IMG/VR virus record: IMGVR_UViG_3300050175_000033
Span: 1 to 41,916 of that record
Direction: 5' to 3' (one strand)
Source of the DNA: a virus
Length of the DNA stretch: 41,916 nucleotides
Shown here: piece after piece, positions 1 through 41,916 of the stretch
Layout: every line of letters starts with the position of its first letter
How positions within the stretch are numbered: the stretch's first letter is position 1
Position numbers and translations under genes: made by a program
The notes under the pieces: generated by a model
The model's database searches: none
Seen by the model: only the letters and a program-made list of their open reading frames with translations
Told to the model about the DNA's origin: nothing

Positions 1-134
1 GGTGCATGCGCTGCCACCACGACCGGGAGCAGAGCTGTCCCGTCTGGATGGCCCATCTGCTGCACAACTACGACGACGACCGCGGCATCCTGGACACGTT
101 CATTCCCGTCAACGGCGTTCGGAACGAGCAATGC
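1..134. repeat. Left copy of the 134-bp terminal repeat
   Basis: Bases 1-134 match 41783-41916. The first 103 positions are identical. The last 31 hold all 7 mismatches (104, 111, 116-119 and 121). This is the overlap expected when a circular or circularly permuted phage genome is assembled, but the clustered mismatches imply either two strain variants in the sample or a second, diverging copy of the gene. Confidence 0.85.
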
Positions 135-206
135 AAGCTGTTCGTCCCCCGCGATGCGGTGCTGTCGGACGAGGCCCTGGTCAAGCTCGCGGAGCCCGTC
201 CAGTGA
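1..206 (+). CDS. Small Cys-rich phage protein, 3' part (gene wraps round from the right end)
   Basis: The reading frame is open at the left edge and ends at TGA 204-206. Its first visible residues continue the gene starting at 41734, so the full protein is about 84 residues across the contig junction. Cysteines in a C-x2-C pattern followed by two His, and a later Cys in SCPVW, look like a small zinc-binding site. I recognise the general type (short conserved phage protein with a CP-W motif) but no function is known to me. The next gene starts within its stop codon (GTGA overlap). Confidence 0.7.
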   Translation, partial: CMRCHHDREQSCPVWMAHLLHNYDDDRGILDTFIPVNGVRNEQCKLFVPRDAVLSDEALVKLAEPVQ

Positions 207-388
207 CGGCCACCATGCACCAGAAAGGACGGCTTTGGCATATCGATGCACCGCATTTCTATGCGGGCGTAATTGAAGGGCCGGCCGGCATTATTGTTCA
301 TGCGGCGCCTATACTTCGGTGGGCGATTGGTAAGCCGCGATGGAGGGTCCAAGAATACTGCATTCGTAAGGGGTGGTCGTGCAAATGA
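203..388 (+). CDS. Conserved phage hypothetical protein (WHI..PHF..G type)
   Basis: A 61-residue protein starting at GTG 203 inside the stop of the previous gene, or at ATG 215 (57 residues). The body contains WHIDAPHFYAGVIEG, an APILRW segment and a C-terminal YCIRKGW. This resembles a small conserved protein of unknown function often found near replication genes in proteobacterial phages. No domain with a known activity is visible. Its TGA (386-388) overlaps the ATG of the RusA gene, so the two are probably translationally coupled. Confidence 0.65.
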   Translation: MTATMHQKGRLWHIDAPHFYAGVIEGPAGIIVHAAPILRWAIGKPRWRVQEYCIRKGWSCK

Positions 389-786
389 CAGCCACCCTGC
401 ACGAGCTAGAGCCCCGCAAGCGCGTGGAGCGGTGGGAGTGCCACCTGCCCTTCCCGCCGAGCTCGAACAACCTGTACGAGAACGCAGGGAACGGCCGCCG
501 GAAGGCCAGCCGTTACGGCAACTGGATTACCGAGGCCGGCAAGCAGCTGATGATCCTGCGACCGCCGCGCTTCCTCTCGCCGGTCGCGATCGAGATCCAG
601 TACCAGCGCCCCGACAAGCGCAAGCGCGACGCCAGCAACCTCATCAAGGCTGTTGAAGACCTGTTCGTGAGGCATGGCGTGATCCAGGACGATGACGACC
701 AGCTCGTGCCGGATATCCGCAGCCGGGTGTGGGGCGACGCGCCCAAGGGGCAGGTCAAGGTCATCATCGAGCGGGTGGCGGGATGA
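385..786 (+). CDS. rusA: RusA-family Holliday junction resolvase
   Basis: A protein of 133 residues, the usual RusA size (about 120-140). The diagnostic RusA stretch is present in the second half: RDASNLIKAVED followed by an acidic DDDDQ, supplying the Asp residues that bind catalytic Mg2+. N-terminal PPSSNNLY is also typical. RusA dimers cut four-way junctions and would resolve branched DNA before headful packaging. ATG 385 overlaps the previous stop (ATGA) with an AAGGGG ribosome-binding site at 368-373, so I prefer it to the in-frame GTG codons at 373 and 379. The next gene overlaps by ATGA. Confidence 0.9.
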   Translation: MTATLHELEPRKRVERWECHLPFPPSSNNLYENAGNGRRKASRYGNWITEAGKQLMILRPPRFLSPVAIEIQYQRPDKRKRDASNLIKAVEDLFVRHGVIQDDDDQLVPDIRSRVWGDAPKGQVKVIIERVAG

Positions 787-968
787 AGTCCGATCTCGTC
801 GACATCAAGTGCCGGGTGATTCGCGAGACGGATAAGGCGTGGCTGGTCGACGACGGCAGGCGGCGGGAGTGGCTGCCCAAGAGCCAGTGCGAGATCGAGT
901 TCGTTTCTGAGCGCCTGTCCGTCGCCACCATGCGCCAGTGGCTCGCCAGGGACAAGGGGCTGATATGA
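783..968 (+). CDS. Small hypothetical protein (KAWLVDD type)
   Basis: A 61-residue protein starting at ATG 783 inside the RusA stop codon. The central pattern KAWLVDDGRRREWLPKSQC, with alternating hydrophobic residues, resembles a short beta-rich phage protein commonly found near replication genes. No function is known to me. The C-terminal part (MRQWLARDKGL) looks helical. It ends two bases before the DUF1376 gene. Confidence 0.65.
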   Translation: MKSDLVDIKCRVIRETDKAWLVDDGRRREWLPKSQCEIEFVSERLSVATMRQWLARDKGLI

Positions 969-969
969 G

Positions 970-1716
970 ATGGCCGACTATCCCGCGCTGCCGCTCTGGA
1001 CGGACGCCTATCTGGCGGATTTGCACCCGCGGCTCAGTCTCGAGGAGCACGGCTGCATGATCCTCCTGATGCAGTTCGCGTGGCGCTCGCCGGAGTGCCA
1101 ATTCCGGGACGATGACAAGTTCATCGCGCGCATGCTGTCCATCACCGTGCACCGCTGGAGGACGCGTTTGCGGCCGGTCATGGAAATGCTCTGGATGGTC
1201 GAAAATGGGCAATGGAGACAGAAACGCCTTCAAAAAGAGTGGCGTTTTGTTCGCAAAAAATCTCAGCAAAGCAGTGCGGCTGCACAAGCTAGATGGTTGA
1301 AAAACAACGAAACCGATGATGCGGACGCACCGCCCCCGCAATGCGAACGCAATGCCCCCACACCCACACCCACACCCACACCCATAGAAGAGTTAGACCC
1401 TAACGGGTCTTGTCAACTTTCTTCCGAAAAGTTGCCCGTCCAGAAGGCGTTCGACAACTACGTCCAGATGGCGAGCGATCTCAAACTTCCGATCCCTCGA
1501 AAACTCACCGAACAGCGCAAGCGCCACCTGCGAGCCCGCCTCAAGGAGCACGGCATCGAGGGCTGGAACGACATGCTTTACCGGCTTGCGGAAAGCAACT
1601 GGTGCCTCGGCAACAATCCGAGCGGATGGACGGCGGACTTCGACTGGCTGCTCGGGCCTAAGAATTTCAACAAGGTCCTCGATGGCAACTACGTTCGCGA
1701 GGAGGCGACGGCATGA
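970..1716 (+). CDS. YdaU-like DUF1376 protein, probable replication-associated
   Basis: A protein of 248 residues. The N-terminal 100 residues fit DUF1376 (YdaU of the Rac prophage): a Y-P-LPLW..AYLAD opening, an LSLEEHGCMILL core and a winged-helix-like region ending in WMVENGQW. These proteins sit where lambda has its replication initiator, so a role in replication initiation or regulation is likely but unproven. A low-complexity linker (residues about 110-145) includes a Pro-Thr repeat. The C-terminal part has the W..ML.RLAES..C.G...GW...FDWLL pattern seen at the end of phage initiator-like proteins. It overlaps the next gene by 4 bases. Confidence 0.8.
   Translation: MADYPALPLWTDAYLADLHPRLSLEEHGCMILLMQFAWRSPECQFRDDDKFIARMLSITVHRWRTRLRPVMEMLWMVENGQWRQKRLQKEWRFVRKKSQQSSAAAQARWLKNNETDDADAPPPQCERNAPTPTPTPTPIEELDPNGSCQLSSEKLPVQKAFDNYVQMASDLKLPIPRKLTEQRKRHLRARLKEHGIEGWNDMLYRLAESNWCLGNNPSGWTADFDWLLGPKNFNKVLDGNYVREEATA
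1361..1385 (+). repeat. CACACC hexanucleotide microsatellite encoding Pro-Thr repeats
   Basis: About four tandem copies of a 6-base unit (cccaca) inside the DUF1376 gene encode an alternating Pro-Thr linker between the N-terminal and C-terminal parts. The 6-base unit keeps frame, so slippage would change linker length without breaking the gene. Confidence 0.8.
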
Positions 1717-1988
1717 CGGTGCCCGATCGTGAGTTCATGGATCGCATACACCAGCTCGCCAAGCGGATTCACAAAGTCGAAGGAAGCTTGCCGGTCATTG
1801 ACCGCGTAGCACAGCGGGAGCAATGGGCAGCGTGGCGACAGTGGCGTGTCGAGAACAGGCAGCCGGTTTCGTTCATGGACCGGCAAAACCGTTTCACGGT
1901 GCTGACAGCTTGGCCGCCGGGCGATTTCGAGGAGCTTGAAGCGCAGTACGCCGGCAAGGGCAAGTCTGTTCGGAGGCTGGCGACATGA
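1713..1988 (+). CDS. Hypothetical protein, 91 aa
   Basis: It starts at ATG 1713 in the ATGA overlap with the DUF1376 gene and overlaps the next gene at 1985. The sequence is charged and rich in Arg, Gln and Trp (EQWAAWRQWRVENRQPV), with an amphipathic N-terminal helix (residues about 5-25). No domain is recognised. It belongs to the co-translated replication and regulation cluster. Confidence 0.6.
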   Translation: MTVPDREFMDRIHQLAKRIHKVEGSLPVIDRVAQREQWAAWRQWRVENRQPVSFMDRQNRFTVLTAWPPGDFEELEAQYAGKGKSVRRLAT

Positions 1989-2344
1989 ATGGCGGGTTCG
2001 ATCCTTACGTTGCCGAGGGGCTGGTCATGCTGGTTCGGCACAACCGCGAATGGACCCGGTCGCAGGAGAGCGCACGGCGCGGGCTTCGTCAGGAGCACAA
2101 CCGGCAGTTGAACGAACTGCGCAACTTCCATGGGCTCAGCACGGACAGGTTCACGTCGGAATTTGAGCCCCGATGGGCCGATGCGCCGGAACGTTACCGC
2201 GGCAGTGAGGGCGTCGATCCCGGCACGCATGGTGGTCACGACTGGACGCGCACCCAATGCCGACCTGGCGAGGCAATTCTAGCAGCAATGGAGCGGAGCG
2301 AGACGCGACATGACCTGGACACCACCGATGGCACGAGAGAATGA
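1985..2344 (+). CDS. Hypothetical protein, 119 aa
   Basis: It starts in the ATGA overlap with the previous gene. The N-terminal half is predicted helical and Arg-rich. The C-terminal half is acidic and Gly-rich with little obvious fold. The last 35 bases overlap the start of the DnaA-like gene in another frame. No family is recognised; the call rests on gene-chain continuity and codon composition like its neighbours. Confidence 0.55.
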   Translation: MNGGFDPYVAEGLVMLVRHNREWTRSQESARRGLRQEHNRQLNELRNFHGLSTDRFTSEFEPRWADAPERYRGSEGVDPGTHGGHDWTRTQCRPGEAILAAMERSETRHDLDTTDGTRE

Positions 2345-2750
2345 GCGGCTACGACCGGAGACGAAAGACGAGATCATCCGCAAGCTGGCGTCGTCGAATG
2401 CGATGCTGGTTCGCCGGAACGCAGCTCTCGAGTTGCGGGTGAGCAATCTGCGCGAAGAACTCAATCGGTTGTACATCCGGTACGGCACCAAGTCGCCGCC
2501 CATGATGGCCATCACGCGGCAGGTGTCGGACAAGCACGGGATTTCGATTGCACTGCTGCGGGGCTTTGGCCGAACCAGGAGTGTTGTCGCCGCGCGTCAC
2601 GAGCTGATGTGGCGGATACGGGAGGAGACCGGCAACAGCTATCCGGAGATTGGCCGTTTTCTCGGGGACCGCGACCACACGACCATCTTGCACGGCTATC
2701 GCCAACATGCAGCACGGCTGAAAACTGCTAACGGACGGGCCGCCTCATGA
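2310..2750 (+). CDS. DnaA domain IV-like DNA-binding protein
   Basis: A protein of 146 residues. Residues about 20-55 form a probable coiled coil. Residues about 70-140 match the C-terminal DNA-binding domain of bacterial DnaA: a basic loop (RTRSVVAAR), then helix-turn-helix residues ending in the DnaA signature PEIG-x3-GDRDHTTILHG. There is no ATPase domain (DnaA domain III) in this protein, so it cannot be an initiator by itself. It could bind DnaA boxes on host or phage DNA, recruiting or blocking host initiation; that is inference. Its stop overlaps the GcrA gene (ATGA). An ATG-proximal start at 2310 fits, but starting at 2328 is also possible. Confidence 0.8.
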   Translation: MTWTPPMARENERLRPETKDEIIRKLASSNAMLVRRNAALELRVSNLREELNRLYIRYGTKSPPMMAITRQVSDKHGISIALLRGFGRTRSVVAARHELMWRIREETGNSYPEIGRFLGDRDHTTILHGYRQHAARLKTANGRAAS

Positions 2751-3433
2751 GCTGGTCAGAGCCGATGGAAACCCGTTTCGTCACACTCTGGAACGACGAC
2801 GGCATGACGGCATCGCAAATTGCGGAGCAGCTCAATCGAGAATTTCGCCCGAGCTTATCGAGGCCAGTCACACGCAATTCCGTGATTGGCATGAAACACC
2901 GGCATGGCAGTCGATTGGGGCTACACGATCGGCAGAGCTACAACGCTTTTGAAAACCCGAAGTGGACGGCGCCGCGCGATGAAATTCTGGTGCGCATGTG
3001 GAATACGGAAGGCGCTGAGGCGAAGGAAATCGCCGAAGCAGTAGGATTAAGTAGGACGGCTGTGGAGCAGAGAATCCATAAGCTGCGCGACTTGTTGAAA
3101 CTGCAAAGGCGACGCCCCGCCCGCGGCGCTGCCAATGTAGCCGATGCCTTGACCGGTCCGAGAGCGCGGAAAGAGGACGAGCGCGAGCCGCCGGCCCAAC
3201 CCGCACCACCCGCACAGCCCGAGCCGGAAGCGCCACCGGCCGACCCGGTCACGCTTCTCGAGCGCCGTGAGAACCAATGCTGCTGGCCTGTCGGGGAACC
3301 GGACGGCCCTGACACGCTGATGTGCGGACATCCCGTCGAGGAGCTTGGAAAGCCCTACTGCGAGGCCCACCGCAAGCGGGCCTGGACGGGGCACGGCAAG
3401 TCCGCCACCAAACCATCACGTGAGCGGGCATAG
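2747..3433 (+). CDS. GcrA-family cell-cycle regulator with duplicated N-terminal HTH
   Basis: A protein of 228 residues, longer than the roughly 170-175 residues of cellular GcrA. Residues 1-58 have the GcrA opening (MSW....ET...LW..G.TASQIA) and a TRNSVIG.KHR recognition helix. Residues about 72-118 repeat the same plan (W-APRDEILVRMW, then KEIAEAVGLSRTAVEQRIHKL). A Pro/Ala-rich linker follows, and then the GcrA C-terminal module CCWPVGEP...MCGHPV...YCEAHRKRAW (residues about 178-215). In Alphaproteobacteria GcrA binds sigma70 and activates promoters carrying CcrM-methylated GANTC. A phage copy beside a DNA methyltransferase suggests reprogramming of host or phage promoters. Confidence 0.85.
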   Translation: MSWSEPMETRFVTLWNDDGMTASQIAEQLNREFRPSLSRPVTRNSVIGMKHRHGSRLGLHDRQSYNAFENPKWTAPRDEILVRMWNTEGAEAKEIAEAVGLSRTAVEQRIHKLRDLLKLQRRRPARGAANVADALTGPRARKEDEREPPAQPAPPAQPEPEAPPADPVTLLERRENQCCWPVGEPDGPDTLMCGHPVEELGKPYCEAHRKRAWTGHGKSATKPSRERA

Positions 3434-3435
3434 CG

Positions 3436-3660
3436 ATGACCAAGTCCATGAGCATTGCGCAGGTCCGAGAACTTGGCCGCAAGCTTGAAGCTCGGGGTGT
3501 CATTATCCTCGTGTTCGATGATGAAGTGGTGGCTGGCACGTCATGGGGCAGAACGCGGCAAGACTGCAAACTCCTCGGCCAATGGATGGACGATCTGATC
3601 GATAATGGCGAGGCCAATCCTTGGAATGCCGCTGACGCGGGCATAGCGAAGCGCTGGTGA
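3436..3660 (+). CDS. Hypothetical protein, 74 aa
   Basis: It starts 3 bases after the GcrA gene and ends 16 bases before the methyltransferase gene. The sequence has an amphipathic N-terminal helix and a beta-like GVIILVFDDEVVAGTSWG, followed by a helix with WMDDLID. It resembles a recurring short phage protein with an FDD..VAG.S.G pattern, with no known function. It is likely co-transcribed with gcrA and the methyltransferase gene. Confidence 0.6.
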   Translation: MTKSMSIAQVRELGRKLEARGVIILVFDDEVVAGTSWGRTRQDCKLLGQWMDDLIDNGEANPWNAADAGIAKRW

Positions 3661-3676
3661 GGGGAAGCGGATAGTC

Positions 3677-4459
3677 ATGGCCTACGACCCTTCAGACGAT
3701 GCGCGGCGCTCCTACGACGTCGCTGTGGACGATATGCGGGAACGGCTGGAGGCATGTCCGAAGGTCCAGATCCGGGACGCCACGCTGTACTGCGGGGACT
3801 GCAAGCTGATCATGCCGACGCTGGGGAAGGTCGACGCGGTGGTGACCGACCCGCCGTATGGCGTGAAGCGAGATAAGGGCTTTGAGGGCTTTGGGGGCTT
3901 TGGAAAACCGATAGCCCGCCGTCGCTTTGAAGATGACGACTGGGATAAAGAGCGACCAAGCCAAGCGTGCTTTGACGTTATGCTGGAGCACGCAAAGCAC
4001 GCAATTATATTTGGAGGAAACTTCTTTGCAGATATGTTGCCCGTTGGGGGCCATTGGATTGTATGGGATAAGCTCAACACCATGCCGACGTTTGGGGATT
4101 GCGAGTTGGCGTGGACCAATCTTCCTCGCAAGTCCGTTAAGAAAGTCACCATAGAATACAATGGCTTGTTAGGCAAGGAACATAATCGCGCTCACCCTAC
4201 TCAAAAGCCAATAGCTGTTATGTCATGGTGCCTGCAAACGTTGCCAAATGGGACTAATAGCATCCTCGACCCCTTCATGGGCTCCGGCACCACTGGCGTA
4301 GCCTGCGCGAAGCTAGGCCGTAAGTTCATCGGCATCGAGATCGAGCCCCGTTATTTCGACATCGCCTGCCGTCGCATCGAGGAAGCCTATGCGCAGCCCG
4401 ACTTGTTCGTTGACCAGCCTGCAGAGCCCCCAGCCAAGCAACCGGAGTTGTTCGAATGA
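3677..4459 (+). CDS. DNA methyltransferase, beta-class arrangement (amino-methyltransferase)
   Basis: A protein of 260 residues. Motif IV DPPYG (residues about 58-62) comes first, the target-recognition region lies in the middle, and AdoMet-binding motif I DPFMGSGTTG (about 198-207) comes near the end. This order is typical of beta-class N6-adenine or N4-cytosine methyltransferases of phages. DPPY favours adenine-N6, but specificity cannot be read. HPTQKP precedes motif I as usual. The central 300 bases (3961-4260) are about 48% GC by my count, against roughly 65% on both sides. The tail carries two QPxLF motifs (residues 240-244 and 255-259) resembling sliding-clamp-binding pentapeptides. 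ATG 3677 has an upstream GAGGGGA. The NusG-like gene overlaps by ATGA. Confidence 0.9.
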   Translation: MAYDPSDDARRSYDVAVDDMRERLEACPKVQIRDATLYCGDCKLIMPTLGKVDAVVTDPPYGVKRDKGFEGFGGFGKPIARRRFEDDDWDKERPSQACFDVMLEHAKHAIIFGGNFFADMLPVGGHWIVWDKLNTMPTFGDCELAWTNLPRKSVKKVTIEYNGLLGKEHNRAHPTQKPIAVMSWCLQTLPNGTNSILDPFMGSGTTGVACAKLGRKFIGIEIEPRYFDIACRRIEEAYAQPDLFVDQPAEPPAKQPELFE

Positions 4460-4992
4460 CAGCTAACGGCTTCTTCGACCCGTCCCTCTCCTACGCCGTA
4501 GCGGAAACCCTCCCGCGCCGGGAACAGGACGTTGCGGACGCGCTGTCTGCCGGGCATTACCGCGTCTGGCTCCCGCTGGGGAAGTTCTGGCGCCGGCAGC
4601 GGAATGGGCGGCGCCAGGTCGAGACGGTGGCCCCGCTGTTTCCAAACTATCTGTTCGTGTTCCTGCACAGCCAGGACTTGCTACGGCCGCACCGCCTCGC
4701 CCCCGCCTTGCGCGGCTTCCTGATGGACATGGACGGACGGCCCGGCAAGGTGGCGGGACGGACGCTCGAGCACCTTCACACAGCGGAGGAACAGGGCATG
4801 TTCGACGAGACCGCGGAAATCTCCCGCTTGCCCAAGGGCGCGAAAGTCCAAGTCATCCGCGGCCCTCTAGCCGGCCATATTGGCAAGCTCAAGAATGGAA
4901 ACGCACGGCAGCGCGTCGAAGTCCTGTTTGACCTGTTGGGAACCGAGACGTCAGTGCGAATAGCACTTGAAAACGTCCGGGCAGTGGGCTAA
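4456..4992 (+). CDS. NusG/RfaH-like transcription elongation or antitermination factor
   Basis: A protein of 178 residues, the NusG/RfaH size. The N-terminal domain (about 14-110) shows an NGN-like pattern: a VAETLPRREQDVADAL opening, a VWLPLGKF strand, basic RR-x-R residues, then PLFPNYLFVFL, the PLFP.Y.F signature of RfaH and NusG. Residues about 124-178 form a KOW domain (LPKGAKVQVIRGPLAGHIGKL...VRAV). Such factors bind RNA polymerase and reduce pausing and termination. As the last gene before a long untranslated leader and the structural genes, it is a good candidate for a late-gene antiterminator. Confidence 0.85.
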   Translation: MTANGFFDPSLSYAVAETLPRREQDVADALSAGHYRVWLPLGKFWRRQRNGRRQVETVAPLFPNYLFVFLHSQDLLRPHRLAPALRGFLMDMDGRPGKVAGRTLEHLHTAEEQGMFDETAEISRLPKGAKVQVIRGPLAGHIGKLKNGNARQRVEVLFDLLGTETSVRIALENVRAVG

Positions 4993-5012
4993 TGTTGCAG
5001 GGTGATTTGCAC

Positions 5013-5048
5013 CGACGCCCGCGCCGAAAGTGGCGCACACGGGCGTCG
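5013..5048 (+). other. Long interrupted hairpin downstream of the NusG-like gene
   Basis: The 9-base arm CGACGCCCG (5013-5021) is perfectly complementary to CGGGCGTCG (5040-5048). Inside it, CGCC (5022-5025) pairs with GGCG (5032-5035) around the loop GAAAGT, leaving a 4-base bulge on one side. No U-run follows, so this is not an ordinary intrinsic terminator. Its place, 20 bases after the antiterminator gene, suits a structured RNA target or the 5' end of a leader. Confidence 0.55.
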
Positions 5049-5295
5049 GGCGCGTGCAAGAATTCCGAGGCAGCGGGCAAAACGTCCTATCCCAGGCGCC
5101 GAGCTGGCCGATTAGATACCGGCCATTTAGCAAGCAATAGCGTCGAACCTTTGGGCGTGACATCAGGGAGAGACCGAACCTTATCCCTTTTGCCCAGCCC
5201 TACGGCTTTTCGCCTCAGTACCGCATCCCCGCGCACCGCTGGGGCCTGTCGGGGGCTGGGCCGTCCTCATGCGCAACCATCCACAGGAGAGACGG

Positions 5296-5409
5296 ATGCA
5301 GACCGTTCACGGCGCTTACACGAATCCGGACTTTTTCCACAACGACAAGCGCGGCGGCCACACCGTTCACCACGGCTCGCTGCGGGATCAGCGTAAGGGC
5401 AAGCAGTAG
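5296..5409 (+). CDS. Minigene, 37-aa His-rich peptide
   Basis: A strong ribosome-binding site AGGAGAG (5285-5291) lies 4 bases upstream of ATG 5296. The frame ends at TAG 5407-5409. The peptide is hydrophilic, with several His residues and a basic tail (HTVHHGSLRDQRKGKQ). No family is recognised. Support comes from the ribosome-binding site and start context; conservation could not be tested. It is the only convincing gene between 4993 and 5905. Confidence 0.5.
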   Translation: MQTVHGAYTNPDFFHNDKRGGHTVHHGSLRDQRKGKQ

Positions 5410-5521
5410 CCCGATCGAATTTGGCGGCGGCGTGGAAAGCAGACACGCTGGGACCGCAGCAAGTCTCGAATGGGTTGGAGGTGCAGCATTTGCCTAACAA
5501 GCAGATGTCGGAGGGATGCGA

Positions 5522-5584
5522 CGGCTTCGGCCGAGCTAATAAACTGGATGCAGAGGGGTGATGATTCCCCTCCCGCTTCGGCGG
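5522..5584 (+). other. Three consecutive hairpins, two with UUCG tetraloops
   Basis: CGGC-TTCG-GCCG (5522-5533), GAGGGG-8-base loop-CCCCTC (5553-5572) and CCGC-TTCG-GCGG (5573-5584) follow in a row. The last two are directly adjacent. UUCG loops closed by C-G are exceptionally stable in RNA. No U-tract follows the last stem, so this looks more like a structured RNA than a standard terminator. Confidence 0.5.
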
Positions 5585-5844
5585 CCCTAAGTTCGGACCC
5601 ATGCGGCTATTGAGACACAGCGGGAGTAGCGCCCCGCCCGCCAAATACAGTTACACCCTGAAAGGGGCCGGAGCACGGGACGTTCATGGACGCATGAGCG
5701 TTGCCACTGTTCCGGCCCCGCCTGAATTCCGGCTCGAGGCCGTTCCCATTCCCGTCTCGTGTCGGTATCCCTGCCCGCCAGCCACCGGGCAGACATCCGC
5801 AACCAGACGCACCCCGCTTGCGTGACGCGGATAAGCATGGACAG

Positions 5845-5882
5845 CCCCGCCGGCTTCAGGCTGGCCCCTCTGGTCGGCGGGG
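5845..5882 (+). other. GC-rich hairpin just upstream of the first late gene
   Basis: An 8-bp perfect stem, CCCCGCCG (5845-5852) with CGGCGGGG (5875-5882), encloses a 22-base loop. It ends 10 bases before the GGAGG ribosome-binding site (5893-5897) of the gene at 5906. It could be a leader structure that affects translation or mRNA stability. Confidence 0.45.
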
Positions 5883-5905
5883 TTCGTCCCTTGGAGGCAA
5901 CGTGA

Positions 5906-6142
5906 ATGTCTGACGAGCGCGCTGCGTGGGAAGTGAAGGCTCTCAAGCTTGACCTGGAGGGCCTCGAGCGCGGCTGGATCGACCGCGGCATCTATTTCGC
6001 CCGCATCAAGGTGCTGCTTGGAGATGGTGGTTACCAGCCTGGAGCGACCCAACTTGCCGAGCGTCTCGCGCCCGCGCCGCCCTCGGCCACTGGCCTGACA
6101 TCTGTTGGCGCCCCCGGACAGCAGAAGCGGGCGAAGGCGTGA
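5906..6142 (+). CDS. Hypothetical protein, 78 aa, first gene of the late block
   Basis: ATG 5906 has a good ribosome-binding site (GGAGG 5893-5897, 8-base spacing). The protein has an N-terminal amphipathic helix (AAWEVKALKLDLEGLERGW) and a Pro/Ala-rich tail. No family is recognised. Its stop overlaps the next start (TGATG), so it begins a chain of coupled small genes leading to the terminase. Confidence 0.6.
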   Translation: MSDERAAWEVKALKLDLEGLERGWIDRGIYFARIKVLLGDGGYQPGATQLAERLAPAPPSATGLTSVGAPGQQKRAKA

Positions 6143-6258
6143 TGGACTGGCGCTGGATTCTCGATGAGGCCCGCAAGGAAGTCGACAGCTGGCCAGCGTG
6201 GAAGCGCGATATGATTCGGTGCGAAGTAGAGCGCCGGCCGGTAAGATCATGGGCGTGA
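6142..6258 (+). CDS. Short hypothetical protein, 38 aa
   Basis: ATG 6142 lies in the TGATG overlap with the previous gene and TGA 6256-6258 lies in a TGATG overlap with the next. The peptide (opening MDWRWILDEARKEVDSWPAWKRD) is one amphipathic helix rich in Trp, Arg and Glu. It resembles short phage proteins with a WP.WKR motif found upstream of terminase genes. The double stop-start coupling is the main support. Confidence 0.6.
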   Translation: MDWRWILDEARKEVDSWPAWKRDMIRCEVERRPVRSWA

Positions 6259-6491
6259 TGGGCGACGTCGTCGAGCTCCCGGTCGTCACTCGGCTGGACA
6301 TTCCCGTCAAGCGCGTCCTGAAGGCGGCCAAAGGCGCGAAGCTTCAGGCTGCGGTGGTCATCGGCTACGACGCGGAGGGCGAGTTTTATTTCGCGTCGAG
6401 CTATGCGGGCGGTCCTGACGTCCTATGGCTGCTCGATCGTGCCCGGCGCGCTTTGCACGAGACGACAGACCAGCTCGAGGAAGGCGCCTGA
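6258..6491 (+). CDS. Hypothetical protein, 77 aa
   Basis: I chose ATG 6258 because it overlaps the previous stop (TGATG). An in-frame ATG 6249 also exists. The protein alternates beta-like segments (VVELPVVTRLDIPV, AAVVIGYDAEGEFYFASSY) with a C-terminal helix (LWLLDRARRALHE), the layout of small conserved phage proteins of unknown function. No catalytic motif is seen. Confidence 0.6.
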   Translation: MGDVVELPVVTRLDIPVKRVLKAAKGAKLQAAVVIGYDAEGEFYFASSYAGGPDVLWLLDRARRALHETTDQLEEGA

Positions 6492-6515
6492 CGTGCCCCT
6501 GAAGCGCCGCAAGAG

Positions 6516-6629
6516 ATGAGAATGGACCCTGGCATATGGGCACTTCTCGGCGCTTCCATCGGCCTGGTGACAGGGTTTTCCATGCTGCCCATTACGTTGA
6601 TCGTCTGGGCCATCGATACGTGGAGCTGA
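6516..6629 (+). CDS. Small single-pass membrane protein, 37 aa
   Basis: The frame starts at ATG 6516 (or ATG 6522, with AAGAG just upstream) and ends at TGA 6627-6629. After MRMDPG comes one long hydrophobic segment with small residues, from about residue 7 to 33, which should span the inner membrane. No charged cytoplasmic domain follows. Its function is unknown; minimal membrane proteins of this kind are common in phage late regions. Confidence 0.5.
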   Translation: MRMDPGIWALLGASIGLVTGFSMLPITLIVWAIDTWS

Positions 6630-6635
6630 GATAGC

Positions 6636-6992
6636 GTGCTCAAGATTTCCCACGACTTCGGCGGCGGCAAGGCCAAGCCCGGCGACACGGCCCGGCTAAT
6701 GGCCCGTTTCGTCGATAAGGCAGGCATCGAATACGACCCCACTACCATCAAGCTCGTTTACCGATCGGAGTTGAGCAGCGAGACCTTCCTGACCTACGGC
6801 ACGAACCCTGAAGTGGTTCGCCAAGAACAGGGCATCTATCGCTTTGACTTGCAGCTCGAGCACGGCGGCTTCTGGTTCTATCGCTGGCAAGGCGAAGGCC
6901 CCGACCGCAACGAGGCCGAGGAAAAGGATATTAATGTTTTCGACACGTTCGTTTTCAACCGAGACTGGCGTTACGGCGCCTATATCGGGTAG
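6636..6992 (+). CDS. Conserved phage protein, beta-sandwich-like, 118 aa
   Basis: It starts with GTG 6636, 6 bases after the small membrane gene. The pattern PGDTARLMARFVDKAG, YDPTTIKLVYRS, a YGT-PEVVR turn, IYRFDLQLEHGGFWFYRWQG suggests an immunoglobulin-like beta-sandwich. Similar proteins sit near the terminase in tailed phages of Alphaproteobacteria and are usually annotated hypothetical. It may be a minor virion decoration, but that is inference. Confidence 0.6.
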   Translation: MLKISHDFGGGKAKPGDTARLMARFVDKAGIEYDPTTIKLVYRSELSSETFLTYGTNPEVVRQEQGIYRFDLQLEHGGFWFYRWQGEGPDRNEAEEKDINVFDTFVFNRDWRYGAYIG

Positions 6993-7019
6993 AATCACCA
7001 ACCAGAAAGGAAAATCACC

Positions 7020-7217
7020 ATGGCCAAGATGACCGCAAGCGGTGGTCGCATCGCAAAGTCCGGCAACGTCAATACCGGCGTGCGTCCCATCGCCAAGCAG
7101 CCTTCCATGCCGAGCCATCCGACCGCGGCGGCGGCTTCCGGCATGTCCAGCGCCACGGCAGGCCCCGGCATGGCCAAGCGGCCCCCGTCCGGCAAGCCGC
7201 GCGGGCAAAAGACGTGA
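7020..7217 (+). CDS. Basic low-complexity protein, 65 aa
   Basis: ATG 7020 follows an AGAAAGGA ribosome-binding site. The protein is rich in Ala, Pro, Ser, Gly and Lys with almost no hydrophobic core (SHPTAAAASGMSSATAGPG), ending in a basic RPPSGKPRGQK tail. It is probably disordered and may bind nucleic acid. No family is recognised. Confidence 0.5.
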   Translation: MAKMTASGGRIAKSGNVNTGVRPIAKQPSMPSHPTAAAASGMSSATAGPGMAKRPPSGKPRGQKT

Positions 7218-7263
7218 GCATTGGCTGACCAGCAAACCGGCTGGGTCACGATCTGGGACGACT

Positions 7264-7626
7264 ATGAGCGATGGAATGCCTGGAGGCCGACCCTCAAAAT
7301 ACGATCCCGCACACTGCGAGCGCGTCATCGAGCTTGGCCGCGAAGGCAAGAGCCAATGCGAGATCGCTTGTGCGCTTGATGTCGACCCGAAATCGTTGCG
7401 GGATTGGGCGGCGGCGCATGAGGCGTTTTCCCTAGCGCTTACACGCGCGAAAGCTCTTGAGCAGGCTTGGTGGGAGCAGATCGGCCGCCAAGCTCTGTTC
7501 GCCGACAAGTTCCAGGCCGTTGTCTGGAAGACCAGCATGCAGGCCCGCTTTCGGGACGACTACACCGAGCGGAAACACGTCGACGTCAATCTGACGCAGG
7601 AACAAGCTTTGGAGCAGCTGGAATGA
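7264..7626 (+). CDS. terS: Probable small terminase subunit
   Basis: A protein of 120 residues. The opening GRPSKYDPAHCERVIELGREGKSQCEIACALDVDPKS is the helix-turn-helix DNA-recognition domain seen in many small terminases. A helical region (about 50-75) follows, then KTSMQARFRDDYTER and a C-terminal acidic helix that may contact the large subunit. Small terminases form rings that recognise the packaging site. Context supports this: the large terminase lies one small gene downstream. ATG 7264 begins MSDGMPGGRPSKY; the longer open frame upstream is not needed. Confidence 0.75.
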   Translation: MSDGMPGGRPSKYDPAHCERVIELGREGKSQCEIACALDVDPKSLRDWAAAHEAFSLALTRAKALEQAWWEQIGRQALFADKFQAVVWKTSMQARFRDDYTERKHVDVNLTQEQALEQLE

Positions 7627-7784
7627 CCAAGCTGTGCGCGAACTGTCATTTCGTGGTCGCGGCGCACGAAAACGGGCGCCTACGGCGGTGGTGTCGTCTT
7701 CTTGAGCCGCATCGGCCACGGCGTGAGTTAGTCAGCATCATCTCATGCGACGATTGGCAGCCCAACAGTGAGCAATCTCAGTGA
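7623..7784 (+). CDS. Small Cys-containing protein between the terminase genes, 53 aa
   Basis: It starts in the ATGA overlap with the small terminase gene and overlaps the start of the large terminase by 17 bases. Cysteines at CANC (residues 5-8), WC (24) and SCDDW (42) could form a zinc-binding site. The WCRLLEP and CDDWQP segments resemble small zinc-ribbon-like phage proteins with a final C..W motif. Its role is unknown; it may be a packaging accessory. Confidence 0.55.
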   Translation: MTKLCANCHFVVAAHENGRLRRWCRLLEPHRPRRELVSIISCDDWQPNSEQSQ

Positions 7785-9354
7785 CCGCGAGCGGACCATC
7801 CGCCAGCGTCTCAAGGACGACTTCCCCCACTACGCCCCGCGGTGCCTCAAGATCCGCACGAAAGAAGGCGGGCTTGAGCCGTTCGTCCTGAACGCCGCAC
7901 AGCTCGCCCTACATGAGCGTTTGGAGCGACAGCTGGCCGAGACCGGCAAGGTGCGCGCTCTCGTCCTCAAGGGCCGTCAGACGGGCATCAGCACCTATAT
8001 CCAGGGCCGGTTCTACCACAAGGTCACGCACAGCAAGGGCCGGCGCGCGTTCATCCTGACGCACCAGAAACAGGCGACGAAGAACCTGTTCAATATGACC
8101 AATCGGTTTCATGACAACTGCCCGGCGATGGTCAGGCCGAATGCAGGGGCCTCTAATGTCAACGAACTGTATTTCGACGGACTGGATAGCGGTTACGCCG
8201 TGGCTACAGCCGGCGCGCAAGATGTCGGGCGATCCGATACTGTGCAGCTATTCCACGGCTCAGAGGTGGCGTTTTGGCCGAATGCTGAGAGCCATATGGA
8301 AGGCATCGGACAGACTATTCCAGATGCCCCCGCCACCGAGCGGATCATGGAAAGCACCGCCAAAGGCATCGGCAATCTTTTCTACGCGCTCTGGCGCGCG
8401 GCCGAGCGGGGCGATAGTGATGACCAAGCGATCTTCCTTCCATGGTTCATACATGAGGAATACGCCGAAGAGCCGCCGCCGGACTGGCACCCGCCCGAAG
8501 CGTTCCTGAAATACGAGCAAGGCTATAACCTGAGCCGTGCTCAGACGTATTGGGCCTGGAAAAAGAACCGGGAGCTGGCCAACACGATCTCGGCGCCATC
8601 CGACCGGATTTGCTGGAAATTCAAGCAGGAATACCCGGCCAATGCGACCGAGGCATTCCAGATGTCGGGCGACTCGCCGTTCATCCCCGCTGACGCCATC
8701 GTGGCGGCCAGGGCGGCGACGGTTGAGGCATACGGGCCGATCATCTTGGGCGTCGACCCGGCCCGCGGCGGTGGTGACAAAACGGGGTTCATGGATCGCC
8801 AATTGCGTCGCCTCGGCATGCACTGTTGCGAGCACTTCGACAGCCGCGACCTGATGCGTGTGACGGCGAAGGTCATCGAAAAGATCAAGGAACTCAAGCC
8901 GCTCGGGCTCAAGAAGGTGGCGATTGACGTCACCGGGCTCGGCGCTGGCGTGTATGATCGCCTTGTTGAGCTGGGTTATGGCGATCTGATCGAGCCGGTC
9001 AACTTCGCCGAGACGGCTTACGAGACCGAAAAGTACATGAACCGGCGCGCCGAGATCTGGGATCTGCAGCGGCAGTGGTTCGATGACAAGGCGAGTGTGC
9101 AGGTCAATGACAGCGACGACCTGCACGCCGATCTTAGCTGCTTCAGCTGGACAGAAGGCGGCACGGGCTACCAGACCAACGGGAAACTCAAGCTGGAGAG
9201 CAAGGAACACATGCGCAAGCGGCTCGGTTTCTCGCCCGACCTGGGCGATGCAGGCGCGCTCACGTTCGCTGTGGACATGAACGAGCTGATGGAGCCGGTT
9301 GACGACGAATGGCGCCCCGCGCCGCTCGGCGAGGGTGGCTATCTGGCCTCATGA
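7768..9354 (+). CDS. terL: Terminase large subunit (packaging ATPase-nuclease)
   Basis: A protein of 528 residues. The ATPase domain carries a Walker A-like KGRQTGIST (68-76) and a hydrophobic strand ending FHGSE (Walker B and catalytic Glu region, about 160-170). The nuclease domain shows the expected acidic residues: GVDPARGGGD (about D330), AIDVTG (D387) and GDAG (D494), an RNase H-like metal site that cuts concatemers. It drives DNA into the prohead and makes headful cuts. GTG 7768 is the start; no ATG fits. Confidence 0.93.
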   Translation: MSNLSDRERTIRQRLKDDFPHYAPRCLKIRTKEGGLEPFVLNAAQLALHERLERQLAETGKVRALVLKGRQTGISTYIQGRFYHKVTHSKGRRAFILTHQKQATKNLFNMTNRFHDNCPAMVRPNAGASNVNELYFDGLDSGYAVATAGAQDVGRSDTVQLFHGSEVAFWPNAESHMEGIGQTIPDAPATERIMESTAKGIGNLFYALWRAAERGDSDDQAIFLPWFIHEEYAEEPPPDWHPPEAFLKYEQGYNLSRAQTYWAWKKNRELANTISAPSDRICWKFKQEYPANATEAFQMSGDSPFIPADAIVAARAATVEAYGPIILGVDPARGGGDKTGFMDRQLRRLGMHCCEHFDSRDLMRVTAKVIEKIKELKPLGLKKVAIDVTGLGAGVYDRLVELGYGDLIEPVNFAETAYETEKYMNRRAEIWDLQRQWFDDKASVQVNDSDDLHADLSCFSWTEGGTGYQTNGKLKLESKEHMRKRLGFSPDLGDAGALTFAVDMNELMEPVDDEWRPAPLGEGGYLAS

Positions 9355-9719
9355 GCGTCAAGCCTCCCCGTTGCGGCAAGTGTGGCGCCGACCACTGGTC
9401 AACGCAGCCGTGCAAGGGCGTAACGAAGCCCGTTACGCGTAACGCTCCTGTTACGTCCGACCGTAACGAGACTGTTACGGTCGGCGATCAGGGGCAGCCT
9501 GTGACATTGCGAAGTGACGAAGACGTTACGGCCCGCGAGACGGTTGCGGCTTGGATGTGTCGAAACGGCTTTGCGACGGGACACGGCGATACGCTGCCCG
9601 ATCTGCTGGGCGAGCTTGAATGGCAGATCGAAGAATTGCGTACAGCGAGGCCGGTGGCAAAGTCGAACGCCGAGCGGCAGAAGGCTTACCGCGAGCGACA
9701 GAAAGCGCCTGATGGCTGA
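9351..9719 (+). CDS. Hypothetical protein with zinc-knuckle-like N-terminus and Val-Thr repeats
   Basis: A 122-residue protein starting in the ATGA overlap with terL. Residues 8-21 (CGKCGADHWSTQPC) look like a small zinc knuckle. The next segment is rich in Val-Thr (KPVT, APVT, ETVTV, QPVT) because the DNA repeats GTTACG or its complement. The C-terminus (SNAERQKAYRERQK) is a basic helix common in phage DNA-binding proteins. It overlaps the portal start by 8 bases. Packaging-site recognition is one possibility. Confidence 0.6.
   Translation: MSVKPPRCGKCGADHWSTQPCKGVTKPVTRNAPVTSDRNETVTVGDQGQPVTLRSDEDVTARETVAAWMCRNGFATGHGDTLPDLLGELEWQIEELRTARPVAKSNAERQKAYRERQKAPDG
9419..9530. repeat. Cluster of seven GTTACG / CGTAAC hexamers
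   Basis: Copies at 9419-9425, 9431-9437, 9438-9444, 9450-9455, 9462-9468, 9474-9479 and 9524-9530, in both orientations, six of them within 61 bases. They lie within a coding gene between terL and the portal gene. They may be binding sites or a by-product of Val-Thr codon repetition. Confidence 0.7.
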
Positions 9720-11820
9720 GAAATTCCCGAACATAAACGGCCAGCCCTCTCCGGCCAATGCCGCGGCGACCGGTGGCCGTGTCACTGAAGACGCGATGGT
9801 GACCGAGGTCAAGGACCGTCTGGAGGAAGCATGGCGCTGGGACCGGGAGAACCGCCGCGACGCGCACGAAGACCTGAAGTTCGTTGCCGGCGATCAGTGG
9901 CCGCAGACGGTGCGCCAGGAGCGTCAGGCCAAGGGCCGCCCGGTCATCACCATCAACAAGCTTCCGCCCATGATCCGGCAGGTCCAGAACGACATCCGGC
10001 AGAATCCGCCTGCGATCAAGGTCAGGCCGGTTGGCAGCGAACGGGACAAGGACGTTGCAGACATCTATTCCGGCATGATCCGCCATATCGAGCACCGGTC
10101 ATCGGCGTCTTGGATCTATTCGACGGGCAGCGAGCATCAAGTGGCCTGTGGCATGGGCCATTGGCGTATCAATACCGAGTTTGTCGAGGACAGCGTTTTC
10201 GAAAAGGAAATAAGGCTCGACTACATCCCGAACCCGCTCAACGTCTATTACGATCCTGCATCGACGGGGCCGGTTCGGAAGGATCGGAAATGGACAGTGG
10301 TTACCGAGCTGTGGCCGATCCGGCTGTTCCGGGAGACCTACCCGGGCGCCAAGGAGGTCGATACGGTCATCCGGGACGACAACATTCACGAGGGCGGCCT
10401 GTTCTGGCGCATCCAGGAGAGCATCCGGGTTGCGGAATACTGGTACAAGGTGCCGAAGAAGCGCCGGCTGATGGCCTTCGAGGACGAGTTCGGCGAAGTT
10501 TCCACGTTTGATGTCACGGACCTGAGAGACGAGGACTTGTTTTTCCTGCCCCAGCCGATCGGCGAGCGGATGGCCGACGGTCACGAGGTCAAGCAGATTC
10601 TGGTCTCGGGCGCCGAGGTGCTTGAGGGTCCCGACGATTGGGCGGGCAAGGACATTCCGATCATTCCCGTGATTGGCTCGGAAGTGCCCCTGCAGACCAA
10701 GACGATCCGGTTTGGCCTCGTGCGGTTCATGCGCGACCCTCAGCAGCTCTACAACTATTTCCGATCCCAGGCCGCCGAGAGCATCGCCAACGCGCCCAAG
10801 TCGCCGATCCTGGCCACGCCCGACATGGTCGGACCGTACAAAAAGCAGTGGGACAGCATGAACCGGGAGAACCGGCCCTATCTGCTCTACAAGCCCGACA
10901 AGAACGCGCCGAAGCAGTCGCCCGAGCGCATTCCCCCGCCTGACCAGCCCGCGGCGCTCTGGAACGAGCAAGCCATCGCCACGGATGACATGAAGGCGAC
11001 GTCCGGCATTCATGACGCGAACCAGGGCATCGAATCAAACGAGACGTCCGGCAAGGCCATTTTGGCGAGACAGCGGGAAGGCGACACGGCCAATTTTCAC
11101 TTTTCCGAAAACCTGGTCGAGTCTGTTCAGTATACCGGCGAGCAGCTCATCGACCTGATCCCGCGCATCTACGACACCGAACGGCAGATGGCGATCCTGA
11201 AAGAGGACGATACGGAGGAGTTCGTCACCATCAATCAGGAAGTCATGGCCGACGATGGTGAGCCGATGTTGCTGAATAACCTGAGCGATGGCCGGTTCGC
11301 CGTTCGCGTGGCCACCGGCCCGAGCTACACGACCAAGCGGCTCGAGGCGGCAGACAGCATGGTCGAGTTCATCCGGGCCGTTCCGGGTGCCGCGGGGCTG
11401 ATCGGCGACCTGATCGCCAAGAACATGGACTGGCCTGGCGCCGAGGAGATGGCCGAGCGGCTCAAGAACGCGATACCGGAGGAAATCCGCGGTCCCGACC
11501 CGGACGCCGAGCCCGAGCCGCCCGATCCGAACGCCGAGGCCATGAACCAGCTGCTCATGCGCGGTCAGGAAGCCGAGATCGTGGAACAGGAAGCCCGGGC
11601 CGAGAAGACCATGGCGGAAGCCGAGAAGGCCGCCGCGGAGATCGACAAGACGGATGCCCAGACACAGCAGATCCTGCAACAGCTGGCGACGCAACTGGAG
11701 CAGATCGCGGCACAGATGGGCCTTACCGAGGCCCAGACGGACAAGACGGACGCCGAGGCGGACAAGACCCGCGCGGAGATCGGCGTTTCGCAGGAGCAGC
11801 AAGGCCAAATCCCGGCCTGA
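9712..11820 (+). CDS. Portal protein, P22 gp1-like
   Basis: A protein of 702 residues, close to P22 portal (725). Conserved portal-core features include DRENRRDAHEDLKFVAGDQWP, RPVITINKLPPMIRQVQNDIRQNPPAI-type sequence, and RDPQQLYNYFRSQAAESIANAPKSP. The last about 100 residues are Ala/Glu/Gln-rich helix (TMAEAEKAAAEIDKT, QQILQQLATQLEQIAAQ) and probably form the long C-terminal barrel of P22-type portals. The ring of 12 subunits forms the vertex through which DNA is packaged and ejected. ATG 9712 overlaps the previous stop by 8 bases. The frame is open upstream, but earlier starts would lie deep in that gene. Confidence 0.9.
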   Translation: MAEKFPNINGQPSPANAAATGGRVTEDAMVTEVKDRLEEAWRWDRENRRDAHEDLKFVAGDQWPQTVRQERQAKGRPVITINKLPPMIRQVQNDIRQNPPAIKVRPVGSERDKDVADIYSGMIRHIEHRSSASWIYSTGSEHQVACGMGHWRINTEFVEDSVFEKEIRLDYIPNPLNVYYDPASTGPVRKDRKWTVVTELWPIRLFRETYPGAKEVDTVIRDDNIHEGGLFWRIQESIRVAEYWYKVPKKRRLMAFEDEFGEVSTFDVTDLRDEDLFFLPQPIGERMADGHEVKQILVSGAEVLEGPDDWAGKDIPIIPVIGSEVPLQTKTIRFGLVRFMRDPQQLYNYFRSQAAESIANAPKSPILATPDMVGPYKKQWDSMNRENRPYLLYKPDKNAPKQSPERIPPPDQPAALWNEQAIATDDMKATSGIHDANQGIESNETSGKAILARQREGDTANFHFSENLVESVQYTGEQLIDLIPRIYDTERQMAILKEDDTEEFVTINQEVMADDGEPMLLNNLSDGRFAVRVATGPSYTTKRLEAADSMVEFIRAVPGAAGLIGDLIAKNMDWPGAEEMAERLKNAIPEEIRGPDPDAEPEPPDPNAEAMNQLLMRGQEAEIVEQEARAEKTMAEAEKAAAEIDKTDAQTQQILQQLATQLEQIAAQMGLTEAQTDKTDAEADKTRAEIGVSQEQQGQIPA

Positions 11821-11863
11821 CTTGCAAACTACCTGATTTTCCAATAGACTGGAGGTTGTCAGG

Positions 11864-12748
11864 ATGGATTCTGACAAGCAACTCGCGTCGGAAAGCGACG
11901 CGCGTCCCGAAGAAACCACGCAGACCCCGGCTGAGGGTGACCAGCCGAGCCCCGAGACACCTGAAAGCGACGGCGATCAGGTAACGGAGGCGGAACCCAG
12001 CACCCCCGAAGACGGCGAATCTGATGCATCGGGTGCGCCGGATGCGGACGGCGAACCGGCAGCCGCCAAGCCGGATGAGGACAAAGGCGAGACCGCTGAA
12101 CAGCGCAAACGTCGGCGCCGCCGGCAGAGCGCAAAGCAGCGCATAGACCAGCTCACCGCCGAAAAGCGGGCCTTCGAGCAGGAAAATGCGCGGCTACGGG
12201 ATCAACTCGCCCAGCAGTCCGTTGCGAAGCCAGACAGAGACGATTTCGACGACGACGCCGACTATACGGCGGCCGTTGCGAAGTTTGCCGTTCACGAGGT
12301 CAATGCCCAGCGAGATCAGGCGGCGGCCAAGCAGACGGAAGCGAGCGCGGCGGACAAACGGAACGAAATCTTTCTGGCTCGGGTCGAGGAACGGTTGGCA
12401 AACGGTCGAATGGAGGACTTCAACGAGGTCTTCCACGATACCCTGCCCATCACCGAGACCATGGCGGACGTGATCGCCGAGTCCGACAAGGGACCGGAGA
12501 TCGCCTATTACCTGGGCAAGAACCAGACCGAGTTGCGGGATATCGCCAGAATGCCGCCGATCCAGGCGGCGCGAGCCCTTGGCCAGCTGGAGGGGCGCTT
12601 GAGCCGGTCCACGTCCAAGAAACGATCAACCGCCCCCGCACCGCCCAAGACGCTCTCAGGCACGGCGGACAGCGTGGCGCCCTCTCTCGACGAGATGTCG
12701 ATGGAGGAATACCGCCAAGCACGGGGGTATGAACCTCGGGTTAAATAG
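11864..12748 (+). CDS. Scaffolding protein
   Basis: A protein of 294 residues between portal and coat genes, as in P22 (gp8). The first 85 residues are acidic and Pro/Ser/Thr-rich with no fold. KRRRRRQSAKQRIDQLTAEKRAFEQENARLR then starts a basic and coiled-coil section. The rest is helical, with a basic C-terminal region (RSTSKKRSTAPAPPKT) comparable to the coat-binding helix-loop-helix of scaffolds. It directs prohead assembly and is released before or during packaging. GGAGG about 12 bases upstream supports ATG 11864. Confidence 0.8.
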   Translation: MDSDKQLASESDARPEETTQTPAEGDQPSPETPESDGDQVTEAEPSTPEDGESDASGAPDADGEPAAAKPDEDKGETAEQRKRRRRRQSAKQRIDQLTAEKRAFEQENARLRDQLAQQSVAKPDRDDFDDDADYTAAVAKFAVHEVNAQRDQAAAKQTEASAADKRNEIFLARVEERLANGRMEDFNEVFHDTLPITETMADVIAESDKGPEIAYYLGKNQTELRDIARMPPIQAARALGQLEGRLSRSTSKKRSTAPAPPKTLSGTADSVAPSLDEMSMEEYRQARGYEPRVK

Positions 12749-12750
12749 CC

Positions 12751-13986
12751 ATGGCGAATACCCTTCTCACTCCGAGCATCATCGCAAAAGAAATGCTGAT
12801 GCAGCTGGAGAACAACCTTCTGATGGCCAATCTGGTGCATCGGGAGTACAAGAACGAGTTCGTGAAGGTCGGCGACGACATCAGCATCCGCCGGCCGGTC
12901 AAGTTCCGGTCCAAGTCCGGCGCGACGCTGGTCAAGCAGAACGTGCAGGAAGGCTCGGTCACGCTCAAGATCAACGGCCGCGAGCATGTCGGCTGGGAGT
13001 TCAACACGCAGGATCTCACGCTGACGATCGAGGACTTTTCCGAGCGCTACATCAAGCCGGCCTCGATCACGCTGGCCAACAAGGTCGACCGGGACATGCA
13101 CAGCCTGTATGCGGACGTGCATAATCTGGTCGGCACGCCCGGCACGCCGCCTGCGAACTTCCTGAACATCGCAGCGGCTTCCGAACGCATGGACAATCTG
13201 GCCATGCCGGACGATGGGCGCCGCTACGGGCTGTTGACGCCCAATGTCGGCTACAAGATCGCCGACGACGTCAAGCAGCGCTTCATCTCGGACATCAACC
13301 GCACGGCTCTCGAAAGCGGCTTCATTGACAAGATCGCCACGCTGGAGTCGTTCAAGACGCAGAATATCGCGCGGCACACGGTTGGTGTGGGCACCGGCAC
13401 GCCGACGGTCAACGGTGCGGACCAGAACGTCACCTATCTGGCGACCAAGGACTCGGGCGAGCAGAACCTGATCACCACGGCCTGGACGGCATCGACCACG
13501 GGCATTCTCAAGAAGGGTGACGTGTTCACGATTGTCGGTGTCAACGCGGTCAACCCGGTCGACGGCACCGATCTCGGCTATCTGCAGGAGTTCGTGGTCA
13601 AGGCCGATGCGAACTCGGGGGTGGCCGGCGCCACGACCGTCATTATCTCGCCGCCGATCATCCTTGCCGACACGGATGACAACGCGCCGTACCAGACTTG
13701 CACGGCGGCGCCTGCGAACGGTGCGTTGATCACGCTCAAGTCCGGGACGGGCGGAGCGACCTTTCCACAGAACCTCGCGTTCCATCGCAACGCTTTCGCG
13801 CTGGTGACGGTTCCGCTGGAGATGCCGGACGGCGTGGCCTTCAAGGCCCGGGAGACCCACAACGGCCTCTCGATCCGCGTGATCAAGGACTATGACATCG
13901 TCAACGACGTCGACATCATCCGGTGCGACATCCTGTACGGCACCAAGACGATCGATGACCGCCTGGCGGTGCGTCTGACGTCCTGA
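12751..13986 (+). CDS. Major capsid protein, P22 coat-like
   Basis: A protein of 411 residues (P22 gp5 is 430). It opens with NTLLTPSIIAKEMLMQLENNLLMANLVHREY and continues VGDDISIRRPVKF, features of the P22 coat family (HK97 fold). A central inserted domain (about 235-320) corresponds to the I-domain of P22. It starts 2 bases after the scaffold stop, with a run of purines upstream. It forms the icosahedral shell. Confidence 0.92.
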   Translation: MANTLLTPSIIAKEMLMQLENNLLMANLVHREYKNEFVKVGDDISIRRPVKFRSKSGATLVKQNVQEGSVTLKINGREHVGWEFNTQDLTLTIEDFSERYIKPASITLANKVDRDMHSLYADVHNLVGTPGTPPANFLNIAAASERMDNLAMPDDGRRYGLLTPNVGYKIADDVKQRFISDINRTALESGFIDKIATLESFKTQNIARHTVGVGTGTPTVNGADQNVTYLATKDSGEQNLITTAWTASTTGILKKGDVFTIVGVNAVNPVDGTDLGYLQEFVVKADANSGVAGATTVIISPPIILADTDDNAPYQTCTAAPANGALITLKSGTGGATFPQNLAFHRNAFALVTVPLEMPDGVAFKARETHNGLSIRVIKDYDIVNDVDIIRCDILYGTKTIDDRLAVRLTS

Positions 13987-14013
13987 TCAGGTCAAGCGTT
14001 TGGGACATCGTGG

Positions 14014-14041
14014 CCGGTTCCGCCCTGCGTGGCGGGGCCGG
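14014..14041 (+). terminator. Strong hairpin after the coat gene, possible partial terminator
   Basis: An 11-bp stem (14014-14024 with 14031-14041, two G-T wobbles, 6-base loop CTGCGT) lies in the only sizeable gap of the head gene cluster. It is followed by TCATTCCCC, a poor U-tract. It may reduce read-through from the very highly needed coat gene or protect its mRNA 3' end. Confidence 0.5.
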
Positions 14042-14069
14042 TCATTCCCCGTGACATGAGGGAGAGACC

Positions 14070-14378
14070 ATGGACAAGCTGACAGGCCGATCCTGGGGCT
14101 ATCGCAGCGACGGCAAGGGCGGCGTCGAGAGCCGGCTATTCGAGGATATCGAGTGCGAGACCGAGGAGGAACAGCGATTTCCGCCGTTGCCCGAAGGCTG
14201 GGTCGACAACCCGGGCAAGGTCGAGCCGGTCGAGGATACGTCTGACGAGCTGGAAGAACTTCGCGGGCGCGCGGAAGCGCTCGGCATCGAGGTTGACGGC
14301 CGCTGGGGCGTTCAGCGCCTCAGAGGCGAAATCGAGGCCACCGAGGCGGCGAATACGGGTATGCCGGATACGGAATGA
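14070..14378 (+). CDS. Hypothetical head-tail region protein, 102 aa
   Basis: GAGGGAGAG just upstream supports ATG 14070. The N-terminus (GYRSDGKGGVESRLFED) is followed by an acidic segment, PPLPEGWVDNP, and a C-terminal helix-extended loop-helix-like motif (ELRGRAEALGIEVDGRWGVQRLRGEIE) that resembles HeH/Rho-N-like modules of phage head-completion genes. Its function is unproven. Confidence 0.6.
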   Translation: MDKLTGRSWGYRSDGKGGVESRLFEDIECETEEEQRFPPLPEGWVDNPGKVEPVEDTSDELEELRGRAEALGIEVDGRWGVQRLRGEIEATEAANTGMPDTE

Positions 14379-14776
14379 CCCTCGCCAAGGACATCGTCAC
14401 CGAGGCCATTCGCGAGCTCGGCATTCTCGACTCCACCGAGGAGCCGAGTTCGGAGGACACGCGCGACACGCTGCGCATTCTCAACCGGATGATGAACGGC
14501 TGGGCGGCACAGGGCGTCGACATCGGGCACGTCGACATGGGGCCGAATGACGAGTTCATGCTCAACACCGAGTACGAGCACGCCGCGGTGATGATGCTGG
14601 CCAAGGAAGCCGCCGGCATCTTCAACGAGCCGGTGACCGCGTCGCTTCTGCAAGCCCATGCCGACAGCTGGGGCGTCATTCAGGCCGGCTATATCGAGGC
14701 GCCGCGGACGGAATTCGACCGCACGTTGCTGCGCCTGCCCTCGCAACGGCTGTTCGGCATCGCGACGACGACATGA
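14375..14776 (+). CDS. P22 gp4-like tail accessory factor (head closure)
   Basis: A 133-residue protein starting in the ATGA overlap with the previous gene. LAKDIVTEAIRELGILDS, then SSEDTRDTLRILNRMMNGWAAQG is the hallmark of P22 gp4 and related adaptors. It binds below the portal and begins plugging the filled head. Order after the coat gene agrees with P22. P22 gp4 has been reported to have muramidase activity; I see no motif that settles this here. Confidence 0.85.
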   Translation: MTLAKDIVTEAIRELGILDSTEEPSSEDTRDTLRILNRMMNGWAAQGVDIGHVDMGPNDEFMLNTEYEHAAVMMLAKEAAGIFNEPVTASLLQAHADSWGVIQAGYIEAPRTEFDRTLLRLPSQRLFGIATTT

Positions 14777-14985
14777 GCGAATGGACAAGTCCAAAGCCGA
14801 CCTACTGGTGCACACATCTGTGCAGTGGTCGCACCGGATGGTTTCGGATCATGGGTTTCGGTCTGATCTGGAAACATGACAGCAGCAAGCCGCTGTTTTC
14901 GGAGCGCTACGGTTACAAGCGATATTTGCATCTGCCGGGCCTGCCCTATCGCATTGGCTACCTGACGCCCTGGACATCCGGCTAA
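14773..14985 (+). CDS. Small conserved phage protein, 70 aa
   Basis: It sits between the gp4-like and gp10-like genes and overlaps both (ATGA at 14773, TAATG at 14983-14987). The motif FRIMGFGLIWKHDSSKPLFSERYG matches a frequent phage protein family of the type GFG..WK....PLFSER. No function is known. It is basic, aromatic-rich and likely a compact beta protein. Confidence 0.65.
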   Translation: MSEWTSPKPTYWCTHLCSGRTGWFRIMGFGLIWKHDSSKPLFSERYGYKRYLHLPGLPYRIGYLTPWTSG

Positions 14986-16430
14986 TGGTCAACACCGTCC
15001 CCAAGCCCCTGACGTTCGGCCTGCAGTCCAACCCGGGCGCTTGGGGCCACGACGGCGACAACCGGCTGATCAACGCCTACACGGAAGATATGGGCGACGA
15101 GGGCAAGATCCGGTTTCCGATCCGTGCGAGTCCCGGCCTGAAGGCTTTCGGGACGCCGCCGAATGCCCGCGGCTGTCGGGGCATGATCCCCGTCGGCGGC
15201 AGGCTCTACACGGTCATCGGGCAGGCCCTTTATGCGGTCGATCAGACGGGCACGTTCGGGCAGTCGATCGGCGGCGTTGCCGGCGAGTCCCTGGCGTTCA
15301 TGGCCGTCAATCAGCGGAAGCCGAACCCCGAGATCGCCATCGTCTCGGAAGGCAACCGCTATCTCGTCGACGCCGATCCGGTGAACCCGACGATAAGTAT
15401 TATCACGGACCCGGACCTTCCGCCGCCGAACTCGGTCATCTATCTGGACAGCTATTTTCTCTATGGCGGGCCGGATGGGTTCGTTTACGTCTCGGGCAGC
15501 AATGACGGGGCAAGCGTCGACCCGCTGGCGCGCTTCAATGCGGAGGGTAGCCCGGACAATCTGGTGGTGCTCGGCGTTCGATCCCGCGAGGCGTTTCTGT
15601 TCGGAGAGACCACAACGGAAGTCTGGGCTAACGACGGATCAAACAACCCGGCGCCCTTCTCGCGGTCCGTTGGCGAGTTCATCGAGCACGGCTGCCTTGC
15701 CCCCAATAGCGTCGTCAAGTTCATGGAAACCCTCGCCTTCGTGGACGATGAGGGCATCATCAGGCGGATCGACGGCTATACGCCCACGCGCATCTCGAGC
15801 CATGCCGTGGAACGGGCCATAGAAGACCTGACGGATACGGAAAGGGCGGGTATCACGGGGCTGGCCTATGTGGTCGCCGGCCATCGCTTCCTGCAGTTCT
15901 CGTCGGCCAAATGGACGTGGGAATTCAACGGCGCGACCGGGTTCTGGAACGAGCGGCAGAGCTACCAGTCCCCGCGCTTCCGCGGTGCTGTCTCGGCGGC
16001 GTTCGCCGGCAAGCAGCTGATCGGCGCCGTTGACACCGGGCAGATCCTGGAGAGTGACCGGCACACCAAGGACGAGGCGGGCCAACCCTTGATCTGGACG
16101 GTCCGGGCGCCGATCCAGCACTCCTATCCCTTCAAGCTCAAATTCGCCGCGTTCTACTGCGACCCGATCCCGGGCGTGGGGCTGAACGAGACCGATCCGG
16201 CCCTGAAAGACCCCAAGATCATGCTGCGCTATTCCGACGACGGGGCGAAGTCCTGGTCTAACACGCGCCAGCTGCCAATCGGCAAGATCGGGGAGCGCCC
16301 GAAACGGGTCAGGACGAACCGGCTCGGGCGGACGGGCGAGGACGGGCGCACATGGGAGCTGAGCTTTTCTGCGGCGGTCTGTCGCGGGCTCACCGGGGCG
16401 GGCGTCCACGTCGAGCAGCGACGTGCCTGA
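14985..16430 (+). CDS. P22 gp10-like packaged-DNA stabilisation / tail hub protein
   Basis: A protein of 481 residues (P22 gp10 is 472). NRLINAYTED, GLKAFGTPPNARGCRGMIPVGG, and repeated beta-propeller-like strands (FLFGETTTEVW, FVDDEGIIRRIDGY) are typical. The protein forms the hexameric hub between gp4 and the tail fibre and needle. It starts in the TAATG overlap with the small upstream gene. Confidence 0.88.
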   Translation: MVNTVPKPLTFGLQSNPGAWGHDGDNRLINAYTEDMGDEGKIRFPIRASPGLKAFGTPPNARGCRGMIPVGGRLYTVIGQALYAVDQTGTFGQSIGGVAGESLAFMAVNQRKPNPEIAIVSEGNRYLVDADPVNPTISIITDPDLPPPNSVIYLDSYFLYGGPDGFVYVSGSNDGASVDPLARFNAEGSPDNLVVLGVRSREAFLFGETTTEVWANDGSNNPAPFSRSVGEFIEHGCLAPNSVVKFMETLAFVDDEGIIRRIDGYTPTRISSHAVERAIEDLTDTERAGITGLAYVVAGHRFLQFSSAKWTWEFNGATGFWNERQSYQSPRFRGAVSAAFAGKQLIGAVDTGQILESDRHTKDEAGQPLIWTVRAPIQHSYPFKLKFAAFYCDPIPGVGLNETDPALKDPKIMLRYSDDGAKSWSNTRQLPIGKIGERPKRVRTNRLGRTGEDGRTWELSFSAAVCRGLTGAGVHVEQRRA

Positions 16431-17007
16431 AAACCCGTACAAGACGCCCATCGATCAGGCCCCCCTGGAGACTGACGGGAACCTGAAGCGGGTCTGGCGG
16501 CGGTTCCTGAGCGGCATCGAGACGCTTGCGGGCCGCGTCGCAGCTATCGAGGATCTTCTTCCCGGCATCGCGCCGGGACCGCCCTTGGCGCGCATCTATA
16601 TAAACGGTGCCGTACCAATAGGAGCGTTTCCCGCAGATACGTGGACGGTCATTCCGCTGGCGGGCGTCGTGTCGGGAAACACACCGGTCAATCTGTCCCT
16701 GGCAAGCAGCCGAATAACCTATTCGAACCCGGCACCGAACAACCTGCTTCTAACGGCATCGTCCTACTTCAGAGACTTGGTCGCTTCGCCGGTTCAGCTG
16801 GGGTTTCGGCGCAACGGCAATGATTCTACGATCGTGCCGCAAGACGTTTCGACGGCGAGAACGGAATTCGCGGCGTCGCTTCTCGGTGCATGCGACGTGA
16901 AAAATGAAGACTACATAGAATATGTCATCAAGTGCGGCGCCGCCCAAGTGAACCCGATATCAACCACGACGCTCTACGTGCAACATACAGGCTTCTCATC
17001 GGAGTAA
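16423..17007 (+). CDS. Putative tail needle or fibre with C-terminal jelly-roll-like domain
   Basis: A 194-residue protein with GTG 16423 overlapping the gp10-like stop by 8 bases. Residues 1-50 have a helical stretch (GNLKRVWRRFLSGIETLAGRVAAIEDLL). From residue 55 it is all beta-like, with LGFRRNGND, an acidic EDYIEYVIKCG strand and a final TTLYVQHTG strand, suggesting a C1q/TNF-like or related trimeric knob. In P22 and Sf6 this position holds gp26, the tail needle. It is much too short for a P22-like needle shaft, so the assignment is tentative. Confidence 0.5.
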   Translation: MPENPYKTPIDQAPLETDGNLKRVWRRFLSGIETLAGRVAAIEDLLPGIAPGPPLARIYINGAVPIGAFPADTWTVIPLAGVVSGNTPVNLSLASSRITYSNPAPNNLLLTASSYFRDLVASPVQLGFRRNGNDSTIVPQDVSTARTEFAASLLGACDVKNEDYIEYVIKCGAAQVNPISTTTLYVQHTGFSSE

Positions 17008-17011
17008 AGCC

Positions 17012-17950
17012 ATGCCCTTCAACTTCCTGCCCATCGCTTTGGGCGGCGCGAGCGCCCTCGGCGGTTTCCTGGCGAGCGAGGCGGCGGACGATGCGGCAAA
17101 CGACGCCGCCCGTATCCTGCAGGGCGCCGAGGGCGAGGCGACGCCCATCCTTCAGAACGCCCTCAGACGGGGCACGGAAGCCCGCGTGGCTGGCTTCGAT
17201 ACCGCCCGGGGCGATATCAGCACGGCTACGGGAGAGGCCGTGGACGAGAACCAGGCGGCGCTGGAGCGTTCCCTGGATTTCATCAACCCCGAGCTGGTGG
17301 CGGCCCGGGGCGCGCAAAACCTGCTGAACGATGCGCTCGGCGTCAACGGACCGGAAGCGCAGGCGGCCTTTTTCCAGAACTTCGAGGACGACCCGGGCTT
17401 CCAGGCCGAGCTGCAGGACCGCATCAACGCCATCGATCGCTCGGCGACGGCGAAAGGACAGTTGTTGTCGGGGCGCACTTTGAAAGCGGTTGGCGATGAG
17501 GGGCAGCGGTTCCGCCGCGGCGCCTTCACGGATCGGCTCAACCGGCTCCGTCAGCAGGCATCGGGGGCCGGCGGGCTCGCCACCACGGGGGCCGGGCTGA
17601 TCGAGACAACCGGCGGGCGCGTCTCCAATGCGCTTCTGAGCCGCGGCACGAACCTCGCCAATCTGGCGACGCGACGCGGCGAGGCACAGGCCAGCGGCAT
17701 CGAGGGTGTCGGACAGGTCGGCGCGACTTCCGCGTTGAACCGCGGCGATATCGCCGCCGAGAACCGGCTGACCCGGGGACGCAACCGCGTGCGGCTCATC
17801 AACACCCTGAGCGGGGCTGCTGGGACGGCTCTGAGCGGCTTGCCGAACGATCTTGGCCGCGGCGGCGGTGGCGGGGCGCCGGGCGTGCCATCCGCCGCTT
17901 CGTTCCCCGGCCGGCGCTTCCCGGGTGAGCGCTTGAGGGGAAGGGTCTAG
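17012..17950 (+). CDS. Ejection (pilot) protein, gp7-position
   Basis: A protein of 312 residues. N-terminal hydrophobic Gly/Ala-rich segment (about 4-23) is followed by long Ala/Arg helices. The motif FEDDPGFQAEL...INAIDRSATAKGQLLSGRTLKAVGD is a recognised mark of phage DNA-ejection or internal virion proteins. It ends in a Gly-rich basic tail. By analogy with P22 gp7 it is packaged in the head and enters the host envelope with the DNA. Confidence 0.75.
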   Translation: MPFNFLPIALGGASALGGFLASEAADDAANDAARILQGAEGEATPILQNALRRGTEARVAGFDTARGDISTATGEAVDENQAALERSLDFINPELVAARGAQNLLNDALGVNGPEAQAAFFQNFEDDPGFQAELQDRINAIDRSATAKGQLLSGRTLKAVGDEGQRFRRGAFTDRLNRLRQQASGAGGLATTGAGLIETTGGRVSNALLSRGTNLANLATRRGEAQASGIEGVGQVGATSALNRGDIAAENRLTRGRNRVRLINTLSGAAGTALSGLPNDLGRGGGGGAPGVPSAASFPGRRFPGERLRGRV

Positions 17951-17952
17951 CC

Positions 17953-19233
17953 ATGGTCAACGCGCTCCGGCGACGCACGAACATCAACCTCGATGTCGGC
18001 GGCGGTGCCGGCGGCGGCTTCGACCCGAACGCCGCGGCCAAGGGCTTCCGCGCCGGCCAGCAGATCGCGCAGCAACAGGCCAATCTCGACAAGGCGGATC
18101 TCGACAACGAGGAACGGGAGCTGAAAACCATCGGCGCCGCCATCCTGCCGATAGACCCGAACGCGCCGGATGCGGCGGCACAATTGCAGGCCGCGATGGA
18201 AGGGCTTGAGCGGCGGCGTGGCGTGGCCCCCGGCACATTCTCGGGCCGTGTCACCGTGGCGGATATCCCGACCATCAAGGCCGAGCTGGAGGGCGCCGGG
18301 AATATCCTGGTTGCCGAGCGAAAGCGGCGGCAGGAAACGGCCCGCGGCGGCCTGACGACGGCACAGTCGGGACGGCGGAATGCTCTGCTCCGCGGTGGTG
18401 CCAGCCCGCAACAGGCCGATCTGATCGTCGGCGGCGTGAAGGCTGAGGAAATGCCGTTTTTCCAGTCTGGTGGCGCGCAACAGGCGCAAGCCACGACGCC
18501 GGTCTCGACGGGACAGCCACAACAGCCGATCGAAGATCCCCGCACGGCGCGAATCCGGCGGGAGACTCGCGCCCGGGAGCAGGAAAAGGCCCGGGTCAAG
18601 CGTCCGAAGGTCTTTCGGGCGGCCCGCGGCGCGCTGCAGAACTTCCAGTCCGGCGGGGATGTTCTGGAAACCGAGATCGAGCGCGCCAAGGACATCATCA
18701 CGCGCAACCAGACGACAATTCTGGGCATTCCGATCAACACGGCGGCAGGTTTCGGCGCTCTCTTGCGGGCCTTGCCGGAATCCGACGCCAAGGCCCTGCA
18801 ATCGGCGTTTCGCACCATCCGCGCCCGTATCGGGTTCGACGAGTTGCAGAAGCTCCGGCAGGCGTCCCCGACCGGCGGCGCCCTTGGCCAGGTCTCCGAC
18901 CGCGAAAACAGTCTCCTGCAGGCCCTTCAGGGCGATCTCGATCAGGCTCAAAGGCCGGAAGACCTGATTTCCGTGCTCGATCGTATCCAGACAACCCGCG
19001 GCGAGGCCCTAACAAGGCTTCAAGACGCTTTCGATCAGGATTTCGCCGAGGAATTGGGCGGACAACCAGCACCGCAACCGACGCCGGCCCAAGGCGATGG
19101 CCAGCAGGCAACGAACATCGGGCCGGCGAACTTCGCGACAGTCGAGGAGGCCACCGCTGCGGTGCAACAGGGCACCATCAAATCCGGCGATACGGTCATC
19201 ATCGGCGGTCGCCGCGCGGTGGTGGGACAATAG
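17953..19233 (+). CDS. Internal virion / ejection protein, gp20-position
   Basis: A 426-residue protein starting 2 bases after the previous gene. It has a Gly-rich N-terminus, then a long Gln/Ala/Glu/Arg-rich helical body (FRAGQQIAQQQANLDKADLDNEEREL) and a Pro/Gln-rich C-terminus. It is the second of three consecutive genes in the place of P22 genes 7-20-16. Sequence is too biased to assign by motif alone; the call rests on order, composition and length. Confidence 0.6.
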   Translation: MVNALRRRTNINLDVGGGAGGGFDPNAAAKGFRAGQQIAQQQANLDKADLDNEERELKTIGAAILPIDPNAPDAAAQLQAAMEGLERRRGVAPGTFSGRVTVADIPTIKAELEGAGNILVAERKRRQETARGGLTTAQSGRRNALLRGGASPQQADLIVGGVKAEEMPFFQSGGAQQAQATTPVSTGQPQQPIEDPRTARIRRETRAREQEKARVKRPKVFRAARGALQNFQSGGDVLETEIERAKDIITRNQTTILGIPINTAAGFGALLRALPESDAKALQSAFRTIRARIGFDELQKLRQASPTGGALGQVSDRENSLLQALQGDLDQAQRPEDLISVLDRIQTTRGEALTRLQDAFDQDFAEELGGQPAPQPTPAQGDGQQATNIGPANFATVEEATAAVQQGTIKSGDTVIIGGRRAVVGQ

Positions 19234-19236
19234 GTC

Positions 19237-20889
19237 ATGGTCAACTTCCGTTTCCTCGACGAAGAGCCGGCCGCAGGGGCGCCACAGACGGCTGCCGAGC
19301 CGCGTTTCATCTTCGAGGATGAACAGGCCACCGAAGTCGTTCCCTCCACACCTACACAGCCCCCCGCCGTCGTGGAGCAGCAAACAACGGCGGGGGTGGA
19401 GGATACGCCGAGCGGCCCCGTCGTGGCTGAGGAACAGTCCGCTTTCGGCATGGATTTGCCCGGCGGCGGCGTGCAGGCGACGCCCGAGCAAGCCGGCGGC
19501 CTGCCGCTGACGACATCGGAGACAGGCGGGCTCGTTCGTGAATTTGGCGGGGGGCTCACTTTCGAGTTCAGTGACGAGGGCGAGGCATTCGCCCGGTCGG
19601 CTTTCGACGACCGTGAGACGGGAGAAATTCTCGATGACATCCGCGCACAGCGGCGCCTGTTCCGGGAACAGAACCCGAAACTGTCCACGGCGGCCAACAT
19701 TGCCGGTGGCGTTGCGGCGATCGCTCTCCCGGCAGGCGCCGCAGCCCGGGCGGCTACGGGGCTGGGCAAGGCCATACGCGGGGCCGGCGTAGGGGCGGCG
19801 TCCGGCGGCCTGACAGGTGCGGGCGCAGCCGAGGGCGGGCTCGAGGAACGAGCGGAAGGCGCGGCGCGTGGTGCCGGCACGGGCGCCGTCGTCGGCGCGG
19901 CGCTTCCCGGTGTTGCCAAGGTGGCGGGCGGATTTCGGAAGCTGTTCAAGGCGGCCGGCGAACGGGCACAGACGCTCGAGCAATTGCAGAACCTTGCCTC
20001 GGCAGCCTACCGGCGTGCCGAGCAGAGTGGCCTTCTTCTGAAGCCGGACGCGTTCCGCGGCTTCATCAACAATATCGGCCCGAAAGCCATCAAGGAACTG
20101 GACCCCGAACTGACGCCCAAGGCGTGGCGGTTCATGAAACGCTGGGAGGATCTGGCAGACAGCCAGGTCGGCATCAGCAGCCTCATGACGGAGCGTCAAT
20201 TGCTCGGCCAGATCATCCGGGAGCTGCCGGTCAAGGCGAAGACGGAACGCCGCGCGCTCGTGAAGCTCCGGCAATCGCTCGACGGGTTCATGGAAAACCT
20301 GGGGCGGAACACCGTCGCGCGCGGCGATCCGAAAGTGGCTCAGGAAGCCCTGAAAACGGGCAATGATCTTTACCGCAGGTTCGCGCGCGGCGAGGTCATC
20401 GACCGCATCGTGCGGCTCTCTCGCGAGAATGCCAAGCAAGGCGGCGTGGACCGGGAGATGCGCAGGCGGTTCAAGGCGCTGATCAGAAACGAGAAAGAGT
20501 TCCGTCTATTCAACAAGGCGGAACAGAAGGCCATCCGCAGGGCGTCGCGCCTCGGCGTATTGACGGGGCCTCTGGCCGTCATCGGCACGGCGGCGCCGCG
20601 CGGGTTTTTCTCCGGCATCGGACAGGGCGCGACCATCGTCGCTTCCGGCCAGCCGCTCCTGCTGGCCATACCGGCGGCCGGCGAAGCGGCACGGCAGGCG
20701 GTGAACGTCGCGGCGCGGGGGCGGGCTCAGCGGGCATTCGAGACGGCAACCCGGACGGCGCGACCTTCCGTCACGCAACCGGAACAGGCGGCCGTCAATG
20801 CCCTGCTTCTCGGTCAGATCCCGGAAGCAACAGCTCAGGGCCGTCTGGGACCGAAGAATGCCTTGACGCGCGGTCAAGCTCGTCCCTGA
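19237..20889 (+). CDS. Internal virion / ejection protein, gp16-position
   Basis: A protein of 550 residues. The first about 150 are acidic and probably disordered. A Gly/Ala-rich hydrophobic region (about 150-235, including IAGGVAAIALPAGAAARAA) could insert in or cross a membrane. A helical basic domain (about 245-430) follows, with DLYRRFARGEVIDRIVRL and KAEQKAIRRASRLG, a motif pair I associate with phage ejection proteins. A second hydrophobic segment lies at about 445-490. The last 95 bases overlap the convergent moron gene. Confidence 0.65.
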   Translation: MVNFRFLDEEPAAGAPQTAAEPRFIFEDEQATEVVPSTPTQPPAVVEQQTTAGVEDTPSGPVVAEEQSAFGMDLPGGGVQATPEQAGGLPLTTSETGGLVREFGGGLTFEFSDEGEAFARSAFDDRETGEILDDIRAQRRLFREQNPKLSTAANIAGGVAAIALPAGAAARAATGLGKAIRGAGVGAASGGLTGAGAAEGGLEERAEGAARGAGTGAVVGAALPGVAKVAGGFRKLFKAAGERAQTLEQLQNLASAAYRRAEQSGLLLKPDAFRGFINNIGPKAIKELDPELTPKAWRFMKRWEDLADSQVGISSLMTERQLLGQIIRELPVKAKTERRALVKLRQSLDGFMENLGRNTVARGDPKVAQEALKTGNDLYRRFARGEVIDRIVRLSRENAKQGGVDREMRRRFKALIRNEKEFRLFNKAEQKAIRRASRLGVLTGPLAVIGTAAPRGFFSGIGQGATIVASGQPLLLAIPAAGEAARQAVNVAARGRAQRAFETATRTARPSVTQPEQAAVNALLLGQIPEATAQGRLGPKNALTRGQARP

Positions 20890-21070
20890 GCCGGTTTCGC
20901 TCCTTGACGATGTCCTCGATCTTGCCGAGCGCCATGCACAGGATCACGAACGGCAGGGCGTACCACAGGTTGTCCAGGCCGGACAACTCCGGCCATGTGA
21001 TGACCATGACCGCCGCCAGGATGAGGACCGGCCACCAGAAAAAGCCGGTTTCGACAAGCCGCCTGATCAT
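20795..21070 (-). CDS. Moron membrane protein with two transmembrane helices
   Basis: A 91-residue protein from ATG (21068-21070), overlapping the upstream gene's stop (TGATG coupling); a TTG start at 21094 is less likely. Two hydrophobic helices (about 8-26 and 33-50) are followed by a charged helix (KIEDIVKERNRLRDELDR) and a polar tail. It is encoded opposite to all surrounding late genes. Possible roles are an envelope protein expressed in lysogens (for instance superinfection exclusion) or a holin-like protein; neither is proven. Confidence 0.65.
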   Translation of the reverse strand: MIRRLVETGFFWWPVLILAAVMVITWPELSGLDNLWYALPFVILCMALGKIEDIVKERNRLRDELDRASRHSSVPDGPELLLPGSDREAGH

Positions 21071-21465
21071 CAGAAGCCCCGCGCTCTCATGCAACTGTCA
21101 TAGGTGGCTCGCATGAGCGTATCACGTTGCCTGACGGCCCTGTCCCGAAGCAGATCGGACCGGGCGGCCGAATAGGAGTTCTGCACGATGGCCGGGTCGA
21201 AATAGCCGACATCGAACGAACGGCGGCGCCATCGCCTGTGTCCCGCACGCCTCCGATGATAGCGGGGGCGATGATAGCGATTGGCATGGCCATAAGACGG
21301 GATGCGATTGGGTTTGAAGTCAGGCAAGGGCTGCGTCACCGAAACCTGTTGCATCTGGACGAGGCAGGCATTTTGCGCTGCAGCAAAGGCCCGATCGGGC
21401 TTGGCGGGGGCCGCGGTGGCGCCGAAGATCAGGGCCACAGCAGCGAAACTTAGAATGCGGATCAT
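21070..21465 (-). CDS. Moron secreted or periplasmic protein with Sec signal peptide
   Basis: A 131-residue protein opening MIRILSFAAVALIFGATAAPAKP, a standard Sec signal with likely cleavage after APA (about residue 21). The mature part has two Cys (about 34 and 125) that could pair in the periplasm, a His/Arg-rich middle (RYHRPRYHRRRAGHRRWRRR) and a helical C-terminus. No family is recognised. It is the first gene of a two-gene leftward unit with its own promoter. Confidence 0.7.
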   Translation of the reverse strand: MIRILSFAAVALIFGATAAPAKPDRAFAAAQNACLVQMQQVSVTQPLPDFKPNRIPSYGHANRYHRPRYHRRRAGHRRWRRRSFDVGYFDPAIVQNSYSAARSDLLRDRAVRQRDTLMRATYDSCMRARGF

Positions 21466-21471
21466 GACGGG

Positions 21472-21480
21472 ATTATAACA
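21472..21480 (-). promoter_or_regulatory. Extended -10 promoter (TGTTATAAT) for the leftward moron
   Basis: On the minus strand TGTTATAAT reads TG-n-TATAAT, a perfect extended -10. A -35-like TTGAAG exists at 21498-21503, but the 20-base spacing is long. Only 6 bases separate the -10 from the ATG, so transcription should start at or next to the A of the start codon, giving a leaderless mRNA. No ribosome-binding site is present. Confidence 0.6.
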
Positions 21481-24400
21481 ATGCGATCTTTCCGCGTCTT
21501 CAAAATTTTCTTGCTGACGTTCCTGCTGGCTTTGGGGCCGGCATGGGCGGCGGATATCTATTGGGATGGTTCGCAGCAATTCTTCGACAGCCGCGGGCGG
21601 CCCCTGTCCGGCGGTACGATCGAGACGTTTGACGCCCAGACCACGACGCAGCGTACCACCTACCAGAATTCCGGCGAGACCGTTCCGCACACGAACCCGA
21701 TCACGCTCGGCTCCGATGGCCGCATTCCGGCATCGGTATTCGTCAAGCAGGGCAACTGGAAATACATCCTGCGGGATTCCGGCGGCTCGACGATCCGCAC
21801 CGTCGACGACATTCCCGGGGCATCTGTCCAGCAGCAAGTCACCTTTGCCCGCCGCATCTGCGACACGCTGTCGAAAACGTCGCTCTACTCCGCCACTCTG
21901 GACGATCTTGGCAAGTGCATCGAGGCCAACGCCACGGGCGGCGCCTTCTCCGTCAGCCTGCCGAGCGCCATCGATGCCGGCAACGGCGCCATGCTCACGG
22001 TGCGCAAGTCCGACAGCGGCTCGAATATCGTCACCGTCACGACCGTCGGCGGGCAGACCATTGGCGGCACGGGCTCGAGCGTGCAACTGGCGACACAAGG
22101 CAGCCTGATCGAGGTCGTCAGCGACGGCGCCAACTGGCAGCCGAACAACTCGACGGCAATTCAGGCCGGCTCGATCGGCATCGGCGAGCTGGACCCCGGC
22201 CTTGCCGGTCTCATTCCCAAGGTCGGAACGCCGATCCTGTGGCTGAACGACGCCTGTCCGGCAGGTTACCTTCCGGCGGACGGCAGCGCACAGGCCAAGT
22301 CCGGCTTCCAGGATCTCTATAACCTGTGGTCAGCCAACGGCACGCGCACGTCGCTCTATGGCGAGAGCGGCGACAACTTCAACATGCCGGACAGCCGGGG
22401 CTATTTCATCCGGCAGGTAGATGGTGGGTCTGGGCGCGACCCGGAGGTTTTGACACGAACGGCGCGCCCTGATGCGGCGCCGGTTACTGCAAATTCCGTT
22501 GGCACGACTCAAGCGGATGCTTTCAAGAAGACGACGGCCAGCCTGATCAACAGATCGCCGCCCGGGATAGCCGGCACCCTCACAACATTCATCATCGGAT
22601 CATCCGGCGGTAGCCTCGATGTCACGGCGGGAGGCACGAATAGCGGCGGCGCCGCGGATATTGAAGTTGATGGCGGGTCCGATAACGAGACGCGGCCCAA
22701 GAACTTCAACTATCTGGTCTGCATCCTGGCGAGTCCGCAGGCCGTCGTCGGCACGCCGGTTGTCACCAACACCATTCTGAGCGGTCCGGGCGTTCCTATC
22801 TCCACCACAGGCCAGAACGGCGATTTCTGGATCTCGACGAGCGATTGGGAAATCTACCTAAAGACCGGCGGGGCCTGGGTCCGGCAGACCAATATCGTCG
22901 GCATTGCCCAGCTCGACTATCGCTTCGATGCCGCCACGGCGGAAGCCGAGCCGAACAGCATCCGCCTCAACAACACGACGTCGGCGAACATCACCGAGGT
23001 CTACATCCGCGACACGGGCGCGGCAGGACAGGCTTACGCGGCCTATATCGCGACCTGGGGCAATTCGACCACCACTCAGAACCGCGGCCAGATCAAGGTC
23101 ACGCGGCGGGGCTTCGATGATCGATACGTTCTCCTGCGCATCACGGCCGCGGTCGACACGGCGCCGACGAACTATACCAAGCTCACGGTCGAGCACGTTT
23201 CTTCGTCGGATGCCAGCGTCACCAACATTCTGGCGGAAGCCGACAAGACCCAGGTCGCCTTCTCCCGCACGGGCGACGCGGGCAACGCGCCGGGCCTGAA
23301 TTATTCGTTCTCGACGACCACGACCGATCCCGTGGGCTCCCGGCCCGGCGCGGGTGTTTCGCGGCTGAACAACACGGACGCCAGCAGCGCTAACCAAGCC
23401 TTCATCGATAATGTCGATGCCTTCGGAAACGATGTCCGGCCCATCATGCTCGAATGGGATCAGTCGACCACGTTAAACAACCGTGGCCAGCTTCTCGTTC
23501 AGCAGACGAACGACCCCGATACCTTTGCGGTCTACAACATCACGGGCGCCAACGACACCAGCGAAACCCTGTATATGAAGGTGACGCTGACCCATGTCGA
23601 CAGCAAGTTTCCGGGCGCCACTACGACGTTCCCGAACAATGCGCCTCTTACCTGGGCCTTTTTCCGCACGGGAGATGCCGGCGGGCCGGGCGCCGACGGT
23701 GCCCCCGGCACGGACCCCGGCACGCTGCTTCTGTTCAATGCCGTCGCGGGCGTGAGCGATCCCGGATCGGGGCGCGTCAAGTTCAACAATGCCGCGATCG
23801 CCAGCGTCACGCGGCTCAGCGTTTCCAAGGAGAACGGGATAAGCCCAACGCCCGCGAACATCGGGGCATGGGTATTATCCTGGGACGACGTCACGAATGC
23901 GGGTTCGAGGGGCATCATTCACATTGCGGATCGAAATGCCCCGGATGTCAATTTTGCGATCTTCGATGTCACGGCGGCCAGCAGCGACAACACCGGCACC
24001 CCGGGCTGGGTCGAAGTCGTGGTCACGCATCGCTCAAGCGCGGGTTCGTTCTCCGCGGCCACACCCTTGAGCGTGCAGTTCGTACCGGCGGGTTCCGACG
24101 GCGCGGGCGTCCCGAATGCCTTCGCGACCGTCATCTCGCAGACCGGCGGTTCCGCTTCCGGCAATACCATCACGGCGACGGGTTCCGATACTCTGCGGGT
24201 CAATGCCCTGAACGGTGTCAAGGCAACGGGCGTCGGCGCAAATAACCGCGTCGATCTCGAGCTGAACTTCGATGCACTGACGGGGGTAGCCATTACCGCG
24301 ACGGACGTCCTCGCCTTCCGGGATACGTCCGACAACCACCGCAAGGTCAACGCCAACAAGATCGCGATCGGCAAGCACACGATCTGGATACCCGGCGGGG

Positions 24401-24879
24401 CCATGACGCCGTCCGGCACGGCGGGGGCAGCCATCGGCAGCCGGGAATTGGCCGACGGACAGCCGACGCTTCCGACGATGAATTACGTTCATACGTCCAA
24501 CACGTCGGCGCAATTCAACTTTGCGTTTCCCAAGGGCGCGGATGCGGCGGCCAGCATCACCTATCTGGTGGCCTGGACTGCATCGGCCGGAACGGTGGCA
24601 CAGACCGTGCTCTGGCGGCTAGCCTGTCTCGCTCGTGCGAATGACGAGGCGCTGGGGACGGCATTCGGCACGGCAGCGAACAGCAACGATGCCTTCATCG
24701 CGGCCAATGACCAGCACGATAGCCCGGAAAGTGCGGCTCTGACTGTTGCCGGCACGCTGGCGGCGGAAAAGACAGTCTATTGCCGACTGCTCCGCGACAC
24801 GTCCGATACCCTCAATCAGACGGTCGAGGTCATTGGCGCCAAGGTCTTCTACACCACCGGGGCGAACACGGACGACTGA
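21481..24879 (+). CDS. Tail fibre / receptor-binding protein with collar domain and three repeats
   Basis: A protein of 1132 residues. Residues 1-24 look like a Sec signal (FLLTFLLALGPAWAA). Residues about 27-120 resemble the virion-anchoring domain of P22-like tailspikes (FFDSRGRPLSGGTIETFDA, NPITLGSDGRIP). A tail-collar domain lies at about 249-320 (WLNDACPAGYLPADGS, NFNMPDSRGYFIRQ). Three related modules start near residues 480, 608 and 749, each with an F-x-LNN strand pattern and ending in RTGDAG or a variant. A final beta-rich domain starts near 965 (IWIPGGAMTPS). It probably binds the host surface. No convincing ribosome-binding site precedes ATG 21481. Confidence 0.8.
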   Translation: MRSFRVFKIFLLTFLLALGPAWAADIYWDGSQQFFDSRGRPLSGGTIETFDAQTTTQRTTYQNSGETVPHTNPITLGSDGRIPASVFVKQGNWKYILRDSGGSTIRTVDDIPGASVQQQVTFARRICDTLSKTSLYSATLDDLGKCIEANATGGAFSVSLPSAIDAGNGAMLTVRKSDSGSNIVTVTTVGGQTIGGTGSSVQLATQGSLIEVVSDGANWQPNNSTAIQAGSIGIGELDPGLAGLIPKVGTPILWLNDACPAGYLPADGSAQAKSGFQDLYNLWSANGTRTSLYGESGDNFNMPDSRGYFIRQVDGGSGRDPEVLTRTARPDAAPVTANSVGTTQADAFKKTTASLINRSPPGIAGTLTTFIIGSSGGSLDVTAGGTNSGGAADIEVDGGSDNETRPKNFNYLVCILASPQAVVGTPVVTNTILSGPGVPISTTGQNGDFWISTSDWEIYLKTGGAWVRQTNIVGIAQLDYRFDAATAEAEPNSIRLNNTTSANITEVYIRDTGAAGQAYAAYIATWGNSTTTQNRGQIKVTRRGFDDRYVLLRITAAVDTAPTNYTKLTVEHVSSSDASVTNILAEADKTQVAFSRTGDAGNAPGLNYSFSTTTTDPVGSRPGAGVSRLNNTDASSANQAFIDNVDAFGNDVRPIMLEWDQSTTLNNRGQLLVQQTNDPDTFAVYNITGANDTSETLYMKVTLTHVDSKFPGATTTFPNNAPLTWAFFRTGDAGGPGADGAPGTDPGTLLLFNAVAGVSDPGSGRVKFNNAAIASVTRLSVSKENGISPTPANIGAWVLSWDDVTNAGSRGIIHIADRNAPDVNFAIFDVTAASSDNTGTPGWVEVVVTHRSSAGSFSAATPLSVQFVPAGSDGAGVPNAFATVISQTGGSASGNTITATGSDTLRVNALNGVKATGVGANNRVDLELNFDALTGVAITATDVLAFRDTSDNHRKVNANKIAIGKHTIWIPGGAMTPSGTAGAAIGSRELADGQPTLPTMNYVHTSNTSAQFNFAFPKGADAAASITYLVAWTASAGTVAQTVLWRLACLARANDEALGTAFGTAANSNDAFIAANDQHDSPESAALTVAGTLAAEKTVYCRLLRDTSDTLNQTVEVIGAKVFYTTGANTDD

Positions 24880-24881
24880 CC

Positions 24882-25451
24882 ATGGAACGTAGTATCAAAC
24901 AGAATCTTGTTCGCGGCGCCACGGCCTCGATCGTGGCCGTGGCGGCCGTTACCGGCGTCACCCTGTTCGGGGCCAACGGCCAGGGTGCAAGCGTCCGCTG
25001 TGCGTTGCTGAAGAACAGCGGGACCGAGATCAATCGCTTCGAATTTCACACGCTGGCCTGCCCGCCGGATCGCCCCCACAAGGATGTCAAGTTCCTGCCG
25101 GCCCCGCAAGTGGCGCCGCCAAGCCATGATCCCGCCATTCAAGTCCTCACAGGCCCGACTCACATCATCGAGCCGACACAGGTCCGGGAGACCTGGGACG
25201 TGCGCGACAAGACGGCGCAGGAGCTTGATCAGGATGCCGATAACCAGATCGATGCCGCCCGTGGCACGCCGGACTATCACGCAACCTGGGACATCGTGAA
25301 CACGCTGGAGGCCCTTCGCGTCCATCTCGGTCTCACCAAGACACAGCTCGACACTCTGAAAAGCCAGAACAAGCTTACTGAGACGCAATACCGGAGCTGG
25401 CTGAAACAGCGAAAGCAGGAAGCCCTGGTAACCCGGGGGGGCACTCAGTAA
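24882..25451 (+). CDS. Membrane-anchored hypothetical protein, 189 aa
   Basis: ATG 24882 lies 2 bases after the fibre gene; the open frame extends upstream but inside the fibre gene. Residues about 11-33 are hydrophobic (GATASIVAVAAVTGVTLFGA) and may be a signal anchor. Two Cys flank a short domain (VRCALL...LACPPDRP). A Pro-rich linker and a helical charged C-terminus (LGLTKTQLDTLKSQNKLTETQYRSWLKQRKQE) follow. No family is recognised. It overlaps the next start by TAATG. Confidence 0.6.
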   Translation: MERSIKQNLVRGATASIVAVAAVTGVTLFGANGQGASVRCALLKNSGTEINRFEFHTLACPPDRPHKDVKFLPAPQVAPPSHDPAIQVLTGPTHIIEPTQVRETWDVRDKTAQELDQDADNQIDAARGTPDYHATWDIVNTLEALRVHLGLTKTQLDTLKSQNKLTETQYRSWLKQRKQEALVTRGGTQ

Positions 25452-26260
25452 TGGGCTATGAGCGCCGCAAATCGGGACTGATCGTCCCGAAAGGCGTCAC
25501 GCGGCGGGCGTTCCTGGCGGGGCTGGTTGCCGCACCAGCTGTTCTGAAGGCGACCGAGGTCAAGGCACGGCTGATGCTCAATCAGCTCGCCGGCTTCAAT
25601 GTGCGTCCGGCGGCGGGGCTCGAGTTCGCCTTTCTGCAGCGCACCGAGGACACGTCCGACGCGGCCAGCTATACCTTCACGAGCGAGAATTTCGGGGCGG
25701 CCAATGCAGCGCGGCGCATCCTTATCAGCGCCCAAACGGTTCACACGGCCGCGGCAGCATTCTCGTGTTTGGGCACAACCTCGATCGGCGGCATAACGGC
25801 CACGGTCCATACAGGCGCGGAAATCTCGCACCAGCCGGGCGGCAGCGGCGCCGTCGCCGCGCATACCTGCTGGTTCTCCGCTGTCGTCCCGACGGGGACT
25901 ACCGGAAATGTGGTCGTCAACTACAGCGAAAGCACGTTCCGCTGCATCATAGGCGTCTATCGCGTGGTAGGGCTGGTGAACGGCTCGCCAACGACCGAGC
26001 AGACATCCTCGGCAAGCCCCGGCAGCCTCACCCTCAACATTCCCGCGAACGGCTTCGGCGTTGGCGCGCTTTGCTCAAACACAGGCACAACGACTGCCTG
26101 GACCGGGCTCGCCAATAAAGACCATGATGCTTTGACGGAAGGGAGCCCGTACACGGGCGCCAGCGAAAGCGTTCCAGGAGGCGCCGCGAGCCGAGTCGTC
26201 ACAGCGACAATGACGAGCGTCGGTACTGCTCGCGCCATGGGCGGCCTGAGCTGGGCCTAG
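25451..26260 (+). CDS. Beta-rich protein with twin-arginine-like leader, 269 aa
   Basis: Residues 14-34 (KGVTRRAFLAGLVAAPAVLKA) fit the twin-arginine signal pattern (S/T)RRxFL followed by a moderately hydrophobic stretch and an A-x-A-like site. The remainder is Ala/Gly/Thr/Ser-rich beta sequence typical of secreted or virion-surface domains (SYTFTSENFGAANAARRILIS, CWFSAVVPTGTTGNVVV). It follows the fibre gene, so a fibre-associated or adhesin role is likely. RR leaders on phage fibre-region proteins are known, but whether they work in export is unclear. Confidence 0.65.
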   Translation: MGYERRKSGLIVPKGVTRRAFLAGLVAAPAVLKATEVKARLMLNQLAGFNVRPAAGLEFAFLQRTEDTSDAASYTFTSENFGAANAARRILISAQTVHTAAAAFSCLGTTSIGGITATVHTGAEISHQPGGSGAVAAHTCWFSAVVPTGTTGNVVVNYSESTFRCIIGVYRVVGLVNGSPTTEQTSSASPGSLTLNIPANGFGVGALCSNTGTTTAWTGLANKDHDALTEGSPYTGASESVPGGAASRVVTATMTSVGTARAMGGLSWA

Positions 26261-26351
26261 CCGAAGTCCACAAGAAGCGCGACCACGAACAGAATGCTCA
26301 TGGCGACGAGCCAGCCGGCGATCAGGGAAGGTCTCACCCCGCCTATCTGCC

Positions 26352-26714
26352 ATGACTGATGCGCCAAGGCAATCGACAAATCCGAACGGCTGGCCAGCCA
26401 CGAACTGGTGGGAAGCCGCCTTCCGGGCCGTAGGCCCCTATTCGCTCGCCCTGGCATTCATGATAGGGGCATACTTCTATCTGGAGTCCCGTGACGAGCG
26501 GTCGGATGCCCGCGAGGGGCGGCTGATTACGCTGCTGGAACGCACATTCGATCTGGTGGGCAAGGAGATCGTCGCCGAGCAGAAACGCGTCGCGGACGTG
26601 CTCGACGGCATCGGCAATGACGTGAAGGTCATTTCTGAACGGCAGCGCAGCCTCGAGGGGCTGAAAGGCGCCCGAACGAAGCCCCCCGAAATTGCGCCTC
26701 TCGGCAACCCCTAG
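26352..26714 (+). CDS. Single-pass membrane protein with helical tail, 120 aa
   Basis: One transmembrane helix at about 28-45 (VGPYSLALAFMIGAYFYL) is followed by a charged helix (TFDLVGKEIVAEQKRVADVLDGIGNDVKVISERQRSLE). This resembles accessory lysis proteins or spanin/holin-region proteins but is not specific. Start ATG 26352 has no strong ribosome-binding site. It lies 90 bases after the previous gene and upstream of the lysis cassette. Confidence 0.6.
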   Translation: MTDAPRQSTNPNGWPATNWWEAAFRAVGPYSLALAFMIGAYFYLESRDERSDAREGRLITLLERTFDLVGKEIVAEQKRVADVLDGIGNDVKVISERQRSLEGLKGARTKPPEIAPLGNP

Positions 26715-26974
26715 TAGCAGTTTTCCCGCGAGTTGAAGAATTCCCGCTAGCGCCTTGACGCAGCATAATATATGCTGGTCGTGTGAGTTTTCTCACTTTC
26801 GGGCGGACCCTGTCCTGCTAACCTGCCCGTTACCAGCGGCCCCCGCCAAGAAGCGAGCTTGACGAGGGCCTGACTGCCAAACCGGATCGGACCCGGAATG
26901 ACAGCTGCGCGCACCTTACTTTCTCCACGCCTTAGCGTCTATCGGCTTGTGCCCATTTTGGGCGTGGCGGGCTG
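26715..26974. promoter_or_regulatory. Intergenic region before the lysis genes with inverted repeats
   Basis: A 260-base gap. CAGCAT-AATAT-ATGCTG (26761-26777) is an inverted repeat immediately after TTGACG (26755-26760), a -35-like hexamer, but no matching -10 is found at 16-18 bases. GTGAG-TTTT-CTCAC (26783-26796) forms a small hairpin followed by TTTC. I read this as a possible operator or weak terminator-promoter for the lysis cassette. No gene is visible here. Confidence 0.45.
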
Positions 26975-27418
26975 ATGTCTGACGTTAGGCCCCCTCCGTT
27001 GCCGGCCGCTGGCGTTGGCCGCACTTGGGCCGAGCGCACGCCCGGATGGGTGTTTGCGCTGACCCCTCCCCTTTCGGCTTCCCTGATATCCGTAGGTTTC
27101 TTCTACGGCATCAGCATCAGCAAGTGGGAGAAGTTCGACGGCGGCATCAAGGAAGTCCGCCAGATCGCCCTTCAGGCGGACGAGAAGGCAGAGGAAGCCA
27201 AGGCAGCCGTTGCCGAGCAGGCGAAGCAGCACGCCCGAGACCTGAACGGCCTCAAGATCAGCTTCGGCCGCAGCCTGAACAAGGCAATCAAGCCGCTCAC
27301 GATAGCGCAATACGAAAACGCGCGCGCCACGGGTGAGTTGACCGTCGCCTTCAAGGGCTTTGAAGGCGAAGTGCGCCGCGCCCTGGAGCGCATCCGGGAT
27401 TGGGGATCGACACCATGA
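26975..27418 (+). CDS. Membrane protein with coiled-coil tail, probable lysis gene
   Basis: A protein of 147 residues. One hydrophobic helix (about 27-47, WVFALTPPLSASLISVGFFYG) is followed by a long Ala/Glu/Lys/Gln-rich helix (EVRQIALQADEKAEEAKAAVAEQAKQHARD), giving the inner-membrane-anchor plus coiled-coil layout of i-spanins or some holins. It overlaps the endolysin start by ATGA. The exact lysis role cannot be decided from sequence. Confidence 0.6.
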   Translation: MSDVRPPPLPAAGVGRTWAERTPGWVFALTPPLSASLISVGFFYGISISKWEKFDGGIKEVRQIALQADEKAEEAKAAVAEQAKQHARDLNGLKISFGRSLNKAIKPLTIAQYENARATGELTVAFKGFEGEVRRALERIRDWGSTP

Positions 27419-28188
27419 CTGTAGCAATTTCATACGAGCAGCTTCGCGAAATGATTCGCATTGCCGAGCCCACGGCTCAGCCACGCGATTGGATCATCAA
27501 TGGGCTTGTCGACAACTGGGATTTGGCCGTTGAGCGCGGCATCGCCGTGAACGATCTGCGCGTCTCGCATTATCTCAGTCAGATATCTGTGGAGACCGGG
27601 CACTGGCGGACGATGGTCGAGTACGGCTCGGATAGCTATTTCAGCCGATACGACGGCCGGACTGATCTGGGCAACACACAGCCCGGCGACGGCGCTCGGT
27701 TCAAGGGACGGTATTATATCCAGCTCACAGGTCGCAATAATTACACTTTCTACAGCCAAAAAACCGGCATTCCCTATGTTGACCACCCTGATCGTTATGC
27801 AGAGCCGGACCATGTCCGAGAAGCTGTGCTGGCCAGCGTCGCCTATTGGGACGACCCGACCAGTGCGAAAGGCGGGCACAAGACCATCAATCGCTTCGCT
27901 GATGGCGACCATCCGATCGACGTCGAGAATGTAACGCGATCCGTCAATGGCGGAATGAACGGTTACAACGAACGCCTGAATTACTACCGAGCAGCACGGC
28001 AGATTTGGAACGAGCATCCTGCCGGCGAGCCTTGGTTGCCTCCGACAGAACCGGAACCAGTGCCCCCGGCAGAGGAAAGCCCCGACGAAATCGCAGAAGT
28101 CATATTCGCGGAGACCAAGGCTAGTCAGGTCCGTATTCAGCAGGGCCAGCCGCCGGTCATCATCTACAACAGGCCGTCCGATGTCTAG
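27415..28188 (+). CDS. Endolysin, GH19-like (chitinase/lysozyme fold)
   Basis: A protein of 257 residues. Residues 50-69 contain SHYLSQISVETGHWRTMVE with the candidate catalytic Glu pair E60 and E69. FKGRYYIQLTGRNNY (about 100-115) is the glycosidase substrate-binding signature. The GH19 domain ends near residue 200, and the last 55 residues are Pro/Glu-rich and helical. There is no signal peptide, so export needs a holin. It cleaves peptidoglycan at the end of infection. ATG 27415 overlaps the previous stop; the track-like upstream start would be inside that gene. Confidence 0.88.
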   Translation: MTVAISYEQLREMIRIAEPTAQPRDWIINGLVDNWDLAVERGIAVNDLRVSHYLSQISVETGHWRTMVEYGSDSYFSRYDGRTDLGNTQPGDGARFKGRYYIQLTGRNNYTFYSQKTGIPYVDHPDRYAEPDHVREAVLASVAYWDDPTSAKGGHKTINRFADGDHPIDVENVTRSVNGGMNGYNERLNYYRAARQIWNEHPAGEPWLPPTEPEPVPPAEESPDEIAEVIFAETKASQVRIQQGQPPVIIYNRPSDV

Positions 28189-28495
28189 GCCCGAACAGGC
28201 ATGGCCTTCTGCTGGAGAGATGGTGGAAGCCTATGCGGACGTTCTTAACCGTGACCCCCAAGCCTCCGAAGTTGACCCACTTCTGGGGGGCCACGACGAG
28301 CCCGGCCCGGCGTCCATCCCCGTGGCGCCAGGGCCGGGCGACCCTACAGAAGCCATAGCAGAAACCAAGGCTCTGGCAAAGCAGGCTTTGGGCCGAGAGG
28401 TCGAGGTCGGTGACGTGTGTCTCACGCTGCCAGCGAGAACGGGGCGGGTGCAAATCTGGTTCCGTCCCAAGCGCCGCTGGTGGCATATTTGGTGA
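28181..28495 (+). CDS. Hypothetical protein, 104 aa
   Basis: It overlaps the endolysin gene end by 8 bases. The N-terminal helix (GEMVEAYADVLNRDP) and a Pro-rich middle precede LAKQALGREVEVGDVCLTLPARTGRVQIWFRPKRRWWHIW, which looks like a beta hairpin with a basic aromatic C-terminus. No family is recognised. Its stop codon overlaps the left arm of the 50-base palindrome at 28494. Confidence 0.5.
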   Translation: MSRPEQAWPSAGEMVEAYADVLNRDPQASEVDPLLGGHDEPGPASIPVAPGPGDPTEAIAETKALAKQALGREVEVGDVCLTLPARTGRVQIWFRPKRRWWHIW

Positions 28496-28543
28496 CACGT
28501 TACGTTTTCGGAAATTAATTAATTTGCGGAAATGCAACGTGTC
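28494..28543. other. 50-base imperfect palindrome with perfect AT core
   Basis: The arms begin GACACGTT (28494-28501) and end AACGTGTC (28536-28543). The centre AAATTAATTAATTT (28512-28525) is a perfect 14-base palindrome. Over 25 bp, 20 positions match exactly; as RNA two of the remaining five are G-U wobbles. The region is strikingly AT-rich in its centre, unlike its surroundings. Candidates: operator for the downstream gene, bidirectional terminator-like hairpin without U-tract, or a recombination/replication site. Confidence 0.7.
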
Positions 28544-28574
28544 CCTCTAATCCTGAGCGAGCAGGAGAACGACT

Positions 28575-28763
28575 ATGGACGGATTTCTGAGCAACCTGAA
28601 CTTGGAAGTGGTGGTGCCGTGGCTCGTCACGGGCGCAACCGTCATCACGGCAGCGACGCCGACGCAGACGGACAATCTGGTCTTGAATGGCGTTCTGCGG
28701 GTTTTCAACATCGCGGCCGGGAACGTGTTCAGGAACAGGAACGCGGACGATCGGCCCGGCTGA
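28575..28763 (+). CDS. Small membrane-associated protein, 62 aa
   Basis: A strong ribosome-binding site (AGGAGAA about 6 bases upstream) precedes ATG 28575. Residues 10-30 are moderately hydrophobic ([21 protein letters not shown]), followed by [23 protein letters not shown]. The pattern of a hydrophobic segment, a TPT turn and a final LN..AGNV recurs in small phage proteins near lysis genes. It is separated from the previous gene by the long palindrome. Its stop is only 4 bases from the convergent leftward operon. Confidence 0.65.
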
Positions 28764-28767
28764 AAGG

Positions 28768-29025
28768 CTACTCCCGCCCCGTGTCCGTGGGAGGGGCAGC
28801 TTCGGGAGCCTGTGGGGCTTCAGGCGCGGGTGAGGCGGTATCTGTAAGTCTAAGTTCCCGTTTGGCCTGTGCCAGTTCGGATAAAGGGATACCATGGAAG
28901 CCGGCAAGCCAGTCCAGCAACACGCGCGCGGCGGCTTCCGCAGCTCGTTCCGCCCAGCCTGAACCACCCTCACCAACAGCGGCGCGAATTTCCAAAGCTG
29001 CCCGCTCTATCACGTCGTCACTCAC
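28768..29025 (-). CDS. Hypothetical protein, 85 aa, last gene of the leftward operon
   Basis: GTG at 29023-29025 with AGGAGAAGG just upstream; it overlaps the stop of the preceding gene. The N-terminus VSDDVIERAALEIRAAV is like that of the upstream gene's internal start (VTRDAIEQIARLL), suggesting paralogous beginnings. The C-terminus is Pro/Ala-rich (TDTASPAPEAPQAPEAAPPTD). No function is known. It ends 4 bases from the convergent rightward gene with no terminator in between. Confidence 0.6.
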   Translation of the reverse strand: MSDDVIERAALEIRAAVGEGGSGWAERAAEAAARVLLDWLAGFHGIPLSELAQAKRELRLTDTASPAPEAPQAPEAAPPTDTGRE

Positions 29026-29455
29026 TGGCCTTCTCCTGTGCGGGTGGGGCGGTATCTGTGAGGTCGAGGCCGAGGGAGCGGGCATACCAGATCGGATGAA
29101 TGCTCGCCATTTTCCCGCTGTGGTTGCGCTGGCTTTCGAACCATTGGCATTGATGCCCCAGCAGCACGCGCGCGAGGTCTTTGGCATCTTCTCGATACCG
29201 AAATGCCGAAGCATCCCAGTCTCGACAGTCGGCAGGGCTTTTACACTTCCCGCATGTGTCGCGCAGGTGCGTGTTCTGAAAGCAAAGCAGCCGTGCGATT
29301 TGCTCTATCGCGTCCCTAGTCACTGGCCTTCTCCTGGATTTTTCCTGCTGTGCCCTTTCGAGCGCCACCTGTTCCAGCAACCCCAATTCTTTACGCGCTA
29401 TCCGACGGGCTATTTTGCCGACTGGTTCGCTAATCGGTCTTTTGCGGTCAGTCAC
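29018..29455 (-). CDS. Hypothetical protein with two in-frame starts (145 or 101 aa)
   Basis: GTG 29455 gives 145 residues and GTG 29323 gives 101 residues, each preceded by the same sequence CAGGAGAAGGCCA. The shorter form starts VTRDAIEQIARLL. It contains CGKCKSPADCRDW (possible zinc site) and a helix ending LLGHQCQWFESQ. The extra 44 residues are basic and helical (GKIARRIARKELGLLEQVALERAQQEK). The layout looks like two genes that became fused in frame. Confidence 0.6.
   Translation of the reverse strand: MTDRKRPISEPVGKIARRIARKELGLLEQVALERAQQEKSRRRPVTRDAIEQIARLLCFQNTHLRDTCGKCKSPADCRDWDASAFRYREDAKDLARVLLGHQCQWFESQRNHSGKMASIHPIWYARSLGLDLTDTAPPAQEKASE
29022..29038 (-). repeat. Start-cassette repeat, copy 1 of 3 (others 29320-29336 and 29452-29468)
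   Basis: The 17-mer tcactggccttctcctg (plus strand) occurs exactly at 29022-29038, 29320-29336 and 29452-29468. On the minus strand it holds the ribosome-binding site AGGAG and the GTG start of three successive frames, so the same translation start has been copied. Confidence 0.9.
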
Positions 29456-29479
29456 TGGCCTTCTCCTGTGCGGCTCGGG

Positions 29480-29770
29480 TCATGGCTTGCCACGCTCCAT
29501 GTCTGGCGCAAGCAATCCTGGCTGTAACCAAATAGGCTCATCGTCTAGTTTCGCAACGTTGGCTGGCGGCGGCGGTAAATTTGCAAGAGCATCACCCGCA
29601 ATTGCGGTTAGAGCTTTGATGTGCTCGCGAAGCGGCTCCACCGGCACTATTGCGTAGCCGGCGCGGGAGAGGGCGGCCTTGATTGCCTCGGCGTCACCTT
29701 CATCGATCATATCGGTCGCGCCGAATTGCTCCCGTAGGCCGGCCAAGATTACATCAGTCGTTTCAGCCAT
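29480..29770 (-). CDS. Hypothetical protein, 96 aa
   Basis: ATG 29768-29770 with GGAG about 9 bases upstream; the start overlaps the stop of the thermonuclease-like gene. A helical N-terminus (TTDVILAGLREQFG) is followed by DEGDAEAIKAALSRAGYAIVP and LREHIKALTAIAGDALANL, a pattern seen in small phage proteins with a GY.IVP motif. The C-terminus is Pro-rich. Its function is unknown. Confidence 0.6.
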   Translation of the reverse strand: MAETTDVILAGLREQFGATDMIDEGDAEAIKAALSRAGYAIVPVEPLREHIKALTAIAGDALANLPPPPANVAKLDDEPIWLQPGLLAPDMERGKP

Positions 29771-30138
29771 CAGCACCAGCTCCTTCGCTTCCCGCCGTCA
29801 TAGGGCCTCGCCAGCCCATCCCGTATCATCACCACTCCCACGTCCTCGACCTTCCCTGTCTCCCGGTTGTAGGCAAAGAGCCGTGCCAGCGTGCGGCCGT
29901 ACTTACCCTTGCGGCCTGTGCGCTCCAGGCGCCCGCCCCAGAGCTTCCCGTCCTCTATCAGCTGCCCGAGCCTTTCGTGCGCCTGGCGGGCTAATTCGGC
30001 TTCCTGGGGGCACTTGGCGCGCGGGGCGTGCTCGGGCGTGTCGAAGCCGACGAGCCGGAAGGTTTCGCCGCATGTGTCGCGAGCCGTGTCGCCGTCCAGG
30101 GCGAAAAGGATGCAGGCTGTGGCGAGGGCGAGGTTCAT
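29770..30138 (-). CDS. Thermonuclease-like (SNase fold) protein
   Basis: A protein of 122 residues. The order ALDGDT, FRLVGFDTPE, C..EAELARQA, KYGRTLARLF, GLARPY is the staphylococcal-nuclease pattern, with the three catalytic residues at R28, E36 and R82. The first about 15 residues are hydrophobic (NLALATACILFALD) and may be a short signal sequence. Four Cys (9, 23, 43 and the last residue) could form disulphides if exported. It cuts DNA or RNA; in a phage it might degrade host or competing nucleic acid, which is inference. Confidence 0.85.
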   Translation of the reverse strand: MNLALATACILFALDGDTARDTCGETFRLVGFDTPEHAPRAKCPQEAELARQAHERLGQLIEDGKLWGGRLERTGRKGKYGRTLARLFAYNRETGKVEDVGVVMIRDGLARPYDGGKRRSWC

Positions 30139-30141
30139 GCC

Positions 30142-30333
30142 TCAGCCCTTTTCATCCCGATGGCGAGCGCCGCATAGCTCGCATGACCACAGCAAGCAAT
30201 CTTTGCCCGTGAACTCAGGCGCATTGACAAACCCGCACTCTTTGCAGATGCGCAGTTCAAAGACGTTAAATCGGCCTGTTGATGTATTTTGCTCATCAAG
30301 CGGGACCACATGGATTTTACGACGGGCGCTCAC
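30142..30333 (-). CDS. Zinc-ribbon protein, 63 aa
   Basis: GTG 30331-30333 overlaps the upstream stop (GTGA). Two C-x2-C pairs, CKECG and CELCG, about 17 residues apart form a classical four-Cys zinc ribbon. The N-terminus is basic (SARRKIHVVPLD). It is probably a nucleic-acid or protein binding accessory. Its target is unknown. Confidence 0.65.
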   Translation of the reverse strand: MSARRKIHVVPLDEQNTSTGRFNVFELRICKECGFVNAPEFTGKDCLLWSCELCGARHRDEKG

Positions 30334-30680
30334 GCCACCGTCTCCTTTTCCTGCTCTGCTATACGGGCCTTGAGGTAGGCGGCTAGAAGGACTAGAGCTT
30401 CCTCAGTATCCGCGCGTCCTGCAACCATCTCTTCAAACTCTGGAGGCAACCATATAGTCGCCCTGCAAATCGATGGGGTCGTTTCAATTTGTCGCGTATG
30501 TCCCGGCATCTCTCGCTCTATCAGAGCGGTGACGGCGTCGCGGGAAGCGGACCATGGCGGTACTGGAAAGGGCGGATCGTCATACAGCAGTTGGCCGACC
30601 TTCTGCTCAAGCGCAAAATTAGCCCCCGTCGCTTCCTCGACGAGTGCCAGGGCCTCTCTGAGGCGGGCGGTGGTGGTCAT
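30330..30680 (-). CDS. Hypothetical protein, 116 aa
   Basis: ATG 30678-30680 overlaps the stop of the next upstream gene (ATGA), with GAACAGAAGA before it. It has two helices at the N-terminus (ARLREALALVEEATG), a central segment with PPFPVPPWSASRDAVTALIEREMPG, and a helical C-terminus ending AAYLKARIAEQEKET. The pattern ..P.YS...DA...LIE..LPG is seen in phage proteins of unknown function that are linked to single genes in prophages. Confidence 0.6.
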   Translation of the reverse strand: MTTTARLREALALVEEATGANFALEQKVGQLLYDDPPFPVPPWSASRDAVTALIEREMPGHTRQIETTPSICRATIWLPPEFEEMVAGRADTEEALVLLAAYLKARIAEQEKETVA

Positions 30681-31222
30681 TCTTCTGTTCCGATCAGACG
30701 CGCAGTCGCATGATCCCAGTCTTCTTTCTGCTTGCCTTCGCTTTCCTCGACTAGGAAGCGGCGACGTTGATGGACAGCCTCGACGCTGTCCCATCGAGTC
30801 TTGAGCGTGCCAAGCGCTTCCCGCAGCCTATCCCGCTCCTCCTTGACCGCTTTCAGTTCGGCCGCAAGCCCCCGCAGCCGTTCGTCTCGGTTCTTGACGC
30901 CCTTATGGAGGTTGCGGTTGATGCGCTCCTCGGCCGCGCGCTGGGCTTCCAGCTCGGCGATGCGGACCTTTAGTGTATTGGCCAATTCTTCCCATTGGCG
31001 GACTTCTCCGCGCCACTGTGTATTCAGCTCTTTTGCCGCGTCTTGTTGGCGTTCTAGGGCGGCTCGTAGCGGCGCTTCTGCCGCCTCTCGTGTCTCGGCG
31101 ATGGTGCGGGCGATCTCATCTTCAAGATCGCGCGTATCGTCGGCTAAGAGAGGACTATAGGTGCGGGCTACTGCCTTAGCCTTCCGCCGGTCTTCCTCTG
31201 TCGGCGTCACTGTGGGGGTCAT
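30677..31222 (-). CDS. Coiled-coil protein, 181 aa
   Basis: It starts at ATG 31220-31222 (ATGA overlap with the gene upstream). Nearly the whole length (about 35-170) is predicted coiled coil: Arg/Glu/Lys/Leu-rich with heptads (LRAALERQQDAAKELNT, LANTLKVRIAELEAQRAAEE, LKAVKEERDRLREALGTLK). No domain is recognised. It may scaffold another product of the operon. Confidence 0.6.
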   Translation of the reverse strand: MTPTVTPTEEDRRKAKAVARTYSPLLADDTRDLEDEIARTIAETREAAEAPLRAALERQQDAAKELNTQWRGEVRQWEELANTLKVRIAELEAQRAAEERINRNLHKGVKNRDERLRGLAAELKAVKEERDRLREALGTLKTRWDSVEAVHQRRRFLVEESEGKQKEDWDHATARLIGTEE

Positions 31223-31626
31223 GGCTTGGGCTCCCAGTCCAGAACAACATCTTCTGCACACAAGGGCTGTGTCCAGCGCCATGAATTGTCATTTGTCACT
31301 ATCCGGGTATAGCCATTGCATTCCATATTGGACCGGAGAGTTTTTTCAGTCGGGTCGTTGCGAGCCTTCACGTCTGCAAGCGTTTCGACCTTGCCGCCAA
31401 GATAATATGTTCCGCTTCGGCCGCTTTCGTGGCTGTCAAAGTCTTGTTCGCCGCGTTCCCGTGTGGTAAAATAGAAGCCGTACGGAGTAGCGCCGTACCG
31501 CTCTTTGACATTATGGGCCATTTCCATAGCTAGATCAACGTCCCATGCGTCGATTTCTTCTGCGCTTTGCTCGGCCACAAACGTTCCGGGGCTGAGAAAA
31601 GTCACGAAATGTTTCTGCATTGTCAT
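31219..31626 (-). CDS. Conserved phage hypothetical protein (135 aa)
   Basis: It starts at ATG 31624-31626. FVTFLSPGTFVAEQSAEEIDAWDVDLAMEMA, YGATPYGFYFTTRERGEQDFDSHE and SGTYYLGGKVETLADVKARND form a compact alpha/beta pattern that recurs in phages and is annotated hypothetical. It has ATGA overlaps with both neighbours. Its function is unknown. Confidence 0.65.
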   Translation of the reverse strand: MTMQKHFVTFLSPGTFVAEQSAEEIDAWDVDLAMEMAHNVKERYGATPYGFYFTTRERGEQDFDSHESGRSGTYYLGGKVETLADVKARNDPTEKTLRSNMECNGYTRIVTNDNSWRWTQPLCAEDVVLDWEPKP

Positions 31627-31832
31627 GGCTCCCGCCTCTCCGCATCAAACACGCCGGCTTTCCTGCCGAAGTCAAAGGCCATGTCCCGCACGACAGAGAC
31701 AACGGACATCCCGATATCATAGGCGGCCTGTGGATCGCCATGCGTGTCGCCGAGTCGGAACATCCCCTGAGCGACCAAAGCCGCCCCATCCTCAACAAGT
31801 TTCCGGGCTTCCGCTGCTTCCTGTTCCGTCAT
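31623..31832 (-). CDS. Hypothetical protein, 69 aa
   Basis: Starts at ATG 31830-31832. It is helical and acidic (EQEAAEARKLVEDGAALVAQG, AAYDIGMSVVSVVRDMAFDFGRKAG). It ends ERREP-stop, the same tail encoded by the remnant upstream at 31829-31868. No family is recognised. Confidence 0.55.
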   Translation of the reverse strand: MTEQEAAEARKLVEDGAALVAQGMFRLGDTHGDPQAAYDIGMSVVSVVRDMAFDFGRKAGVFDAERREP

Positions 31833-31842
31833 GGCTCCCGTC

Positions 31843-32040
31843 TCTCCGCTGGTCCGTTCATAGGCTTTATTCTTCTCGCCACAGCTCTGACAGAAGCTGG
31901 TTCATTTTTTGCAGCTCTTTAAGGGTTGCACGCGCTAAAAGCCCGATCCACCCAAGAATGCTGCCAATAGAGATAAGAGCTAGAACTATGCTAGTGTTTG
32001 CTTCCATCATCGCCTCTCCGCTGGCCCGTTCATAGGCTTT
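31843..32040. repeat. 26-bp direct repeats bounding the tiny membrane gene
   Basis: 31843-31868 and 32015-32040 match at 25 of 26 positions. The right copy is the 3' end of the HNH gene (encoding KPMNGPAERR). The left copy is an untranslated remnant of the same end, read KPMNGPAERREP-stop, just upstream of the gene starting at 31832. Confidence 0.9.
31867..32010 (-). CDS. Tiny membrane protein, 47 aa, in a repeat-bounded insertion
   Basis: ATG 32008-32010 or ATG 32005-32007 (better spaced) follows GGAGAGG. One transmembrane helix at about residues 8-26 (IVLALISIGSILGWIGLLA) is followed by a cytoplasmic helix (TLKELQKMNQLLSELWREE). The gene is flanked by a 26-base direct repeat (31843-31868 and 32015-32040, 1 mismatch). 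It is short enough to be missed by length cut-offs. Its function is unknown. Confidence 0.6.
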   Translation of the reverse strand: MMEANTSIVLALISIGSILGWIGLLARATLKELQKMNQLLSELWREE

Positions 32041-32417
32041 TTCCATGCGCCGTCCCGGTTCGTCTGAAAGCCGCGGGACTGGATGCTCGAGCCGCCCTTC
32101 CGATCGCGCCGGGCCTTCTGGCCAGTCCGCCCCGCCTGGCGGTCTGCCTTGGCCATGCGGGCCTTGTCGGAGGCGGTCTTTGTCTTGTGGCAGTGGCCGT
32201 GGACGAAGCGGCAGTTTTCAGGGGTGTCGCGGCCCTCGCCGAAGCCGATCGCGTCGTCGTGGTCGCGCTCGATCTCGGGCAAGTCGACCGCCGTAATTGG
32301 GTCGTGGCAGACCGGACAAAGAATGGCGGCAAAGCTATGCTCGCCGATATCAAAGCGACACACCTGCCTCGCCACGATGCCAACGACTTCCCTTTCTGTG
32401 AACCGGCGCCTGCTCAT
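32007..32417 (-). CDS. HNH endonuclease-like protein
   Basis: A 136-residue protein from ATG 32415-32417. CPVCHDPI, then EIERDHDDAI and NCRFVHGHCHKTKT are the zinc-binding and beta-beta-alpha metal (HNH) elements. The last 40 residues are basic. HNH enzymes make single- or double-strand cuts and often help phage packaging or recombination. The stop lies at 32007-32009, overlapping the start of the tiny membrane gene. Confidence 0.8.
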   Translation of the reverse strand: MSRRRFTEREVVGIVARQVCRFDIGEHSFAAILCPVCHDPITAVDLPEIERDHDDAIGFGEGRDTPENCRFVHGHCHKTKTASDKARMAKADRQAGRTGQKARRDRKGGSSIQSRGFQTNRDGAWKKPMNGPAERR

Positions 32418-32457
32418 TCCGCCACATACTTCGCATAGAGGCGGGTCCAGCGGGCCA

Positions 32458-33045
32458 TCACAGGCGCCCCGCCCAAGCATCAAATTCGGTGTGCAGGGTC
32501 CGCCATCGCTTCGCCGCTTCCGGGTCCGTGTCGAATTCCTTGCGGGACTGGACTTGGCAGATTTCATGCACCGCATTCGCAGCAGCTTGGGAACCATCAC
32601 CATCCGCGTCGACAAGCGACCATTCGTCTCGGTGCTGCCTGTAGAGGAAATTCCAGAATTGAGGGTCGTTGCATCGTATCCCCGCCTGCCGCCGGTAGTG
32701 GTGCGGGTCGGGATTGGCTTGGTCTAGACTTGGGAAGTCGGCTAGAGTGCCATCCGTGTCCCATTTGCTCAGATCGTCGACCTCTGGGGCCTCCGGCGTC
32801 GCCTTGGCTTCCTCGCTCTGCACGACTGGGGTTTCGTCGTCGCCGATCGCACAGGCGCCCACCATGAAGCGCGTTCCCATCGGGGCTGTCAGAAGGCCGT
32901 AGGGCATGTCATCCGGCAGCACCTTGAGCGTGATGGTCCACTGGCCGCTCTGAAGCTGCTTCATGGCGTCCTTCTTCGCCTCGAACCGAAAGCTGTTCTC
33001 GACGGCAGCCGCGGCTATGTCGTCTATGGTGGCGGGGCGGGTCAT
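32458..33045 (-). CDS. Conserved partner gene of the Bet annealase, 195 aa
   Basis: It overlaps the bet stop by ATGA and is probably co-translated. The N-terminal half has WTITLKVLPDDMPYGLLTAPMGTRFMVGACAIGDDE, a beta-rich pattern common to phage proteins next to RecT/Bet genes. The C-terminal half has AGIRCNDPQFWNFLYRQH and DAAANAVHEICQVQSRKEF-like helices. No enzymatic motif is visible. A DNA-binding or recombination-accessory role is inferred from the neighbour. Confidence 0.65.
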   Translation of the reverse strand: MTRPATIDDIAAAAVENSFRFEAKKDAMKQLQSGQWTITLKVLPDDMPYGLLTAPMGTRFMVGACAIGDDETPVVQSEEAKATPEAPEVDDLSKWDTDGTLADFPSLDQANPDPHHYRRQAGIRCNDPQFWNFLYRQHRDEWSLVDADGDGSQAAANAVHEICQVQSRKEFDTDPEAAKRWRTLHTEFDAWAGRL

Positions 33046-33929
33046 TCGGCGGCCTCAAGCTGCTTGTAAGCGGTCTCGAACTTTTTCTTGATTTCCAGCG
33101 CATCGGTCGCATTGCGTGCCCAAAACTCCCGAAAGGACTCGCGGTTGCGATCCTCGAAAGCCTTCAGCGTCATGGGCTCCTCGACATTCTCTTGAATGAA
33201 GGCGGCGATGCGGTCGCCGGCCTGGCCGAGCGGAACGCGCGCCAAAGGCTGTCCATCCATCCAGTCGATCATGATGGCGTCGGCGCCGCCGATCTTGGCG
33301 AGCCGATCTTCTTGCATGCCCGCGGCGGCGGCCTCAGAAGGCGAGAGATCGAGCACCTGCCCGCGGTCGAGCTCCGCGCCCTCGTAGATCATGCCGAAGT
33401 CATCGGGCCATGCTCGGCGCAGTGCACCCGCCTCGGCGCACTTGGCGATCATGACGCGGGGCATCTTGACCCAGCCCGTCTTTTTGCGGTCGATACGCGC
33501 GACGCCCTGCGCATCCGTGAACAGCGGCACGTATTCGTCCCAGAATGCCTGCCCGGCAGCCGGCCACCATTCGCCCTGCGCGTGCTTGTAAACTGTCACC
33601 GTGCAGGACACGATGCCGAGCGGGTTCGTGTCGGGGTTTTTCACCGCTTCGTCGTATTCGTAGACCGGTGGCTTATCGTCGGGGCGATAGGCCCCCGTCC
33701 GCGAGGCGATGGCCCGCAACCCATCGATCGCCACCACGGGCGTCAACTGTCGTTTCTGGGCGTCGCCCTTATAGAATACGAAAGCGTAAATCTGCCGGCG
33801 TAGGGGATCGAGCCCCACAGTCCGGCAGATATGCAGGAACATATCGAACTCGGCATCGTTGCAGTCCTTGGCGACCGTCTGCCGGATCAGCGCCATTTCC
33901 TGATTGGAGAAGTGGATCAGTCCGTTCAT
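33042..33929 (-). CDS. bet: Bet/RecT-family single-strand annealing protein
   Basis: A protein of 295 residues, similar in length to lambda Bet (261) and related annealases. The Bet pattern is clear: DAEFDMFLHICRTVGLDPLRRQIYAFVFYKGD, then TPVVAIDGLRAIASRTGAY and MPRVMIAKCAEAGALRRAWPDDFGMIYEGAEL. It anneals complementary single strands and invades recessed ends at replication forks. No 5'-3' exonuclease partner (Exo or RecE) is visible nearby; the host may supply it. Confidence 0.92.
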   Translation of the reverse strand: MNGLIHFSNQEMALIRQTVAKDCNDAEFDMFLHICRTVGLDPLRRQIYAFVFYKGDAQKRQLTPVVAIDGLRAIASRTGAYRPDDKPPVYEYDEAVKNPDTNPLGIVSCTVTVYKHAQGEWWPAAGQAFWDEYVPLFTDAQGVARIDRKKTGWVKMPRVMIAKCAEAGALRRAWPDDFGMIYEGAELDRGQVLDLSPSEAAAAGMQEDRLAKIGGADAIMIDWMDGQPLARVPLGQAGDRIAAFIQENVEEPMTLKAFEDRNRESFREFWARNATDALEIKKKFETAYKQLEAAE

Positions 33930-33932
33930 GGT

Positions 33933-34451
33933 CTAGCTCCAGCTAAAGGCGACGGTCACGCCGCCGTTGTCGAGTTCGGCGCCGGGGATCGCCCCGCCGT
34001 CTTTCAGTGCTGCCGCCAGCGCCTTGCGGTCGAGCTTCGGCGGCGGTGTTACGAAGTAGGCGGATGGGACGGCCGCCTCGTCCTTCAGGATCAGGGCGCG
34101 CGGCTTGCTGCGCTGCGACACGGTGCCGAACGGCAGTTCGAGCGACTTCAGTTCGCCCATCTCCATCGCCACCGAAACCGCCGTCCTGACATTGCGGACG
34201 CGGGCCTCATACCGCCGCTTGCGGTCTTCCAGCCGAGCGGCTATCATCTTGATGCGGGCAAGGTGCCCCTCGGTTTCCAGCACTAAGGCTGCGGCGCCTG
34301 CGATGGCCTCATGAAGGTCAGTTCCCCCCTCGATGCTGTCGCGGATCAGGGCTTCGTCCTCGTCACCATCCGCCAATACATCGGCAAGATGGGCGCGCAG
34401 AGTCCTGGCGGCGGCCGTGGCCCTGTGCAATTCGTGGCGCGCGTCGCTCAC
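33933..34451 (-). CDS. Gp157-like siphovirus protein
   Basis: GTG 34449-34451, preceded by GGAAGGGAA, overlaps the previous stop (GTGA). The first 100 residues are helical. LEDRKRRYEARVRNVRTAVSVAMEMGELKSLELPFGTVSQRSKP is the mark of the Gp157 family, which lies next to annealase genes in many phages. Its function is not firmly known. The C-terminal portion (KLDRKALAAALKDGGAIPGAELDNGGVTV) also fits. It ends 4 bases before bet. Confidence 0.85.
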   Translation of the reverse strand: MSDARHELHRATAAARTLRAHLADVLADGDEDEALIRDSIEGGTDLHEAIAGAAALVLETEGHLARIKMIAARLEDRKRRYEARVRNVRTAVSVAMEMGELKSLELPFGTVSQRSKPRALILKDEAAVPSAYFVTPPPKLDRKALAAALKDGGAIPGAELDNGGVTVAFSWS

Positions 34452-34810
34452 TTCCCTTCCTCCGTATCCTGTACAAGAGAGAGAGCGGCGATACACATGT
34501 CACGGGCTCGCCAAGCGGCTGTCCTGTCTTCAGATCCGCGCGGGAAATTGCAGCCAAACACATGTAACTTATCTTCGGCTTCTCTCAGCGCCTCGACCAG
34601 TGCTGGGACGACTTCGGCTTGGTTCAGTGCTGCGGCCAAGGCTTCCGCTGCGCTCATGTCGTCAGACCCCGCCGCCCAATCGCTGGTTGTGCAGACGGGG
34701 AAGCCCATCGTGACTGAGCGAGAGCCGTCGTCATTGCGTGTCTCGACCGAATTTCGGTAGACCGTGTCGGCTTCGGCGCGGTATGGCGGCGTATGCTTCT
34801 GCTCAGCCAT
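34448..34810 (-). CDS. Hypothetical protein, 120 aa
   Basis: ATG 34808-34810 within ATGGCTGA, overlapping the upstream stop by 8 bases. Beta-like start (YRAEADTVYRNS, RSVTMGFPVCT), then helices with ALAAALNQAEVVPALVEALREAEDKL. This A..LN.A..VPALVEAL pattern is a frequent phage small-protein theme. Its function is unknown. Confidence 0.6.
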   Translation of the reverse strand: MAEQKHTPPYRAEADTVYRNSVETRNDDGSRSVTMGFPVCTTSDWAAGSDDMSAAEALAAALNQAEVVPALVEALREAEDKLHVFGCNFPRGSEDRTAAWRARDMCIAALSLVQDTEEGK

Positions 34811-35081
34811 CAGAGCGGGCCTCCTCGGAACTCATGAGTGCGATGTCCAGAAGCCGCCATGCGCTGCGCTCGCCTTCCGCGATGCCCGGATCGTCCCAGT
34901 TGTCGGGGCGTGCGTCGGCGTTAAGGGCCTCCAGCGCGGCGCGCATGAGCGGCGCGCATCGAATTAAACGAGCCACCCGCTGATCATGCCGCGCCACCGT
35001 GCAAATTGTCCGCTTCAAGTCTTTGATGGTGAGCGTTGTATACGTTCGCTCAATCCGCCAAGTGTCGTATTTGTCAGCCAT
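34803..35081 (-). CDS. Hypothetical protein, 92 aa, between duplicated junctions
   Basis: ATG 35079-35081 in a copied start (ATGGCTGA) and the same C-terminal EEARSDG as the upstream gene. The body has WRIERTYTTLTIKDLKRTICTVARHDQRVARLIRCAPLMRAALEALNADARPDNW. Phage proteins with A.LM..LEAL are common; function unknown. It is flanked by identical 25-base repeats. Confidence 0.6.
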   Translation of the reverse strand: MADKYDTWRIERTYTTLTIKDLKRTICTVARHDQRVARLIRCAPLMRAALEALNADARPDNWDDPGIAEGERSAWRLLDIALMSSEEARSDG

Positions 35082-35098
35082 CAGAGCGGGCCTCCTCG
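34803..35098. repeat. 25-bp direct repeats flanking the 92-aa gene
   Basis: tcagccatcagagcgggcctcctcg-type 25-mers occur at 34803-34827 and 35074-35098 without mismatch. Each carries the 3' end of one gene (EARSDG-stop) and the ATG of the next on the minus strand, so the whole junction was duplicated. Confidence 0.9.
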
Positions 35099-35388
35099 AT
35101 CGCCACCTTGAGCGCTTCCATGAAATCCTGCATGCCGGCGAGCATGAGCGCCCATTCGTGCATGAGGTCTTCGGAGGCTCCACGGCTGGTCAGGTCGGAC
35201 GTGAGCTGCGTCTCGTGAGCCCAGACGACCTTCTCGTAGCGTTCTGCGAATTCCTCGAGATACGTCGCCGTATCGAAGCAGGTATGGGACGGCGCCAGCA
35301 TGGCTGTAAGGGCCTCGTTGATGGTCGAGCGCGGCTTGAACGCGTTCGGCTGATGCGCGGGCATGGCGGTGATGGGCTGGTCAGTCAT
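35074..35388 (-). CDS. Hypothetical protein, 104 aa
   Basis: Starts at ATG 35386-35388. Opening MTDQPITAMPAHQPNAF, then helices (INEALTAMLAPSH, YLEEFAERYEKVVWAHE, LMHEWALMLAGMQDFMEALKVAIEE). No family is recognised. Its start sequence MTDQP also survives as a remnant on the far side of the neighbouring AT-rich gene. Confidence 0.6.
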   Translation of the reverse strand: MTDQPITAMPAHQPNAFKPRSTINEALTAMLAPSHTCFDTATYLEEFAERYEKVVWAHETQLTSDLTSRGASEDLMHEWALMLAGMQDFMEALKVAIEEARSDG

Positions 35389-35753
35389 TGTTTAAATTTC
35401 CTCATAGTAGTCAGCAGCGTTGTAATGTTCACAAATGTACGCTATGATTGCCTCATATACCTCATCCGGCAAACCGTTCGATGGAAACTCAACATGGTCA
35501 TCATCCCATGTTTTCTTTTCTGCATTCCACTTCTTGCAAGGCCAGAAGATGGTCTCAATCTCAATTTCCATCGGCTCAGCGGGATGACCGGGATAGTTCA
35601 GGCTTCCCATATGTGCGTGGCAGCCGCCGTCGGTGATTTTGAAGTCTATCGATAGGATAACTTCGCCGCCGGCTTCCTTGCCCAGCCCGAGTTCAATTCC
35701 GACATCCATGCTTGGCATCAGTCTTTCTCCATGCGGGGCTGGTCAGTCATTGT
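35374..35753. repeat. 18-bp direct repeats bounding the AT-rich gene
   Basis: gggctggtcagtcattgt occurs at 35374-35391 and 35736-35753. On the minus strand both encode the start MTDQP. The right copy reads MTDQPRMEKD-stop, an orphan start that is no longer part of a gene. Confidence 0.9.
35392..35718 (-). CDS. AT-rich small protein, 108 aa, likely recent insertion
   Basis: ATG 35716-35718 begins MPSMDVGIELGLGKEAGG; the protein has FKITDGGCHAHMGSLNY and IETIFWPCKKWNAEKKTWDDDHVEFPSNGLPDE segments and an acidic C-terminus. The gene is visibly less GC-rich than its neighbours (about 42% in 35401-35460 by my count), and an 18-base repeat lies on each side, both pointing to recent acquisition. Its function is unknown. 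Confidence 0.6.
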   Translation of the reverse strand: MPSMDVGIELGLGKEAGGEVILSIDFKITDGGCHAHMGSLNYPGHPAEPMEIEIETIFWPCKKWNAEKKTWDDDHVEFPSNGLPDEVYEAIIAYICEHYNAADYYEEI

Positions 35754-36060
35754 CTGTTCCCTCTGCTTGGCGGATGGCGGCGTCAATCATGTCCCAGACT
35801 TCTTGGGACGGCATGCGCTTGGTATTTCCGCTGTTCCATCGCGTCGCCGCCTTCAGCGCCTCCAGCATTGCTGGTGCTGCTGCTATGAGGCGGGCGATAT
35901 CAGCGGCCTGCAACGGGGTAGCTCCGACGCCGGGCCTGCCTGTCTGGACATGCGCCGTGAACCAGTTCTCGTCTGTCCCGTACTCGTTCTTGACCAGCGA
36001 ATAGATGGTTCGCTCGTCGCGCTGCCAAGTTGCTGGCCCCGCTATCCCATGTCCGCTCAT
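35743..36060 (-). CDS. Hypothetical protein, 105 aa, first gene of the leftward operon
   Basis: ATG 36058-36060 has GGAGAGGAC upstream. The protein has YSLVKNEYGTDENWFTAHVQ, then DIARLIAAAPAMLEALKAATRWNS, the AAP.MLEALK pattern frequent in phage small proteins. It is the first cistron after the structured leader, so it should be made earliest and most strongly. Confidence 0.65.
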   Translation of the reverse strand: MSGHGIAGPATWQRDERTIYSLVKNEYGTDENWFTAHVQTGRPGVGATPLQAADIARLIAAAPAMLEALKAATRWNSGNTKRMPSQEVWDMIDAAIRQAEGTDND

Positions 36061-36079
36061 GTCCTCTCCCCCGCTAGGA

Positions 36080-36174
36080 AGGCCCGGCCGGCTTGGGTGG
36101 CTGAGAGGGCATTTCGCCGGCCGGGCCTGTGAAGCGCAATTTTGGCATTCCCGGTTCCGCCGGGCCGGTTGCGC
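36080..36174 (-). promoter_or_regulatory. Structured leader of the leftward operon
   Basis: 13 perfectly paired GC-only bases, AGGCCCGGCCGGC (36080-36092) and GCCGGCCGGGCCT (36116-36128), enclose a 23-base loop. A second nested structure has outer arms GCGCAA (36134-36139) and TTGCGC (36169-36174) around CCCGG-TTCCG-CCGGG (36150-36164). Both lie between the leftward promoter and the first gene. No U-tract follows, so attenuation, an antitermination site or mRNA stabilisation are open possibilities. Confidence 0.55.
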
Positions 36175-36197
36175 GGTGATCCGCGCTGACGAAAAGC

Positions 36198-36227
36198 ATG
36201 GTATGCGAAAATCGCAACTAGTGTCAA
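36198..36227 (-). promoter_or_regulatory. Leftward early promoter (PL-like) with operator in the spacer
   Basis: On the minus strand TTGACA (36222-36227) is a perfect -35. After an 18-base spacer comes TACCAT (36198-36203), 4 of 6 matching TATAAT. The spacer contains the perfect operator TGCGA-AAA-TCGCA (36204-36216). Transcription would start near 36190, about 130 bases before the first gene. Confidence 0.7.
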
Positions 36228-36277
36228 GCGAAAACCGCACACCGGCAGAAATGCATAGCTGTTATGCGAAAATCAGG
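36204..36277. promoter_or_regulatory. Left repressor operators (three 13-mers)
   Basis: TGCGAAAATCGCA (36204-36216, perfectly symmetrical), AGCGAAAACCGCA (36227-36239) and TGCGAAAATCAGG (36265-36277) share the pattern TGCGA-AAA-TCGCA with 0, 2 and 3 mismatches. The first two start 23 bases apart, the last two 38. This resembles the clustered CI/Cro operators of lambdoid phages. Confidence 0.65.
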
Positions 36278-36291
36278 CTGTGGGAAAAGGG

Positions 36292-36954
36292 CTATTTATC
36301 GACGTATCGGCCGACGACAAGGCCCACGATCTCGACCACTTCGGCGATGTCCGTGGACTGATAGACGAGCGGGTCTTCAGGTGGGAGGGTATACGAATCA
36401 GACCACAGCTCAATCCGGCCGTTAACAAGTCTGACGCGCTTGCAGCTGACTTCGACAAGGTCGCCGCGCCGTCTTTCCACTATGACGCGGTCCTCGTCGG
36501 CAATTTGCTGGCGGACATCCCAATAGGCGACGCACACCAAGTACATGCCGTCTAGGGCGTAACGATTGGCCGAGTCGCCCTCGACTTTGTAGGCGAACCG
36601 CTCAACATCCCGATGTCGCTGGGTCGGTGGCACAAATATTTCTGCAATACCGGACTCGGGCATTGTCCCGCCGCCTTCACGCCACACCCCACTTTGCACC
36701 ACCCCTACAACTTTAACACTAAGAACGGGCGTTCTGCTACCATAAATCATCAGCTCGCTCGGGAGAGGTTTCCCCACGTAGGCCACGATGGTCGGCAGCT
36801 CGCGGGCTTTGATGGAGCGTTTGCCGGATAACATCTTAGAAACGGCGCTCTGGTCTATTCCAAGGGCCTTGGCGAGCCCGGCGCCCGTGCGCTTCCGCAC
36901 GTCCAGGCTGTCTGCAAGCCACTTCCTAAGCCTCTCGTCTATCGCATTGCGCAT
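36292..36954 (-). CDS. CI-like repressor (HTH plus S24 peptidase domain)
   Basis: A protein of 220 residues. The N-terminal helix-turn-helix spans about 22-60 (TGAGLAKALGIDQSAVSKMLSGKRSIKA). The C-terminal S24 (LexA/CI-like) domain has the nucleophile in EGDSANR (S128) and the general-base Lys in CKRVRL (K172), so RecA-stimulated self-cleavage is likely. The normal Ala-Gly cleavage site is replaced by VVQSGVW (Ser88-Gly89). ATG 36952-36954 lies 7 bases from a CATAAT -10 (36962-36967, minus strand), so the transcript may be leaderless, as for lambda cI from PRM. Confidence 0.88.
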   Translation of the reverse strand: MRNAIDERLRKWLADSLDVRKRTGAGLAKALGIDQSAVSKMLSGKRSIKARELPTIVAYVGKPLPSELMIYGSRTPVLSVKVVGVVQSGVWREGGGTMPESGIAEIFVPPTQRHRDVERFAYKVEGDSANRYALDGMYLVCVAYWDVRQQIADEDRVIVERRRGDLVEVSCKRVRLVNGRIELWSDSYTLPPEDPLVYQSTDIAEVVEIVGLVVGRYVDK

Positions 36955-37043
36955 GCATGAAATTATGACGCCTGCCGGAAAATCGCATATCGCCCTTTTC
37001 GCAAATCTGTTGACGGCTGCTTGCGATTATGGCATACAAGGGT
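36955..37043. promoter_or_regulatory. Divergent control region between repressor and Cro (PR / PRM)
   Basis: Rightward: TTGACG (37010-37015) is followed, 17 bases on, by a weak -10 CATACA (37033-37038). The operator-like TGCGA-TTA-TGGCA (37022-37034) lies in the spacer, mirroring the PL layout. A degenerate operator CCGGAAAATCGCA (36975-36987) and half-site TCGCA (36999-37003) also occur. Leftward: CATAAT (36962-36967) with no good -35, as expected of a PRM-type promoter needing activation. Confidence 0.6.
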
Positions 37044-37283
37044 ATGCGATACGAACCAGCGACCAGCATCATCAAGGATCTGGGCGGGGCCAAAGAGGTC
37101 GCGAGGATTGCCGGCGTCCACTACACGCGCGTCTATCGCTGGCAGCTTTCCAAGGACAAGCAGGGCACCGACGGTCTGATTCCTCAGAGGCATCACCGCG
37201 TTCTCATGCAGGCCGCGAAAGACCGCGGCGTCGCCCTGACGGCCGAGCGGCTGATGGGGCTCGAGCAAGGGGAGCCCGTCTGA
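37044..37283 (+). CDS. Cro-like HTH protein
   Basis: A 79-residue protein starting at ATG 37044 (MRYEPATSIIKDLGG); ATG 37029 would add 5 residues but would lie upstream of the expected transcription start. The fold is a single helix-turn-helix: IIKDLGGAKEVARIAGVHYTRVYRW, then basic residues and LMQAAKDRGVALTAERLM. It is divergently encoded from the CI gene and probably competes for the same operators. The promoter position predicts a leaderless mRNA; no usable ribosome-binding site is present. Confidence 0.8.
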   Translation: MRYEPATSIIKDLGGAKEVARIAGVHYTRVYRWQLSKDKQGTDGLIPQRHHRVLMQAAKDRGVALTAERLMGLEQGEPV

Positions 37284-37591
37284 TGGCCATGGACGCGGAG
37301 GAAAGAGCGCGGGAGATCGCAGAGCGTGCATATCCGAAGCAGTTCTATCCCGACATCAACAAGGAAGTGCAGGCCGAGATCGCCGCCGCCATCCGCTCCG
37401 CAGAGGCCGAAGCCGAGAGGCGCGGCATGGAAATCGGGCAACGAGCGGCCCGCGCTTTGGTGAATGAAGAGAAATTCAGACATACGCAGGGCACAGAAAT
37501 TCGCGAGCGCCTATTTCGTTTGACGCTGGCTTTAGCCGCGCAAACAGCAGCGGATATGCGAGCACGCGGAAAGGAACCAGCAGACGCATAG
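37283..37591 (+). CDS. Hypothetical protein, 102 aa
   Basis: ATG 37283 overlaps the Cro-like stop (TGATG). It is helical and charged throughout: AEERAREIAERAYPKQFYPDINKEVQAEIAAAIRSAEAEAERRG, then LFRLTLALAAQTAADMRARG. The pattern resembles small phage proteins with an A.e.A......I..al..AEAEA...G theme. No known function. Confidence 0.6.
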   Translation: MAMDAEERAREIAERAYPKQFYPDINKEVQAEIAAAIRSAEAEAERRGMEIGQRAARALVNEEKFRHTQGTEIRERLFRLTLALAAQTAADMRARGKEPADA

Positions 37592-37608
37592 CACCACTCA
37601 AATCAGGT

Positions 37609-37678
37609 GCGCCCGGCTCCAGGAAGCTGGACTAATCGGAGCCGGGCGCGGGAGCTTCCCAGACAGAGGACCGGGAAG
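37609..37678 (+). ncRNA. Two-hairpin structured RNA candidate
   Basis: GCGCCCGGCTCC (37609-37620) pairs perfectly over 12 bp with GGAGCCGGGCGC (37638-37649) around a 17-base loop. CTTCCC (37655-37660) pairs with GGGAAG (37673-37678) around 12 bases. They lie in a 250-base gap (37592-37840) of an otherwise packed operon. No U-tract follows. They could be a leader or antitermination RNA, or a small regulatory RNA. Confidence 0.5.
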
Positions 37679-37698
37679 TCTAGCGGGGTAACGAACTA

Positions 37699-37854
37699 AT
37701 GAATGCAGGCGACTACATCGGTTCTGGCAGGAACTTAGCCGCCTTCAGTATGCGAATTCCTTCCGTTGCTTTGTTCGATTATGAACATAGCACGGAGGCG
37801 AATGACAGTGCGCAACAATCCTTTGCGAACGGAGCAAACCATGACCGCGGCTGA
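37699..37854 (+). CDS. Possible small ORF, 51 aa
   Basis: ATG 37699 with a distant GGGG (37685-37688) opens MNAGDYIGSGRNLAAF and ends at TGA 37852-37854 inside the next gene. There is no recognisable domain. TGTTC-GATTAT-GAACA (37772-37787) is a 16-base inverted repeat within it. Evidence for translation is weak. Confidence 0.3.
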   Translation: MNAGDYIGSGRNLAAFSMRIPSVALFDYEHSTEANDSAQQSFANGANHDRG

Positions 37855-38191
37855 CTATGTCGACCGGGCGCGGGGCTGGGCTCGCACGCTTGAAGAGGAG
37901 CAGGCCAAGGGCAGTACGCTAGAGCGCGCCCGCCACGATCTGGAAGCCAAGTACGGCATCCCGGCAAACATCTTTTGGTCACTCAGGCACCGGCCGCCCA
38001 AGACGATTGCGGCGCATCTCTATCACGGGCTGATGGCAGCCTACCAACGCGAACTCGAGCGACAGCGGCGGCGCTATGGCGAAGAACTCGAAGAAACCCG
38101 CAGGATTCAAGCCGGGACTGATAGCAAGCTTGTGCGGGCGGCTGTTGCTGTGGCCGGCGAGGCTGTGGGCGCGGATGAGGCGACGGAATGA
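37841..38191 (+). CDS. Hypothetical protein, 116 aa (TAADY family-like)
   Basis: I chose ATG 37841 (MTAADYVDRARGW); upstream ATGs at 37781 and 37802 have GGAGG before 37802 and cannot be excluded. KYGIPANIFWSLRHRPPKTIAAHLYHGLMAAYQRELERQRRRY is an HTH-like region with a charged helix, like a prophage protein type frequent in Rhizobiales. Function unknown; DNA binding is likely. It overlaps the next gene by ATGA. Confidence 0.6.
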   Translation: MTAADYVDRARGWARTLEEEQAKGSTLERARHDLEAKYGIPANIFWSLRHRPPKTIAAHLYHGLMAAYQRELERQRRRYGEELEETRRIQAGTDSKLVRAAVAVAGEAVGADEATE

Positions 38192-38550
38192 TTGAATACG
38201 CAGTTATGGCCGAAATGAAATCCGGGGGTGTTCACACACTTCGGCGCGGGTTTCCGTCCAAGGAAGCGGCGGAAGACTATCCGGTCGTTGCTGCTCATTG
38301 GAAACGGGTTTGGGTTGAGCCAATCAAGAGCTGTGCGGAACCCCTGAGAACAGCTCCGCCGTTGCCTTGGGAGGTCAGGTGGCACCCGACCGGCAATGGT
38401 GGGGCGTTCACGTATCTGCATGATGCAGATGGCCACCGCATCGCGTCGTTGTGGGGGGCGTATGAACGCCGAGAACACATTGAGAAAATTCTTCAAGATG
38501 CGGGGCTTATTGCTCTTGCTGGACCGGCTTCGGATGAAGGCGAGGCGTAG
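38188..38550 (+). CDS. Hypothetical protein, 120 aa
   Basis: Starts in the ATGA overlap. The N-terminus is beta-like (EYAVMAEMKSGGVHTLRRGFPSKEAAEDY), the middle PLPWEVRWHPTGNGGAFTYLHDADGHRIASLWG, and the C-terminus helical (REHIEKILQDAGLIAL). This matches the general plan of small phage proteins combining two beta sheets with a helix. Function unknown. Confidence 0.6.
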   Translation: MIEYAVMAEMKSGGVHTLRRGFPSKEAAEDYPVVAAHWKRVWVEPIKSCAEPLRTAPPLPWEVRWHPTGNGGAFTYLHDADGHRIASLWGAYERREHIEKILQDAGLIALAGPASDEGEA

Positions 38551-38880
38551 GTGATGGGCGACAAGCCAGACATGACAGACGACTGGATGGACCCGCAGCC
38601 GCGTACGTTCAGCTTTTCAGAGCCGAAAATTGAGAACAAGACGGAATATCTAATTGAGCGGGCGCGACGAATTCCAGTGACCGGCAATGTGTCGTCGCTC
38701 GTGCAGTGGGCCACATGGTCTGTTCATGAGACGAAAAGGGAGCGTGATGCCGAATTGAAACGGCTCAGCAAGGCGCACCCGAAATGGCATCTGCGCGCCC
38801 GCGACCGCAACCGCTGGCTTGAGCGCCACGGAATCTTCCCGCCCGTCAGTCATCCGGGGATCAACAAGCCATCCACATGA
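38551..38880 (+). CDS. Hypothetical protein, 109 aa
   Basis: Starts with GTG 38551 or ATG 38554 immediately after the previous stop. PRTFSFSEPKIENKTEYLIERARRIPVTG, then a charged helix VHETKRERDAELKRLSKAHPKWHLRARDRNRWLERHG. No family is recognised. It is adjacent to the excisionase block. Confidence 0.55.
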   Translation: MMGDKPDMTDDWMDPQPRTFSFSEPKIENKTEYLIERARRIPVTGNVSSLVQWATWSVHETKRERDAELKRLSKAHPKWHLRARDRNRWLERHGIFPPVSHPGINKPST

Positions 38881-38933
38881 CCCGCCTCCTGACCATATCC
38901 CAGATACGCGACCGCTTCCCGGAGCAGGGCTGA
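38877..38933 (+). CDS. 18-codon minigene, excisionase N-terminus remnant
   Basis: ATG 38877 (ATGA overlap with the previous gene) to TGA 38931-38933 encodes MTRLLTISQIRDRFPEQG. It matches the start of the downstream excisionase (FTIAQIRAKYPEPR). Both stop and start couple (TGATG) with the next gene. It is either a truncated paralogue or a leader peptide for xis translation. Confidence 0.5.
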   Translation: MTRLLTISQIRDRFPEQG

Positions 38934-39328
38934 TGGACGAGGAGATTTTCACCATCGCCCAGATCCGCGCGAAATATCCCGAGCCGCGCCCGGCTGAGCG
39001 CTGGTTGACGGACGAGCTGAAGCGCCTTGGCTGTTGCTTTGCATCCGGCCCCCGGTGGTACGTTACCGCTGAACAGTGGGAACGTTTCAAGCGGGAGAAA
39101 ACGGCATGTCCTTCACACTCAGAAAGCGGGGCGACGTCTGGTACGCGAGGCTCTACATCCCGTACCAAAAAGCGGACGGCTCAATTGCCTGGGGACGAAT
39201 TGAAAGAAGCACTCACACTGGTAACCGAAAGCGAGCCAAGCAAACGGCGGACAAGTTCGAAAGCGAGTACTGGGACCACGCCTATAATAAGCCTCAGCGA
39301 GGCCAAACGTTTGCAGGGGCGGCCATAA
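38933..39328 (+). CDS. Excisionase-like protein with long overlap into the integrase gene
   Basis: ATG 38933 starts MDEEIFTIAQIRAKYPEPRPAERWLTDELKRLGCCFASGPRWYVTAEQWERF, an excisionase-type winged helix of about 57 residues with a final WYVT wing. The frame continues a further 223 bases (39106-39328) over the integrase start, out of frame, giving 131 residues. Most Xis proteins are 60-80 residues, so the tail (Ser/Thr/Lys-rich) is probably an unusual extension. Confidence 0.7.
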   Translation: MDEEIFTIAQIRAKYPEPRPAERWLTDELKRLGCCFASGPRWYVTAEQWERFKREKTACPSHSESGATSGTRGSTSRTKKRTAQLPGDELKEALTLVTESEPSKRRTSSKASTGTTPIISLSEAKRLQGRP

Positions 39329-40116
39329 CGTACATGGAAACGACCGGAAATAAGCGATACATCAAGCCGCTGTTGCAGCACTTCGGCACGAAGGCGCTTA
39401 GCGAGATCGATCAGGCGGCGATGGCGCGGGCCTGTCATGTGCTCTATCCGAACTGCGCGCCCTCGACGCACAACCGGCAAGTCTACACTCCGGTCCTGCG
39501 CATCATGAAGCTGGCCAAGCACAAGCACGATATCGAGAGGCCCAAAGGCCACGACGCGGCCACGCCGCTCGAGATACCGCCCGAGGACTGGTTCGATGCC
39601 GTGCTCCCGCACTGCGAGCCCGAGCTGGCCGCGCTGCTGGTGTTCCTGACGCTGACCGGCAGGAGAGTCAGCGAGGCCCTGGCCCTGCACCCTGACGACA
39701 TCGACCTTGCCCAGCGCCGGGCCATCCTGCACACGACCAAATCCGGCAAGCCCGCGGTCGTCAAGATACCGGGCCCGGCGATGGCAAGCATCCTCGCCAT
39801 CCCGAACTGGCGGGGGCGCGACCGGCTGTTCCGCTATGCCCACCGCTCCAACTGGTATCCGGCCCTCAGAGAGGCGTGCAGGACCGCGGGCGTCCGGTAC
39901 TACCCGTTTCATGCCTTGGGCCGTCACGCCGCCGCCACGCGCCTTCTGCGGGCCGGCTACAGCCTCGCCCATGTTCAGAAGGCCCTCGGATGGGCAAGTA
40001 TCCAGATGCCAGCACGGCGGTATAGCCATCTGGAACAGAGCGAAGTGGACGAGGCTGTTGATGCTGTCGGGAGGACGTGGGGCCAGGGGCGGCAACGGAT
40101 CAGGAGGGCGGGATGA
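39106..40116 (+). CDS. int: Tyrosine-recombinase integrase
   Basis: A protein of 336 residues from ATG 39106. N-terminal arm-binding domain with YARLYIPYQKADGSIAWGR, core-binding SAM-like middle. Catalytic residues: R in TGRRVSEAL (about 188), K in TTKSGK (about 210), HALGRH (about 270, an H-x3-R-H variant), W in ALGW (about 293) and the Tyr nucleophile in RRYSH (about 304). It integrates the phage at the tRNA-Thr site found about 1 kb downstream. An in-frame start 30 bases upstream is possible. Confidence 0.9.
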   Translation: MSFTLRKRGDVWYARLYIPYQKADGSIAWGRIERSTHTGNRKRAKQTADKFESEYWDHAYNKPQRGQTFAGAAITYMETTGNKRYIKPLLQHFGTKALSEIDQAAMARACHVLYPNCAPSTHNRQVYTPVLRIMKLAKHKHDIERPKGHDAATPLEIPPEDWFDAVLPHCEPELAALLVFLTLTGRRVSEALALHPDDIDLAQRRAILHTTKSGKPAVVKIPGPAMASILAIPNWRGRDRLFRYAHRSNWYPALREACRTAGVRYYPFHALGRHAAATRLLRAGYSLAHVQKALGWASIQMPARRYSHLEQSEVDEAVDAVGRTWGQGRQRIRRAG

Positions 40117-40569
40117 AGATTCGTTTCGCGCGCCGCTATATGGAACGGCTTGATAGGGGCTTTCTGCGAAGCATTGCCCGAACCAGCCCGGATCAGCGTT
40201 TTGCGTCGCATATTCAGGCCGCCATCCCACGCCTACAGCGACGCGGCTGGCTAAAAATCGTCAGGCACTCTGACGGCGACTACGTGCTGCTTACGGACCG
40301 GGGATGGCAGGAGCGGATTAGGAGCGCGGGATGAGCGAGGCAGCGGGAAAACGTCCTGTTCCCAGCATGAGCCGGTTGCACAGCCCCAGAAGTGAGGTCG
40401 TGGCCGGCAAGCAACAGTGCAAACCCATGGGCGTGACAGTCGGGAGAAAGCCGGCGATCAATTGGCGGGAAGACGGGCGAGCGTACGCAGCTCTCCGGGG
40501 ACAAAGGCTAACACAATCTCCCGGCCCGCTGATTGATGCTGTCGGGCGGGCATGGGGCCAGGGGCGGCA
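40058..40569. repeat. 37-bp direct repeat: integrase 3' end copied downstream
   Basis: 40058-40094 (integrase 3' end) and 40533-40569 (3' end of the gene at 40331) match at 34 of 37 positions and encode DAVGRTWGQGRQ and DAVGRAWGQGRQ. Bases next to both end in AGCGGGATGA-like junctions, so the unit 40095-40569 looks inserted between int and the gene at 40585. Confidence 0.85.
40113..40334 (+). CDS. Winged-helix-like hypothetical protein, 73 aa
   Basis: ATG 40113 overlaps the integrase stop (ATGA). RFASHIQAAIPRLQRRGWLKIVRHSDGDYVLLTDRGWQERI has the look of a winged helix (helix, then wing with GDYVLLTDRG). A DNA-binding role is plausible. Its C-terminus (RIRSAG) echoes the integrase end (RIRRAG). 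Confidence 0.6.
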   Translation: MKIRFARRYMERLDRGFLRSIARTSPDQRFASHIQAAIPRLQRRGWLKIVRHSDGDYVLLTDRGWQERIRSAG

Positions 40570-40588
40570 GGTGAGGAAAGCGGGATGA
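40331..40588 (+). CDS. Hypothetical protein with integrase-derived C-terminus, 85 aa
   Basis: Starts in the ATGA overlap. The first 60 residues are basic and low in hydrophobicity (AGKRPVPSMSRLHSPRSEVVAG). The last 18 (IDAVGRAWGQGRQVRKAG) are a copy of the integrase C-terminal end. It looks like a gene built on duplicated int sequence. Function unknown. Confidence 0.5.
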   Translation: MSEAAGKRPVPSMSRLHSPRSEVVAGKQQCKPMGVTVGRKPAINWREDGRAYAALRGQRLTQSPGPLIDAVGRAWGQGRQVRKAG

Positions 40589-41088
40589 GCCAAACAGCAG
40601 AATTAATCACCGATGAATGGTTGGCCGAAGTCGGCTTCAAATGGCACCAATTTGATCGCCAGCCGACGAAGCATTGGCTCCTTTGGCTTGGTGACGCGCA
40701 AGCGGACCGAACGGTCTGTTACTGCGATATCGGTCTTGAGGTATCCCGAATGTCATCTCGAGACGAAGAATGGTTCTGCTGGTTCCGGTCTGATGCGGCG
40801 GGGCGATACCATCGGTTCATTCATGTGCGTCACATCAAGACGCAGGCTGACATTATCAGTTTGGTCGAAGCGATCACAGGGCAGTCTTGGCAACCGGAAA
40901 ACCACATTGCCGGTACGGCCCGGACATCTGAGAACGCAGCGTCATTGCGTGCCCAGCTCGAACGGCTCGACGTGAAAATGATGCGTGAGGGCCATCCCTG
41001 GCACGACGTCGAACGGGATGACACGCTCGGCGGCGCGCTACCCGAGCATGTGCAGGTGTACGAAGAAAACAGGGACGCCAAAGAGTGA
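40585..41088 (+). CDS. Conserved hypothetical protein, 167 aa
   Basis: ATG 40585 overlaps the previous stop. ITDEWLAEVGFKWHQFDRQPTKHWLLWLGD, then WFCWFRSDAAGRYHRFIHVRHIKTQADIISLVEAITGQSW is an alpha/beta pattern I have seen in phage small proteins of unknown function. The C-terminus is charged. It ends just before attP. Confidence 0.6.
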   Translation: MSQTAELITDEWLAEVGFKWHQFDRQPTKHWLLWLGDAQADRTVCYCDIGLEVSRMSSRDEEWFCWFRSDAAGRYHRFIHVRHIKTQADIISLVEAITGQSWQPENHIAGTARTSENAASLRAQLERLDVKMMREGHPWHDVERDDTLGGALPEHVQVYEENRDAKE

Positions 41089-41092
41089 TTTC

Positions 41093-41343
41093 GTGGGGCA
41101 TATGCGGGGCATTGGTTTTCAGAATGGCTGATTTCTGCGGTATAGCGCCGGAAAAAACGCCCTTGGTAAGGGCGAGGCCGGGAGTTCGAATCTCCCCGGC
41201 GGCACCAAGCATACCGCGCATTCTATCCAGTAAAATCAGCAACTTAAGGGACGGTCGGGACCGCGCCTCGCCAACCGCTCAATGCGCCCGTTTGCGCCCG
41301 GATGGGGCAGTTTGCGCCTCTTTGTGGGGCATATACGGGGCAT
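41093..41343. promoter_or_regulatory. attP: Phage attachment region attP with arm-type sites
   Basis: The core (41158-41207) is the 3' half of a tRNA-Thr(GGT): anticodon stem-loop CGCCC-TTGGTAA-GGGCG, T-arm GGGAG-TTCGAAT-CTCCC and a 3' strand ending ACCA. No D-arm or 5' acceptor is present, so it is not an intact tRNA. Flanking 20-base repeats at 41093-41112 and 41324-41343 (1 mismatch) each hold two GGGGCAT units 11 bases apart, fitting integrase arm sites. A single GGGGCAG lies at 41304-41310. Confidence 0.8.
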
Positions 41344-41371
41344 GTTTCAGCAAGGGCGAGGTCGCATAGCG

Positions 41372-41731
41372 ATGGTTGCCTATAGCTTCAAGAAGGAGTT
41401 TGCGGACGCCGTCGAGACCGGCGCCAAGCGGCAAACCATCCGTGCGCCACGCCAGCGCCACGCGCGCTCGGGCGAGCCGATCCAGCTCTACACCGGCATG
41501 AGAACCAAAGCCTGCCGGAAGCTGATCGATCCCGATCCTGTTTGCGTCTCCATAGAGCCCATTCGCATCAAGAAGCCTTGGGTTGGCCTCGCGGGCAAAG
41601 TTTTGGACTCGTATGAGGTTTGCGAACTGGCTCTGGCTGATGGATTTGCAAACCGGGATGAGTTTTTTGAGTTCTTTGCTGGCACTCCGGAATGGTTTGA
41701 AGGCGTTTTGATCCGATGGGAGCGCAGATAG
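41372..41731 (+). CDS. ASCH-domain protein
   Basis: ATG 41372 gives 119 residues (MVAYSFKKEF). SFKKEFADAVETGAKRQTIRAPRQRHARSGEPIQLYTGMRT...RKLIDPDPVCVSIEPIRI is the ASCH (PUA-like) pattern, with a beta barrel that may bind RNA. ASCH proteins are frequent in phages but their role is mostly unknown. It lies 29 bases after attP. Confidence 0.8.
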   Translation: MVAYSFKKEFADAVETGAKRQTIRAPRQRHARSGEPIQLYTGMRTKACRKLIDPDPVCVSIEPIRIKKPWVGLAGKVLDSYEVCELALADGFANRDEFFEFFAGTPEWFEGVLIRWERR

Positions 41732-41733
41732 CG

Positions 41734-41916
41734 ATGGGCTATTTCGCCAATGGCACGGAAGGCGGTCTGTACCAGGAGCGCTGGTGCATGCGCTGCCACC
41801 ACGACCGGGAGCAGAGCTGTCCCGTCTGGATGGCCCATCTGCTGCACAACTACGACGACGACCGCGGCATCCTGGACACGTTCATACCCGTCGACGGGAC
41901 ACAGAACGAGCAATGC
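41734..41916 (+). CDS. Small Cys-rich phage protein, 5' part (continues at position 1)
   Basis: ATG 41734 starts MGYFANGTEGGLYQERWCMRC two bases after the ASCH stop. The frame is cut by the window end and matches the gene at the left edge. The full product should be about 84 residues with CMRCHH and SCPVW. The two copies differ: IPVDGTQNEQC here, IPVNGVRNEQC on the left. Confidence 0.75.
   Translation, partial: MGYFANGTEGGLYQERWCMRCHHDREQSCPVWMAHLLHNYDDDRGILDTFIPVDGTQNEQC
41783..41916. repeat. Right copy of the 134-bp terminal repeat
   Basis: It matches 1-134 with 7 mismatches, all in the last 31 bases. In the joined circle this overlap would be represented once. Confidence 0.85.

Follow-up and report, generated by a model that had tools for sequence, protein, structure and literature searches.

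The 41,916-bp virus record IMGVR_UViG_3300050175_000033, which was analysed over its full length and is referred to below as the window, represents a temperate phage. Its terminase shares no more than 45% identity with the terminases of annotated phages and 62% with those of the nearest viral contigs. The ends of the record overlap imperfectly, with 7 mismatches over 134 bp, indicating an assembly with flaws. The early genes are arranged in two operons, one running leftward from 36.1 to 28.8 kb and the other rightward from 37.0 to 41.1 kb. The window encodes a RecT-family single-strand annealing protein (33042–33929, minus strand; PF03837, E = 2.4e-26), the 'Bet' of a preliminary description of this DNA, along with Sipho_Gp157, HNH and SNase proteins, an S24 repressor and a tyrosine integrase.

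The preliminary description had listed five sets of direct repeats at gene junctions in the early region, and a search of the window for repeats recovered all five at the same positions. Between positions 28701 and 41100, the search yielded six pairs of exact direct repeats that are 16 bp or longer, with the copies lying within 1.5 kb of each other, compared to an expectation of 0.0 and a maximum of 0 in 60 Markov shuffles; positions 1–28700 contain no exact direct repeats of this length and spacing. Within a tolerance of 25 bp, seven of the nine exact repeats that reach 14 bp have each of their copies positioned at a gene boundary (0.3 upon random placing). When up to three mismatches were allowed, the 17-, 25- and 18-mers were each confined to their own place in the window. 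For the family at 31.6–32.0 kb, only the junction core was searched, with other 15-mer matches occurring near the chance level, and for the 37-mer, local occurrence was assessed through the repeat search over the entire window.

At 29.0–29.5 kb, on the minus strand, three copies of a junction share 17 bp exactly, and those at 29022 and 29452 are identical over 22 bp. Copy 1 (29452–29473) consists of an orphan tail, MTRAAQEKASD-stop, and a GTG start; copy 2 (29320–29336) holds a Shine-Dalgarno sequence and a GTG start, but is also read through in frame (SRRRPVTRD); and copy 3 (29022–29038; CAGGAGAAGGCCAGTGA) comprises the tail AQEKASE-stop and the start of gene 29025–28768. The bracketed gene, VTRDAIEQ...AQEKASE, occupies positions 29018–29323. 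The stretch 29324–29455 is an in-frame 44-codon extension of this gene (ORF 29018–29455) without a stop of its own. Accordingly, the piece between 29320 and 29452 is no closed gene; it continues in frame into the following gene and is an extension or a fused remnant. In addition, a tail segment encoding LTDTASPA (28826–28848, minus strand; 23 nt, 91%) repeats positions 29040–29062, and the 29018 and 28768 genes show distant paralogy over this common LTDTA tail only.

At 31.6–32.0 kb, the copies starting at 31839 and 32011 (the 26-mers of the preliminary description) are identical at 28 of 30 positions. The upstream copy (32011–32040, minus strand) is the end of the HNH gene (KKPMNGPAERR-stop), whereas the downstream copy (31839–31868, minus strand) is an orphan tail, KPMNGPAERREP-stop, ahead of gene 31832–31623. 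Between them lies a small gene beginning with MMEANTSIVLALISIG (31867–32010, minus strand; 45% GC), the product of which, judging by eye from the sequence, probably contains one membrane helix. A further copy of the tail and junction (AERREP-stop ATGAC; 31622–31643, minus strand) spans 22 nt with 95% identity to 31828–31849.

Two more sets follow in the same operon. The 25-bp copies at 34803–34827 and 35074–35098 (both minus strand) are identical at all 25 positions; the downstream one encodes EEARSDG-stop overlapping ATGGCTGA, and the bracketed gene (34803–35081, minus strand) specifies 92 amino acids. This gene is a distant paralogue of gene 36060–35743, located two genes apart, and the two form the sole clear paralogue pair, whereas no significant similarity was detected between the 34803 gene and its direct neighbours. 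The 18-bp copies, also fully identical (18/18), are found at the intact start of gene 35388–35074 (MTDQPITAMP; 35374–35391, minus strand) and in an upstream orphan start, MTDQPRMEKD-stop (35736–35753, minus strand), and they flank a gene for a 108-aa protein with no family found (35392–35718, minus strand; 48% GC), which likewise lacks significant similarity to its direct neighbours. In the rightward operon, 37-bp copies, identical at 34 positions, are present in the C-terminal tail of the integrase (DAVGRTWGQGRQ; 40058–40094, plus strand) and in the tail of gene 40331–40588 (DAVGRAWGQGRQ; 40533–40569, plus strand). The bracketed unit is the gene pair 40113–40334 and 40331–40588 (40113–40588, plus strand), which adjoins the integrase gene. 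In addition, the 40113 gene ends in a repeat of the final 21 nt of the integrase gene (18 or 19 of 21 positions, counted by eye).

Two kinds of anatomy can be distinguished, in which the extra gene carries an end or a start that repeats that of a neighbour at the DNA level. In the tail type, the upstream gene's tail recurs as the end of the bracketed piece (int/40331 and 35074/34803) or, as a variant, an orphan upstream tail follows the bracketed gene (HNH, the 31867 gene, then KPMNGPAERREP-stop). In the head type, the orphan start of the downstream gene precedes the bracketed gene (MTDQPRMEKD-stop, 35392, then MTDQPITAMP). Both orphan pieces mentioned in the preliminary description, MTDQPRMEKD-stop and KPMNGPAERREP-stop, are thus present in the sequence. 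At three of the places, further, weaker copies bring the junction to three copies, which surround two genes or pieces. The generalization that every repeat brings along its own signals for translation is correct for the 17-, 25- and 26-mers, but only in part for the others: the 18-mer includes a start codon without a Shine-Dalgarno sequence, and the 37-mer lies within the integrase tail, 22–58 nt ahead of the stop. When one copy was virtually deleted together with the bracketed gene or genes, both neighbours remained intact at four of the five places, yielding the empty sites MTDQPITAMP, EEARSDG-stop/MAEQKH, KKPMNGPAERREP-stop/MTEQ and int...RKAG-stop/MSQTAE. On paper, then, the bracketed pieces behave as removable units at these four places, but not at 29.0–29.5 kb, where collapse to one copy gives no tidy two-gene junction and leaves the 11-codon orphan MTRAAQEKASE.

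None of the bracketed genes is an evident copy of a gene next to it, even though the repeat copies are up to 25/25 identical. No useful function emerged for the bracketed genes searched against PHROGs (the only collection against which the 29018 gene was scanned) or for those submitted to Pfam, both sets being without the 31867 gene. Two of the bracketed genes, 31867–32010 and 35392–35718, are AT-rich (45% and 48% GC, respectively, versus ~60%). A foreign base composition of the bracketed genes as a group was considered and rejected, the difference being not significant (p = 0.18).

No close relative with this early region was found by megablast in phages, by distant blastn or among terminase-sharing records. 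Searches of viral contigs with the RecT, integrase, 35074 and HNH proteins, and of genomes with RecT, returned no close relative either, and the exact 25-mer core recovered no viral contig with the early region. Homologues of the bracketed genes were absent from the RecT-encoding loci that we fetched, and neither the bracketed genes of this phage nor their empty sites occur in any relative among the collections searched. For comparison, we relied on related RecT-encoding rhizobial prophages (loci L002–L089), found through RecT, most of them at 39–46% RecT identity and many being near relatives of each other. Comparable loci in which the gene or genes are missing and a single repeat copy is left do exist in these prophages, whereas no close relative was found for the five loci of this phage. 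For instance, in L006 and L066, two genes lie between the tails AKGGAA and SKGGAA; they are missing from L003 and L048, with a gap-free 228-bp match running across the join. L049 and L078 likewise represent filled and empty alleles at a junction repeat (247 bp gap-free, 88.7%), as do L021/L062/L064 and L029 at a 14-bp repeat. Furthermore, L023, L013 and L042 carry repeats of 16–25 bp, most of which are junction repeats built like those of the window. A complete lack of empty-site alleles, which would have spoken against the idea, is hence not what the family displays, with this phage itself lying outside the comparison.

Between pairs of relatives, we identified 29 distinct gene-size indels, with boundaries read from the sequences and direct repeats measured by how far the flanking alignments overlap. 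In 28% of these indels, the boundary repeat reaches 12 bp, compared to 4% for random insertions (p = 0.0002) and 11% when the insertion of unrelated genes at coupled junctions was simulated (p = 0.035); the whole distribution of boundary overlaps does not differ from the coupled-junction simulation (p = 0.36). Given that only a minority of indels have long repeats, most gains and losses in the relatives leave none. Neighbouring coupled junctions share a long stretch in 13 of 2899 cases versus 6 of 12631 for distant ones, a ~9-fold difference with a p value of 3e-6 that is optimistic, as near-copy loci (such as L006 and L066) are included, which makes the pairs partly dependent. Of the 88 RecT-encoding relatives, 74 lack repeats that reach 16 bp, and the repeat density of the window exceeds that of every relative except two tandem-array loci and one locus with a duplicated tRNA.

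The closest known parallel in anatomy comes from mycobacteriophage Island3, in which the extra 85-residue product gp68 ends in 18 residues (60 bp) that repeat the end of the upstream gp67, whereas gene 66 of Brujita is a single recombinant copy and the extra gene is missing (Pope et al., 2011; PMC3029335). We reproduced the Island3 67/68 repeat (54 of 60 positions identical) and found that gp49 of Island3 is a RecT-like protein. The anatomy is the same as that of int/40331 and 35074/34803; however, Island3 presents one event with the empty allele in hand, whereas the phage studied here has five or more places within 12 kb and no close relative for direct proof. The authors of that study could not tell gain from loss (PMC3029335), and the direction is likewise not distinguishable for the places described here. 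Similarly, genes 43–46 of LRRHood lie between 29-bp direct repeats that are represented by a single copy in Cali (PMC3029335). The likeness consists in extra genes between direct repeats at gene ends with one copy in relatives, but the LRRHood segment comprises four genes over 1.35 kb and was read as one acquisition (PMC3029335). Short conserved boundary sequences that let single genes be exchanged homologously figure in a mosaicism model, as cited in PMC3029335; in the model as cited, the boundary is common to different phages, whereas here it is duplicated inside one genome. The Start-Associated Sequences (SAS) of cluster K mycobacteriophages, which precede many genes of the non-structural regions (PMC3203893), resemble our repeats as short repeats with a ribosome-binding site and start in the non-structural half, but they are one motif before many genes, whereas in this phage each place has its own sequence. 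In T4-type phages, the PeSL promoter-terminator cassettes (Arbiol et al., 2010, as cited in PMC4503421) are, to judge from that citation, also repeated intergenic sequences with a proposed role in gene shuffling, but constitute one promoter/stem-loop family, unlike the repeats of this phage, which are mostly coding ends and starts. A mobile element with fixed ends, of the MPME or IS type, was considered as well and rejected, as both the bracketed pieces and the repeats differ from place to place.

Overall, the repeats are probably scars of separate gains and losses of single genes or gene pairs, brought about when the junctions between the tightly packed genes of an early operon recombined. 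At overlaps between genes (ATGA, ATGGCTGA), the upstream gene carries within its end the ribosome-binding site of the next one, so that a new gene could not be inserted cleanly without disrupting one of the two. If the event duplicated the junction, the stop of the upstream gene and the start of the downstream gene with its ribosome-binding site would stay intact, and selection would retain such events; once present, two junction copies could recombine, resulting in precise removal of the gene. The duplication would have arisen together with the insertion, through RecT, RecA or template switching, and a putative link of RecT to the repeats is suggestive. Several observations count against reading the repeats as scars, namely, the distant paralogy of 34803 with 35743 and of 29018 with 28768, the fact that most indels in relatives have no repeats longer than coupled junctions give, the untidy collapse at 29.0–29.5 kb, and the absence of the bracketed genes and their empty sites from the relatives found, which leaves none of the five places directly proven. 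Gain and loss is a partly supported reading, supported for the family and unproven for this phage. The process itself is known; the unusual feature is its density in one phage. More speculatively, phages with overlapping operons might acquire genes preferentially via junction duplication, with the annealase making the units quickly reversible, in which case part of the early-region turnover would not be blunt illegitimate exchange, a proposition that we regard as doubtful. Gain and loss of single small genes in phages is a long-standing question, and boundary repeats have seldom been documented. With at least five such marks in 12 kb and the filled/empty pairs of the rhizobial prophages, the competing ideas of blunt illegitimate exchange, short boundary homology and annealase-driven swapping become testable on named loci.

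An active cassette system, in which the RecT-family annealase would repeatedly swap single genes by using the junction repeats as insertion platforms, appears unlikely. The phage does encode RecT, all comparison prophages were found through RecT, Island3 also has its RecT-like gp49, and the repeats of the window outnumber those of any relative, bar the tandem-array and tRNA-duplication loci. However, most RecT-encoding relatives (the 74 of 88 mentioned above) lack such repeats, every place has a repeat sequence of its own, which leaves no common platform, and the low share of indels with long boundary repeats in the relatives argues against a general system of this kind. It is equally improbable that genes were tandemly duplicated along with their junctions and that their bodies then diverged rapidly while the junctions were kept for translation. 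The distant paralogues 34803/35743, the head and LTDTA tail common to 29018 and 28768 and the serial three-copy junctions at three places would fit such a course, but the genes flanked by the 25/25 and 18/18 repeats show no significant similarity to the genes directly beside them, and the filled and empty alleles of the relatives differ by whole genes between similar tails. Duplication of direct neighbours was accordingly rejected for the exact repeats, whereas the 29018 and 28768 genes, with paralogy over the LTDTA tail only, may be such a pair.

Compared with these readings, conservation of the repeats for their function, be it as a regulatory or translation-start motif akin to SAS or as conserved protein tails, is considerably less probable. 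Although most copies include a Shine-Dalgarno sequence, a stop or a start, and SAS provide a precedent, each family has two or three copies at one place with nothing common between places, and some copies exist as orphan fragments with no useful coding content; a genome-wide start or regulatory motif such as SAS is ruled out by the strictly local occurrence. Chance or an assembly artefact can be practically dismissed despite the imperfect overlap of the record ends, given that shuffling predicts no such repeats, that several independent families occur in one region and that the copies have distinct flanks, some of them with differences of their own.

Among the loci retrieved through RecT similarity, a RecT-encoding prophage (L042) carries three copies of a 19-25-bp start junction (CGGGGGCGACCATGGCTGA) at positions 13260, 14136 and 15289, spaced about 1 kb apart, which makes it a second candidate for the gain and loss of genes at junction repeats. 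Another of these loci, on an Ensifer contig (L004, 18708-19160), contains a duplicated tRNA-like unit, with an 89-bp repeat and a third, partial copy.

Not all repeated sequence in the window lies at junctions. An exact 14-bp repeat (CCGCATGTGTCGCG; 29250-29263 and 30068-30081) falls within two coding regions, away from any junction, and represents an RDTCG motif common to the SNase gene and the bracketed gene 29018-29323 (-). In the same leftward operon, the nearby genes 34803-35081 and 35743-36063 (both -) encode small phage proteins and are distant paralogues sharing the pattern ARLI..AP.M..LEAL..A.

About 1.1 kb after the integrase gene, we identified a sequence resembling the 3' half of a tRNA (GGCCGGGAGTTCGAATCTCCCCGGCGGCACCA; about 41157-41208, +), likely the attP core, at which ARAGORN predicted no whole tRNA. 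This site and the integrase gene enclose the bracketed gene pair (40113-40334 and 40331-40588, +). The two ends of the record overlap (1-134 versus 41783-41916), with 103 identical bases followed by seven mismatches clustered at 104-121 (FIPVNGVRNEQC versus FIPVDGTQNEQC) and 13 further identical bases, probably reflecting a circular or terminally redundant genome of which two variants were assembled together.
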